A DNA stretch of 64,000 nt from Panopea generosa (taxonomy: Eukaryota > Mollusca > Bivalvia > Adapedonta > Hiatellidae). The notes beneath the pieces are model-generated. The model ran no database searches. It saw nothing but the letters and a program-made list of their open reading frames with translations, and had not been told where the DNA came from. Where the stretch lies: the NCBI GenBank assembly GCA_029582155.1, contig CM055902.1:11318541-11382540 (forward strand), read 5' to 3'. Of this stretch, positions 1-64,000 are shown in pieces (the stretch's first letter is position 1; each line of letters starts with the position of its first letter). A program made the translations under genes and the position numbers.

Positions 1-3000
1 ACACTACTGATGTGTGTGGTATTTAGCTGTGTTTCACAGTACTGATATGTATGGTATTTAGTTTGTGTTTCACTGTGTTTCACAGTACTGATGTGTATGG
101 TATTCAGTTTGTGTTTCACAGTACTGATGTGTGTGTTATATAGTCTGTGTTTCACAGTATTGATTTGAATGGTATTCACTTTGTGTTTCACAGTACTGAT
201 GTGTATTGTAATAAGTTCCGTTTCACAGTAAGGATGTGTATGGTATTTAGTTTGCGTTTCACAGTTCTGATGTGTATGGTATTTAGTTTGCGTTTCACAG
301 TACTGATGTGTATTGTATTTAGTTTGCATTTCATAGTATGGATGTGTATGGTATTTAGTTTGCGTTTCACAGTACCGATGTGTATGGTATTTAGTTTGCT
401 TTTCACAGTACCGATGTGTATGGTATTTAATTGTGTTTCACAGTACTGATGTGTATGGTATTTAGTTTGCGTTTCACAGTACGGATGTGTATGATGTTTA
501 GTTTGCGTTTCACAGTACTGATGTGTATGGTATTTAGTTTGCATTTCACAGTACGGATGTGTATGATGTTTAGTTTGCATTTCACAGTACTGATGTGCAT
601 GGTATTTAGTTTGCATTTCACAGTACGGATGTGTATGGTATTTAGTTTGCATTTCACAGTACGGATGTGTATGATGTTTAGTTTGCATTTCACAGTACTG
701 ATGTGTATGGTATTTAGTTTGCATTTCACAGTACTGATGTGTATGGTATTTAGTTTGCGTTTCACAGTACCGATGTGTATGATGTTTAGTTTGCGTTTCA
801 CAGTACCGATGTGTATGGTATTTAGTTTGCATTTCACAGTACTGATGTGTATGGTATTTAGTTAGCGTTTCAAAGTATTGATGTGTATGGTATTTAGTTT
901 GTGTTTCACAGTACTGATGTGTATGGTATTTAGTTTGTGTTTCACAGTACTGATGTGTATGGTATTTAGTTGTGTTTCACAGTACTGATGTGTATGGTAT
1001 TTAGCTTGTGTTTCACGGTACTGATGTGTATGGTATTTAGTTTTTGTTTCACAGTACTGATGTGTATGATGTTTAGTTTGCATTTCACAGTACTGATGTG
1101 TATGGTATTTAGTTTGTGTTTCACAGTACTTATGTTTTGGTATTTAGTTTGCGTTTCACAGTACTGATGTGTATGGTATTTAGTGTGTTTCAAAGTACTG
1201 ATGTGTATGGCATTTAGTTTGTGTTTCACAGTGCTGATGTGTATGGAATTTAGTTTGCGTTTCACATTACTGATGTGTATATTATTTAGTTTGCATTTCA
1301 CAGTACTGATGTGTATGGTATTTAGTTTGCGTTTCACAGTACTAATGTGTATGGTACTTAGTTTGTGTTTCACAGTACTGATGTGTATGGTATTTAGTTT
1401 GTGTTTCACAGTACTGATGTGTATGGTTTTAAGTTGTGTTTCACATTACTGATGTGTATGGTATTTAGTTTGTGTTTCACAGTACTGATGTGTTTGGTAT
1501 TGGGTTTGTGTTTCACAGTAAACATGTGTATGGTATTTAGTTAATGTTTCACAGTACAGATGTGTATGGTATTTAGTTTGTGTTTCACAGTAGTACTGAT
1601 GTGTATGGTATTTAGTTTGCATTTCACAGTACTGATGTGTATGGTATTTAGTTGTGTTTCACAATACTGATGTGTATAGTATTTAGTTTGTATTTCACTG
1701 TGTTTCACAGAACTGATGTGTATGGTATTTAGTATGCCTTTCACAGTATTGTTGTGCATGGTATTTTGTTGTGTTTCACAGTACTGATGTGTATAGTATT
1801 TAGTTGTGTTTCACAGTACTGATGTGTATGGTATTTAGTTTGTGTTTTATAGTACTGATGTTATGGTATTTAGTTTGCATTTCACAGTACTGATGTATAT
1901 GGTATTTAGTTGTGTTTCACAGTACTGATGTGTATGCTATTTAGTTTGTGTTTCACAGTACTGATGTGTATGGTATTTAGTTTGTGTTTCACAGTACTGA
2001 TGTGTTTGGTATTGAGTTTGTGTTTCACAGTACTGATGTGTATGGTATTTTGTTTGTGTTTCACAGTACTGATGTGTATAGTATTTAGTTGTGTTTCACA
2101 GTACTGATGTGTATGGTATAGTTTGTGTTTTATAGCACTGGTGTTATGGTATTTAGTTTGCTTTTCACAGTACTGATGTGTATGGTATTTGGTTGTGTTT
2201 CACAGTACTGATGTGTTTGATATTTTGTTTGTGTTTCACAGTACTTATGTTTTGGTATTTAGTTTGCGTTTCACAGTACTGATGTGTATGGTATTTAGTG
2301 TGTTTCAAAGTACTGATGTGTATGGCACTTAGTTTGTGTTTCACAGTGCTGATGTGTATGGAATTTAGTTTGCGTTTCACATTACTGATGTGTATATTAT
2401 TTAATTTGCATTTCACAGTACTGACGTGTATGGTATTTAGTTTGCGTTTCACAGTACTTATGTGTATGGTACTTAGTTTGTGTTTCACAGTACTGATGTG
2501 TATGGTATTTAGTTTGTGTTTCACAGTACTGATGTGTATGGTTTTAAGTTGTGTTTCACATTACTGATGTGTATGGTATTTAGTTTGTGTTTCACAGTAC
2601 TGATGTGTTTGGTATTGAGTTTGTGTTTCACAGTACTGATGTGTATTGTATTTAGTTTATGTTTCACAGTACTGATGTGTTTGGTATTGAGTTTGTGTTT
2701 CACAGTACTGATGTGTATAGTATTTAGTTGTGTTTCACAGTACTGATGTGTATGGTATTTAGTTTGTGTTTTATAGTACTGATGTTATGGTATTTAGTTT
2801 GCATTTCACAGAACTGATGTGTATGGTATTTGGTTGTGTTTCACAGTACTGATGTGTTTGGTATTTTGTTTGTGTTTCACAGTACTGATGTGTATGGTAT
2901 TTAGTTTGTGTTTCACATTACTGATGTGTATTGTATTTAGTTTGTGTTTCACAGTACCGATATCTATGGTTTTTAGTTGTGTTTCACAGTACTGATTTGT

Positions 3001-5537
3001 ATGTTATTTAGTTTGTGTTTCACAGTACTGATTTGTATGGTATTTAATATGCCTTTCACAGTACTGATGTGTACGATATTTAGTTTGCGTTTCACAGTAC
3101 TGATGTGTATTGTATTTAGTTTGCGTTTCACAGTACTGATGTGTATGGTATATAGTTTGTGTTTCACAGTATGGATGTTTTTGGTATTTAGTTTGTGTTT
3201 CACAGTACTGATGTTTATGGTATTTAGTTTGTGTTTCACAGTACTGATGTGTATGATATTTAGTTTGCGTTTCACAGTACTGATGTGTATTGTATTTAGT
3301 TTTCATTTCACAGTACTGATGTGTATGGTATATAGTTTATGTTTCACCGTATGGATGTTTTTGGTATTTAGTTTGTGTTTCACAGTACTGATGTGTATGG
3401 TATTTAGTTTGTGTTTCACAGTACTGATGTGTTTGGTATTGAGTTTGCATTTCACAGTACTGATGTGTATGGTATTTAGTTGTGTTTCACAGTACTGATG
3501 TGTATGGTATTTAGTTTGTGTTTCACAGTACTGATGTGTATGGTATTTAGTTTGTGTTTCACAGTACTGATGAGTATGATATTTAGTTATGTTTCACAGT
3601 ACTGATGTGTATGGTATTTAATTTGTGTATTACAGTACTGATGTTATGGTATTTAGTTTGCATTTCATAGTACTAATATGTATGGTATTTAGTTTGTGTT
3701 TCACAGTACTGATGTTTAAGGTATTTAGTTGTGTTTCACAGTGCTGATGTTTATGGTATTTAATTTGTGTTTCACATTACTGATGTTATGGTATTTAGTT
3801 TGCGTTTCACAGTACTAATATGTATGGTATTTAGTTTGTGTTTCACAGTACTGATGTGTATGGTATTTAGTTGTGTTTCACAGTACTGATGTGTATCATT
3901 TTTAGTTTGTGTTTCACACTACTGATGTGTATGGTATTTAGTTTGTGTTTCACAGTACTGATGAGTATGATATTTAGTTATGTTTCACAGTACTGATGTG
4001 TATGGTATTTAATTTGTGTATTACAGTACTGATGTTATGGTATTTAGTTTGCATTTCATAGTACTAATATGTATGGTATTTAGTTTGTGTTTCACAGTAC
4101 TGATGTTTAAGGTATTTAGTTGTGTTTCACAGTGCTGATGTTTATGGTATTTAATTTGTGTTTCACAGTACTGATGTTATGGTATTTAGTTTGCGTTTCA
4201 CAGTACTAATATGTATGGTATTTAGTTTGTGTTTCACAGTACTGATGTGTATGGTATTTAGTTGTGTTTCACAGTACTGATGTGTATTATTTTTAGTTTG
4301 TGTTTCACAGTACTGATGTGTATTGTATTTAATTTGTGTTTCACAGTACTGATGTGTATGGTATTTAGTTATGTTTCACAATACTGATGTGTATGATATT
4401 TAGTTTGTGTTTCACTGTGTTTCACAGTACTGATGTGTATGGTATTTAGTTGTGTTCACAGTACTGATGTGTATGGTATTAAGTTGTGTTTCACAGTACT
4501 GATGTGTATGGTATTTTGTTTGTGTTTCACAGTACTGATGTGTATTGTATTTAGTTTGTGTTTCACAGTACTGATGTGTATGGTATTTAGTTTGTGTTTC
4601 ACAGTACTGATGTGTTTGGTATTGAGTTTGCGTTTCACAGTACTGATGTGTATGGTATTTTGTTTGTGTTTCACAGTACTGATGTGTATGGTATTTTGTT
4701 TGTATTTCACAGTACTGATGTGTATGGTATTTGGTTGCGTTTCACAGTACTGATGTGTATGGTATTTAGTTATGTTTCATAGTACTGATGTTATGTTATT
4801 TAGTTTGCATTTCACAGTACTGATGTGTATGGTATTTAGTTTGTGATTAACAGTACGGATGTGTATGGTATTTAGTTTGTGTTTCACAGTACTGATGTGT
4901 TTGGTATTGAGTTTGCGTTTCACAGTACTGATGTGTATGGTATTTTGTTTGTGTTTCACAGTACTGATGTGTATGGTATTTTGTTTGTATTTCACAGTAC
5001 TGATGTGTATGGTATTTGGTGTGCGTTTCACAGTACTGATGTGTATGGTATTTAGTTTGCATTTCACAGTACTGATGTGTATGGTATTTAGTTTGTGATT
5101 AACAGTACGGATGTGTATGGTATTTAGTTTGTGTTTCACAGTACTGATGTGTTTGGTATTGAGTTTGCATTTCACAGTACTGATGTGTATTGTATTTTGT
5201 TTGTGTTTTACAGTACTGATGTGTATGGTATTTAGTTTGTGTTTCACAGTACTGATGTGTATGGTATTTTGTTTGTATTTCACAGTACTGATGTGTATGG
5301 TATTTAGTTGTGTTTCACAGTACTGATGTGTGTGGTATTTAGTTTTTTTTTTTCACAGAACTGATGTGTATGGTATTTAGTTTGTGTTTCACAGTACTGA
5401 TGTGTATGGTATTTAGTTTGTGTATCACAGTACTGATGTGTTTGGTATTGAGCTTGCGTTTCACAGTACTGATGTGTATGGTATTTTGTTTGTGTTTCAC
5501 AGTACTGATGTGTATGGTATTTAGTTTGTGTTTAAAA
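1..5537. repeat. Minisatellite, 36-bp unit, about 150 copies
   Basis: The stretch is almost wholly a tandem array of a 36-bp unit with the core GTTTCACAGTACTGATGTGT followed by a GGTATTTAGTTTGT segment. Variant units of 34-35 bp occur where GTTTGTG is shortened to GTTGTG. Because 36 is a multiple of three, long frames stay open on both strands and read as 12-residue repeats; these are not genes. Longer-period structure is present: a block near 1128-1580 recurs near 2243-2690 (offset 1115 bp), and a block near 3568 recurs near 3959 (offset 391 bp). The array probably lies in an intron of the plus-strand gene ending at 9291. Confidence 0.95.
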
Positions 5538-5641
5538 AGCAACAGTTGTCACCTAGAAGTCAATAATTGACATTAAAATTTGTATTTGTTGTTACTAGTA
5601 TAGGTCGTTTGCTCCATGTGGACAAAATTTGTATAATGTGT

Positions 5642-5904
5642 GTTTCACAGTATGTATGTTCAGTGTTTCACAGTATGTATGTTCAGAGTTTCACAGTATG
5701 TATGTTCATTTTTTCACAGTATGTATGTTCATTGTTTCACAGTATGTATGTTCAGAGTTTCACAGTATGTATGTTCATTGTTTCACAGTATGTATGTTCA
5801 GAGTTTCACAGTATGTATGTTCAGAGTTTCACAGTATGTATGTTCAGTGTTTCACAGTATGTATGTTCATTGTTTCACAGTATGTATGTTCAGAGTTTCA
5901 CATT
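5642..5904. repeat. Minisatellite, 23-bp unit, about 11 copies
   Basis: Eleven or so copies of GTTTCACAGTATGTATGTTC plus a 3-base variable tail (AGT, AGA or ATT). The first half of the unit is the same TTTCACAGTA motif found in the adjacent 36-bp array, so this looks like a shortened derivative that amplified separately. Frames stay open across it in all three registers, which explains the short plus-strand open frames here. Confidence 0.95.
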
Positions 5905-6300
5905 ACAAATGTGCTTACTATTTATAGTATTAATTTCACAGTACAAATGTGTGTCATGTTTCACAATGTGTGCTGTGTGTAATGTTTAGCTAGTGCTTCA
6001 CGGTGCAATTGTTTGTAATATTTTGGGTTCAATGTTTTGTGTTTCACAGTACAAATGTTTGTATTAAAGTTTAGTACAAATATGTGCAGTGTTTCACTGT
6101 ACTGTTATGTATGGTATTTAGTTTGTGTTTCACAGTACCGATGTGTTTGATGTGCAGTGTTTCACTGTACAATATGTAAGTTAAGTGTTTTATGATACAC
6201 AAATGAAATCAATGTTTGATACTTTACAGTAGAAATATGTGTTATGTAAATTGTTTGACAGTAGAAATGTTTGATTTTAACAAATATGTCTTACAGTGTG
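5905..6300. repeat. Decayed remnants of the TTTCACAGTA arrays
   Basis: Irregularly spaced motifs such as TTTCACAGTACAAATGTGTG and TTTCACTGTAC recur here without a constant period. It reads as a decayed edge of the two preceding minisatellites. No gene is seen. Confidence 0.6.
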
Positions 6301-6309
6301 GATTGTGTC

Positions 6310-7180
6310 TTGTTAACTCACCTGAGTATAGCTCAAGGTAAGCTGTTGTGACAGCCCTATGTCCTCATCCGTCATCCATCAGTCTGTCTGTCTGTAAACT
6401 TTTAGGTTGCATGCACTCTAGCACCTGCCTTTTTTATTGGATCTTCGTCAAACTTACTCGGTAGTAAGTAACATGATTACCGAGAGTTATGGCCCTTTAA
6501 TTATTACAAATATCAGTCTTTGACCTAGTGTGCAGTCTAGCACCCACATATTACATCGAATCATCACCATTCTTGCAAAGTAGTATTATTATTATAACAT
6601 ATTGGACACTTGTACTGTCAAAATCAGACGATTTATGTTTTAAGTTATGGCCCTTGAATCGTCATAAATTACACTACATTTTTATGACCTAGTGTGCAGT
6701 CTAGCTCCCACATTTTACATTGCTCTATATGACCTAGTGTGCAGTCTAGCTCCCACATTTTACATTGCTCTATATGACCTTGTGTGCTCATTAGCACATG
6801 TATTTTACCACGGGATCTTATTCAAACATACGTTGTCACCATAACATCTCTTGCAAGTTCTTGAACTGGCCATATTGGATAATAAATATCTAATTGATGT
6901 CACTTGCATTAAGAAAAATTGCTTTATTTTGCCCTGTGTGCAAAACTAGTATGAATAATTGGATCTTCACCAAACTTACGCAGTAGTTATCTTCTACAGT
7001 AACATCTTGGATAATTTTTGAATAGGTCTAATTTGGTGATAAATGTTGTGGCACATGAAATGTGAATTAACTGACAATTGCTTTATTCAGCAAAGTCTCC
7101 TATGTCACAGATGATCGATTTAAGGCCAACTGGTCCTCTAATTTTAAGATATACTTCTTGAATGTTCTGATACTGGTATT
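6310..7180. repeat. Dispersed repeat with internal 45-bp duplication
   Basis: Starts with an imperfect hairpin (CACCTGAGTATAGCTCAAGGT) followed by a CATCCGTCATCC/TCTGTCTGTCTG stretch. Near-repeated sentences such as GACCTAGTGTGCAGTCTAGC follow, with an exact 45-bp tandem copy at about 6688-6777. This style of non-coding element is common in bivalve DNA (inference). No open frame is supported. The rest, up to the 25-bp array at 7.88 kb, is plain AT-rich sequence. Confidence 0.5.
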
Positions 7181-7879
7181 AAGCAGTACTCATGTGTTTG
7201 AGTTATGTTGTATGTGTTTATGTTCTCAAGTCTCACAATATATATACATGTAGAATAGGGTTAAAATCATGAATACAAGTAGCTGAAACCATGTTGGATC
7301 AAACAATTGGCTTCATTTCATTGGTCCTGATTTCATGACGATGTTGATAGAAACAAACACATTGTTGTTTCGTTAGCAAGGTGCTTGTGACAAGAAATGG
7401 TTGACAAACTGACATCTGCTCATTCTCAGCCTTTAATATTTAAGAGCATACTTAAAAAAAATGTTGAAACACTAAAAACAATATATCTACTAGATATTTC
7501 TCTGTACTTTCTTGAGATACTAATGCGTTATGCTTTATATTGTATTCTGTGGCCAATTTAACTGTGCACAAGTGAACTAAACCATTGCTGTTTAAATTTG
7601 TACTTGGCCCCGTATTCACAACATATCTCAACTTGAGTATACGTTCAAGCTTAAGTTTTAAAGCTACAACATCATAATGAAACTTATGGAAATTTTCTTG
7701 TTTTTGAAAAATCCCTCAGATATAGGGGACACATTTCAGTGTTGTTATCACATACGATTGCCAAAATATTAAGAAGTGATCATTTTATTTGAAAATGACT
7801 TTTAATAGTAAAGTTATGGAAAATACAGCAAATTGTCTTAAATGAGTTCAGATATGAACAAACTTGTCAGTCAAAATAT

Positions 7880-8165
7880 GATGCCATAAATCAATTAGTG
7901 GTGTCGTCACTTGAATCAGTTAGTGGTGTTATCCCTTAAATCAATTAGAGGTGTTGTCACATAAATCAATAAGTTGTGTCTTCACTTAAATCAACTAGTG
8001 GTGTCATCACTTAAATCAATTAGTGGTGTCATCACCTAAATCAATTGGTTCTGTTGTCACTTAAATCAATTAGTGGTATCATCACTTAAATCAATTAGTG
8101 GTGTCATCTCTTTAATCGATTAGAGGTGTTGTCACTTAAATCAATTAGTGGTGTTATCACTTGAG
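7880..8165. repeat. Minisatellite, 25-bp unit, about 11 copies
   Basis: Tandem copies of AAATCAATTAGTGGTGTCAT followed by CACTT, with point changes and one or two length variants. It lies about 300 bp upstream of the acceptor at 8468, inside the presumed intron. Confidence 0.85.
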
Positions 8166-8468
8166 GAAACAAGAGGTGTCATCACAGAAGGAAACAGGGT
8201 TTTGTTACCATTATGTCTATGGTATCCTGTAAAGAAGTCTTATTTAGATTTAATCTATACAATACACTAGTTTAGTGTTTGCCATATCTATGTTTAAAAA
8301 TAGAATTTTAGTATTTCTAGGATTTTACAGTTGAAAATATGCTCCATTTCTGATATTTTACAGTAGAACATGTGCTTTACAGTATGAAATATACATGATT
8401 TTTTTATGTTTTACAATGAAGTATGTGCTTTACAGTATAAAATTTACATGATTTTTTGTGTTTTACAG

Positions 8469-8581
8469 TTCAACAACAGCAGCAGCAGATGCAACAGAGA
8501 CAACAATTACAGATGCAGCAACAGCAGCAACAACAACAACAACAGCAACAACAGCAACTTCGACATTTACTCATGAATCAG
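8469..8581 (+). CDS. Penultimate coding exon, glutamine-rich MED25-like protein
   Basis: Internal exon entered through a strong acceptor (TTTTTTGTGTTTTACAG) at 8468. The first two bases complete a codon; the next 37 codons are a Gln-rich run broken by M, R and L residues and ending in L-R-H-L-L-M-N-Q. LRHLL fits the LXXLL nuclear-receptor box, and human MED25 has a comparable LRSLL motif near its C-terminus (recalled, not searched). The exon ends CAG and is followed by GCAAGTA, the classic context for a GC-AG intron. Its phase fits the next exon exactly. Any other Gln-rich coactivator remains possible, since polyQ carries little family information. Upstream exons are outside the window or were not recognised. 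Confidence 0.6.
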
Positions 8582-9093
8582 GCAAGTAGATCTCCTTGCA
8601 ATGATAAACTGAAATGTATCGTATTTTAGCTTGACAAATTGAAGAATAAAAGGCGATTTAAAATTTGTTCATGTATTTGCCTCACAATTTCAAATTGAGT
8701 TTGTAAGGAAATGTATAAAAATTAAACTAATCTAAAACCACTGAACTAATTTTAATAAAAACTTTCCGTTTTTTTGTTGCCTGTCCAAATTCAATATGGC
8801 AACAATTACTTAATATAGACTAAAATTAAGATTGTTTTATTGACATCTCCTCTTAAACTTTTTAAACTCCTATGGTCAACTTTTCTCAACTTTCTGTGAA
8901 AGTGAACTATTAAAGTGGCGTATATTTCTTTGAGGCTGAGCCTTTCTTTATTTGATTTTTATACTTCTTATTTTAGAACTTGTTCAGGTGATACCAATAT
9001 GTTTTAAAATAAAAAATAAAAAATGGTTTCCTTGAAATAAATACCAGTAACTGTTAAACAATGGCCTTAATGTTTATACTGATCATTTATTAG
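8582..9093 (+). other. GC-AG intron
   Basis: A 512-bp intron with donor CAG|GCAAGTA and acceptor TTTATTAG. No GT donor lies at the point where the LRHLLMNQ frame must leave: the frame reads straight into GCA AGT AGA. The next exon resumes in the same phase. GC-AG introns are a known minority class that need a strong donor context, which is present here. Confidence 0.6.
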
Positions 9094-9291
9094 CGACAAC
9101 AACAACAGCAACAACAGCAACAACAACAGCAGCAACAGCAGCAGATGATGATGCAAGGACAAGGTCAGCCTCCAGGAATGATGGCTGCTGCTCCGCAGGG
9201 CATGTCGGTCCAAGGTCCGAGTGGAATGGGGTCCCAGATGTCACAGCCACAACAAAACTTGTTCCTGGATGACTTTGATCTCACTATGTGA
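9094..9291 (+). CDS. Last coding exon, MED25-like C-terminus
   Basis: 66 codons including the TGA stop. The exon opens with R and 16 consecutive Gln, then a Met/Gly/Pro/Gln-rich segment, and ends in N-L-F-L-D-D-F-D-L-T-M. A short acidic-hydrophobic tail after a Gln/Pro region, together with LXXLL in the preceding exon, matches the layout of animal MED25, the Mediator subunit that binds activator domains; human MED25 ends in a comparable D-D-I-L-M-D-L-I tail (recalled). The symbol is left blank because the diagnostic N-terminal VWA and ACID domains are not in the window. The two CAG/CAA-rich exons would be length-variable between alleles. Confidence 0.6.
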   Translation, partial: RQQQQQQQQQQQQQQQQMMMQGQGQPPGMMAAAPQGMSVQGPSGMGSQMSQPQQNLFLDDFDLTM

Positions 9292-9304
9292 AACAGTATT
9301 TTAT

Positions 9305-9835
9305 AATGACAATACATGTGTCTCAGCAGGTGACTCGTCATATATCATGGCTGTATTCAGTAAAAATTGTGACTGGTTATCACTCACCTCTGGGAGTAAA
9401 ATAGATGACTGGTTCTCACCTCTGGGCTGTTTTCAGTAAAATAGGTGACTGGTTGTCAACTCTGATCTGCTCTCATTGAAATTGGTGAATGGTTATCATT
9501 CACTTGGACTGCAGTCAGTAAATTAGGTGACTGGTTCTAATTCACCTTTAGACTGTATTCAGTGAAATAGGTGACTTGTTATCACCTCTTGGCTTCTTTC
9601 AGTAAAGTAGGTGACTGGTTCTAATTCACCTTTAGACTGTATTCAGTAAAATAGGTGACTGGTTATCACCTTTTGGCTTCTTTCAGTAAAGTAAGTGACT
9701 GGTGGTAATTCACCTCTAGACTGTTTAAGGTGACTGGTATCAGGATAGGCTGATTGTCACCTCTGGGCTGTATTCAGTAAAATAAATGACTGGATATCTT
9801 TTACTTCTGGACTGCAGTCAGTAACAATAAATATT
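9305..9835. repeat. Imperfect tandem repeat of about 40-45 bp in the presumed 3'UTR
   Basis: About a dozen degenerate copies of a unit with the cores ATTCAGTAAAATAGGTGACT and GGTTATCACCTCTGG. It begins a few bases after the stop at 9291, so it is probably transcribed as 3'UTR (inference). Candidate AATAAA signals lie at 9826-9831 and 12784-12789; which is used cannot be told. The small open frame at 9221-9439 is a shifted reading of the last exon plus this repeat. Confidence 0.7.
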
Positions 9836-10415
9836 CATTATACACAGTTAGCCAAGCCAAGTCAACTGAATGTTGGCAGCAAACAATACTGAACAATTGT
9901 GAAAGCCTTTCCAGGCTATCTTCCTGCATTTAATCGTTAAAGATTAATAACGGTTGCATGGAAGTAGTCCAATTTACATTCAAAGTGTGTTCAGTTGCCT
10001 ATTGTTAGCAATTAAGTGCACCATGAACTGTTAGTAATGAACAGGCAGTGATCAAAGGTTGTTGAGAAAAACAACTGTGTACCAGTTGATACCAGGTACA
10101 CATGTAAATAATGTATTATATGCATGACTGATGGACCTAAAACCATCCAATGAATTGTTATAGATTGTCCATATCAATACATTTCAATAATTTCTCATTG
10201 GTTTTATCAAGGACTTGCATAGAGAAGGATAGGAAACTTAAATATCAATAAAATAGCATGGGAATTAATTATTTGGCAAAATGAAATATTCAAAATTTTC
10301 ATGCATCTCTATTGATTTTGTTTTACGATGTTTTGACATTTAAAATACAAAATGGTCACGAATCAAAAACATGGTAGTTTAATGCAATATTTCAAATAAT
10401 GTTATTTCATTTTTA
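9836..10415. other. AT-rich intergenic or 3'UTR sequence
   Basis: No open frame, tandem repeat or RNA-gene signature is seen. It holds scattered AATAAA-like hexamers only. Confidence 0.5.
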
Positions 10416-11482
10416 GCTCTACTGGCCAAAGGCCAGAAGTGCTTATGCGATGGCGCGTTGTCTGTCGTCCGTCGTCTGTCGTCTGTTAGCAGCACTTTCT
10501 CTGAAACCACTAGGCCAATTAAACTGAAACTTCACATGGGTGTTTCTATTGCATAGGAGACTATACAGAAGATTTTTTTTTTTCGATCTGAAATTCAAGA
10601 TGGCCACCGTTACTGAAAATAGTCCAAAACTTAAAACATCTTCTTCTCATGAACGGCCCAACAGATTTTCAAACTGTTTATGTAGTAATGATGACCAACT
10701 ATAGTTTTGTTAGATTTGTTCAAATGGTGTCCCTAAGGTTAAATATGACCCTGCCCCGAGGGTTTAATTAGGAGACACATGTCATTATAATATTTTTTTT
10801 TTTTTTTTTTTTAAATGGAAATGATTTTGCCTATATCTTCACAGAAGCATTGTTTGGTGAAGGAGGTTCAGATTTGTAAAAATTACTAAATTCCACTGTC
10901 TTAAGGGGTCAGGAGGGGCCCCAAAAGGGTAAAAATTGGGAATTACTAAATTCGTTTTCTTAAGAACCGGTATGTCAGATTTATTCATATTTTGCATAAA
11001 TTATCCCTATGTGTAGGGGTTTGATTGCAGATAAGAATTTAGGGGCTAAAATTTATAGGGGCCCTGTAAGGGGACTTAGAATTTTACATAGGGATACTAT
11101 GGGAAAACAGAAAATTCTCTTTTTCTTTCATCTGTTCTGAAACCACTAGGCCAATAAAACTGAAACTTCACATGGGTGTTTCTATTGCATAGGAGACTAT
11201 ACAAAAGTTTGTTTTTTTTCTATCTAAATTCAAGATGGCCACCATTACTAAAAATAGTCCAAAACTTAAAAAATCTTCTTCTCATGAGCGGTCCAACAGA
11301 TTTTCAAAATGTTTATGTAATAATGATGACCAACTATAGTTTTGTTAGATTTGTTCAAATGGTGTCCCTAGAGTTAAAAATGACCCCGCCCCGATTTTTC
11401 TATTGCATAGCAGAATTTCAAAAAGTGCTATGGCCACTATGAGTCAGTAGAGCGTCCTCAGGCCCTCTTGGGCCTCTTGTTA
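10416..11482 (+). repeat. Dispersed non-coding element with internal 240-bp duplication
   Basis: Begins TTAGCTCTACTGGCC, runs through a TGTCGTCCGTCGTCTGTCGTC stretch and ends GGCCCTCTTGGGCCTCTTGT. The block at about 10500-10740 (GAAACCACTAGGCCAAT onward) is repeated at about 11140-11380 with good identity. Related terminal sequence, in the opposite orientation, occurs at 18250 and 21825 in this window. No protein is encoded; the 88-codon frame at 11176-11442 falls inside the duplicated non-coding block. Probably a non-autonomous mobile element, class unknown. Confidence 0.7.
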
Positions 11483-12990
11483 GTGACAGAATACAAATTT
11501 TAATTGAACTTGCATTCACAAAAACTCCCAAGAGTTTCTCTTCCTTTTCTATGTAAGTACTTGTTGTTTTATGAGACTTTAATATTGAACGATTGCTGCT
11601 ATAGCTACATGTAGAAATACATTAAAAATTATATGAATTGATTTCTTCATACAAGTTTATGCTTAATTTATAATTTAGTTTTTTAGCAAGAAGTAAATCT
11701 ATTGTTATAATTATAAGAAAGTGTTTTTTCATCGGTAATTTAACTTAATTTCAAAATTTCTTGTGTGTAATATCGTAACTTCAGAATGAAAAGTGGTACA
11801 AGATTGTTGTTATTTAAAAAAAAAAAAAACATATAGAAGAAAGTGCTTGATATAATATCTTCCTAGAAAAAAGTTTTTGATATAGATTCACGAAGGACAT
11901 AAACGATTTGTGTTAGTTTATTACAAAATAACTTTACATTATTTTTGTTCAGAATTGTGTTGTATTTGAAAACTGAACATCTTTAGTCTGCATTTTATGC
12001 TATACATTCTGCCATCATTACAGTAAAAAACTGCCTATGTCTGCCTATCAGAATGATCCTGATTTAGCCTATAAGGCTATTGTCTCTGCATTGTTATCAT
12101 TTAGATGATATGAATATTGAATGGAACAAGCACATCTGGAGAAATAGTGAAATGAAATGTTCTCTTTCCCCTAGTTATTAATTTTACAGATTTTTATAGG
12201 GAATTTACAAGTTTTGGATGTAAGTTGAAATTTACAAAGTTTAATATGAAGTTTAAACATTAAAGTGAAGTTTTTCGTGTTTGATAACAGTTTTTAATCA
12301 AGGAATAATATTTTTTATTTTTCTAAGTTTTATATAAAAGTTTCGATTCTGAATTGAAGCTTCCATATATAATCTCAGTTTTTGGATATCTAATTGAAAT
12401 TTCTATTTTTTTTTCCAAAAAAAAATTAAGATCCAGGTATTAAAGGGAGTATATTGGCATTTTCACTCTCAATATGATGTCATAAATAAACATTACAAAT
12501 ACAAACATATACACAAAACTTACATATTTAATAAGACGTGGTATATAATTATATAATGCTGCTTTATTATATGCGTTGGTTTTCAGAAGCTAAATCATTG
12601 GATATGTTTACCTTTCCATTCCGAATAATCATAATAAACCGTGATTGTGTAAATATTTTTTGTACAGATGCATAATTTACCACTGATCAGCTGCATGCAT
12701 GGATATATTTGGATGTTTGAAGCTATGGTCAGAATGTTTACAGAGATAACTGTTAGTATTGACAGTACTTTTTCATGTCCTGCAATAAAGTACGGTATAT
12801 CAATATTTTGTTTAGTGTTTTTCTGAAAACTCTTGGGTTAATTATGGCATTGAAATGGTATACACACATTATTTTATGTGCATAACATATAAAGTCTCCT
12901 TTTTCAGCTTTAATGTGTAATGTGCCAATATAACCCCATTAAAAGTTTCATTTTACATTCTGCACTTTCCATATTTTTGTTAAACTTTGT
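11483..12990. other. AT-rich intergenic sequence
   Basis: No gene or ordered repeat recognised. Contains a candidate poly(A) signal AATAAA at 12784-12789. Confidence 0.5.
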
Positions 12991-12995
12991 TACTT

Positions 12996-13450
12996 ATCTA
13001 CCAGTGGTTATTTGTCACTTGGATTGTTAAATCTAGCAGTGGTTATGTGTCACTTGAATCGGTTAATCTACCAGTGGTTATGTGTCGTTGGAATCGTTTA
13101 ATCTACCAGTGGTTATTTGCCACTTGAATCGTTTAATCTACCAGTGGTTATGTTTAATCTACCAGTGGTTATTTGCCACTTGAGTCGTTTAATCTACCAG
13201 TGGTTATGTTTAATCTACCAGTGGTTATGTTTAATCTACCAGTGGTTATTTGCCACTTGAATCATTTAATCTACCAGTGGTTATGTTTAATCTACCAGTG
13301 GTTATTTCCACTTGAATCGTTTAATCTACCAGTGGTTATGTATTGTTGGAATCATTTAATCTACCAGTGGTTATGTGTTGTTGGAATCGTTTAATCTACC
13401 AGTGGTTATGTTTAATCTACCAGTTGTTATTTGCCACTTGAATCGTTTAA
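12996..13450. repeat. Minisatellite mixing 35-bp and 21-bp units
   Basis: Repeated TTTAATCTACCAGTGGTTAT, followed either by GTGTCACTTGAATCG (35-bp unit) or directly by a G and the next copy (21-bp unit). The short unit is the long one with its variable tail removed, so the array shows two expansion registers. About 16 copies in total. Short open frames across it are repeat artefacts. Confidence 0.9.
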
Positions 13451-13559
13451 ACTTAATTTGATGATGTAGTGCTTTAAATAACATAACTTTACTCAGTTGT
13501 GATATTGTGGAGTCTCCAGCATTTGGTATATATATTATGTAACATTGACTTGTACCGCT

Positions 13560-13985
13560 AAAATTCTTATCACATTATTAACAGTGCAGGAGTGTTATAA
13601 GCCCATGACATATTTTTTTATATTATCTTAGTGTTTTCCGTATAATTCGGTTCTTTTACATCAATGCCAAACTCTTTTTGACTTCTCCATAATATATACA
13701 AATGATGTTGATTTGTTATGGTAAAATGGCTTTATTTTTAGATGTCTCATATAATGACCGACAGAAACTAATATGGCCGAATATAATCTCGTTCATTATA
13801 AATGTAATTTGTTAGATAAATGGTTATTGTACCATTACATGTCTTACATTCGTGCTCATTTATTACTGAATTTTTTTAATTCATTGGCAAAAATGGTATA
13901 ATGCTCGACAGAGACTTTCACAATATATTTTTTTAACAAATCGTTTAATAAATTCAATAATAAATTGCTCTCACGTAAGATCTTC
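13560..13985. repeat. Dispersed repeat copy, partner of 28870-29310
   Basis: Shares GCAGGAGTGT, a CCGTATAAtTCgG motif, and a later block (AAAATGGTATAATGCTCGACAGAG..., then CGTTTAATAAATTCAATAATAAAT...) with the sequence at 28870-29310, in the same order and orientation. The open frame at 13856-14113 on the minus strand lies within it and shows no family resemblance. Confidence 0.6.
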
Positions 13986-14880
13986 TCTGCGTGTCTGCCA
14001 AATAGATTTGAAGCCAAAATGACAATTTTGAGAAATTTTAAGAAACATACTGTCTGAAGAAAGTTTTCTGATAATTGAGAATAGGAAGTCGGCTTCTGCA
14101 AGTAAAATGTCAATAAAGAATAACTGCCATGGCTACCATTCAGATTTCTGTACGATTTTGTTGTCCTGGCAACCAGTAAAATGTTTTGTTGTTTGAAAAC
14201 ACTACCCAGTGAAGGATTTAGTGCTAAATTTGTTTTGTTTATGATAATATTGTTAGCTTGTTATGAACACAGCAATTATACCTTTCTTTTTAAGAATGGT
14301 CTTTAAATAAGCAATTTATATACAACAATATAATTATGTGCAAAGAATAAAAAAAATGCTATTAAATGGGAATTTGTTGCTTCCAAAGAATTAGATTATG
14401 TTTTTATCAAATATGTTTAATGGTACCAGTATATACCATTTATAGTTTCAGTAATCTGTCAATGTTCTATTTTACATGTATATCAACTCTTTATATCATT
14501 TATTGTTTAGGAAAACATGCATCATTTCCAATGAATTAATTGAAATACATTAGATTTTTAATTAATTTAAAAAATATAGTAAATTATGAATTAATTTAAG
14601 TATATTAGATTTTTAACTAACTAAAATGCATTAAATTATGAATTTATGGCAGTATATTAAATTATGAAAATATTGAAGTGTATTAAATTATGAAATTTAT
14701 TGAAATATATTTTTTCTGTTAATTTTGTATTTTACATCGGCAGCTTAACGTCTCACTGCACAATTCCTTGTAATTTGGTTTGAAATATTTTACCACTGGT
14801 TCATATAGACTGCAATTTCTCGCTGCAGATGAGTAGAGCAAAATCTGGCATAGCTTAAACTGCAATAAGATGTCACTATT
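13986..14880. other. AT-rich intergenic sequence
   Basis: Contains a loose run of ATTAAATTATGAA-type phrases at about 14530-14710, too irregular to call an array. No gene seen. Confidence 0.5.
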
Positions 14881-14881
14881 G

Positions 14882-15118
14882 TTCGTGTGGAGCACATGGT
14901 CCAGTGGTAGACCAAAGGGTTTTTGATTCAATCTTCCACCACGGCTATGTGAAGTGGCCTTTAGCAGGACACTTTATCTACATATGCTTAGTACTTGGCC
15001 TACCCTGGAAGATTTGAGCGTGGTTCGTCTAAGTTGTAATAGCTTGTTTCAGAAATTAGGGACGTCATTGCCCCTTCTTTAATAAAAACCAAGCTGCTCA
15101 ACCCACCAGTAATTGTGC
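14882..15118 (+). repeat. tRNA-headed SINE
   Basis: Head with a degraded box A (TGGTCCAGTGGTAG) and box B (TTGATTCAATCTT), then a body AGCAGGACACTTTATCTACATATGC...AAGATTTGAGCGTGGTTCGTC...AAGTTGTAA. The same body occurs at 17930-18060 and 58405-58565, so it is one SINE family in at least three copies here. Confidence 0.75.
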
Positions 15119-15595
15119 ATTTTTACGAGCAGATCCATTCCTGCTATGGAAAAAAAAACTTTTTCCTGTTGAAATCCTAGACCTTATTTATATATATATA
15201 TATATATAACATAAAAAAAAATTTAATTGTGTAGTGAGACCTGAAATTATGCTTCATCTAGGCAGAACTTTACATTGTTTATTCTTCAATACCAGCTTGG
15301 CTAAAAATCTGAAGTTTAGGCCATAATAAATTAATTTCGAAATTTTCATCCAAATTTGTTTCAAATAAGGGGGTGAGGGGTGCAGTTTTATTTTATTTTT
15401 TTTTAGATATTTAAACAGAACTGTTGTTTTATGGATGAAATGAAAGGCAAATTACAGTTATTGTCAAAAGTAAAGATGAATAATTACAATAAAATATATT
15501 GGGTGAGGATGAAAATGTAGGAATTTATTTACTATTTTTTTGTGACCTAATGTTGTGCTAATACATGCATGCTTGAATATTTAGTGTCATTTTTA
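15119..15595. other. AT-rich intergenic sequence with a short (TA)n tract
   Basis: A (TA) run at about 15188-15208 and otherwise unstructured AT-rich sequence. No gene seen. Confidence 0.5.
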
Positions 15596-15840
15596 TGCCA
15601 TCCAGGGCTAACAGACAATCAGTTAACCTAACCACTGTTTCTTGGGATTCTGAAAGGTTAACCAGTACTCGAGCATACATCTCCATAAGTTCTCTACTTG
15701 AATCAGCAGAGAGATGAATGATAATGAGACACAATGTCGTATATCAATCATCACAGAGACTGTTGCCGGGCAGGGATTCAAACTCAAGACCCCTGGATTG
15801 AGTCAAGCGCGTAACCGACTGAGCTAATCGGGGGGCCCAG
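15596..15840 (-). repeat. tRNA-headed SINE, minus strand
   Basis: Read on the minus strand, the head has a near-perfect box A (TTAGCTCAGTCGG, plus-strand 15815-15827) and box B (GTTTGAATCCC, about 15773-15783). A body follows, ending in TCAGTTAACCTAACCACTG-type sequence near 15610. The clean promoter boxes suggest a relatively young copy. Not a functional tRNA: no acceptor stem closes. Confidence 0.75.
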
Positions 15841-16840
15841 ACTGATTTTTTTAAAGACCCAAACTTGTCCTGAATGTAGGCAAGAATTTTCATACATTTT
15901 ATGTTTTCACTTACAGTTCTCGAGGCATTGCCTTCAAACTTACCAAGCTGTATAAATGTAATGTGTGTACGGGTCATTTTCGTTTCGATGAAGATGGTGG
16001 ATGCTTCTTTGTTGCCTTGTAACTTGGTGATGTGATTGTTCAGTTCAGGCTATTGCTGTGATTTATGTACGATTGTTTATGCACATAGTCACATACACAG
16101 TGACGTCATATAATACAGTCACATGGACATAGTCACACACATATTATTTAATGTGGTACATCAAATGTGCTACATCGTACATTATTGTCATTTTTCATCA
16201 ACATGCTTTATTGTTTGCGAAGAAGCTACGGCAACGAAATCACAAAAAAATCTTAAAACAGTATTTGCGTACATGTTCATTTGATTGTTTAAATGCATTG
16301 TAGATTAATCATAATTTATATTGTTTTGACTGCAAAATAAAATGTGAAACGGAAGAATTGTTGTTGTTATTTAAAGGGAAATAATAGTATCTTACTGTAA
16401 GAAAGTAAATATGACTTGAATGATTTGAAGTCTTGAAAGCAATCATGATATAAAGGATGATTATATTTATTTGAGGTGCATGAAAAAGTAGCACTTGTGT
16501 TTTTAGGCCTAGTCAAATGCATATTCGCCATTTATTATGTTTTAGACACATTGACAACTAATTCCTACCATTGATGGTAAAAGCTACCAATTTGTACACA
16601 TTCATTTTAAGTCTTCAGTATACCTGGTCTTGGATTGAACTCTTAACCTTTTAAATGACAAGTCATGGCTCGTATTAGTCGTGGCTCTGCACCAGAATAT
16701 AGAATAAATAATGATGCAACAATATATTGAAGTATAGGATGTTTATTTAATAACGTATACAAAAAATGTCAGGTTACAGTTAACAAAATATTAGAGCATG
16801 TTTTAACATTATTGGGTCTTAAAAAAAATCCTGAGAATAT
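15841..16840. other. Intergenic sequence without recognised features
   Basis: No gene, tandem array or mobile element recognised. Confidence 0.5.
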
Positions 16841-17194
16841 TTAACCCTTTACTTCATATAGACGCCTTTGGACACCTCTAATACAGACGCCTTTGGACGC
16901 CTCTAATATAGATGCCTTTGGACACCTCTAATACAGACGCCTTTGGAGACCTCTAATACAGACGCCTTTGGACACCTCTAATATAAACGCCTTTGGACAC
17001 CTCTAATATAGACGTCTTTGGAGACCTAATATAGAAGGCTTTTGAATTATTGGGTGAATTATGTTTATATTAACTGACAGAGTGGAAAACAGTGCAGATA
17101 GTGTTCAGATTACCAGTAATCTGAACTCTTCCTGCACTGTTTTCAAAGGCCTGTGATTGGTGCGGGGAAACGCGTATGGAGTAAAGGGTTAAAT
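16841..17194. mobile_element. piggyBac-like MITE with internal 25-bp minisatellite
   Basis: Bounded by TTAACCCTTTACTTCATATAG at 16841 and, inverted, CGTATGGAGTAAAGGGTTAA at 17173-17192. Both ends carry TTAA next to CCC, the target and terminal pattern of piggyBac-type transposons. About seven copies of a 25-bp unit (GACGCCTTTGGACACCTCTAATATA) sit inside the left half at 16859-17030. An internal hairpin GTTCAGATTAC-CA-GTAATCTGAAC follows at about 17103. The element at 56868-57094 is the same family without the tandem expansion, in the opposite orientation. Confidence 0.8.
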
Positions 17195-17568
17195 GCAGTA
17201 CATGTACATGTTGCTTATGCTGTGGATAAAAGACCATTATTCTGATGTAAATAAAAAATCCATTTACCTATTACTGCAACAAATGTAAGATAAAATATAT
17301 TTTCATAGATGAGAAAGTAAATTTATAAAGACTACGATTTGCAGATAAAGAAATTTGACCCCAGGGGTCAAGATATGAAAGTCTATAGAGCCTAAAAACT
17401 AAACAGTCTCATTTATTTATGCATCTTTAACACTTTGGTGGGATTTCCTTACCCACAATGCAATCTCATTACAGGTGCATTTAACCTCACCCTAGTGTTG
17501 GACATAAGTTCCTGTGCTGTGACAGGACTGTCTATAATGCGACATGTAAAAAACATGTGACATAAACT
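17195..17568. other. Intergenic sequence without recognised features
   Basis: No gene or repeat recognised. Confidence 0.4.
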
Positions 17569-17817
17569 ACACTGAAAGGAAAAAGAAAGTATACATTTTG
17601 GTTTTTGAAATTATTTCATAATTGGCCAAATTTATTCATGTGATGGAAAATGTACTGATTTTTCTTATTGTTTTGCTTTGAAATGAATTAAATGTTTGTT
17701 TTTTTATTCAACAATATGATGAAATATAAATATACAAAAATTTATATGCAATACATTTATTGTTCCTTGACCTGTCGATGTTTATAGGTATGTTTACTTT
17801 CTTTTTCCTTTCACTGT
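17569..17817. mobile_element. MITE with 28-bp terminal inverted repeats
   Basis: The left end ACACTGAAAGGAAAAAGAAA and right end (reverse complement) ACAGTGAAAGGAAAAAGAAA continue as inverted repeats for about 28 bp with two or three mismatches. The interior is AT-rich and non-coding, so the whole is about 250 bp. The terminal CAGTG-like start could fit a hAT-type element, but no clear 8-bp target duplication was confirmed. Confidence 0.65.
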
Positions 17818-17929
17818 ATATGATTTGATGTACAAAATGTAATACTTAAGAAATTAATCGAAAAACAACTATATACATCAATAAAATACAGAACATGTAC
17901 ACAACACATTGATTATGTCGTGCCAACAG

Positions 17930-18060
17930 GATTCCGAGCCAAGTATGGGTGTCCTTGAGCAAGACACTTTATCTGCATATGCGTAGTACTTGTGGTACCC
18001 AGGAAGAGTTTAAGTGTGATTTGTCAGAGTTGTAAGAACACAATCAATGTAAAATAAATA
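17930..18060 (+). repeat. SINE body (head truncated or decayed)
   Basis: GTGTCCTTGAGCAAGACACTTTATC...AGTACTTGTGGTACCCAGGAAGAG...TTGTCAGAGTTGTAAGAA matches the body of the SINE at 14882 and 58405 and ends in an A/T-rich tail. Confidence 0.7.
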
Positions 18061-18249
18061 AGTTTAAAACAAACAACTACTGTAAAATACATTTGTACCG
18101 GAACACATGGCTTTACAACTACAAGTAACGTTTGACAAACTCGCTTGACCAAATATCTTGACTATTGAAACATTCTATCTGAACACACATGGGTAATTAA
18201 TGTCTTTGTGCTATGCCGTCTCCAACTGTATTCATGACGGTGAATAACA

Positions 18250-18600
18250 AAAGGCCCAAGAGGGCCTGAATCTCTCAACTGGCAACAAATGGACAGATGA
18301 ACATTTCAGAGGAAATATTTTTTGTAAATTCTTCAACAAATCTTTTAGGCGACCGCCATGCAATGCTACACGTAAAATATCTAAGGTCTGGGCCTTGAAC
18401 TTTCAGAGAAGATTTTTTAAAATGTGCTTAGAAGCTCTGTAGTGGAGACATTTGTGGTCGAATAACACTGGTGCAAGAACTCGTTCTTAATCTTGTGGTT
18501 ATATAACTGCTGTTCAAGTTTGGTTAAGATTCAATGAAAAATGAAGGTGCTATCGCATCTACAAGAAAAGGTTTACAGAAGGAAGATGGATGGATGACGG
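18250..18600 (-). repeat. Dispersed element related to 10416-11482
   Basis: Starts AAAGGCCCAAGAGGGCCTGA, the inverse of the terminal GGCCCTCTTGGGCCT at 11465. It continues GGCAACAAATGGACAGATGAACATTT, which is shared with 21825 onward, and ends in GGATGGATGACGGACAAATT. No protein is encoded. Confidence 0.6.
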
Positions 18601-19940
18601 ACAAATTACCATGACATAAAAACCGTACGAAGCATAACAATATACATGCATATAAATTATATAAACAATAAAAGTATACTCGAAATAGTATTCATGTTCA
18701 CATGCAGAATGAACAAATAATTTAAGATGCATTCCATTAACACTCAAAACAAAACATGCAAAGTTACAAGAACTGTCCCAGCACTGCAGACGTCAACATA
18801 GCCACTGCCTGTGGTACAAAAATGCTTAGCATATATACAATGCAACTATGCTAATTGAAACATAAAAAACATTAGCTTATCAAAGGACACTTTGGTTTTG
18901 AAGAATTATATAGCACTTGCAGTATTTGGAGCATCAGAAACTCAAAAACCCATGGTCTGGTAATGGCATATAATATTTTATATAAATAGATTGTTGAAGG
19001 GGCCATTACTGAACCTCCAGTTGTGAAATTCTGATGCTTGAATTATTGATATTGATATATTAATATGTTCAATATAGAAATGTGTATTACAAAACAGGTG
19101 CCTTAAATACATACTAATTTGAAAACATTTGATATTCAAAACATTATATTTTTGATGATCGGAGTCAACTGCGGGTTATCGAAGTTTCAATGTTCAGTTC
19201 TTAAGATCTGTTATTACCTAGACAGGATTATAAGGAGCTACACACTACAGATAAAATCTACATGCACATATTTTCTTCTCCCTTGTCTCAAAATGTACAA
19301 TATAAATGCACCTTTGTCTCTACATGTATATATAACCCGATATCTGCTGAATCGGGGTCTATTCGACTCCAAATGAAAAAGCAGGGGATTCCAGGTCTGT
19401 CCCACAATTCATATGTATTGAATTCTTACTAAACTGTGATGTCATTCAAACTTTTTGAAGCAACTAATCAATGTACTCAAATGTGGCTTTCCCAACGCCA
19501 GATTGCTGACCAATCAGAGTCATCCTACTATATTGATAAATGATAGTGAACCAGCGTTTTTGTAACAATTGCTATTTAATGGAGAGAACTACTTCATTCT
19601 ACAGAATACATGCACCTGGTTTACGTTCAAGACATATTTCTATGATCATTCAGTATATTTTACAATTGCAATATTTAATATAACATTTACTACCCTTTCA
19701 ACTTAAATCACCTATATAAATATGTACTGGGACTTTTCACAAAAATATTTTTGATATTAAAGGGACATAATTCTGTCTCTTTTACAAATAGAGTACCGGT
19801 AATTGGTTCTGAAATCTTGTATTCTTGCACTATCAAATTTGTTCAACTCGCATATATGTGCATGTCAAAAACAAAATATTGAAAATACAACTACAGATAA
19901 ATGTGTAATGCCCATCATAGACTTGTAACAAGAATTGTTA
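18601..19940. other. AT-rich intergenic sequence
   Basis: Short open frames occur on both strands but none shows a family signature or splice support. Nothing recognised. Confidence 0.45.
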
Positions 19941-19944
19941 GAAG

Positions 19945-20207
19945 ACAACAAAGCTCGCCTCTGGGTGTCTTAAGTCCAAAAAGAGCCATATCTGTGCCAA
20001 AATGCAATCCAGAGTTGTGGTTCTTGTCTGTGTGTGTTCCATTGATGATGGTGAACACACATGCGAAGTTTCATTCACATCCAATGAGTGGTTGCATAGA
20101 TATCTTAAACTTAAACGCAAAAGTTTAACCTGGGTGTCTACAGATGACGACGCCACCGGGGTAATGGCAATAGCTCTCCTTGGACTTTGTCCCGGCGAGC
20201 TAAAAAA
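19945..20207. repeat. Dispersed element with short inverted ends (AGCTCGCC / GGCGAGCT)
   Basis: AAGCTCGCCTCTGGGTG at 19950 and CCCGGCGAGCTAAAA at about 20191-20205 form inverted ends of roughly 10 bp. The interior contains phrases usual for interspersed mollusc repeats (for example GCGAAGTTTCATTCACATCC). Three overlapping open frames here, on both strands, come from this repeat and are not genes. It lies just downstream of the minus-strand gene's stop. Confidence 0.5.
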
Positions 20208-20282
20208 CACCCTCTTTCTTAACCAACCAGATGTAAAACTGGCATGATAATAATTTTTTTGATTAAATTTAAACTTAATTCA

Positions 20283-20414
20283 TTAATAAAAAAAATGTCT
20301 CCCATTTAAATTGCGTCTCCTGTTTCGTGTACCGTTTCCATTTGTTCTCTCTCTGCCATCTTCTGTATATTCCTGCTCAATTCTGTTCATGGCATGTTTC
20401 AGTTTTTTGTATTG
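20283..20414 (-). CDS. RPA/DUF4211 gene, last coding exon
   Basis: Acceptor TTATATTTAACAG; 43 codons then TAA at 20283-20285. Starts Q-Y-K-K-L-K-H-A-M-N-R-I-E-Q, a short helix, and ends in an Arg/Asn-rich basic tail (RNRRRNLNGRHFFY). No convincing AATAAA was found close downstream. Confidence 0.7.
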   Translation of the reverse strand, partial: QYKKLKHAMNRIEQEYTEDGRERTNGNGTRNRRRNLNGRHFFY

Positions 20415-23400
20415 CTGTTAAATATAAAATATTGAATATGGACATGTAAAACATAATTATATGTATAAACGTATGCATAAAACATAAATGTATAATGAAT
20501 TTCACAGCTATAGTGTATAGCCCACAGACATTCTCGATTATTTACATTTGTAACTCAGCTCCATTAGTTACCGTATTTACTGTATGTATTGGGACAGCAA
20601 CAAATAATTAATTTTTTGGCTGTCCCAATACTTATTATTTTTTTTAAAATTCTTTTTGATTATCCCAATACATAGGGTAAATTATATAAGATTTTGTGGG
20701 ATATATCCCACGGACTATGTCCATGAATGCTCATTTTTACCTTCCGTCATATTTTACAATAAAACAGTCTTTTCAGATATTACAATAGATTATGATGCCA
20801 GAAATGTCACAAATACGCAAGAAATCAACACACAGTCATAGTATAAAAGGCACAACTTCTACTGTTAACTGGTTTTAACCTACAACAATTTATTTAACAA
20901 TATAAAGGTGGTGGTACAGACTGGCATCATCACAAGTATAAGGTATGATCATATTTCATGAACTTGTTTGAGATCTTATGGTTACATAGCTACGTCTACA
21001 ATAATGCTAGAGTGTACAGATAAGTGCACACATGGTCAAACAAAACAATTTTTAATTACTAAAGTGCCATAACCAAGACGATCATTATCCAAATAACTAA
21101 TGTGTAAGTACATGTATAGGAAAGATTCAATGAAAGCTGCCTGTGCTGGACTGCAGCATCAACTTTTTATGCTTCAGGAGCCATAACTTGGACATTAACT
21201 ATTTTGGACATTAACTATCTGATTCATTCATTTGAGAAATAGTTTGACGTCTGTTCTTTATGTAACTACTGTTTGAATTTCATCACAACCCAACAAAAGA
21301 CGTGGATGCCACATGTGTACAAAAGGTCAATTAGTGTGATGTTTTCAGTATCAAGGGACACAACTCTAACTTTACTTCTCTACCAACACAACCTGCACTA
21401 TATTGCACCATAATGCATTGTACAGTACCACCTCCCTACATTGTACCACACACTACCCCAAGTAGAAACTGCACGTAATCTTCTCCAGGAAGAATGATGC
21501 AGTATAAAAAGGAACATTTAACATTTAAATTGATAATAAAAAAATAAAACAAGGAGTACAGTCATAAGCATACCTCCAACACAAAATAATCATCTTTCAT
21601 AACAGCATCCGGGTCATCGTCTTTTTCAGTCAACTGCAATATACAGACGACAATTAAATAACGTTGTTTACATGAACACAATGTGATGTGAGCTAGGTCT
21701 AAATTCATAAACATTGAGTTGAAAACTTACATTCAAATCAAAATCTCTAAACAATCAACTCACAATATAAACCACATTATCACATGTTTCACTTTTTATT
21801 GGTCATTTATGACAAAAAGTTCAAACAAGAGGCCAAAGAGGGCCTGATATCACTCTACTTGCAACAAATGGACAGATGAACATTTCAATGAAAATGAATT
21901 TTGTAAGTTTCTCTTCAACAAATGTTGTAGTTGACCACAATGCAATGGTACACGTAAGAAATCTAAGGTCTAGGCCTTGAACTTTCAAAGAAATGTTTTT
22001 TAAAGTTTCGCTTAAAATGTGTTTATAAGCCCTGTAGCAGGGGCATTTGTGGTCCAATCACACTGGTTCTAGAACTTGTCTGTGGTTGCATAACTGCTGT
22101 GCAAGTTTGGTAAAAATTCAATGAAAAATGGGGGGTGTTATTGCATCTATAATAGTTTCCTTATATAACACTATTTAAAACAGTGACCCCTATGGCACTC
22201 CCAAATTTGATTTCAGGGACCTGACCTCAACAAACCGTTAAGAGGACCTCGATGCAATGCTACATGAAAAATATCTAAGGTCTAGACATTGAACTTTCAG
22301 AGAAAATGTTTTTCAATTTAAATGTGCTTATAAGCACTGTTGCGGGGGCATTTGTGCTTGAATCACACTGGTACAAGAACTTGTCCGAGATCTTGTGGAG
22401 ATGTTACCCCCAGTGGTACAATAAATAACTCACATTGTGTTTGCAGATATTGTGGAGATGTTACCCCCAGTGGTACAATAAATAACTCATATTGTGTTTG
22501 CAGATCTTCTGGAGATGTTTCCCCCAGTGGTACAATTAACAACTCATATTGTGTTTGCAGATCTTCTGGAGATGTTTCCCCCAGTGTTCCAATAAATAAC
22601 TCACCTCATGTTTACAGATCTTGTGGTGTTACCCCCAGTGATAAAATAAATAACTCACATTGTTTTTGCAGATCTTGTGGAGATGTTACCCAGCATGGTA
22701 CAATAAATAACTCACCTTATGTTTGCAGATCCTGCAGAGATGATATCCCAATTGGTACAATAAATAACTCGCACTATGTTTGCAAATCTTATTAAGATGA
22801 TATTCCCAATGGTACAATAAATAACTTACCTCGTGTTTGCAGATTTTGTGGAGATGTTACCACCAGCGGCACAGTAAATAACTAATATAGTGTTTGCAGA
22901 TCTTGTGGAGATGTTACCCCCAGCAGCACAATAAATAACTCACATTGTGTTTGCAAATTTTGTGGAGATGTTATCCCCAATAGTACAATAAATAACTCAT
23001 CTCATGTTTGCAGAATTTGTTGAGATGTTACCACCAGCGGCACAATAAATAACTCACCTCATGTTTGCAGATCTTGCGGAGATGATATTCCCAATGGTAC
23101 AATAAACAACTTACCTCGTGTTTGCAGATTTTGTGGAGATGTTACCACCAGTAGCACAATAAATAACTCACCTCATGTTTGCAGATCTTGCAGAGATGAT
23201 ATTCCCATTGGTACAATAAATAACTCACATTGTGTTTGCAGATCTTGTGGAGATGATATTCCCAATGGTATCATTAATAACTCACCTCATGTTGTAGATT
23301 TTGTGGAGATAATATTCCCAATGGTACAATAAATAACTCACCTCCTGTTTGCAGATCTTGTGGAGATGATATTCCCAATGGTACAATAAATAACTCACCT

Positions 23401-24140
23401 CATGTTTGCAGATTTTGTGGAGGTGATATTTCCAATGGTACAATAAATAACTCACCTTGTGTTTGCAGAATTTGTTGAGATGTTACCACCAGCGGCACAA
23501 TAAATAACTCACCTCATGTTTGCAGATTTTGTGGAGATTTACCCCAGCGGCACAATAAATAACTCACCTCATGTTTGCAGATCTTGTGGAGATGATATTC
23601 CCAATGGTACCATAAATAACTCACCTCCTGTTTGCAGATTTTGTGGAGATGAAACACCCAATGGTACAACCTATGGTAGAGCTTGGCTCGCTCATAGCAA
23701 AAGCAGCCTACTTTGAATTTTGTTTCATCAGTAGAATCATCACTATCTTCATCTTCACCATCATCATCATCAGCGGATTCCTGTTTAAATACATAGATTT
23801 TGCACAATATATGTTGTGTACAATCCTTTAATACCATATCTCATGTTTTGCTCTGGTACATGTAGTAAACTAGAAATAGGGTACAATAGAATATTTACAA
23901 CATGGGAACATGTATGACATTAGAACATGTAGTAAACTAGAAATAGGGTACAATAAAATATTTAAAACATGGAAACATGTATGACATTAGAACATGTAAG
24001 ACACTAGAATATTATATTACAATGGAAAATAAAGTACACTTCAACTGTAGAACACTAGAGCATGTAGTACACTAGAACATGTGATATGTTAGAACATATG
24101 GTACATTAGAATACACTAGAACTGTAGTAAACTAGAACCT

Positions 24141-24172
<32 letters not shown>

Positions 24173-27100
24173 ATATATATATATAAACATGGTGTACACT
24201 AGAAAATGTGCACCAAATTAGCATAGTGAATACAAGAACATTTAGTGCACTATAACATGTAGTATATTAGAACACATAGTACATCAGGACATGTAGTACA
24301 GCAGGACATGTAGTACAACAGGACATGTACAGCAGGACATGTAGTACACCAGGACATGTTCAGCAGGACATGTAGTACACCCATACATGTAGTACACCAG
24401 GATATGTAGTACACCAGGACATGTAGTTAACCACAACATGTAGTACACCAGGACATAATTATAGTACACCTTGGCGTGTAGTACACCAGGAAGTATAGTA
24501 CACCAGGACATGCAGTACACCAGACAATGTACAGCAGGAAATATATTACACCCAGACATGCAGTACACCAGGACATGTAGTACACCAGGACATGAAGTAC
24601 ATCAGGACATTCAGTACACCAGGACATTTAGTACACCAGGACTTGTAGTACACCTGGACATGTAGTACACCAGGACATGTAGTACACAAGGACATTTAGT
24701 ACACCAGGATATGTTATACACCATGACATGTAGTAGACCAGGGTATGTAGTACACTAGGACATGTAATACACCAGGACATGTAGTCAATCAGGATATGTA
24801 GTACACCAGGACATGTAGTACACCATGGCATGTAGTACACCACCAGGACATGTAGTACACCACCAGGACATGTAGTACACCAGTACATGTAATACACCAG
24901 GACATGTAGTACACCTGGACATGTAGTACACCAGGACATGTAGTCCATCAGGATATGTAGTACACCAGGACATGTAGTACACCAGGACATGTAGTACACC
25001 AGAACATGTAGTCCATCAGGATATGTAGTACACTCGGACATGTAGTACACCAGGAAATGTAGTACACCAGGATATGTTATACATTAGGACATGAAGTACA
25101 CCAGGACATACAGTACACCAGGACATGTAGTACACCTGGACATGTAGTACACCAGGAAATGTAGTACACCAGGATATGTAATACAACAGGCATTAAATAC
25201 ACCAGGACATGTAGTACACCAGGACATACAGTACACCAGGACATGTAGTACACCAGGACATGTACAGTACGCATACTCTAGTCAAAGTTTATTCATTTTG
25301 TAGAACATAAACACACAAACTTAAAGTATTTCAATTGACATACAATAACAGAGATATTAAATAAATAATAAATAATAATCACCTGTTCTTTAAAACTTAT
25401 TCTGTTGTATGGATTCCCTTTAAAGACAATCACATTGTTCCATGGATGGCCTTTTCGCTTGCAAGCCTATAATTGAATTAATAAAATATTTGAAGTGGCA
25501 AATGTGCCCCATTTTGGAAAAAAAATTATCATTTAAGAATTGCAGTATGTGAAATTTAATAAAGGTTTTGTAAAGTTATTTTCAATTTGCATATTTGACC
25601 TTGAACAAAGAGTTACAGACATAAATTTGTGCAAACATTCCTCACCCGTGGCATGAAAGACTAAACCAAATAAAGTCATTTTGCTGCCAGACTCAATAAC
25701 CAGAACTCAGGTACTGATGGATCTGATCCCAGGGTTATGTACTTACATGGTGAAGTTCCAGTGACAATACTGATGCCCATGTGCACACAAGGTCAAATAA
25801 AACAATGTTTGATAATGTAAGGACTATAACTCAGGTATCTATTATCAAGTTATATCGCTACTGTGGAAATCTGGTCAAGGTACAGAGGAAAATACAAGTG
25901 CTAATGTATTCAAAATCTACAAGTTAACGAGCAGGCATCAGACACACAATGATCAGAAAAGTTCATGTTGAGCAGGCATCAGACACACAATGATCAGAAT
26001 AGCTCATGTTGAGCAGGCATCAGACACACAATGATCAGAAAAGCTCATGTTGAGCAGGCATCAGACACACAATGATCAGAAAAGCTCATGTTGAGCAGGC
26101 ATCAGACACACAATGATCAGAATAGCTCTTGTTGAGCAGGCATTAGACATACAATGATCAGAAAAGCTCATGCTGATCTGTAAGCTTGTATAAGCTGACC
26201 GTGTACAGATGGAAATCTCACCTCACAGTCTGTTAAACAGCCCATCGCCCATTCAACAGAATCCCTAGTGCCAGCATCTTTAAAATCCGGGTATTTCTTA
26301 ATGGATCTCTGCATAAATAAAGAATAAATATACACACAAGTCAAACACATCTTCGTAAATATTTTATTTTCCCATCTTCAGAACACTGGTCTATTAATGA
26401 AGGATTTAACGTAACAGAGAGCATCACTGGAATTATTTTTATGTTTTAGACACACGGCTTACAATACCTCCTGCTTTCATTTATCTCTCAACTCTTGAGC
26501 TAAGGACATTTTGACAGATCTCTAAGTTTATTTAACTCGACCTATCACTATCCAAGCTTCTTTTTAGGTTATGAACATTTCTACAAAAGTTCATCCAAAT
26601 AGATTTATTTAACAGAAGCGAAAGTTCGCAGCTGACGACAACTAAGATAACAACAGTTAGTAGTCATATTAGTTTTAACAAGCAAATTCTGTGAATTTAT
26701 GTCCACCACTTTTTCAAAAAGATTTGATTCAGTCATTCTTAAGTTATTGCACAGAAACCTCCAAAATACGATTTTTCACTAATTAAAGGGGCATAACTGT
26801 AGCCTGCATTTTGTCATTATAAACGTTGTATTAAAATTTCAAAAGATTTGATTCAGGCATTCTTAAGTTATTGAACAGAAACCAAAGTGTGATGGACAGA
26901 CAGACAGACCCAAATAAGTGTCTCTTGCTTTTCGCAAAGAGGGGCACAAAAACATCAGTTAAGATATTTAAACATACAATTGATAATTCCTTGTGTTTTT
27001 TTCATCACACCAATTAAACCTGATTAAAATTAATGTTGTATGGTTAAATTTGCATCGCTTTCAACAAGTTTTCAGTTATATTGCAATGGCGTCTACTTGA

Positions 27101-30100
27101 GACAGTATTCTGAGCACTGCTGCACTGGAGTATCATGCTACAGACACATGGTATGATACCCCAACTAGTCTAATTTTACAGACACCGGGCCGACCAAACC
27201 TAGAAATATTCCCTAAATGCAGAGCAACAAGCGAAGAAGCTTCCAAGTACCATTTTCAGGTCTTTAGTATGACCCAGCCGGTACCAAACCCACAACTGTC
27301 TGCATGTAAGGCAGATGGATTACCACTAGACTACAGCTACAGTACGATGAATATTAAATATTTGTTACATTTTATGCCATAAATGTCCAGTATCAAAATT
27401 TGCTGCATGCACCTTCAAGGTAAAAATCAAAATTTTAAAATTGTTGTTTCATCTCAAATATAAGGGGACAAAAGTTAGGTACAGAAACCCTTTTTTGGCA
27501 AACAGATGCAGGGACTGGCAGCAGTAGCTGTATATGCCTCTCCTCTCATTCCTCAAATAGCACAGGGCAGAATAAAATAATGGATTACAGTCAAACCTGT
27601 GTAAGAGGTCACCTCAATTTAGTAGCCACTTCTCTTAAGCAGCCACAATAGAGTAAATTAATCTGTATTAACCAACAACCTGTCTTAAAGGCAACTTTTG
27701 CTCATTCCCTTGACTGACTTAAGACAGGTTTGAACAGAAACATCTCAACATATATATGACAAATGTTACCTGGAAAGGTTCGCACCAAGCCATACTGACA
27801 GATAGGCTTAGAACACTGTGTATTTTGTTGTCCAGTGAGTGTACACTATCTAATACATCTGGAAGTATAGAAGTTATAAACATGTTCAGTTATATAAATA
27901 GACAATCTTGATTATGGAAATAAAACAAAATTATGAAAAGCAAAAGAGAGATTGTTAATCCAACATCTAAACCAATCAGGTTTCAAGATGTTAATCAATC
28001 CAGCAGGAAACATGGGTTAGAAAGACTGGTTTCAATGCAGATTGGTTTACTCTTTTTTTATATAAAAGTATACTAACTCAATTAAATTTGAAATATGTTT
28101 GATTTGTTAGGGGTATAAACCAATGACTAGAAAACTTTCAACACAACATTAGGGACAAATTCTTGACATGCCACTTTTTGAACACTTTGGATTGTTCAAT
28201 ACCAGCGTCTTGAATGATAATGACCTTGTCACCTTTGTTGAATTAAACACAATTACAAAATAAGTAAAATATATACTCAAAATCAATTAATGTTTCTATT
28301 TGATTGCAACTTCAGTGTTAAGAATTTTAAAAATATGGATTGTTTTTACTGTGATCATGAGAGAACAGAACCCATGATCCCCCCAATCTTGGGCCAATGC
28401 TCTACCCTTGATCCACCCGCTTCACAATTAAGCATGAAACAGCCTATCATACCTTTTTCTTTACTTTCCTCTCCAACAATCTTCATTATCATCCAATAAC
28501 AGTATAAAGACACTTTCCCAAATAATGGATCTTCTTTCATCAATTTTCTTTTCTTCTGCTCCAACACCCTATCTCTGCCGTCACTGTCGTCCGAAGATTC
28601 TGATGAATCAGCATCAGCACCACTATCATCATCACCACCACTACTGCTATCAGTATCATCTCCATGGCCACCTTCACCATCCTCGCTGCTGGACCTGCCA
28701 TCATTGTCACGATCATCAATAAACCCATCGCCATAGTCATACTCATCCAGATCTGCGTCTTCAAGTGCTGGTTCAGAGTTCTCAGTTTCCAGTGATGATG
28801 TGACAGGGTTTTTAATCTGTAAATTAGGCAATTACAACATGGTAATATTTTTATCACATAATTTATGATGCAGGAGTGTAATAAAACATGTTTTATTTTA
28901 TATTATGCTTGTGTAATATCGCTTTTGATGCATCATTTGGTATTGTCCGTATAACTCAGCTCTCATATGTACAATGCCGAGTTACCAAACACCAAAATTA
29001 TGTCAATAACTCATTGAAAATGGCATAAGTTTGATACATTGACATCATAAGATGACTAAAACTAATATAGTATATTTTATAGCATCGATTTTTTCTTGGT
29101 CGGTGTAAAGATGAAATGAATAATAAACGGTAAAATTAATTATTAATAAACAATTTTTGTGTGTTATTTAATAAAAAAAATCTCACATTTGTGCTCAATT
29201 CTTATTAAAACTTATTACACATGGTGGCAAAAATTACATAATGCTCAGCAGAGCTTGCCATATTTTTGACAACTCGTTTAATGAATTGAATAATAAATGA
29301 GCACACTTGTTGTATTTGTGTGGTGTTTAGCATTGCTTTCAACACATTTTCAGTCGTATCGTGACAGTGTTTACTTTAATATAAAGCAGTTTTTTGAGCA
29401 CTGCAACTCTGGAGTATCATACCGCAGACGCATGGTACGATACCCACCGTGTCAAATTATACGGACACCTGGCTGACCAGACCAGACCTAGAACTATCCT
29501 TCAAATACTAAGTACCAAGTAAAGAAGCTTCTAGAACACATTTGGCTGATCACTTTTTGAGAATTTTATTTATATTTTATTCTTTAAACAATGCTTTAAT
29601 AATCAAGTTAATCGTCTGTTAGCCCAGAATGACATAAGAATGACGCTAAATATCCAATCAATTCAATAATGATCAGGTTGAACTAAAATTAGATGTCTTC
29701 CCAATGTCTTCTTCATAAACAATCTAGACTGGACCTGATGGGACAGGTTTGACCTCATCTGAATAGTTTTTTACTTTTAGCATGTTAATTTTTAAACATT
29801 TTTTAGTCCATACCATCCATAAATAGTCCCAAATATAAATATATTTTTCCAGAAGAGCAGGGGCCCGTTTTACTTACCTTTTTAAGTATTATGATTTTAT
29901 TATGAACAACTATGACATGCAGGAAAGTTTTATTTGCACAGTGCTTTTGCAAATTTTAAAAAGAATACTATTTACAGACTTCAAAAGATTGTAAAGTTGT
30001 CACTTAATGAATTTCCCAATTTTCTTTTTTAACTTCAAATTTTACATTAAGAAGTTCAAACGTAAGTGTAATGGGCCCCAGATATTAAATTTCACCTTTC

Positions 30101-33100
30101 AACCTGTCAATGAGGTATGAGGTTTGTATATGATCAGAAAAGTTAATAAAATGATTAAATACCAACCCGGCTAAACTTCTTCTTTTTACGGATTTTTTTC
30201 AGTGCAACACTAGAGCTACTGTCTTCATCGCTGTCAGATATAGATGTTCCCGGTATTTTTGGTGAGTAAACAATTGTGTCCACAGAGTCTGATGAGTCTG
30301 AATAAAATGTAGCAGTGATTACTTTACTGACAACATCTCTGTTAAAGGCACTGTATCATAATTTTTTTCAAAATTTTAAAATTAGTCAAATGGTTCTCCG
30401 TGATGGAGCGGTCTAAGGCGCCATCGTAAGATCACTTACCTCTCACTGCTAAGGTCATAGGTTCAAGTCCCGCTTGCTCCAAAAACTTTATGTCAGAAAG
30501 ACATCTTTTAACTTTTAACTCATCCATTCCCATTTGTATGTATAATCATTAAACATTAGTGTGAAATGTAAATGGGAGGGGGGTCTGGAAGGGAAAATTG
30601 CATTTAATAATAAACATTTTGACTGCATTTCAAACAAATTGTTGATGTATTAAATGGATTACCGTGAGTGCCAATAGGCAGCCATGTGTGTCATGTGGTT
30701 GACGGTATTAAATAGTCCACTCCTAGTCTGTAGAACGAAACCAGCTCTCCCATTTGGGTCCGTTAAAAAGCAATAGAAACGAGCACACTGATTGGTCAGT
30801 TGCTTCAGGGAAAGTTTGAATGACATTATAATTTAGTAAGCGTTCAATTGCAATGAAATGCAAGACAGGCATAGAATTCACTGCTGTTTTCATTGGGAGT
30901 TAATAGACCTAGACTGCATTTTACAAAATAACTTAAGATAAAAATCGCTGTAAGTCAATTTCACTATGTTCAAATTTTGACAGACATTTAAAACGATAGT
31001 ATTTCCAGCAAACATTTCATTCTCTGCAAAACTTGAGCCAACTTTGGGTTTATTTGGTTGATTATTAAAAATATTATGAATAATTGTTGGTTTACATTTA
31101 GAACGATTTTCATCACAAGATGTTTTAGTGAAACACATCCCTGATTTGGGAGATATCAGGTTCTGGGAAAGACAGTCCACTCCAGCAGATTTGCTGGTTC
31201 CTTGTAAATGTTACTGATTTAAAGCTCTATTCACATCTGTATTATAAACATACCTTCGTCATCACTAACAACTACTCGTTTTCGTTTCTTCAGACTTTTT
31301 GGTCTCGTTATCTCATCTTCATCATCATCAATAGCAGCAGCATCAGTAGTGTCGTTGTTACCAACATCCTCAATGTCATCTTCGTCCATTACTTTAGTTG
31401 TGCCACTGTCATGATCGTGATCATTTCTAATTATACAAAAATTGTACTTGTCAAACATACAATACAAGAATCCACAAAGGTGCCTTCTGCTAGTTATGGG
31501 TCTTGCCACTTGTCAAGGTGCTTTCTGCTAGTTATGGGTCTTGCCACTTGACAAGGTGCCTTCTGCTAGTTACGGGTTTTGCCACTTTTCAAGGTGCCTT
31601 CTGCTAGTTATGGGTTTTGCTACTTGTCAAGGTGGTTTCTGCTAGTTACGGGTCTTGCCGCTTGTCAAGGTGCCTTCTGCTAGTTATGGGTATTGCCACT
31701 TGTCAAGTGCTTTCTGCTATTTATGTGTCTTGCCACTTGTCATGGCATAGGTCACCAGAATGTTGCTAGATGGAAATTTTCGTTTTTCTCTCTTTTTCAT
31801 TGCATAACTTATCATATGAATATTAACACAACCTATTTAACATTTTAGTAAGGCCTCGTTTAGTTTTTGTATCTTTTGCCTCAATAATTTAGAGAAAAAC
31901 ATTTTTGTTACAGTTAAAAACTCAATCTGAAAGTTCCATCTTCCAATTCATTGTCACTTGTCTTGTAATATACATACTATAAGAATCTAACATGGTTTTG
32001 ACATTCAGATAGAAAAAAAAGTCTGTCCCAATGGATTTAGTCACATCACAAAGTGCTAAGTGCTTCAATACTTGAATATCATTCTGCAGACACATGGGAT
32101 GATAGCCTAACCAGTCACATTATACAGACACTAGGCCGACCAGATCTAGAACTATCCTCGGTAGTCAAGAATCAGCTGATGCTTTTAGTTTTTTGTGTGA
32201 CCTGATCAGGGATCTCAAATCAACATGAGCATGAGGCAGATGCTCTACCATAAACCACCATAACAATATCTACCAAATATTAAGCAAATAAACAACCATT
32301 CCAATATCTACCAAATATAAAGCAAATTAACAACCAAACCAATATCTACCAAATATAAAGCAAACTATCCACCATAACAATATCTACTAAATATAAAGCA
32401 AATAATCCACCAAAGCAATATCTACCAAATATCAAGAAAATTAACCACCATACCAACATCTACCAAATATAAAGCAAATAAACCACCAAACCAATATCTA
32501 CCAAATATAAAGCAAATTAACCACCATACCAATATCTACCAAATATAAAGCAAGTTATCCACCATACCAATATCTACCAAATATAAAGCAAATTAACCAC
32601 CATGCCAATATCTACCAAATATAAAGCAATTTAACCACCAAACCAATATCTACCAAATATTTAGCAAATAAACCACCATTCCAATATCTACCAAATATAA
32701 AGAAAATTTACCACCATACCAATATCTACCAAATATAAAGCAAATTAACCACCATACCAATATCTACCAAATTTAAGCAAGTTATCCACCATACCAATAT
32801 CTACCAAATATAAAGCAAATGAACCACTGTACCAATATCAACCAAATATAAAGCAAATTAACCACCATGCCAATATCTACCAAATATAAAGAAAATTTAC
32901 CACCATACCAATATCTACCAAATATAAAGCAAATTAACAACCAAACCAATATCTACCAAATATTTAGCAAATACAACACGATGCCAATATCTACCAAATA
33001 TAAAGCAAATTAACCACAATACCAATATCTACCAAATATAAAGCAAATTAACCACCATGCCAATATATACCAAATATAAAGAAAATTTATCACCATACCA

Positions 33101-36100
33101 ATATCTACCAAATATAAAGCAAATTAACAACTAAATCAATATCTACCAAATATTTAGCAAATAAAACACCATTCCAATATCTACCAAATATAAAATAAAT
33201 TAATCACCATGCCAATATCTACCAAATATAAAGAAAATTAACCACCATGCCAATATCTACCAAATATAAAGAAAATTTACCACCATACCAATATCTACCA
33301 ATTATAAAGCAAATTAACCACTGTACCTATATCTACCAAATATAAAGCAAATTAACCACCATGCCAATATCTACCAAATATAAAGCAAATTTACCACCAT
33401 ACCAATATATACCAAATATACAGCAAATTAACCAACACAGAAATATCTTCCAAATTTAAAGCAAATTAACCACCATGCCAATAGCTACCAAATATAAAGC
33501 AAATTTACCACCACACCAATATCTACCAAATATAAAGGAAATTTACCACCATACCAATATCTACCAAATATAAAGCAAATTAACCACTGTACCAATATCT
33601 ACCAAATATAAAGTAAATTTACCACCATACCAATATCTACCAATAATAAGCAAATTAACCACCATACCAATATCTACCAAATATAAAGCAAACTAACCAC
33701 CATGCCAATATCTACCACATATAAAGCGAATTTACCACCATATCAATATATACCAAATATAAAGCAAATTACCAACCAAACCAATATCTACCAAATATAA
33801 AGCAAATTAACCACCATGCCAATATCTACGAAATATAAAGCAAATTATCCACCAAAGCAATATCAACCAAACATAAAGCAAATTAACCACCATACCAATA
33901 TCTACCAAATATAAAGCAAGTTATCCACCATACCAATATCTACCAAATATATAGCAAATTAACCACCATGCCAATATCTACCAAATATAAAGCAAATTAA
34001 CCACCAAACCAATATCTACCAAATAAACCACCATTCCAATATCTACCAAATATAAAAAAAAAATACCACCATGCCAATATCTACCAAATTAACAATCATA
34101 CCAATATCTACAAAATATAAAGCAAATTAACCACCATGCCAATATCTACCAAATATAAAGAAAATTTACCACCATGCCAATATCTACCAAATATAAAGCA
34201 AATTAACCACTGTACCAATATCTACCAAATATAAAGCAAATTAACCACCATGCCAATATCTACCAAATATAAAGCAAATTAACCACCATACCAATATCTA
34301 CCAAATATAAAGCAAATTAACCACCATACCAATATATACCAAATATACAGCAAACTAACCAACATAGAAATATCTTCCAAATATAAAGCAAATTAACCAC
34401 CATGCCAATAGCTACCAAATATAGAGCAAATTTACCACCATACCAATATCTACCAAATATAAAGCAAATTTACCACCATACCAATATCTACCAAATATAA
34501 AGCAAATTAACCACTGTACCAATATCTACCAAATATAAAGCAAATTTTCCACCGTACCAATATCCACCAAATATAAAGAAAATTTACCACCATACCAATA
34601 TCTACCAATAATAAAGCAAATTAACCACCATACCAATATCTACCAAATATAAAGCAAACTAACCACCATGCCAATATCTACCACATATAAAGCAAATTTA
34701 CCACCATACCAATATATACCAAATATAAAGCAAATTAACCACCATAGAAATATCTACCAAATATAAAGCAAACTAACCACCATACCAATATCTACGAAAT
34801 ATAAAGCAAATTTACCACCATACCAATATCTACCAAATATAAAGCAAATTAACTATTTACCTTTTATTTCTTCCTACATTGTCCGTATCATTTTCTTCAC
34901 CTTTGTCCTTTTGACTGAAAAGATTTCTCTTTATAGTGTTGCCAGTATTGGTTGAGGTGCTTGGTTCAGGGACAGCTTGATTAACATGTTGTAAACCCAA
35001 ATTTTCTGTTTCTGGTACTGACGGGTTGAATTCAAACAAGGTCTTGAAAGTTGAATATAACACTATTTTCCCTGTCAAATGGCAAATTCATTACATACAG
35101 AGATGGTACGTACATCTGTTATACACATACAAATACAAAACTACTAGTAAACTGACTCTAAACCTGGACACATCAAATAACTTAAGAAGTCAATTCATTG
35201 AATTCAGGGGTGGTATTCACCAACCATTCTTAAGAATATTCTTAGATTTGTACTAAAAAAAGCATGTATGGGCAACTACTATATAACAGTCAAATAAACT
35301 GTCACAATTATTCTTCTGTCATGGTAAACTAGATACCTATTAAAGGTAGATATTTGGATTTTCAAGCTTAAATCTAAGAATATTCTCAGTGCTAGTGAAT
35401 AAGACCCCGGTTTGTTAAAACTAAACGAGACAATCCTTTCAATTGAGTCAAATAAAGTAGGAATAATACAAAAAAATAGAACTTAATATAATAACAATGC
35501 CTGCCTATTCCAATATATGCGCTAGTTGTGCAATATTTTTTGGCGTTGTTGGGGTGGCGCAGTCGGTAGAGGCATTGTTATTAATGTGCTAGGCACTGAC
35601 GGCACAGGGACCATGGGTTCGAGTCCCTAAAGTGACAGAAAATATTTCCGAAATTGTCCATGGTCAGGTGAATAAGACATTTGTCACTCCTTTCCATTGA
35701 GTCATATAGAGTAGGAATAATACAAAAAAATAGAACTTAAATATAATTGTATATATATTATATACATTGTAGGCGTGTCTTAAAATATAAGCTGTGTGTC
35801 TCCATTATAACAGGAACAAATTGAACACAGTAAACTTTATGTCCATTAAGTCATTATTAACCTGCTATCTTGGAAACAGTTTTTATTGATATACCCCAAG
35901 GTAAAAATGATCCTTCATGGGTATGCAGACAACTCTATCAATGTCTCACTGCAAAGTTGTGCCCCTTTTCAGTGACAGTAATACAATTCTTGAGCTAAAA
36001 ACAAAATGTCCAATGTAATTTGATTTGAAATATTTTCAAAGTTGTTCATAGTGTCTGTGATTTCTTGTTACAGATGTCAGAGTAGAACAAAGCTGGCATA

Positions 36101-39100
36101 CCATATACTGCAATAAGACATTACTGGTGTATAAAAAAAAATGACATTTAAGTGGAAAACGTATCAGTTATTTGTGAAGATTAGTGTGCTCGAGTGCAAA
36201 AACTAGTCAGATTTACTGATCATCTGGTAGCCTTTGATGGCAAAATATGACACTAAATATTCAAACAAACAAACAACTTCAAAAACAAATCTTATATATA
36301 CTGACCTTGATATTTACGAACACTCACTCCTTTGATCGCTAACACTGGCTCAGTCAATGACGCAGGTTGTGAGAAATTCTGTGCCTAAACCAACAAAAAT
36401 TTAAAATACTATTTGTTAAAACGTTTATATTTAGGTCATAAATTAATTGCTAGATTAGGATCCAAATTTTTCTTAAAAACAGAAAGTCCAACACTTACAC
36501 AACTGTACACAAATACTTCCCCAAGTTCCAAACCTCAGGAAGTATTTGTATAAAGCTGTCCAAGTGTCAGACTTTCTGTTTTACAGATTGGAAATGAAAA
36601 TTATGAGGTCACAAGAACAAAATTGTATATAGATAACAAGAAAAAAGCACTGTTTTACCAAACAATGAAGCAGGGCAGTAGTGTAGTCGATAGTGTTAGC
36701 TGCTTAGGCCTGAGATTCCGGGTTCATTCCCAAGCTCTACCAGATATCTATAAATAATCAACACTCAGACTTGAGAGCGATTCATATAAACTTTAAGATT
36801 TCTTCACAATCAAGCTTAAATAACTTAGTATAAACTAAACAACTACGTAAAAAAATAGCAATACCTCACTCATACAAAATCAGCTCCAGACTTGTTAACA
36901 TATCATGCTGATTATGTCTGGCCAGTTAAAACAGAAGGCAGAGTTTAGATCACAAGCAAATGTTAACAGACAAACAGGAGACATCATACCATCATAATCA
37001 TGTTCCATTTTTCAAACAGGTGTATAAAAATGAAGTGTGTAATATAGCCTATGTACTGAAGTTTCTTACATGATTCCCCCATAATGCCACTTCAACTCTG
37101 TTATCATCTTTATCAGAGAGGATCAGCTTTCTAAAGTGTGTTGGACCTCTAACTGTTTCTTTATTTTCAAGTTGTCCCACTTCAATCAGCAATCCAATAA
37201 CATCTGCTAAAGTAAACAATTATTTATAATATACCAGTATGACCAATACAAGGCTATACATGGAAACACATAAATGAGGCATGAATTTTAAAATATTGTT
37301 TGTTTGCTGCTTCCAGCTGGCTCACAACAACAGTGCAGGTTAGAAACATTGTACAATATTGAATAACTAGTTCTACCTCATGGACAAAACCTTGTACATT
37401 AACCAGTTCTACCTCATGGACAGCACCTTGTACATTAACTAGTTCTACCTCATGAGCAACACCTTGTACAATAACTAATTCTACCTCATGGACAACACCT
37501 TGTACAATAACTAATTCTACCTCATGGACAACACCTTGTACAATTACTAGTTCTACCTCATGGACAACACCTTGTACATTAACTAGTTCTACCTCATCAA
37601 AAACATATAAACTCATTCTACCTCATGAGCAACAACTTGTACATTAACTACTTTTACCTCATGGACAACACCTTGTAGATTTACTAGTTCTACCTCATGG
37701 ACAACACCTTGTGCAATAACAAGTTCTACCTCATGGACAACACCTTTTACAATAAATAATTCTACCTCATGGACAACACCTCGGTCATTAACTAGTTCAA
37801 CCTCATGGACAACACCTTGTACAATAACTAGTTCTACCTCATGGGCAACACCTTGTACAATAACTAATTCTACCTCATGAGCAACACCTTGTACATTAAC
37901 TAGTTCTACCTCATGAGCAACACCTTGTACAATAACTAGTTCTACCTCATGAGCAACACCATGTACAATAACTAGTTCTACCACATGGACAACACCTTAT
38001 TCAATAACTTGTTCTACCTCATGGACAACACCTTGTACATTTACTAGTTCTACCTTATGAGCAACACATTGTACATTAACTAGTTTTACCTCATGGGTAA
38101 CACCTTGTACATTAACTAGTTCTACTTCATGTGCAAGACCTTGTACAATAACTAGTTCTACCTCATGGACAACACCTTGTACATTAACTAGTTCTACCTC
38201 ATGAGCAACACCTTGAACATTAACTAGTTCTACCTCATGGACAACACCTTGTACAATTACTAGTTCTATCTCAGGAGCAACACCTTGTACATTAACTAGT
38301 TCTACCTCATGAGCAACACCTTGTACATTAACTAGTTCTACCTCACGGACAACACCTTGTACATTAACTAGTTCTAACTCATAGACAACACCTTGTACAA
38401 TAACTAGTTCTACCTCATGAGCAACACTTTTTACAATAACTAGTTCTACCTCATGGACAACACCTTGTGCATTACCTAGTTCTACCTCATGAGCAACACC
38501 TAGTACAATAACTAAATTTACTTATGGACAACACCTTGTACATTAACTAGTTCTACCTCATGGACAACACCTTGTATAATTACTAGTTCTACCTCATGGT
38601 GTTTTGTACATTAACTCGTTCTACCTAATCAACAACACCTTTTACAATAAATAGTTCAACCTCATGGACAACACTTTGGTCATAAACAAGTTCTACCTCA
38701 TGGACAACACACTGTACAATAACTAGTTCTACCTCACGAGAACACCTTGTACAATGACTAGTTCTACCTCATGGACAACACCTTGTACATTAACTAGTTC
38801 TACCTCATCGACAACATATTAACTAGTTCTACCACATGAGCAACACCTTGTACATTAACTACTTTTACCTCATGGACAACACCTTGTAGATTTAATAGTT
38901 CTACCTCATGAACAACACCTTGTGCAAAAACTAGTTTTACCTCATGGACAACACCTTTTACAATAAATAGTTCTACCTCATGGAAAACACCTTGTACAAT
39001 AACTAGTTCTACCTCATGGACAACACCTTGTACAACTACTAGTTCTACCTCATGGACAACAACTTGTACATTAACTAGTTCTACCTCATCAACACCACCT

Positions 39101-42100
39101 TTTACAATAAATAGTTCTACCTCATGGACAACACTTTGGTCATTAATTAGTTCTACCTCACGAGCAACACCTTGTACAATAACTAGTTCTACCTCATGGA
39201 CAACACCTTGTACATTACCTAGTTCTACCTAATCGACATTATATTAACTAGTTCTAACTCATGAGCAACACCTTGTACATTAACTACTTTAACCTCATGG
39301 ACAACACCTTGTAGATTTACTAGTTCTACCTCATGAACAACACCTTGTGCAATAAGTAGTTCTACCTCATGGACAACACCTTTTACAATAAATAGTTCTA
39401 CCTCATGGACAACACCTTGTACAATAACTAGTTCTACCTCATGAGCAACACCTTGTACAGTAACTAGTTCTATCTCATGGACAACACCTTGTACATTTAC
39501 TAGTTCTACCTTATGGAAAACACCTTGTACAATAACTAGTTCTACCTCATGAGCAACACCATGTACAATAACTAGTTCTAACCCATGGACAACACCTTGT
39601 TCAATAACTTGTTCTACCTCATGGACAACACCTTGTACATTTACTAGATCTACCTTATGAGCAACACATTGTACATTAACAAGTTCTACCTCATGGACAG
39701 CACCTTGTACATTAACTAGTTCTACTTCATGAGCAAGACCTTGTACAATAACTAGTTCTACCTCATGTACAACACCTTGTACATTAACTTGTTCTACCTT
39801 ATGAGCAACACATTGTACATTAACTAGTTCTACCTCATGGACAGCACCTTGTACATTAACTAGTTCTACTTCATGAGCAAGACCTTGTACAATAACTAGT
39901 TCTACCTCATGTACAACACCTTGTACATTAACTTGTTCTACCTCATGAGCAACACCTTGAACATTAACTAGTTCTACCTCATGGACAACACCTTGTACAA
40001 AAACTAGTTCTACCTCAGGAGCAACACCTTGTACATTAACTTGTTCTACCTCATGAGCAACACCATGTACATTAACTAGTTCTACCCCATGGACAACACC
40101 TTCTTCAATAACTTGTTCTACCTCATGGACAACACCTTGTACATTGACAAGTTCTACCTCATGGACAACACCTTGTACATTAGATAGTTCTACCTCATGA
40201 GCAACACATAGTACAATAACTAATTCTATGTCATGGACAACACCTTGTACATTAACTAGTTCTACCCTATGGACAACAGATTATACAATAACTATTTCTA
40301 CCTTTTGGACAACACCTTGTACAATAACTAGCTCTACCTAATGAACAACACCTTGTACAATTACTAGTTCTACCTCATGGACAACACCTTGTACACTAAC
40401 TAGTTCTACCTCATGGACAACAGATTGTACAACAACTAGTTCTACCTTATGGACAACACCTTGTACAATAACTAGCTCTACCTCACGGACAACAATTTGT
40501 ACAATTACTAGTTCTACCTCATGGACAACACCTTGTACATTAACTAGTTTTACCTCATCGACAACATATTAACTAGTTCTACCTCATGAGCAACACCTTG
40601 AACATTAACTAGTTCTACCTGATGGACAACACTTTGTAGATTTATTAGTTCTACCTCATGGACAACACCTTGTGCAATAACTAGTTCTACCTCATGGACA
40701 ACACCTTTTACAATAACTAGTTCTACCTCATGGACAACACCTGGGTCAATAACTAGTTCTAGCTCATGGACAACACCTTGTACAATAACTAGTTCTACCT
40801 CATAGACAACACCTTGAACATTTACTAGTTCTACCTCATGGAAAACACTTTGTAGATTTACTAGTTCTACCTCATGGACAACACCTTGTACAATAACTAG
40901 TTCAACCTCATGGACAACACCTTTTACAATAACTAGTTCAACCTCATGGACAGCACCTCGGTCATTAACTAGTTCTACCTCATGGACAACACCTTGTACA
41001 ATAACTAGTTCTACCTCATAGACAACACCTTGTACAATAACAAGGTCTACTTCATGGACAACACCTTGTACAATAACTAGTTCTGCCTCATGGACAACAC
41101 CTTGTACAATAGCTAGTTCTACCACATGAACAATACCTTGTACAATAACTAGTTCTACCTCATGGACAACACCTTGTACATTTACTAGTTCTACCTCATG
41201 GACAACACCTTGTACAAAAACTAGTTCTACCTCATGAGCAACACCTTGTACAATAAATAGTTCTACCTCAAGGACAACACCCTGTACAATAACTAGTTCT
41301 ACCTCTTGGGCAACACCTTGTTCAATAACTAGTTCTACCTCATGGACAACACCTTGTACAATAACTGGTTTTACCTCAAGGACAACACCTTGTACAATAA
41401 CTAGTTCTACCTCATGGGCAGCACCTTGTACAATAACTAGTTATACCTCATGGACAACACCTTGTTCAATAACTAGTTCTACCTACCTCATGGACAACAC
41501 CTTGTACATTTACTAGTTCTACCTGATGAGCAACACATTGTACATTATTTAGTTCTACCTCATTGGCAGCAACCTGTACATTAACTAGTTCTACCTCATG
41601 AGCAAGACCTTGTACAATAACTAGTTCTACCTCATGGACAACACCTTGTACAATAACTATTTCTACCTCATGAGCAAGACCTTGTACAATAACTAGTTCT
41701 ACCTCATGGACAACACCTTGTACAATTACTAGTTATATCTCATGGACAACACCTTGTACAATTACTAGTTCTACCTCATGGACTACACCTTGTTTAATAA
41801 CTAGTTCTACCTCATGGACAAAACCTTGTATAATAACTAGTTCTACCTCATGAGAAACACCTTGTACAATAACTAGTTCTACCTCTTGGGCAACACCTTG
41901 TTCAATAACTAGTTCTACCCCATGGGCAGTACCATGTACAATAACTGGTTCTACATCATGAGCAACACCTTGTACATTAACTAGTTCTACCTCATGGGCA
42001 TCACCTTGTACAATAACTAGTGATACCTACCTCATGGACAACACCTTGTACATTTACTAGTTCTACCTCATGGACAACACCTTGTACAATAACTAGTTCT

Positions 42101-45100
42101 ACCTGATGGACAACACACTGTACATTAACTAGTTCTACCTCATTGGCAGCACCCTGTATATTAACTAGTTCTACCTCATGAACAAGACCTTGTACAATAA
42201 CTAGTTATATCTCATGGACAACACCATGTAAAATTACTAGTTCTACCTCATGGATTACACCTGGTTCAATAACCAGTTCTACCTGATGGACAACACCTAG
42301 TATAATAACTAGTTCTACCTCATGAGCAACACCTTTTACAATAACTAGTTCTACCTCATGGACAACACCTTGTTCAATAACTTGTTCTACCTCATGGACA
42401 ACACCTTGTACATTTACTAGATCTACCGTATGAGCAACACATTGTACATTAACTAGTTCTACCTCATTGGCAGCACTTTGTACATTAACTAGTTCTTCTT
42501 CATGAGCAAGACTTTGAACAATAACTTGTTCTACCTCATGTACAACACCTTGTACATTAACTAGTTCTACCTCATGAGCAACACCTTCAACATTAACTAG
42601 TTCTACCTCAGGAGCAACACCTTGTACATTAACTAGTTCTACCTCATGAGCAACACCATGTACATTAACTAGTTCTACCTCATGGACAACACCTTGTTCA
42701 TTAACTAGTTCTACCTCATGGACAACACCTTGTACAATAACTAGTTCTACCTCATGAGCAACACATTGTATAATAACTAGATCTACCTCATGGACAACAC
42801 CTTGTACATTTACTAGTTCTACCGCATGAGCAACACATTGTACATTAACTAGTTCTACCTCACTGGCAGCACCCTGTACATTAACTAGTTTTACCTCATG
42901 AGCAAGACCTTGTACATTAACTAGTTCTACCTCATGGACAACACCTTGTATAATAACTACTTCTATCTCATGGACAACACCTTGTACAATTACTAGTTAT
43001 ACCTCATGGACTACACCTTGTTCAATAACTAGTTCTACCTCATGGACAACACCTTGTTCAATAACTAGTTCTACCACATGGGCAGCACCTTGTACAATAA
43101 CTAGTTCTACATCAAGAGCAACACCTTGTACATTAACTAGTTCTACCTCATGGACTACACCTTGTACAATAACTAGTTCTACCTCATGAGCAACACATTG
43201 TACAATAATTAGTTCTACCTCATGGACAACACCTTGTGCATTACCTAGTTCTACCTCATGAGCAACACCTAGTACAATAACTAATTCTACCTCATGGACA
43301 ACACCTTGTACAATAACTAGTTCTACCTCACGAGCAACATATTGTACAATAACTAGTTCTACCTGATGAACAACACCTTGTACAATAACTAGTTCTACCT
43401 CATGGACAACACCTTGTACAATAACTAGTTCTACCTGATGGACAACACCTTGTACATTAACTAGTTCTACCTCATGGACTACACCTTGTACAATAACTAG
43501 TTCTACCTCATGAGCAACACCTAGTACAATAACTAATTCTACCTCATGGACATCACTTTGTTCAATAACTTGTTCTACCTCATGAGCAACACCTAGTACA
43601 ATAACTAATTCTACCTCATGGACATCACCTTGTACAATAACTAGTTCTACCTCACGAGCAACACCCTGTACAATAACTAGTTCTACCTCATCGACAACAT
43701 ATTAACTAGTTCTACCTCATGAGCAACACCTTTAACATTAAATAGTTCTACCTCATGGACAACACCTTGTAGATTTACTAGTTCTACCTCATGCACAACA
43801 CCTTTTGCAATAACTAGTTCTACCTCATGGACAACACCTTTTACAATAACTAGTTCTATCTCATGGACAACACCTAGGTCATTAACTAGTTCTACCTCAT
43901 GGACAACACCTTGTACCATAACAAGTTCTACCTCATGAGCAACACCATGTACAATAACTAGTTCTACCTCATGAGCAACACCTTGTACATTAACTAGTTC
44001 TACCTCATGGACAACACCTTGTACATTAACTAGTTCTACCTCATAGACAACACTTAGTACAATAACTAGTTCTACCTCATGAGCAACACATTGTACATTA
44101 ACTAGTTCTACCTCATGGGCAGCACCTTGTACATTAACTAGTTCTACTTAATGAGCAAGACCTTGTACAATAACTAGTTCTACCTCATGGACAACACCTT
44201 GTACAATAACTAGTTCTGCCTCATGGACAACACCTTGTACAATAGCTAGTTCTACCACATGGGCAGCACCTTGTACAATAACTAGTGATACCTACCTCAT
44301 GGACAACACCTTGTACATTTACTAGTTCTACCTCATGGACAACACCTTGTACAAAAACTAGTTCTACCTCATGAGCAACACCTTGTACAATAAATAGTTC
44401 TATCTCATGGACAACACCTTGTACAATAACTAGTTCTACCTCATGGACAACACCTTGTACAATAACTAGTTCTATCTCATGGACAACACCTTGTACAATA
44501 ACTAGTTCTACCTGATGGACAACACCTTGTACATTAACTAGTTCTACCTCATGGACTACACCTTGTTCAATAACTAGTTCTACCACATGGGCAGCACCTT
44601 GTACAATAACTAGTTCTACCCCATGGACAACACCTGTTCAATAACTTTCTTACCTCATGGACAACACCTTGTACATTTACTAGATCTACCTTATGAGCAA
44701 CACATTGTACAATAACTAGTTCTACCTCATGGACAACACCTTGTGCATAACCTAGTTCTACCTCATGGACAACACCTTGTGCATTACCTAGTTCTATCTC
44801 ATGAGCAACACATAGTACAATAACTAATTCTACCTCATGGACAACATCTTGTACAATAACTAGTTCTACCTCACGAGCAACATATTGTACAATAACTAGT
44901 TCTACCTCATGAGGAAGAACTTGTACATTAACTAGTTCTACCTCATAGACAACACTTAGTACAATAACTAGTTCTACCTCATGAGCAACACCATGTTCAA
45001 TAACTAGTTCTACCCCATGGACAACACCTTGTTCAATAACTTGTTCTACCTCATGGACAACACCTTGTACATTTACTAGATCTACCTTATGAACAACACA

Positions 45101-48100
45101 TTGTACATTAACTAGTTCTACCTCATGGGCAGCACCTTGTAAATTAACTAGTTCTACTTCATGAGCAAGACCTTGTACAATAACTAGTTCTACCTCATGT
45201 ACAACACCTTGTACATTAACTAGTTCTACCTCATGAGCAACACCTTGAACATTAACTCATTCTACCTCATGGACAACACCTTGTATAAAAACTAGTTCTA
45301 CCTCAGGAGCAACACCTTGTACATTAACTAGTTATACCTCATGAGCAACACCATGTACATTAACTAGTTCTACCTCATGGACAACACCTTGTACATTAAC
45401 TAGTTCTACCTCATGGACAACACCTTGCACAATAACTAGTTCTACCTCATGAGCAACACATTGTATAATAACTAGTTCTACCTCATGGACAACACCTTGT
45501 ACATTTACTAGTTCTACTTCATGAGCAACACATTGTACATTAACTAGTTCTACCTCATTGGCAGCACCCTGTACATTAACTAGTTCTACCTCATGAGCAA
45601 GACCTTGTACAATACCTAGTTCTATCTCATGGACAACACCTTGTACAATAACTAGTTCTACCTCATGGACAACACCTTGTGCAATAACTAGTCCTATCTC
45701 ATGGACAACACCTTGTACAATAACTAGTTCTATCTCATGGACAACACCTTGTACATTTACTAGTTCTACCTCATGAGCAACACATTGTACATTAACTAGT
45801 TCTACCTCATTGGCAGCACCCTGTACATTAACTAGTTCTACCTCATGAGCAGGACCTTGTGCAATAACTAGTCCTACCTCATGGACAACACCTTGTACAA
45901 TAACTAGTTCTATCTAATGGACAACACCTTGTACAATAACTAGTTCTACCTCATGGACAACACCTTGTGCAATAACTAGTCCTATCTCATGGACAACACC
46001 TTGTACAATAACTAGTTCTACCTGATGGACAACACCTTGTACATTAACTAGTTCTACCTCATGGACTACACCTTGTTCAATAACTAGTTCTATAACATGG
46101 GCAGCACCTTGTACAATAACTAATTCTACCCCATGGACAACACCTTGTTCAATAACTTGTTCTATCTCATGGACAACACCTTGTACATTAACTAGTTCTA
46201 CCTCATGGACAACAGATTGTACAATAACTAATTCTATCTTATGGACAACACCTTGTACAATAACTAGCTCTATCTCATGGAAAACACCTTCAAGATTTAC
46301 TAGTTCTACCTCATGCACAACACCTTGTGCAATAACTAGTTCTACCTCATGGACAACACCTTTTACAATAACTAGTTCTACCTCATGGACAACACCTAGG
46401 TCATTAACTAGTTCTACCTCATGGACAACACCTTGTACCATAACTAGTTCTACCTCATGAGCAACACCATGTACAATAACTAGTTCTACCTCATGAGCAA
46501 CACCTTGTACAGTTACTAGTTCTACCTCATGGACAACACCTTGTACATTAACTAGTTCTACCTCATGGACAACACCTAGTACAATAACTAGTTCTACCTC
46601 ATGAGCAACACCATGTTCAATAACTAGTTCTACCTCATGGACAACACCTAGTACAATAACTAGTTCTACCTCATGGACAACACCTTTTACAATAACTAGT
46701 TCTACCTCATGGACAACACCTAGGTCATTAACTAGTTCTACCTCATGGACAACACCTTGTACCATAACTAATTCTACCTCATGAGCAACACCATGTACAA
46801 TAACTAGTTCTACCTCATGAGCAACACCTTGTACAGTTACTAGTTCTACCTCATGGACAACACCTTGTACATTAACTAGTTCTACCTCATGGACAACACC
46901 TAGTACAATAACTAGTTCTACCTCATGAGCAACACCATGTTCAATAACTAGTTCTACCCCATGGACAACACCTTGTACATTTACTAGATCTACGTTATGA
47001 GCAACACATTGTACATTAACTAGTTCTACCTCATGGGCAACACCTTGTACATTAACTAGTTCTACTTCATGAGCAAGACCTTGTACAATAACTAGTTCTA
47101 CCTCATGTACAACACCTTGTACATTAACTAGTTCTACCTCATGAGCAACACCTTGAACATTACCTAGTTGTACCTCATGGACAACACCTTGTACAAAAAC
47201 TAGTTCTACCTCAGGAGCAACACCTTGTACATTAACTAGTTCTACCTCATGAGCATCACAATGTACATTAACTAGTTCTACCTCATGGACAACACCTTGT
47301 ACATTAACTAGTTCTACCTCATGGACAACACCTTGTACAATAACCAGTTCTACCTCATGAGCAACACATTGTATAATAACTAGTTCTTACTCATGGACAA
47401 CACCTTGTACATTAAATAGTTCTACCTCATGAGCAACACATAGTACAACAACTAATTCTACCTCATGGACAACACCTTGTACATTAACTAGTTCTACCCC
47501 ATGGACAACAGATTGTACAATAAATAGTTCTACCTTATGGACAACACCTTGTACAATAACTAGCTCTACCTCATGGAAAACACCTTGTACAATTACTAGT
47601 TCTACCTCATAGACAACACCTTGTACATTAACTAGTTCTACCTCATGGACAACAGATTGTACAATAACTAGTTCTACCTTATGGACAACACCTTGTACAA
47701 TAACTAGCTCTATCTCATAAAAACACCGTGTACAATTACTAGTTCTACCTCATGGACAACACCTTGTACATTAACTAGTTTTACCTCATCGACAACATAT
47801 TAACTAGTTCTACCTCATGAGCAACACCTTGAACATTAACTAGTTCTACCTCATGGACAACACCTTGTAGATTTACTAGTTCTACCTCATGGACAACACC
47901 TTGTGCAATAACTAGTTCTACCTCATGGACAACACCTTTTACAATAACTAGTTCTACCTCATGGACAACACCTAGGTCATTAACTAGTTCTACCTCATGG
48001 ACAACACCTTGTACAATAACTAGTTCTACCTCATGGACAACACCTTTTACAATAACTAGTTCTACCTCATGGACAACACCTAGGTCATTAACTAGTTCCA

Positions 48101-51100
48101 CCTCATGGACAACACCTTGTGCAATAACTAGTTCTACCTCATGAGCAATACCTTGTACAATAACTAGTTCTACCTCATGAACAACACCTTGTACAATAAC
48201 TAGTTCTAACGCATGAGCAACACCTTGTACATTTACTAGTTTTACCTCTTGGGCAACACCTTGTACAATAACTAGTTCTACATGATGGGCAACACCTTGT
48301 ACATTAACTAGTTCTACTTCATGGGCAACACCTTGTACAATAACTAGTTCTACCTCATGGACAACACCTTGTACAGTTACTAGTTCTACCTCATGGACAA
48401 CACCTTGTACATTAACTAGTTCTACCTCATGGACAACACCTAGTACAATAACCAGTTCTACCTCATGAGCAACACATTGTATAATAACTAGTTCTTACTC
48501 ATGGACAACACCTTGTACATTAAATAGTTCTACCTCATGAGCAACACATAGTACAACAACTAATTCTACCTCATGGACAACACCTTGTACATTAACTAGT
48601 TCTACCCCATGGACAACAGATTGTACAATAAATAGTTCTACCTTATGGACAACACCTTGTACAATAACTAGCTCTACCTCATGGAAAACACCTTGTACAA
48701 TTACTAGTTCTACCTCATAGACAACACCTTGTACATTAACTAGTTCTACCTCATGGACAACAGATTGTACAATAACTAGTTCTACCTTATGGACAACACC
48801 TTGTACAATAACTAGCTCTATCTCATAAAAACACCGTGTACAATTACTAGTTCTACCTCATGGACAACACCTTGTACATTAACTAGTTTTACCTCATCGA
48901 CAACATATTAACTAGTTCTACCTCATGAGCAACACCTTGAACATTAACTAGTTCTACCTCATGGACAACACCTTGTAGATTTACTAGTTCTACCTCATGG
49001 ACAACACCTTGTGCAATAACTAGTTCTACCTCATGGACAACACCTTTTACAATAACTAGTTCTACCTCATGGACAACACCTAGGTCATTAACTAGTTCTA
49101 CCTCATGGACAACACCTTGTACAATAACTAGTTCTACCTCATGGACAACACCTTTTACAATAACTAGTTCTACCTCATGGACAACACCTAGGTCATTAAC
49201 TAGTTCCACCTCATGGACAACACCTTGTGCAATAACTAGTTCTACCTCATGAGCAATACCTTGTACAATAACTAGTTCTACCTCATGAACAACACCTTGT
49301 ACAATAACTAGTTCTAACGCATGAGCAACACCTTGTACATTTACTAGTTTTACCTCTTGGGCAACACCTTGTACAATAACTAGTTCTACATGATGGGCAA
49401 CACCTTGTACATTAACTAGTTCTACTTCATGGGCAACACCTTGTACAATAACTAGTTCTACCTCATGGACAACACCTTGTACAAGGTGTTGTCCATGAGG
49501 TAGAACTAGTTATACCAAGGAAACAAACTCTATCAGAGCTATCTATAATAGCTGTTATCTTATTTCAAGCTTAATAATTTGGTACATTTAAGTTGTTGTT
49601 TTGTATGGTGTTACGCATCACTTTCAACAATTGTTCAGTCATATTGTGACAGTGTCTACTTGGGACAGTTTCCGAGTGCTGCCACACTGGGATACTGTGC
49701 CATAGACACATGGTATGATACCCATCCAAGTTAGATTATACTGACACTGGGATGCCCAGACAGAACTATCCTCTAAATGCTGAGCGCCAAGTGAGGAAGC
49801 TTCTCGTGCTATTTTCAAGTTTTTGGTATGACAAGACCGGGGATTGAACCCACAGCCTTCTGAATGGGAGGTGGACACGCCGTCACTAGACTACCACTGC
49901 AGTTCAATATAAAGAAAGAATTGGGAGGAATAACTGATTTCGCTATACAAATGTTTTCAAAGAAGAAATACACTTTTAAACGTCTTACCAACTGCGTGGT
50001 TTTCACCTTCAAAATACAACTGTGTTAGTTTATCAAGTGGTGTGAATGGTGATTTAGGGCTATCACCTGCATTGGTGCATGGTGTTATCTTGGTGGAGGC
50101 CTGGAACATCAGCTCCAAGTCATGACCAACATTTTTGTATTGTTGATTGACAGATTTGAGGAAGGCATCCTCAATGTAATAGATCTGAAGAAAATAAAAA
50201 TTACATCTTCATTATTTGTATTATGCAGACATGAACTGATTAAAACAAACTCTTCAGTTGCTTGTATTGTGTAAACATGAACTGATTAAAACAAATATTG
50301 CCGTTGCTTGTATTATGTAGACATGAACTGATAAAAACAAAAAACACAGTTATTTGTATTATGTAAACATGAACTGATTAAAACAAACACTGCAGTTGCT
50401 TGTATTATGTAGACATGAACTGATTAAAACAAAAACCACAGTTATTTGTATTATGTAGACATGAACTGCTTAAAAGAAACACTGCAGTTGCTTGTATAAT
50501 GTAAACATGAACTGATTCAAACAAACTTTGCAGTTACTTGTATTATGTAGACATGAAATGATTTAATCAAACACCGCAGTTATTTGTATTATGTAGACAT
50601 GAACTGATTAAAACAAACACTGCAGTTGCTTGTATTATGTAGAACGAACTGATTAAAACAAACACTGCAGTTGCTTGTATTATGTTGACATGAACTGATT
50701 AAAACAAACACCACAGTTATTTGTATTATGTAGACATGAACTGATTAAAACAAACACGGATGTTTTTTGTATTATGTAGACATGAACTGATTAAAACAAA
50801 CCATGCAGTTATTTGTATTATGTAGACATGAACTGATTAAAACAAACACTGCAGTTGCTTGTATTATGTTGACATGAACTGATTAAAACAAACACCACAG
50901 TTATTTGTATTTTGTAGACATGAACTGATTAAAACAAATACTGCATTTATTTGTATTATGTAGACATTAACTGATTAAAACAAACACAGCCACCATTTGT
51001 ATTATATAGACATGAACTGATTAAAACAAACACTGCATTTATTTGTATTATGTAGACATGAACTGATAAAAAACAAATACAGCGTTTATTTGTATTATGT

Positions 51101-52563
51101 AGACATTAACTGATTAAAATAAACACAGCATTCATTTGTATTATATAGACATGAACTGATTTAAACAAACACTGCATTTATTTGTATTATGTAAACATGA
51201 ACTGATTAAAACAAACACTGCATTTATTTGTATTATGTAGACATGAACTGACTAAAACAAACACTGCATTCATTTGTATTATGTAGACATGAACTGACTA
51301 AAACAAACACTGCATTCATTTGTATTATGTAGACACAAACTGATTAAAACAAACACTGCAGTTACTTGTATTATGTAGACACGGACTGATTTAAACAAAC
51401 ACTGCAGTTGCTTGTATTATGTAGACATGAACTGATTAAAACAAACAGTGCACTTGCTTTAGTAAAAAACAGTTAACAAAAACAATAACAATCAACAGAC
51501 TAATATTTGATAATGAATGGTAATGATATGCCCTAAATACAGAACCTTATGATATGCCCTAAATACAGAACCTTAATGGTTGAGTGTATACCTAAGTACT
51601 ACAGTAACTGTTCTTTTCCCTCAAAACAAAAAATTGTGCCTCTTATGAAAACATAGCAGTCAGGTACCTTAAAAGGGTAAGCAAAATTTATATTTTTAGC
51701 AACTGAAATAAGAAATGCCAAATAAAACTGTTAAAGTATATTTTAGAGAACAATATAATGCTAAATGTTACAACTTTCATAATTGTAGTACTAATATATT
51801 AGGACTGGTATTGATATTTGTACTGTAAATACTATGTTAAGTTAAAAAAACAAATAAACATGACGGTTTCAGACACATTACAATTGTTAATTATAAGTAA
51901 CAAACAAAAACAAATTTGTAGAATATAGATAAAATATTTGAACATATATATGTATGTATATCAATGATAATATGTAGTTATGTATCTTCTCTGTAATTTG
52001 TGAGTGTTTTGTAACCCGCCTAGTATAAGGCAAAAATCATGTAAATGTTATGCTGAATAAAATATTGAAAATATTGAATTGGTTAGAAAATGATCTTAAG
52101 AGTGTTATGTTTTATTTTCCAGTTTGCTAAAAATTCCCATTGTGAAATTTGACACACCAAAATTAATCAATGCTAATTTATTGATTTTATTTAATAATGG
52201 CTTTACCAAAATATAAACTGTTTACAGTGTAAATGTACTTACCTTATTAACCTTTAACTGCTTGTAGAATCTTGCAACATTTTCTTGAAATGCCAAGGCT
52301 TCAATCCTCCCTGAGGAATCTTGGAATAAAACTTTGAAAAAGTTTTTTCCAAATTTTGATTTCTGTTGCTCTGATTTTTGAATGACACGAGCACAAATTG
52401 GCCAAATCTGACCGTTTCTGTAAGTAAAACAATTTCTCATTGGACAAAGTTGTTGGTGAAAAGATCCTTTTTAGAGAAGGAAGGTCATGAATTTGGAATG
52501 GAAACAAAACAGGAGCCCCTAATCTATGTCAATCACCTGTTACATCTTTTCAAAGGTTGAATC

Positions 52564-52630
<67 letters not shown>

Positions 52631-53714
52631 TAGACTATGAAGAATGTTGAGATGAGAAAAATGAGAATCTTGGTCCCTCTGCATTCCCATAACAGTTCTG
52701 ATGTAAAAATCAAACTAGCCTCAATAAACCTTAACCTCTTTACTTGAACGAACATAAAGTCATTGTTCATGTTTAATTTGTAACAACTAGATGTCAAAGG
52801 TCAACAGTGTCAAGCCCTTCAGTACAGACATGTGAACCAATGTTGTCTCATTGTAGCATATTATTTCAAATTTGTCAAATGGTTTACGTGATATCGAGAG
52901 GATACCAAATATTGAACCTATTTCTGACCTTCAAGTGTGACATTGACCTTTAAGCTAAGGGACTGGGTGTCTTATGTGCGACACTTCATTTCATTATGGT
53001 GAACATAAAATTTTTTGTGATATGTTATTTGAAAATCCCCTCATGCATGAGAAAGTTATAGTGCAGACAAAATCAGACAGATGCACAGATACAGTAATGG
53101 ACGCAGATGCACTGAATCACCCTTGTGCCCAACTTTGTCATGCTCAATGCTAGCAGGTTTGAAAAAAAGAAACATTTCACTAATGAGTCTTTCCTGTGAA
53201 AAATAAAAATCACTCTGAAAACCTGTCCATTGTTTCTTAAATGAAATCATGATACAGGTAGATCACATAATGTCAGTAAAAGTTATTTGACAGTTTTATA
53301 AATATTAAGTTACAATAAATACAACTGAATTTGTGTTATTGCTTTGCTATTAAAATGTGTTAATGCCCATTTAATATAAATGATTTAATGAAGACTACAT
53401 TTAAGTTTCTGAAAATCCAATATAATATCTACAAAAAGTACCAACTCCATGACTCTCAAATTTTATGTTTTTGTTACACTATTTGATCAATGACCCTTAA
53501 AATTCACCAATTTATAAAATCTCATCATATGGTGGACACACAACCCCTAATTTCAAAGTGTGAGTGAAAACACTGTAATATTTAGCAAGGAGAACACTTA
53601 CATTTTATTTAATGAAAGATTGGCTATGGTGTGGATTGTACGCTTCTTTGGCGTTTGAAGATCTTCTCTTGAGGAGCAATTTGCATCTTTTGTGTCTGAC
53701 AGCGAGCAGTGCAT
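20283..53714 (-). CDS. RPA1-like OB-fold / DUF4211 protein, 15 coding exons (whole gene)
   Basis: Coding exons on the minus strand: 53714-53602, 52417-52243, 50184-49989, 37206-37070, 36384-36306, 35071-34861, 31426-31254, 30297-30167, 28816-28453, 27858-27770, 26308-26222, 25466-25383, 23780-23625, 21633-21574, 20414-20283. Together they give 2187 nt including TAA (728 aa). Every junction is GT-AG and every phase joins. Residues about 24-240 follow RPA1 (RPA70) DNA-binding domains A and B: WPICARVIQKSE, FQDSSGRIEALAF, VALWGNH, PVLAIKG and FNPSVPE all have counterparts. Residues about 240-510 are acidic and serine-rich. Residues about 528-700 resemble DUF4211 of CCDC82-like proteins (CLTDCEACKRKGHP, FKGNPYN, FKVGCFCYERAKLYH). 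RPA1's N-terminal protein-binding domain and DBD-C are absent. Single-stranded DNA binding in the nucleus is inferred. Main doubt: two adjacent genes could be merged at the exon 6/7 junction. Confidence 0.75.
20586..20631. repeat. Perfect 13-bp-arm hairpin
   Basis: GTATTGGGACAGC and its exact reverse complement GCTGTCCCAATAC are separated by a 20-base A/T-rich loop. It lies inside the last intron of the minus-strand gene. It may be a relic of a small palindromic element. Confidence 0.6.
20640..21570. other. Last intron, remainder
   Basis: AT-rich sequence without an ordered array or supported open frame. Confidence 0.4.
21574..21633 (-). CDS. RPA/DUF4211 gene, exon 14
   Basis: 20 codons, acceptor CTGTATATTGCAG, donor GAG|GTATGC. 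Encodes LTEKDDDPDAVMKDDYFVLE. Small acidic exon, phase 0 on both sides. Confidence 0.7.
21820..22385 (-). repeat. Dispersed element related to 18250 and 10416, two overlapping pieces
   Basis: Begins ACAAGAGGCCAAAGAGGGCC and repeats internal phrases such as ATCTAAGGTCTAGGCCTTGAAC near 21960 and 22275, so it is two diverged copies head to tail. Its distal end merges with the start of the 57-bp array at 22385. Confidence 0.6.
22385..23680. repeat. 57-bp minisatellite built from an exon end plus its splice donor, about 22 copies
   Basis: On the plus strand the unit reads AATAAATAACTCACCTCATG, TTTGCAGATCTTGTGGAGAT, GATATTCCCAATGGTAC. Read on the minus strand it encodes Y-H-W-E-Y-H-L-H-K-I-C-K-H-E followed by GTGAGTTATTTATT, i.e. 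the 3' end of exon 13 with its 5' splice site and the first intron bases. At least ten copies keep GAG|GTGAGT or GAG|GTAAGT. The proximal copy is the real exon end. The 19-codon period keeps frames open on both strands, which produces misleading open frames such as 22340-22795. Confidence 0.9.
23625..23780 (-). CDS. RPA/DUF4211 gene, exon 13: end of DUF4211; source of the 57-bp array
   Basis: 52 codons, acceptor ATTTAAACAG, donor CAGGAG|GTGAGT. An acidic insert (ESADDDDGEDED) is followed by F-K-V-G-C-F-C-Y-E-R-A-K-L-Y-H-R and H-W-V-F-H-L-H-K-I-C-K, matching the DUF4211 closing motif G-x-x-C-x-x-R-x-x-x-Y-H ... H-W-x-x-x-L. The last 42 coding bases plus the donor and 9 further intron bases form one 57-bp unit of the minisatellite that continues into the intron. 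Confidence 0.85.
23850..25268. repeat. Minisatellite, 17-bp unit, with irregular edge and (TA)n tract
   Basis: From about 24270 the unit is ACATGTAGTACACCAGG (17 bp), near 58 copies, with variants such as GGATATGTAGTAC. From 23850 to 24250 looser AACATGTAGTACACTAGA-type phrases form the decayed edge, interrupted by a (TA)n microsatellite at about 24139-24184. The array lies in the intron between exons 12 and 13 and stops about 115 bp from exon 12. Confidence 0.9.
25383..25466 (-). CDS. RPA/DUF4211 gene, exon 12: Cys/His core of DUF4211
   Basis: 28 codons, acceptor AATTCAATTATAG, donor CAG|GTGATT. A-C-K-R-K-G-H-P and V-F-K-G-N-P-Y-N match the DUF4211 pattern C-x-A-C-x-R-x-x-H-P ... F-x-G-x-P-Y. 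This is the strongest family signature in the C-terminal half. Confidence 0.8.
25923..26180. repeat. Minisatellite, 41-bp unit, about six copies
   Basis: Unit AGCAGGCATCAGACACACAA + TGATCAGAAAAGCTCATGTTG, highly alike between copies. It ends about 40 bp from the donor of exon 11, in the intron between exons 11 and 12. Confidence 0.9.
26222..26308 (-). CDS. RPA/DUF4211 gene, exon 11
   Basis: Exactly 29 codons, acceptor TTTATTTATGCAG, donor GAG|GTGAGA. Encodes RSIKKYPDFKDAGTRDS and W-A-M-G-C-L-T-D-C-E. C580 and C584 pair with C587 and H592 of exon 12 in a possible zinc-binding C-x3-C-x2-C-x4-H pattern. Confidence 0.75.
26309..27035. repeat. Intron sequence with a short diverged duplication
   Basis: AAAGATTTGATTCAGTCATTCTTAAG at about 26718 recurs at about 26840, each followed by TTATTGaACAGAAACC. 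The second copy runs into GGACAGACAGACAGACCC. It looks like an interspersed repeat fragment. No gene. Confidence 0.45.
27040..27350 (-). repeat. SINE with conserved central domain, minus strand
   Basis: Read on the minus strand: a tRNA-like head (GTAGTCTAGTGGTAATCCAT; box B decayed to GTTTGGTACC), then a central body seen in plus orientation as GAGCACTGCTGCACTGGAGT...ACACATGGTATGATACC...GACACCGGGCCGACC. The same body recurs at 29320, 32040 and 49590. It resembles the deeply conserved SINE superfamilies of bivalves (inference). Confidence 0.7.
27770..27858 (-). CDS. RPA/DUF4211 gene, exon 10: start of DUF4211-like domain
   Basis: Acceptor CTATACTTCCAG, donor CCAG|GTAACA. Encodes V-L-D-S-V-H-S-L-D-N and S-M-A-W-C-E-P-F-Q, the helical start of the domain. 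Joined to exon 9 in phase (G+AT). Read in the other two frames it hits stops, which supports the phase. Confidence 0.75.
28453..28816 (-). CDS. RPA/DUF4211 gene, exon 9: long acidic serine-rich segment
   Basis: Acceptor CTAATTTACAG, donor AAAAAG|GTATGA. Encodes residues 406-526. D-L-D-E-Y-D-Y-G-D-G-F-I-D-D resembles the D-F-I-V-D/E motif that precedes DUF4211 in CCDC82-type proteins. An alternative in-frame 33-bp intron (GTGTCTTT...AATGAAG, 28481-28513) could remove VSLYCYWMIMK; both versions keep the downstream phase, so the exact 3' portion is uncertain. Confidence 0.7.
28870..29310. repeat. Dispersed repeat copy, partner of 13560-13985
   Basis: Shares GCAGGAGTGT, a TCCGTATAACTC motif, ATAATGCTCAGCAGAG and CGTTTAATGAATTGAATAATAAAT with the earlier copy, in the same order. 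It lies in the intron between exons 8 and 9. Confidence 0.6.
29320..29545 (-). repeat. SINE central domain, second copy
   Basis: GAGCACTGCAACTCTGGAGT...ACGCATGGTACGATACCC...GGACACCTGGCTGACCAG matches the body of the SINE at 27040. The tRNA-like head is missing. Confidence 0.65.
30167..30297 (-). CDS. RPA/DUF4211 gene, exon 8: Ser/Asp linker and lysine patch
   Basis: Acceptor CATTTTATTCAG, donor CGG|GTTGGT (a weak donor). Encodes DSSDSVDTIVYSPKIPG, an acidic D/S run and K-K-I-R-K-K-K-K, a second basic cluster. Low complexity; no fold predicted. Confidence 0.75.
30385..30500 (+). repeat. tRNA-headed SINE fragment
   Basis: GATGGAGCGGTCTAAGGCG (box A-like) and a perfect box B GGTTCAAGTCC at 30460-30470, followed by CGCTTGCTCCAAAAAC. 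A related tail occurs at 60070-60150. Not a functional tRNA because the cloverleaf does not close well. Confidence 0.6.
31254..31426 (-). CDS. RPA/DUF4211 gene, exon 7: acidic linker with basic patch
   Basis: Acceptor TTTTGTATAATTAG, donor GAAG|GTATGT. Encodes an Asp/Glu-rich stretch, then K-S-L-K-K-R-K-R, a likely nuclear localisation signal, then V-V-V-S-D-D-E, a casein-kinase-2-like acidic serine site. Its phase fits exon 6 (AG+A) and exon 8. Confidence 0.8.
31490..31745. repeat. Minisatellite, 38-bp unit, about seven copies
   Basis: Unit CTTGCCACTTGTCAAGGTGC + TTTCTGCTAGTTATGGGT. It lies in the intron between exons 6 and 7, about 65 bp upstream (in transcript sense) of exon 7, and is unrelated to the larger 38-bp array in the same intron. 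Confidence 0.9.
32040..32250 (-). repeat. Decayed SINE central domain
   Basis: GCAGACACATGGGATGATAGCC...ACACTAGGCCGACCAGATC matches the SINE body at 27040 and 49590 with more changes. It directly abuts the 38-bp array that follows. Confidence 0.6.
32251..34855. repeat. Minisatellite, 38-bp unit, about 68 copies
   Basis: Unit AACCACCATACCAATATCTA + CCAAATATAAAGCAAATT, with recurring variants (CATGCC, AAACC, GTACC). It fills most of the intron between exons 6 and 7 and ends within about 5 bp of the exon 6 donor at 34860, so the intron begins inside the edge of the array. Confidence 0.95.
34861..35071 (-). CDS. RPA/DUF4211 gene, exon 6: end of OB fold B and linker
   Basis: Acceptor CATTTGACAG, donor AAAAG|GTAAAT. 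F-N-P-S-V-P-E-T-E matches RPA1 ANPDIPEAYK, the strand closing DBD-B. The rest is a Ser/Thr/Asn-rich linker ending NVGRNK. If the donor is not used, translation reads one more Arg and stops at TAA (34857-34859), so intron retention would give an OB-only protein of about 304 residues. Confidence 0.8.
35540..35700 (+). repeat. tRNA-headed SINE with intact promoter boxes
   Basis: Box A TGGCGCAGTCGG at 35555-35566 and box B GGTTCGAGTCC at 35616-35626 both fit the RNA polymerase III consensus. The head is followed by a short body ending near GTCACTCC. It lies in the intron between exons 5 and 6. A real tRNA is unlikely because the arms do not pair. Confidence 0.65.
36306..36384 (-). CDS. RPA/DUF4211 gene, exon 5: OB fold B
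   Basis: Acceptor TTGGTTTAG, donor CAAG|GTCAGT. Encodes residues 208-233 with E-P-V-L-A-I-K-G-V-S-V-R-K-Y (RPA1: QPVLAIKGARVSDF). Y232 replaces human Phe386, keeping an aromatic. An acceptor six bases downstream (GGCACAG) would also keep the frame. Confidence 0.85.
36660..36850 (+). repeat. tRNA-headed SINE
   Basis: Box A-like TAGTGTAGTCGATAG, box B GGTTCATTCCC at 36721-36731, then AAGCTCTACCAGATA...ACTTGAGAGCGATTCATATAA. The tail matches the SINE at 55660 (GAGAACGGTTCATATAA). Confidence 0.7.
37070..37206 (-). CDS. RPA/DUF4211 gene, exon 4: OB fold B, first part
   Basis: Acceptor GTTTACTTTAG, donor CAT|GTAAGA. Starts D-V-I-G-L-L-I-E-V-G (RPA1: DIIGICKS) and ends V-E-V-A-L-W-G-N-H, with W204 in the place of human Trp361. 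The 12.8-kb intron before it holds the largest minisatellite of the window. Confidence 0.85.
37370..49480. repeat. Giant intronic minisatellite, 36-bp unit, about 335 copies
   Basis: Unit ACCTCATGGACAACACCTTG + TACAATAACTAGTTCT. Frequent variants are GAGCAACACC, TACATTAAC and AAGACCTTG, giving 12-residue repeats (VELVIVQGVVHE) on the minus strand; the 283-codon frame at 45914-46765 is one such artefact. Higher-order copies are present: 47341-48376 recurs at 48449-49484 with an offset of exactly 1108 bp and no difference where compared, and a block near 46364 recurs 324 bp later. The array lies in the intron between exons 3 and 4. Confidence 0.97.
49448..49513. repeat. 66-bp perfect palindrome at the edge of the giant array
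   Basis: The left arm 49448-49480 and right arm 49481-49513 are exact 33-bp reverse complements with no spacer (centre CCTTGTACAAGG). The right arm is one inverted unit of the 36-bp array, the only inverted unit seen, and marks the array's boundary. Confidence 0.95.
49590..49905 (-). repeat. Full-length SINE with conserved central domain, minus strand
   Basis: Best-preserved member here. On the minus strand: box A region GTGGTAGTCTAGTGACGG, box B GGGTTCAATCCCC, then the central body seen on the plus strand as GTGCTGCCACACTGGGATAC...GACACATGGTATGATACCC. It sits between the palindrome and exon 3. The two overlapping minus-strand frames here are SINE sequence. Confidence 0.8.
49989..50184 (-). 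CDS. RPA/DUF4211 gene, exon 3: end of OB fold A
   Basis: Acceptor TTTTTATTTTCTTCAG, donor TTG|GTAAGA. Encodes residues 97-161: I-Y-Y-I-E-D-A-F-L-K (RPA1: VYYFSKGTLK), QQYKNVGHDLEL and ITPC. The position of human Phe269, the second stacking aromatic of DBD-A, appears to be I100 here, which could weaken or change DNA contact. Confidence 0.85.
50195..51455. repeat. Minisatellite, 46-bp unit, about 27 copies
   Basis: Unit ACATGAACTGATTAAAACAA + ACACTGCAGTTGCTTGTATTATGTAG. It starts about 10 bp from the acceptor side of exon 3, so the polypyrimidine tract and branch region of that exon lie at the array's edge. Confidence 0.95.
51460..52242. other. Rest of intron 2, AT-rich
   Basis: Apart from a 24-bp tandem copy (GATATGCCCTAAATACAGAACC twice, about 51520-51575) nothing is recognised. 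Confidence 0.5.
52243..52417 (-). CDS. RPA/DUF4211 gene, exon 2: OB fold A, first part
   Basis: Acceptor TTTTACTTACAG, donor AAG|GTAAGT. Encodes residues 38-96, with W-P-I-C-A-R-V (RPA1: WTICARV) and D-S-S-G-R-I-E-A-L-A-F. F65 aligns with the DNA-stacking Phe238 of human RPA70. The loop after the first strands is shorter than in RPA1. Confidence 0.85.
52565..52626. repeat. (AT)n microsatellite
   Basis: About 27 AT dinucleotides in intron 1 of the minus-strand gene. The minus-strand frame at 52567-52797 translates it as alternating I-Y and is not a gene. Confidence 0.95.
52670..53000. repeat. Dispersed repeat copy, partner of 59360-59590
   Basis: GTCAACAGTGTCAAGCCC, CCAATGTTGTCTCATT and GGATACCAAATATTGAACCT recur in the same order at 59360-59590. 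Non-coding, origin unknown. Confidence 0.65.
53602..53714 (-). CDS. RPA/DUF4211 gene, coding exon 1
   Basis: 37 codons plus two bases, ending AAAAT|GTAAGT. The chosen ATG (plus-strand 53712-53714, context CAAGATG with A at -3) follows an in-frame TAA nine bases upstream, so no longer N-terminus is possible without a splice inside those bases. T-P-K-K-R-T-I-H-T-I-A-N-L corresponds to the linker and first strand before RPA1 DBD-A. A weak acceptor (TGTGTATTAAG) just upstream suggests a 5'UTR intron. Confidence 0.65.
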
Positions 53715-53989
53715 CTTGTCTTATTTTGGCACATTCCCTTGTCCTTAATACACATGGATAAAAATTAGTTTAAAATTATGGATATCACCTAGATTGATCT
53801 AACACAACCAATGATGCTTCAACCGCCAAGTATCATTTCACAGACATTTCAATCTCTACATAGCAGACATTTTAGTCCTTAGTCAAACTCTCCTTTTAGT
53901 CTCTATGTAAAATATGCTGAAGTCGATGGTTACATATATAAATAGAAACAGTCATAGGACAATGAAAGACAGAACATTTAAATCAAAGG

Positions 53990-54720
53990 ATACATTGTTA
54001 ACCAACATTCAAGCTCTGACGACTGTCGCAAGATATCACTCCAAGGAAAATGCCACACAATGAGAATCACTCGACATCAACCAGACAATATTGTTAGACT
54101 TGATTATGCCCAAGTGTTAGAGAGTGTAACATTAAATTTTGCAAAGCATCTAGGGTCACTATCGACTGGGGATAACATAAATGTAATATTACAAGTTAGG
54201 CAAATAAAACCCTAGGTTTCATTCATCGTAACTTGGCCCTAGCTGCAAGACAAACAAAATATGGTTGCCTATAACACCCAGGTCCGACCCCAGTTGGAAT
54301 ATGCGTCACCAATATGGATTCCCCTGCCAACAGTCAGATAATAACAAAATAGAAAAAGTCCAGAGAACTGTTGCCAAATTGGCTTGAGATGCTGGTGTAA
54401 CCAAAAACATGTATAAGAAATGCTTAAAGAAATCTAATGGTCAACCTAAGAATCACATAGGACCAAAGCTAGTCTAAACCTACACACAGGTCAAGTCTTC
54501 ATAAACAAGGAACAATATATTTCCACTTCCCAATATTTATGCCAAACCCGGTCATTTAATCAAGCCCAATATAGCACATCAAATGTTAATACTGGTGCCT
54601 TTAAATTCTCTTTTTTTCTGAGAACTACTCCTCTGTTGCCATGACCACAGTAGATGGTTTTCAATCAATCATTTAGGCATCAAGTCAGAGGTTATGCAAG
54701 GTGCATCCTCTGAAAATCAT
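53990..54720 (+). pseudogene. Degraded LINE reverse-transcriptase C-terminal region
   Basis: Translated with frameshifts, the sequence shows KCHTMRIT, FAKHLGS, a KTLGFIHRNL-like segment, Y-N-T-Q-V-R-P-Q-L-E-Y-A-S-P-I-W-I-P, and I-E-K-V-Q-R-T-V-A. These are the hallmarks of the thumb region of CR1/Jockey-type non-LTR reverse transcriptases, in the correct order. Several stops and frame changes show it is dead. It lies upstream of the minus-strand gene. Confidence 0.8.
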
Positions 54721-54724
54721 ACTT

Positions 54725-55655
54725 TGTAAATATATTTGAATGGCCTAGTAATTAAGTGTGTTTAATGACAAAAAGGGGGTAAAAATTTATGCCACCACAT
54801 CGCAGGATTGACGTTATTGATGTTTAACAAGACAGAGAGATACGATGTTGGCTCTTAATCATATTATAATAAAAGAAAGTGGATTTTAGCTACATTGAGG
54901 TCATCAAGATATTCTTCTATTACATGTATAAAAACAGATCAGTACATACTAAATCATATACTTATACAAATGTTAGAAAAGACCAAATAATATTTTCTCT
55001 TTTGACTTGGTTAAGTGAATTGACATTGTTATGGAATAAATCCATTGAGAAATATTTCGGCATGTGAAAGGTAAGTGAAGTTTTATCTACTTTGTTTTAT
55101 TTGCACTTCTACAGCCTTATGTCATTTTCGTTCAGACACATGTCATCAAGCCATGTGGTTGAAATCTGGTGAAGTATATTTTGGTAACAGTGATCCAACA
55201 TGAATGGTGAGGAAAATTGGCATGTACAAGGACTTATATAGAGAATGAAAAGAGCTGACTGAGATGTTATGAATGCTCACGTATTCATGCAAAATCTCCT
55301 TTTCAAAATCCTATTTTCCATTCATCTTAGAAATACAAATCAAAATTCTTTCTTTGTACAATGGAATTCTCTACAAATCGAGACCATTTCCAGAAAATTG
55401 TGTTTAAAATCATTGAAGAACTTATAATTACAAAAGTTGTAAACTGCAACTAAAAAGTCAAGGAAAGTACATGAAATTTTACTTCAAACTGTAAAATTTT
55501 AAAATCAAGATCATTTTGCGTGTTTAATAAATTATAAAATATCTAAGATTTCATACACCTTATACGTTATGTAAAAGAAATCAGTTGCCTGTGAAAATGA
55601 ATAATTAATTTGCCAAATTACTAAATCTTTGCATACTATATTATTAACATATAGT
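54725..55655. other. AT-rich intergenic sequence
   Basis: No gene or ordered repeat recognised. Confidence 0.45.
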
Positions 55656-55657
55656 TT

Positions 55658-55870
55658 AAAGCGGAACTGGTAGTGTAATGGCTAAATGCTGGTCGCTCAC
55701 GCCAGAGGTTTTGGGTTCGATACCAAGCTCGACCAAATGCGTCTCATAAAACACTCAGTACTGGTTCTACCAAGGAAGCAGATTCGAGAACGGTTCATAT
55801 AATCTCTGAGCTTACATCTTTATTATTATCTAAACCAAGGACTTTATCTCTATATAATTCCTTGTCTAAA
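55658..55870 (+). repeat. tRNA-headed SINE with intact boxes
   Basis: Box A TGGTAGTGTAATGG at 55668-55681 and box B GGTTCGATACC at 55714-55724, then AAGCTCGACC...CAGTACTGGTTCTACCAAGGAAG...GAGAACGGTTCATATAA. Same family as 36660. Confidence 0.75.
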
Positions 55871-56867
55871 CATTATATACAGACAGTTAGGATCAACATT
55901 CATTTAGCATTGAAATATTTAACGGCGAGTCTTAAGTGATCGAAAACCGGTAACGCCATCATATCATCAGAAAACCCTAATATTATTCCCTACAAGTAAC
56001 AGCGCCAACAAAATGTTTTAGAGCAAATATGATGTAATAACAAAATAGTTTAAAAATAGTTTACACTGTGTATTCATGACACTAATAATTTTACCGCCTA
56101 TTATTCTTGTAAATGTAAATGTTACGTTTCTTTTTCTCCGAAATTTGGTTTGAAAAAGAAACCGGATGTTTACAGTCAGTCGAATGCGCATTTTTAGCGG
56201 ACATGTATAAACTACTGCGCCTTTCTCTTACTTTGCGGCGCTGATAATGGTGGGATGTAGATCTATTAAAAAATGAAATATTTATGAACTTCTACTTCTT
56301 CTTCTTCTTCTAATAATGTACAGAGTCCACTCTAAGGCATTGTCGTACATAAACTAAAGGAAATAGAACTTCCTGTCCCAAAATTCACGACCCTAATAAA
56401 GTGTTGCTAGCAAAAAATGAAGTATCATTACGCAACTGAGTCACTCTTTCTATATACGTTTCCGATATCACAGAGAAGGTATTCTTTCTGTGTACCTTGC
56501 TACCTTGACTTAAAATTAATAACGTGGACCAGTCATTGCTATCTAGAATGTGACAACGTTTTGGAACACGTTTCCCCAATACAGACATATAATATTACCT
56601 ATAGACTATATAGACCTACTCATTGAACACGAATTGCCATAATAATGTCTTTTTAGAATGTCTTAAATGGACTTTCCTTGTGGTCTACGCGCCTATAGGT
56701 TAGACTGATTATTTAAAATCGTATTTTGTGACGTAACAAATGAGTCACGTGGTTCCATTTAGAATTCGATTTGATCCGTCATATGACATTTCAAATCATT
56801 CGGAAAAATCATAGATCTAATAACACGCTTTGTATTCACTTTAAAAATTAATTTTATTTTTTAGATA
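55871..56867. other. Intergenic sequence without recognised features
   Basis: Short overlapping frames near 56385-56626 on both strands carry no family signature. A (CTT)n stretch occurs at about 56291-56310. Confidence 0.4.
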
Positions 56868-57094
56868 TTAACCCTTTACTCCATAGATACGCGTTTTCCC
56901 GCACCAATCACAGAAGGCCTTTGAAAACAGTGCAGGAAGAGTTCAGATTGCTCGTAACGAGCAATCTGAACACTTCATACACTGTTTTCCACTCTGTCAG
57001 TTAATATAAACATAAATCACCAAATAATTCAAAAGCCTGTCCAAAGGTGTCTATATTAGAGGTGTCAAAACGCGTATCTATGGAGTAAAGGGTT
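56868..57094. mobile_element. piggyBac-like MITE, nearly intact
   Basis: TTAACCCTTTACTCCATAGA on the left is matched by the inverted TCTATGGAGTAAAGGGTT on the right, giving terminal inverted repeats of about 28 bp (continuing through TACGCGTTTT). A perfect interior hairpin with 14-bp arms (GTTCAGATTGCTCG, loop TAA) lies near 56940-56971. The left flank is TTAA; the right flank is TTGC, a mutated TTAA. Same family as 16841-17194. Confidence 0.85.
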
Positions 57095-57294
57095 GCGTCT
57101 ATGTCTCTGGTTAAACTAATAGCGACATTTCCTGGTATGCTGCCGTTAGTTGTGTATATGAAATGACTAACCTTGGCATTCCCTAAATAAGCAAATGTCT
57201 ATTTAAGCAAACGACTTTGATAATTCAAGAAATAAAAACTGTAAGTAAACTAACATTATTACCCTCTATATCTAAATGCTTATTTTTATTTCCT

Positions 57295-57480
57295 CACCAG
57301 GAAGGATGGTGCGACATATTGCACGTCTCTATGGAGCCTTTTAAAGATTTTTATTTTGCGTCTACCGAGCCGGCGTTATGGACAGCAGATCGGACATCCA
57401 AATAAAAAAGCTGTCCATTCCCGCCTTATTTAATCAGACTACAGGAAGGAAAGACCAACAAAACTGATAAAATAGCACAG
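57295..57480. repeat. Local repeat, partner of 59095-59260
   Basis: GCGACATATTGCACGT, TTTTTATTTTGCGT, GACAGCAGATCG and GCTGTCC recur in order at 59095-59260. The small open frame at 57217-57405 is part of this repeat. Confidence 0.65.
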
Positions 57481-57519
57481 ACATACACACACCTCCAGTA
57501 GTTTGTCCTTTAACCGACT

Positions 57520-58110
57520 GCGGGTCGCGATAAAATTACAGACCACCGAAAGACATTACAAACCAATCAAATTTCCGAAACAAAAGATCATGGTGAGTGC
57601 CAAGGTCAGTGGAAACTTCCACAACGTTTCGTTATATAGGAAAATTCCAACACTTTATCGATTAATGTAGTCTATGTCACGTCCTCGCTGCAACTTATTC
57701 TAAATCATGACAATGGACATTTTCAGTCAGGGTTAATTACGACCTTGAGTAAATGAATATAGGTCAAAGCTAAAGTTAAGTTTATGCTAGTCTAAAGTTA
57801 TCACGCACACACGGTCAGGCATACCTATCTATTTATAGACCACCGAAATACTTTATAAACCAATCAGACTGTCAGTGGAAACGCAACGTTTCGTTATGGG
57901 TGCTGCTTATATGGAAAATTTCCAAAACATGATAAATTAATGGAGTCTATAGCACGTTCACGATGCGTGAACTATTGTTCACAGTCGAAATCATGCCAAT
58001 CGAAATTTCCAGTCACAGTTTATAACTAAATATAGGTCAAAGTTAGTCTATAATTATCAAGCACACAAGGCTACGCCAAGGTCAGACATGCCTGTCTACA
58101 TATTAAATCG
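57520..58110. repeat. Tandem duplication of about 300 bp, diverged
   Basis: The block 57538-57825 (GACCACCGAAA...GTCAGTGGAAAC...AACGTTTCGTTAT...ATATAGGTCAAAG) is repeated at 57838-58105 in the same order, with about 20-30% change and small gaps. Non-coding. Confidence 0.75.
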
Positions 58111-58404
58111 ATATTGCTTTGCTACGTTACACTGCGCCTTGTTTATTTTGTAGTCTCGTTGTTTTAATGTCTTACCTCACCTGTACGTAAACTTTCTGCT
58201 TGAATCTTAAACAATACTATGACAAAGATTGTCCGTTTATTTGTTTATCAAGTTTTATACGCAAATCGGCAACATATTGCCTTCGGCCATTTACAAAATA
58301 TCATTACATGAGACATGACAGACAGCAATAAATACTAAATTACAAATTAAGTATATGGCAATATAAACAACCGTAAACAACAAACATATCATTATTTATA
58401 TAAA

Positions 58405-58565
58405 GTGTTCGGAGGGCCGTGGGTTCGATCCCCGCCGAGGCTATGTGTGGTGTCCTTGAGCAGGACACCTTTTGCACATATGGTTTGTACTGGTAGAACC
58501 AGGAAGACTTCGAGCGTGATTAGTCCAAGTTGTAAGAATTTGTTTCACAAGTTATTGTTAAATTT
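58405..58565 (+). repeat. tRNA-headed SINE (5' truncated)
   Basis: Box B GGTTCGATCCC at 58422-58432 with box A lost, then the body GTGTCCTTGAGCAGGACACC...GTACTGGTAGAACCAGGAAG...AAGTTGTAAGAA shared with 14882 and 17930. The open frame at 58405-58635 is SINE sequence. Confidence 0.75.
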
Positions 58566-59094
58566 TGTTTACAATTTTAATTACAATTTTAAGTTACACA
58601 AATGGATATGTAACTTACCTTCACTGTATATATGAGATTCCCTGCCAAACTATCACAAGACAGCGATATATTTCCTCTGCGGCTGATAGCATAGACGTCG
58701 CACTCATAAATGCCAGTCGTTTAAAACTGCCGCCTAAAAGCAAGATTGGAAATTCCAAGTTTATTTATAGACTTTTCAAAAATACCAACATCTATAAATA
58801 GTCATCCTTGGCTAGATACGGTATATAAAGCTATATATATAGATGAATCATTATACTTTGTCATATTATAAAGTATAATGACATAACATAGACCATTTTT
58901 TAAATACACACCAAGGAATTAGAATTCTATTAAGTCCTTATCCACGCACAATTCGTAATATGTTGTCACACTGGAGACTACGACATTGAAGGAGAGATAT
59001 ACAATTTACCTTGGTGATTATCTTAGCTTGATTAAACATGTCATATATGGTGACTTTGTTATAATTATCCATCACAAAAAGCAAGGCGCCGAAA

Positions 59095-59260
59095 GTAGTG
59101 TGACATATTGCACGTTTCAAAGGAGTCTTTTTAAGCTTTTTATTTTGCGTTTCCCGAGACGTTTTGTTATTGACAGCAGATCGAATATCCAAATAATAAA
59201 ATGGCTGTCCATCCGCGCATTATTTAATCATGCTGGTCCGAAAGCCGATCAAAGCTTTTC
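59095..59260. repeat. Local repeat, partner of 57295-57480
   Basis: See 57295: ACATATTGCACGTTTC, TTTTATTTTGCGTTTCCCGA, GACAGCAGATCG and GCTGTCCATCCGC keep the same order. Overlapping frames on both strands here are not supported as genes. Confidence 0.65.
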
Positions 59261-59359
59261 CGTAGCACAACTTCAAACTGTTCAAGGCCACTTCACGAAA
59301 TGTTGTATACATGTCAACCTAGTGATCTAGAAGTACATTTCATTTCAATATTTTTTTCT

Positions 59360-59590
59360 GTTACCAGGGAAACTAAATATACCTTAGCCCCTTTATTTGA
59401 ACACACTTAAAACCATTGCTCATATAGATAAATTGTAACAACCTGATGCCAAAGGGCTACAGTGTCAAGCCCGCCAGTACGGACCTGTGGGCCAATGTTG
59501 TCTCATTATAGTGAACATGTGAGATACTATTTCAAATTTGTGATATTGAGTGGACACCAAATATTGAACTTATTTCTGAGCTTGAACGAA
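59360..59590. repeat. Dispersed repeat copy, partner of 52670-53000
   Basis: CAGTGTCAAGCCCGCC, GGCCAATGTTGTCTCATT and GGACACCAAATATTGAACTT match the earlier copy. Non-coding. Confidence 0.65.
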
Positions 59591-60059
59591 TGCACTCAAA
59601 ATACGTTCGCCACCAAACCTGAAACCGAAACTCCTGAATTGCATATTTTTTTTACGGAAACTAATCTTTCGATTGACACGTAACTTAAACTATTGCGCAT
59701 TAGTAATTTTCCATTCAGTCAGATGTGTATAGCTGTGCTGCATTGATTATCTGCCGCTAACGTTTAGGATTAAAATATTAAAGTTACCAGGGTAATTTAT
59801 TGTCTTTACATTATTCAGATTAATGATGAGAATTAAATCCTGTTTTATACGTTAGTAAAGTATGGTATTGTGGTGACAATAGAAATTATTCTCTCTCGGA
59901 TAATGATTGAATTGTTCATGGTGATAATAAGCATCCGGCTACGTGTTTTATGCGATGTGAACACACACTTTCGCTTTCGGCAAAATCTTCGTTAAAACAG
60001 GGAAGAGGATTTGGGTTCTCCGTGGACGAGTGCCTTCTAAGTATGTGCTGTCGTTTAAT

Positions 60060-60160
60060 TGGCACTTATGTCTACCTCTCATCGCAGAGGTCGTCGGATT
60101 GAGCCTCACTCGGTCCAAAAACTATTCAGTCTGAGGTCTTCCTCCACCAATGGAACTAGA
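60060..60160 (+). repeat. SINE fragment related to 30385
   Basis: ACCTCTCATCGCAGAGGTCG...GATTGAGCC...TCGGTCCAAAAACTA parallels ACCTCTCACTGCTAAGGTCA...GGTTCAAGTCCC...GCTCCAAAAACTT at 30440. Confidence 0.5.
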
Positions 60161-61260
60161 TATATCATGTATATAACGTTTGATGTATTGAAAATCTCAT
60201 TTCGTTATACTAAACCGATTTACATGCGACTAAGTGCAAATGATCATGCAAAGTGAATCAATTGCATTGTATTATACGTTTTTTTCGAGAAATAAATAGT
60301 TTTACAGATTTGCAATTATTTGAATGTTACGGCTCACACATACATACTTGTAGTTTCCTCGCAATTAACGTTGGTTGTATTGAATCATATATTTATTGTG
60401 TTTAATGAACAAGCATCGTTGCTAGTGTTTAATATCAAAATTACACGTTTCCAAATATGTTTACCGACGATTCTTGACGCGTATGTTTATACGAAGGTTA
60501 CATATGAAATCTGTTTCCAGCGGAAAGATGTTTCCTGAAGATGTAGGTTAATACTGTAGAGTATCTATAGAAGCTTGCTGCTTCTTGTTGAATTTAAAAC
60601 AACCTTTTTTAACGCCGCGTTAAAAGCAAAATAACCCCGATGATTAGTTACAAATCGCTCCATATATAAAGTGAAGGCACCGTAACCCACTTTGAATGCT
60701 GGATCTTGCCCAGGACACGTGCTTCGTGCTCGACAGAGTGATGACGTTCTTCTGGCTCATAGGGCCGACTAACCTGCGTTCAATTAGGTCTCCGGCTAGT
60801 TTGTGGCAATCTGAACGAATAAAATCATTGGTTTGCCTGTGGCTATAAATGGGGTTAAGTGAAAATGGCCGATTCGATATAGGACATGCAGGAGTGTTAG
60901 TTCTACTGTTAACCAGGCAAATGTGTTCTTTCTAATATGATTTAATGGTTTACAAAAACCTCTTATTTCATAGGCAACAGCTGTTTTTAAACTAAAAACA
61001 ATGATACTTCTTATGCGTTGTACTTTTAAAAATAAATTATATATGTATTGTTCTAACAATTCCATCGGTTCTACACTACTAAACTTTCATAATCGGTTAA
61101 CTGGATTTATTGATATTTCGTCAAGACCAGCTTGTAAATCTATATTTTAATCTACAATCGAATGGAAAAATTCGTTTTGCATATTTTCAGAAAATGTAAT
61201 AAGGAATAAACTGCGGATCAAACAGAGGAAAAGTTCGAACATTTTCAAAAAAACTCTTTC
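60161..61260. other. Intergenic sequence without recognised features
   Basis: Several short open frames without family signature. Nothing supported. Confidence 0.4.
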
Positions 61261-61645
61261 TCAAGAACCAACCAACCAAATGTGTTATCCCTGCGAGAAG
61301 GAAAGAGTTACGAGTCTGTACAAATAAAGGGACTAAGGTCCATTGGGACCCAAGAAGGGAACTTTGCGTTTGATATTTTCTGATCTATTTTTTTGCATTA
61401 ATCATCACGAAGTATAAAGCTTATTTAGTCATAGCAACTGGATTGTTCAAAGGACATGCAATAGCCACGAGGGACCCAAAAAGGGATAAAATAGTGATTT
61501 AAAAAAATGTCTTTTAAAAAACCGACCAGCTAAACGTGTTTATATAAGAGATCCCAATGAGTAAGCGATTCAAATTTATGCAAAAACAGGGGTTAGGATC
61601 CATTTAAACCCAGTAAGGAAACATTATTTCGTTAATTACGAATAC
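61260..61645. repeat. Imperfect tandem repeat of about 270 bp
   Basis: AAAGGGACTAAGGTCCATTGGGACCCAAGAAGG at 61326 is echoed by GGGGTTAGGATCCATTTAAACCCAGTAAGG at 61588, with preceding text (ACCAACCAACCAAATGTG / CCGACCAGCTAAACGTG) also parallel. Diverged two-copy repeat. Confidence 0.5.
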
Positions 61646-61660
61646 AATGGGAAAACAGTA

Positions 61661-61694
61661 CCCCCCCCCCCCCCCCCCCCCACCACCACCACCA
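61661..61694. repeat. Poly-C tract followed by (CAC)n
   Basis: 21 consecutive C, then ACCACCACCACC. Such a tract is prone to length error and could fold into an i-motif. Confidence 0.9.
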
Positions 61695-62132
61695 AAAAAA
61701 TAATAATAAAAAAAATAAGTAAACAAAACAACAACAAAACACAGGTTCTAAAAAGGGATAAACAATGTAAATTTTAAAAAAGTTCTTCATATGTTTCTCA
61801 ATTCAAGATGTGAAAAGAAGCGACATAAGGCCAGCGACCTAGACCAATGTAAGCCTTTTGTTTTTGAATGACATTAACCTCGTCGAATAATCTTAAGGTG
61901 TTTTCGTGTACCTCCGTTGCTTTGAACTACATTTCCCACACAGTCGTCAAATTTTGAGTTTAATTCATAGTTTGGCAAAAGGTAAAACGACTCGAACCAT
62001 GTAGCAATATTACTTAGTTTTTTAGTATAAGTGTTAATATGATTTTTATTGTCATTATAATGTATAACGGTATTTGTTATTTTTGATCGTTTATCATTTA
62101 TGTCATTTTTAATATCATTATCATTATTGTAG

Positions 62133-62713
62133 GCATAAATATGGGAGCATCGGTGTCACACGAGACTTACGGTTCCATTAATGCTGATATTTACGATGGC
62201 TGCTACTATTCAGCAAAGTTCGATGACGAGTATTTTGCGGAAGGGGGGTGTAGGTATGCGTTTATGGGGACTCTTCAGGGCACAGGACCAAGAGGCAATT
62301 CGAAATGTGTTACCAAAGCCTTCAAGAGCAAGTACGCCAAGCATTTCATTGACTGTGCGCCAGATCTGGCAGCCAGCAAGAAGGCATTCGGATTTGCGAA
62401 ACAGTTTCAAGAAAAATACGCTCCTCGACTTCGAAACTACATAGCCGGACATGAGATTGAGTTTTTGATCCCTTTGATAGCAAAGATGCAAGACATCTCG
62501 AGTTTCAAGTTACTTGGGCTGTTTTCTATACTGAAGGACGAGCGATACGTGAAGATGTACGAACATGTTGCCATAGAACCGTACCTTGGTGCAAACTATG
62601 AGAAATTCAATTCCAATGGTGGATATGAAGCTGGTCTCAACGAACTCATGACCGCCTTTTGTCACTGGACTTGGAATGTGAGTGGGCACAATTACATGGT
62701 CTGTGATCTACAG
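62133..62713 (+). CDS. Alpha-kinase, first coding exon (partial gene)
   Basis: Start ATG at 62141; a possible acceptor TTATTGTAG at 62132 implies a 5'UTR intron. 191 codons, then CTACAG|GTATGT at 62713. The protein carries alpha-kinase (eEF2K/myosin heavy-chain kinase) motifs in order: F-A-E-G-G-C-R-Y-A-F at 32-41, C-V-T-K with the presumed ATP-binding K59, V-A-I-E-P-Y-L at 143-148, Y-E-K-F-N-S-N-G at 153-160, C-H-W-T-W-N at 174-179, and V-C-D-L-Q at 187-191 with the catalytic-region Asp189. The start MGASVS fits the N-myristoylation pattern M-G-x-x-x-S, suggesting membrane attachment (inference). The zinc-binding C-terminal part should follow in later exons, which I did not find before 64000. 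Confidence 0.85.
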
Positions 62714-64000
62714 GTATGTGTCATTTACTACATGTACATGTATATATACTATATGTCTGTGTTTCATATATGATTTCAAATGTATGAAGAAAACAAATGA
62801 CAGTAAAAGCCTACGAACTTGTCAGACCACTAGTATACTCGTATACTAGTTTTTATAGTCTTATGACATTGTGCCCCGTCCATCGGATGTGTGGTTTTGT
62901 ACAAAAAACCAGCCAGCCGGTATTTTAGTACCTTCATTGAATTCAGCCTTTTGTTTTATATTAAAGGGACACACGTCAATTTTGATACATTTTGACTTAA
63001 AATAAAATTAGTTTTAAAATGGATAAAAAACATCTCATTATCATAAATAAATAAATAAAATCCGAATGGTTTGGTACGAGCTATATCAAACCCAGCAAAA
63101 CGTGACAAAATCGATATTTTAATCGGATTGGTAACCTTGAAACGAAATTCCCATTCTTAAAATAGATAGCGATTAAATACTGCTTCACGACCTTCACATC
63201 GTCATTTGACCTTTTTCTTAGATGTTGACCAATGCTACAAAATGCAAACCCAGTATGACGAATCAATCGAAATCAAAATGAAATAGTGACTTATTTGGTA
63301 CGTCACAAAATGCGTTGCAGTTTTAAGCGGGAATCTTTTTTAGTCGAACTCAGGCGCATAGCCCAAGTAAGGATTTCCACTTTCAATATATCATTTTGGC
63401 ATGTCTTATTTCAGTACAGATTACGAGGGGAATGTTTATTCTAAAAAATTTAAAGCCCCTGATATACTTCCTTCAAAATAACTAAAATTACATATAGATC
63501 TGCAAGATGCAAGTATAAAATTAGAATACCATAGTATTTTTGCAGACCTTTAATTTCAGTTCTACATGTATTGTGTATTGTTTCGTCTCAGAATGGTAGC
63601 AACGCAGTTTGGTACAAACTCTACGAACTGGTTCACTCTACTTCCGGTTCGGAGAAAGTGAACACTCTTGCATTTGACTACCATTTTGTTTTTTTCTTAC
63701 GGAGTAAATGAATTCCTGGTTTCCAACTCCGTGCCAATCTTACATCGAATGCCGGGTATAATACGCAGCCCCAAATGCAATGTAAATCTGCGAACATTAT
63801 AGAGGAATTCCGATTGCCTATCAACAAGAGGAGAAGACTCTCACGCCCAGTCCCATTCTGACAGGTATTTCCTGCATCAGAATTTAACATTGTTTACATA
63901 TCGGTATGGAATAATAATGTTTGTTCAGGCTTCAATGTTTATTTATACATGGAAAGTGTTTACGCAAGGCTGCGCTAACTTCTATCTTGAACGCCCGGAT
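62714..64000 (+). other. Presumed first intron of the alpha-kinase gene
   Basis: No exon continuing the kinase (a D-L-Q-G-V continuation or the His/Cys zinc site) was found. AT-rich sequence with short unrelated open frames. Confidence 0.5.

Follow-up and report, generated by a model that had tools for sequence, protein, structure and literature searches.

An intronic tandem array of an exon end and its splice donor in Panopea generosa resembles amphioxus mirages

Introduction

When the end of a coding exon and its splice donor recur in tandem through the following intron, does the resulting row of 5' splice sites serve the gene, or is it a minisatellite that the gene tolerates? The question is raised by a 64,000-nucleotide stretch of contig CM055902.1 of the Panopea generosa assembly GCA_029582155.1 (positions 11,318,541 to 11,382,540), hereafter the window, to which all coordinates refer. 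In amphioxus, 'mirages' have been described as minisatellite-like tandem duplications of an exon–intron boundary, with Adh3, the globins BflGb6 and BflGb9, TnC and PGBD5 among the genes concerned (PMC3087553, PMC3902484); PGBD5 comes from the second of these accounts, which also names Adh and TnC (PMC3902484). As reported there, mirages arise at both 5' and 3' boundaries, carry splice signals in many but not every unit (with units of 10-72 bp in Adh3) and are unstable in length, between haplotypes or somatically, and normal splicing is described for the genes that harbour them (Adh3 and the globins; Adh, TnC and PGBD5) (PMC3087553, PMC3902484). They have been proposed as an origin of new introns (PMC3087553). 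Intron 7 of human F7 is reported to hold a row of very similar 37-bp repeats, the first of which carries the real donor (PMC6627357). According to the model of oriented scanning given for it, the most upstream donor alone is normally used (PMC6627357, citing Borensztajn et al. 2006), and a +5 mutation causes exon skipping and splicing at a cryptic donor further downstream in the intron (PMC6627357). In human segmental duplications, internal tandem repeats are also reported to alter the structure of genes (PMC2812944). A literature search directed at molluscs gave no paper on such arrays among the matches listed, as judged by title and start of abstract.

Results

TRF delimits a tandem array at 22388-23669 with a period of 57, 22.6 copies, 83% matches and a score of 1482. 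In gene sense (minus strand) it reads ...CTCTACCATAGG TTGTACCATTGGGTGTTTCATCTCCACAAAATCTGCAAACAGGAG/GTGAGTTATTTA TGGTACC..., where the slash, here and in the motifs below, marks the exon–intron junction. The 57-bp unit that the exon shares with the array comprises the exon's final 45 coding nucleotides and the initial 12 nucleotides of the intron, which corrects the make-up of 42 + 14 given in a preliminary description of this DNA; the first unit spans the predicted exon–intron boundary, as mirage units do. Cut at the donor, the array resolves into 22 donor-bearing units followed by one partial 23rd unit. The first intron bases of the 22 donor-like sites run from 23624 down to 22433, and their spacing is exactly 57 in 18 of the 21 intervals and 55, 56 and 54 in the remaining three, so that successive sites cover the array without a gap and no site between the two outermost ones has been overlooked. 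The 57-bp exon-end array with about 21 intronic copies that had first been noticed is thus confirmed by both the TRF interval and the donor-like sites (Table 1).

A 20-mer from the core of the unit, searched with up to three mismatches, matches the window 20 times, always on the minus strand and within 22438-23648, against 0.01 matches expected from shuffles. A sequence search of the 1.474-Gb genome, in which the best candidates were scored and very common words skipped, returned the array locus as the sole place, which answers, for the candidates scored, whether the array recurs elsewhere. Just past the distal end of the array, at 22369-22376, the eight bases with which the unit opens are found once more in gene sense (TTGTACCA); this recurrence may be due to chance or may be a microhomology involved in the initial duplication.

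Table 1. Features of the array locus in window coordinates, listed in gene sense
Feature	Position	Strand	Details
Predicted upstream exon	26222..26308	-	87 nt, phase 0; RSIKKYPDFKDAGTRDSVEWAMGCLTDCE; donor GAG/GTGAGA
Predicted coding exon (exon 13 of the preliminary description)	23625..23780	-	156 nt, 52 codons, phase 0 at both ends; AAACAG acceptor, GAG/GTGAGT donor, open frame; ESADDDDGEDEDSDDSTDETKFKVGCFCYERAKLYHRLYHWVFHLHKICKQE
Unit 1, predicted true exon–intron boundary 23625/23624	23613..23669	-	Final 45 nt of the exon and initial 12 nt of the intron
Unit 2, the first copy within the intron; frame open	23556..23612	-	First intron base of its donor 23567; would add 19 residues, VSYLWYHWEYHLHKICKHE
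Intronic part of the array, units 2-22 and partial 23rd	22388..23612	-	Among 21 donor sites, 12 are strong and 4 weaker; 5 lack GT
Intron holding the array	21634..23624	-	1991 nt; predicted from splice-site matches
Predicted next exon	21574..21633	-	60 nt, phase 0; LTEKDDDPDAVMKDDYFVLE; predicted from splice-site matches

From its splice-site matches and frame, we infer that exon 23780-23625 terminates at 23625. The junction of a coding exon end with an intronic array of donors, as first described, can be seen directly in the window, with the exon end itself remaining a prediction. PF13926 (DUF4211), the family named for this gene, gave no hmmscan match to the exon peptides of a partial gene model, taken singly or joined, at E-values up to 1 or 10; the anatomy of the array is independent of that assignment. 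A search of solved structures for the identity of the gene returned a single match at chance level (E 0.11), and Rfam at gathering thresholds found no RNA family in 21000-25000. Elsewhere in the window, a minus-strand open frame at 37052-37219 contains FTLADVIGLLIEVGQLENKETVRGPTHFRKLILSDKDDNRVEVALWGNHVRNFST; we take this frame to resemble a fragment of an OB fold of the RPA type.

Across all 22 sites, 11 read GAG/GTRAGT, two AAG/GTGAGT and four AAT/GTGAGT, and five are without GT; for the 21 intronic copies the corresponding counts are 10, two, four and five. Strong donors ([GA]AG/GTRAGT) are present in 12 of these 21 copies and weaker GT donors in four, and the claim of at least ten good intronic donors holds for GAG/GTRAGT as well as for strong sites overall. 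As in mirages, splice signals occur in many but not all units (13/22 strong, 4/22 weaker, 5/22 without GT); as in F7, the putative real donor of the first repeat is followed by similar donors. In duplexes with the 5' end of U1, GAG/GTRAGT and AAG/GTGAGT sites reach -10.2 to -10.3 kcal/mol and AAT/GTGAGT sites -5.0 kcal/mol. Donors 1 and 2 are equally strong (-10.3 kcal/mol each), and the donors of six predicted exons of the gene, the array exon included, range from -5.7 to -10.3. With a cut-off of -9 or lower, 13 of the 128 GTs in the 1991-nt intron are strong, and all 13 lie within the array. Donors 1-7 are all strong, compared with 6/15 of the later ones (Fisher p 0.017, for a cut picked post hoc with the data seen). 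Outside 22388-23669, over 62.7 kb, strong U1-type donors are unequal by strand, with 18 on the minus (gene) strand and 4 on the plus strand.

The exon's own terminal peptide is YHWVFHLHKICKQE / LYHWVFHLHKICKQE; the peptide YHWEYHLHKICKHE, previously quoted for the exon, belongs to the intronic copy in unit 2. Splicing at donor 2 would extend the product in frame by 19 residues, and a stop at codon 89, counted from the exon start and located in unit 3, lies ahead of every donor after donor 2. The notion that distal donors would insert 19-residue blocks accordingly survives for donor 2, with one extra copy open and not about two. Read singly from the unit start, 13/22 units contain an in-frame stop.

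Minisatellites with a period of at least 9 cover 41.9% of the window, compared with 21.3% of a 200-kb genome sample (range 0 to 100%) composed of twenty 10-kb stretches at fixed, non-random coordinates on 19 large contigs. The assembly comprises 1.474 Gb in 39 contigs, most of it in 19 contigs of 42-101 Mb. In a genome this rich in minisatellites, some arrays would be expected to start across an exon end. At least two strong donors were found in one of the 57 TRF rows of the window, which is the array itself, and at least two strong donors or at least two reversed-motif controls in none of the 162 rows of the 200-kb sample (overlapping rows counted separately), so that donor-bearing arrays are infrequent in the surveyed sequence. 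The window also holds a 12-kb array of 36-bp units with about 338 copies (37362-49484, TRF) and a second 36-bp-unit array of 5.4 kb (74-5533, TRF). Two short minisatellites, at 25929-26176 (41 bp) and 31477-31742 (38 bp), lie about 45-50 bp from the predicted exons 26308-26222 and 31426-31254 and do not include the splice sites of these neighbouring exons.

Discussion

We consider it likely that the locus is a minisatellite of the mirage type, which probably originated from the exon end and is tolerated since the upstream donor wins. We propose the following hypothetical course of events, in which (i) the 57-bp stretch at the exon end would have been duplicated via replication slippage or unequal exchange; (ii) the duplicated unit would then have expanded, with partial homogenisation among the copies, as in the other minisatellites of a genome so rich in repeats; (iii) the original donor, as the most upstream among equals, would normally be used, and the array would for this reason be tolerated; (iv) occasional use of donor 2 would lengthen the product by 19 residues, and use of a later donor would lead to a premature stop and probably to nonsense-mediated decay. 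That the first donor is the one used, we infer by analogy with the precedents in other species. This reading is favoured by the uniformly strong first seven donors, the abundance of minisatellites around the array and in the genome sample, the sole locus returned by the genome search and the in-frame stops in 13/22 units. Most likely, the gene tolerates the array as a side effect of a genome in which short tandem repeats abound, and a function beyond tolerance is unneeded.

The variation among the units bears on whether the exon or the array came first. In the unit tree, the exon copy pairs with unit 6 at a weak support of 0.58 and is not basal, and the CAGGAG of the exon copy is common only to unit 6; this grouping suggests that the exon end exchanges sequence with the array, or fed it repeatedly. 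In the alignment, GTGTTT of the exon corresponds to an AATATC-type sequence in exon-like copies and to a GGTAAC-type sequence in others, so that the array does not consist of mere copies of the present exon. An intronic minisatellite might, on these grounds, have existed first, with the exon later extended into the array or converted by it and a unit-borne donor replacing an older upstream one; the non-basal exon copy and an array consensus unlike the exon agree with this order of events. However, the shared part lies within an open phase-0 frame that is continuous with the rest of the exon, and unit 1 alone runs into unrelated upstream exon sequence; these two points fall short of deciding the order, but we regard an array-first origin as unlikely. 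Of the suggestion that a coding exon seeded the array, the membership of the exon end in the array and the single place among the scored candidates of the genome search have held, whereas the exon copy is not the basal one; seeding by the exon is likely. By eye, exon-like units (e.g. ATTGGGAATATC) and units of another kind (CTGGTGGTAAC, CTGGGGGTAAC) alternate along the alignment, which fits the expectation of block duplication. Together with the three units of odd length (55, 56 and 54 bp), the alternating subtypes are compatible with length instability, as seen in one assembly.

Conservation of the donors within the array speaks to a regulatory role, in which competing donors, or U1 held in the intron, would tune splicing or yield an isoform with 19 additional residues, with copy number as the dial. 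Two observations would suit such a role: the array holds all 13 strong donors of the 1991-nt intron, and donor 2 keeps the frame and equals donor 1 in strength. Nevertheless, GT has been lost from 5/21 intronic copies and 4/21 carry the weaker AAT/GT, donors past the second run into the stop, and splicing at the original site is what has been reported for F7 and for the amphioxus genes (PMC6627357, PMC3087553, PMC3902484). The donor is also no better conserved than the rest of the unit. On the unit tree, the nine donor columns show 1.67 parsimony steps per column vs 1.29 elsewhere, and the donor window from -3 to +6 accumulates 15 steps, a number equalled or exceeded by 19/49 nine-column windows, itself counted. 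The most variable of the 49 windows is the junction itself (-6 to +3, 21 steps), and columns +4 to +6 show zero steps across units. Selection keeping the donors is thus not seen in the parsimony steps of this 22-unit array, and a function as decoy U1 sites, which the preliminary description had raised, finds no support in these figures or in the normal splicing reported for the known cases. We therefore judge a regulated ladder of donors to be very improbable. The same small chance is given to a copy-number dial in which donors at 57-nt steps would hold U1 and divert some transcripts to the longer isoform or to decay; if it were true, the length of a hypervariable minisatellite would set gene output between individuals. 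The variability of the junction may be plain decay or may reflect selection breaking decoy donors, and in the latter case decoys would be harmful. By codon position 1, 2 and 3, the steps number 21, 15 and 31, and the excess at position 3 could indicate past coding constraint or the coding ancestry of some copies.

It is scarcely credible that the units, running GT...AG between AG/GTRAGT junctions, serve as introns of 57 nt or as ratchet points in recursive splicing or as an intermediate of intron gain: strong copies do read AG/GTRAGT at a mostly 57-nt spacing, and mirages have been proposed as an origin of new introns (PMC3087553), but recursive splicing is set aside here, as the units make poor acceptors, with a mean pyrimidine share of 0.38 at -20..-5 vs 0.50-0.81 at six predicted acceptors of the gene, and the AG, where present, is GAG or AAG. 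The array exon's own acceptor has the lowest pyrimidine share (0.50) of these six.

The tolerated mirage-type minisatellite that we favour offers equal splice donors in a natural series that is both long and easy to read, additional to the described amphioxus and human F7 cases. It could be used to test whether the first of several equal 5' splice sites is chosen, and it could help to show how frequently repeats or new introns originate from coding exons. Taken alone, the array leaves the view of splicing unchanged.

Among known systems, the amphioxus mirages are similar in having a unit that spans the boundary and splice signals in part of the units, and the 57-bp unit falls within the 10-72 bp of Adh3. 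Unlike them, the array lies in another genome (1.47 Gb, 39 contigs) and another gene, comprises 22 donor-bearing copies and is known here from sequence alone. The likeness to human F7 intron 7 consists in a first repeat with the putative real donor and in similar donors in later repeats; the unit differs (57-bp vs 37-bp), and F7 was tested in cells, whereas the Panopea locus was read from its DNA. As reported for human segmental duplications (PMC2812944), tandem repeats within genes can change gene structure. With its exon end predicted as above, the array shares the anatomy of the amphioxus mirages and of F7 intron 7, and thus belongs to a type of structure that has already been described.
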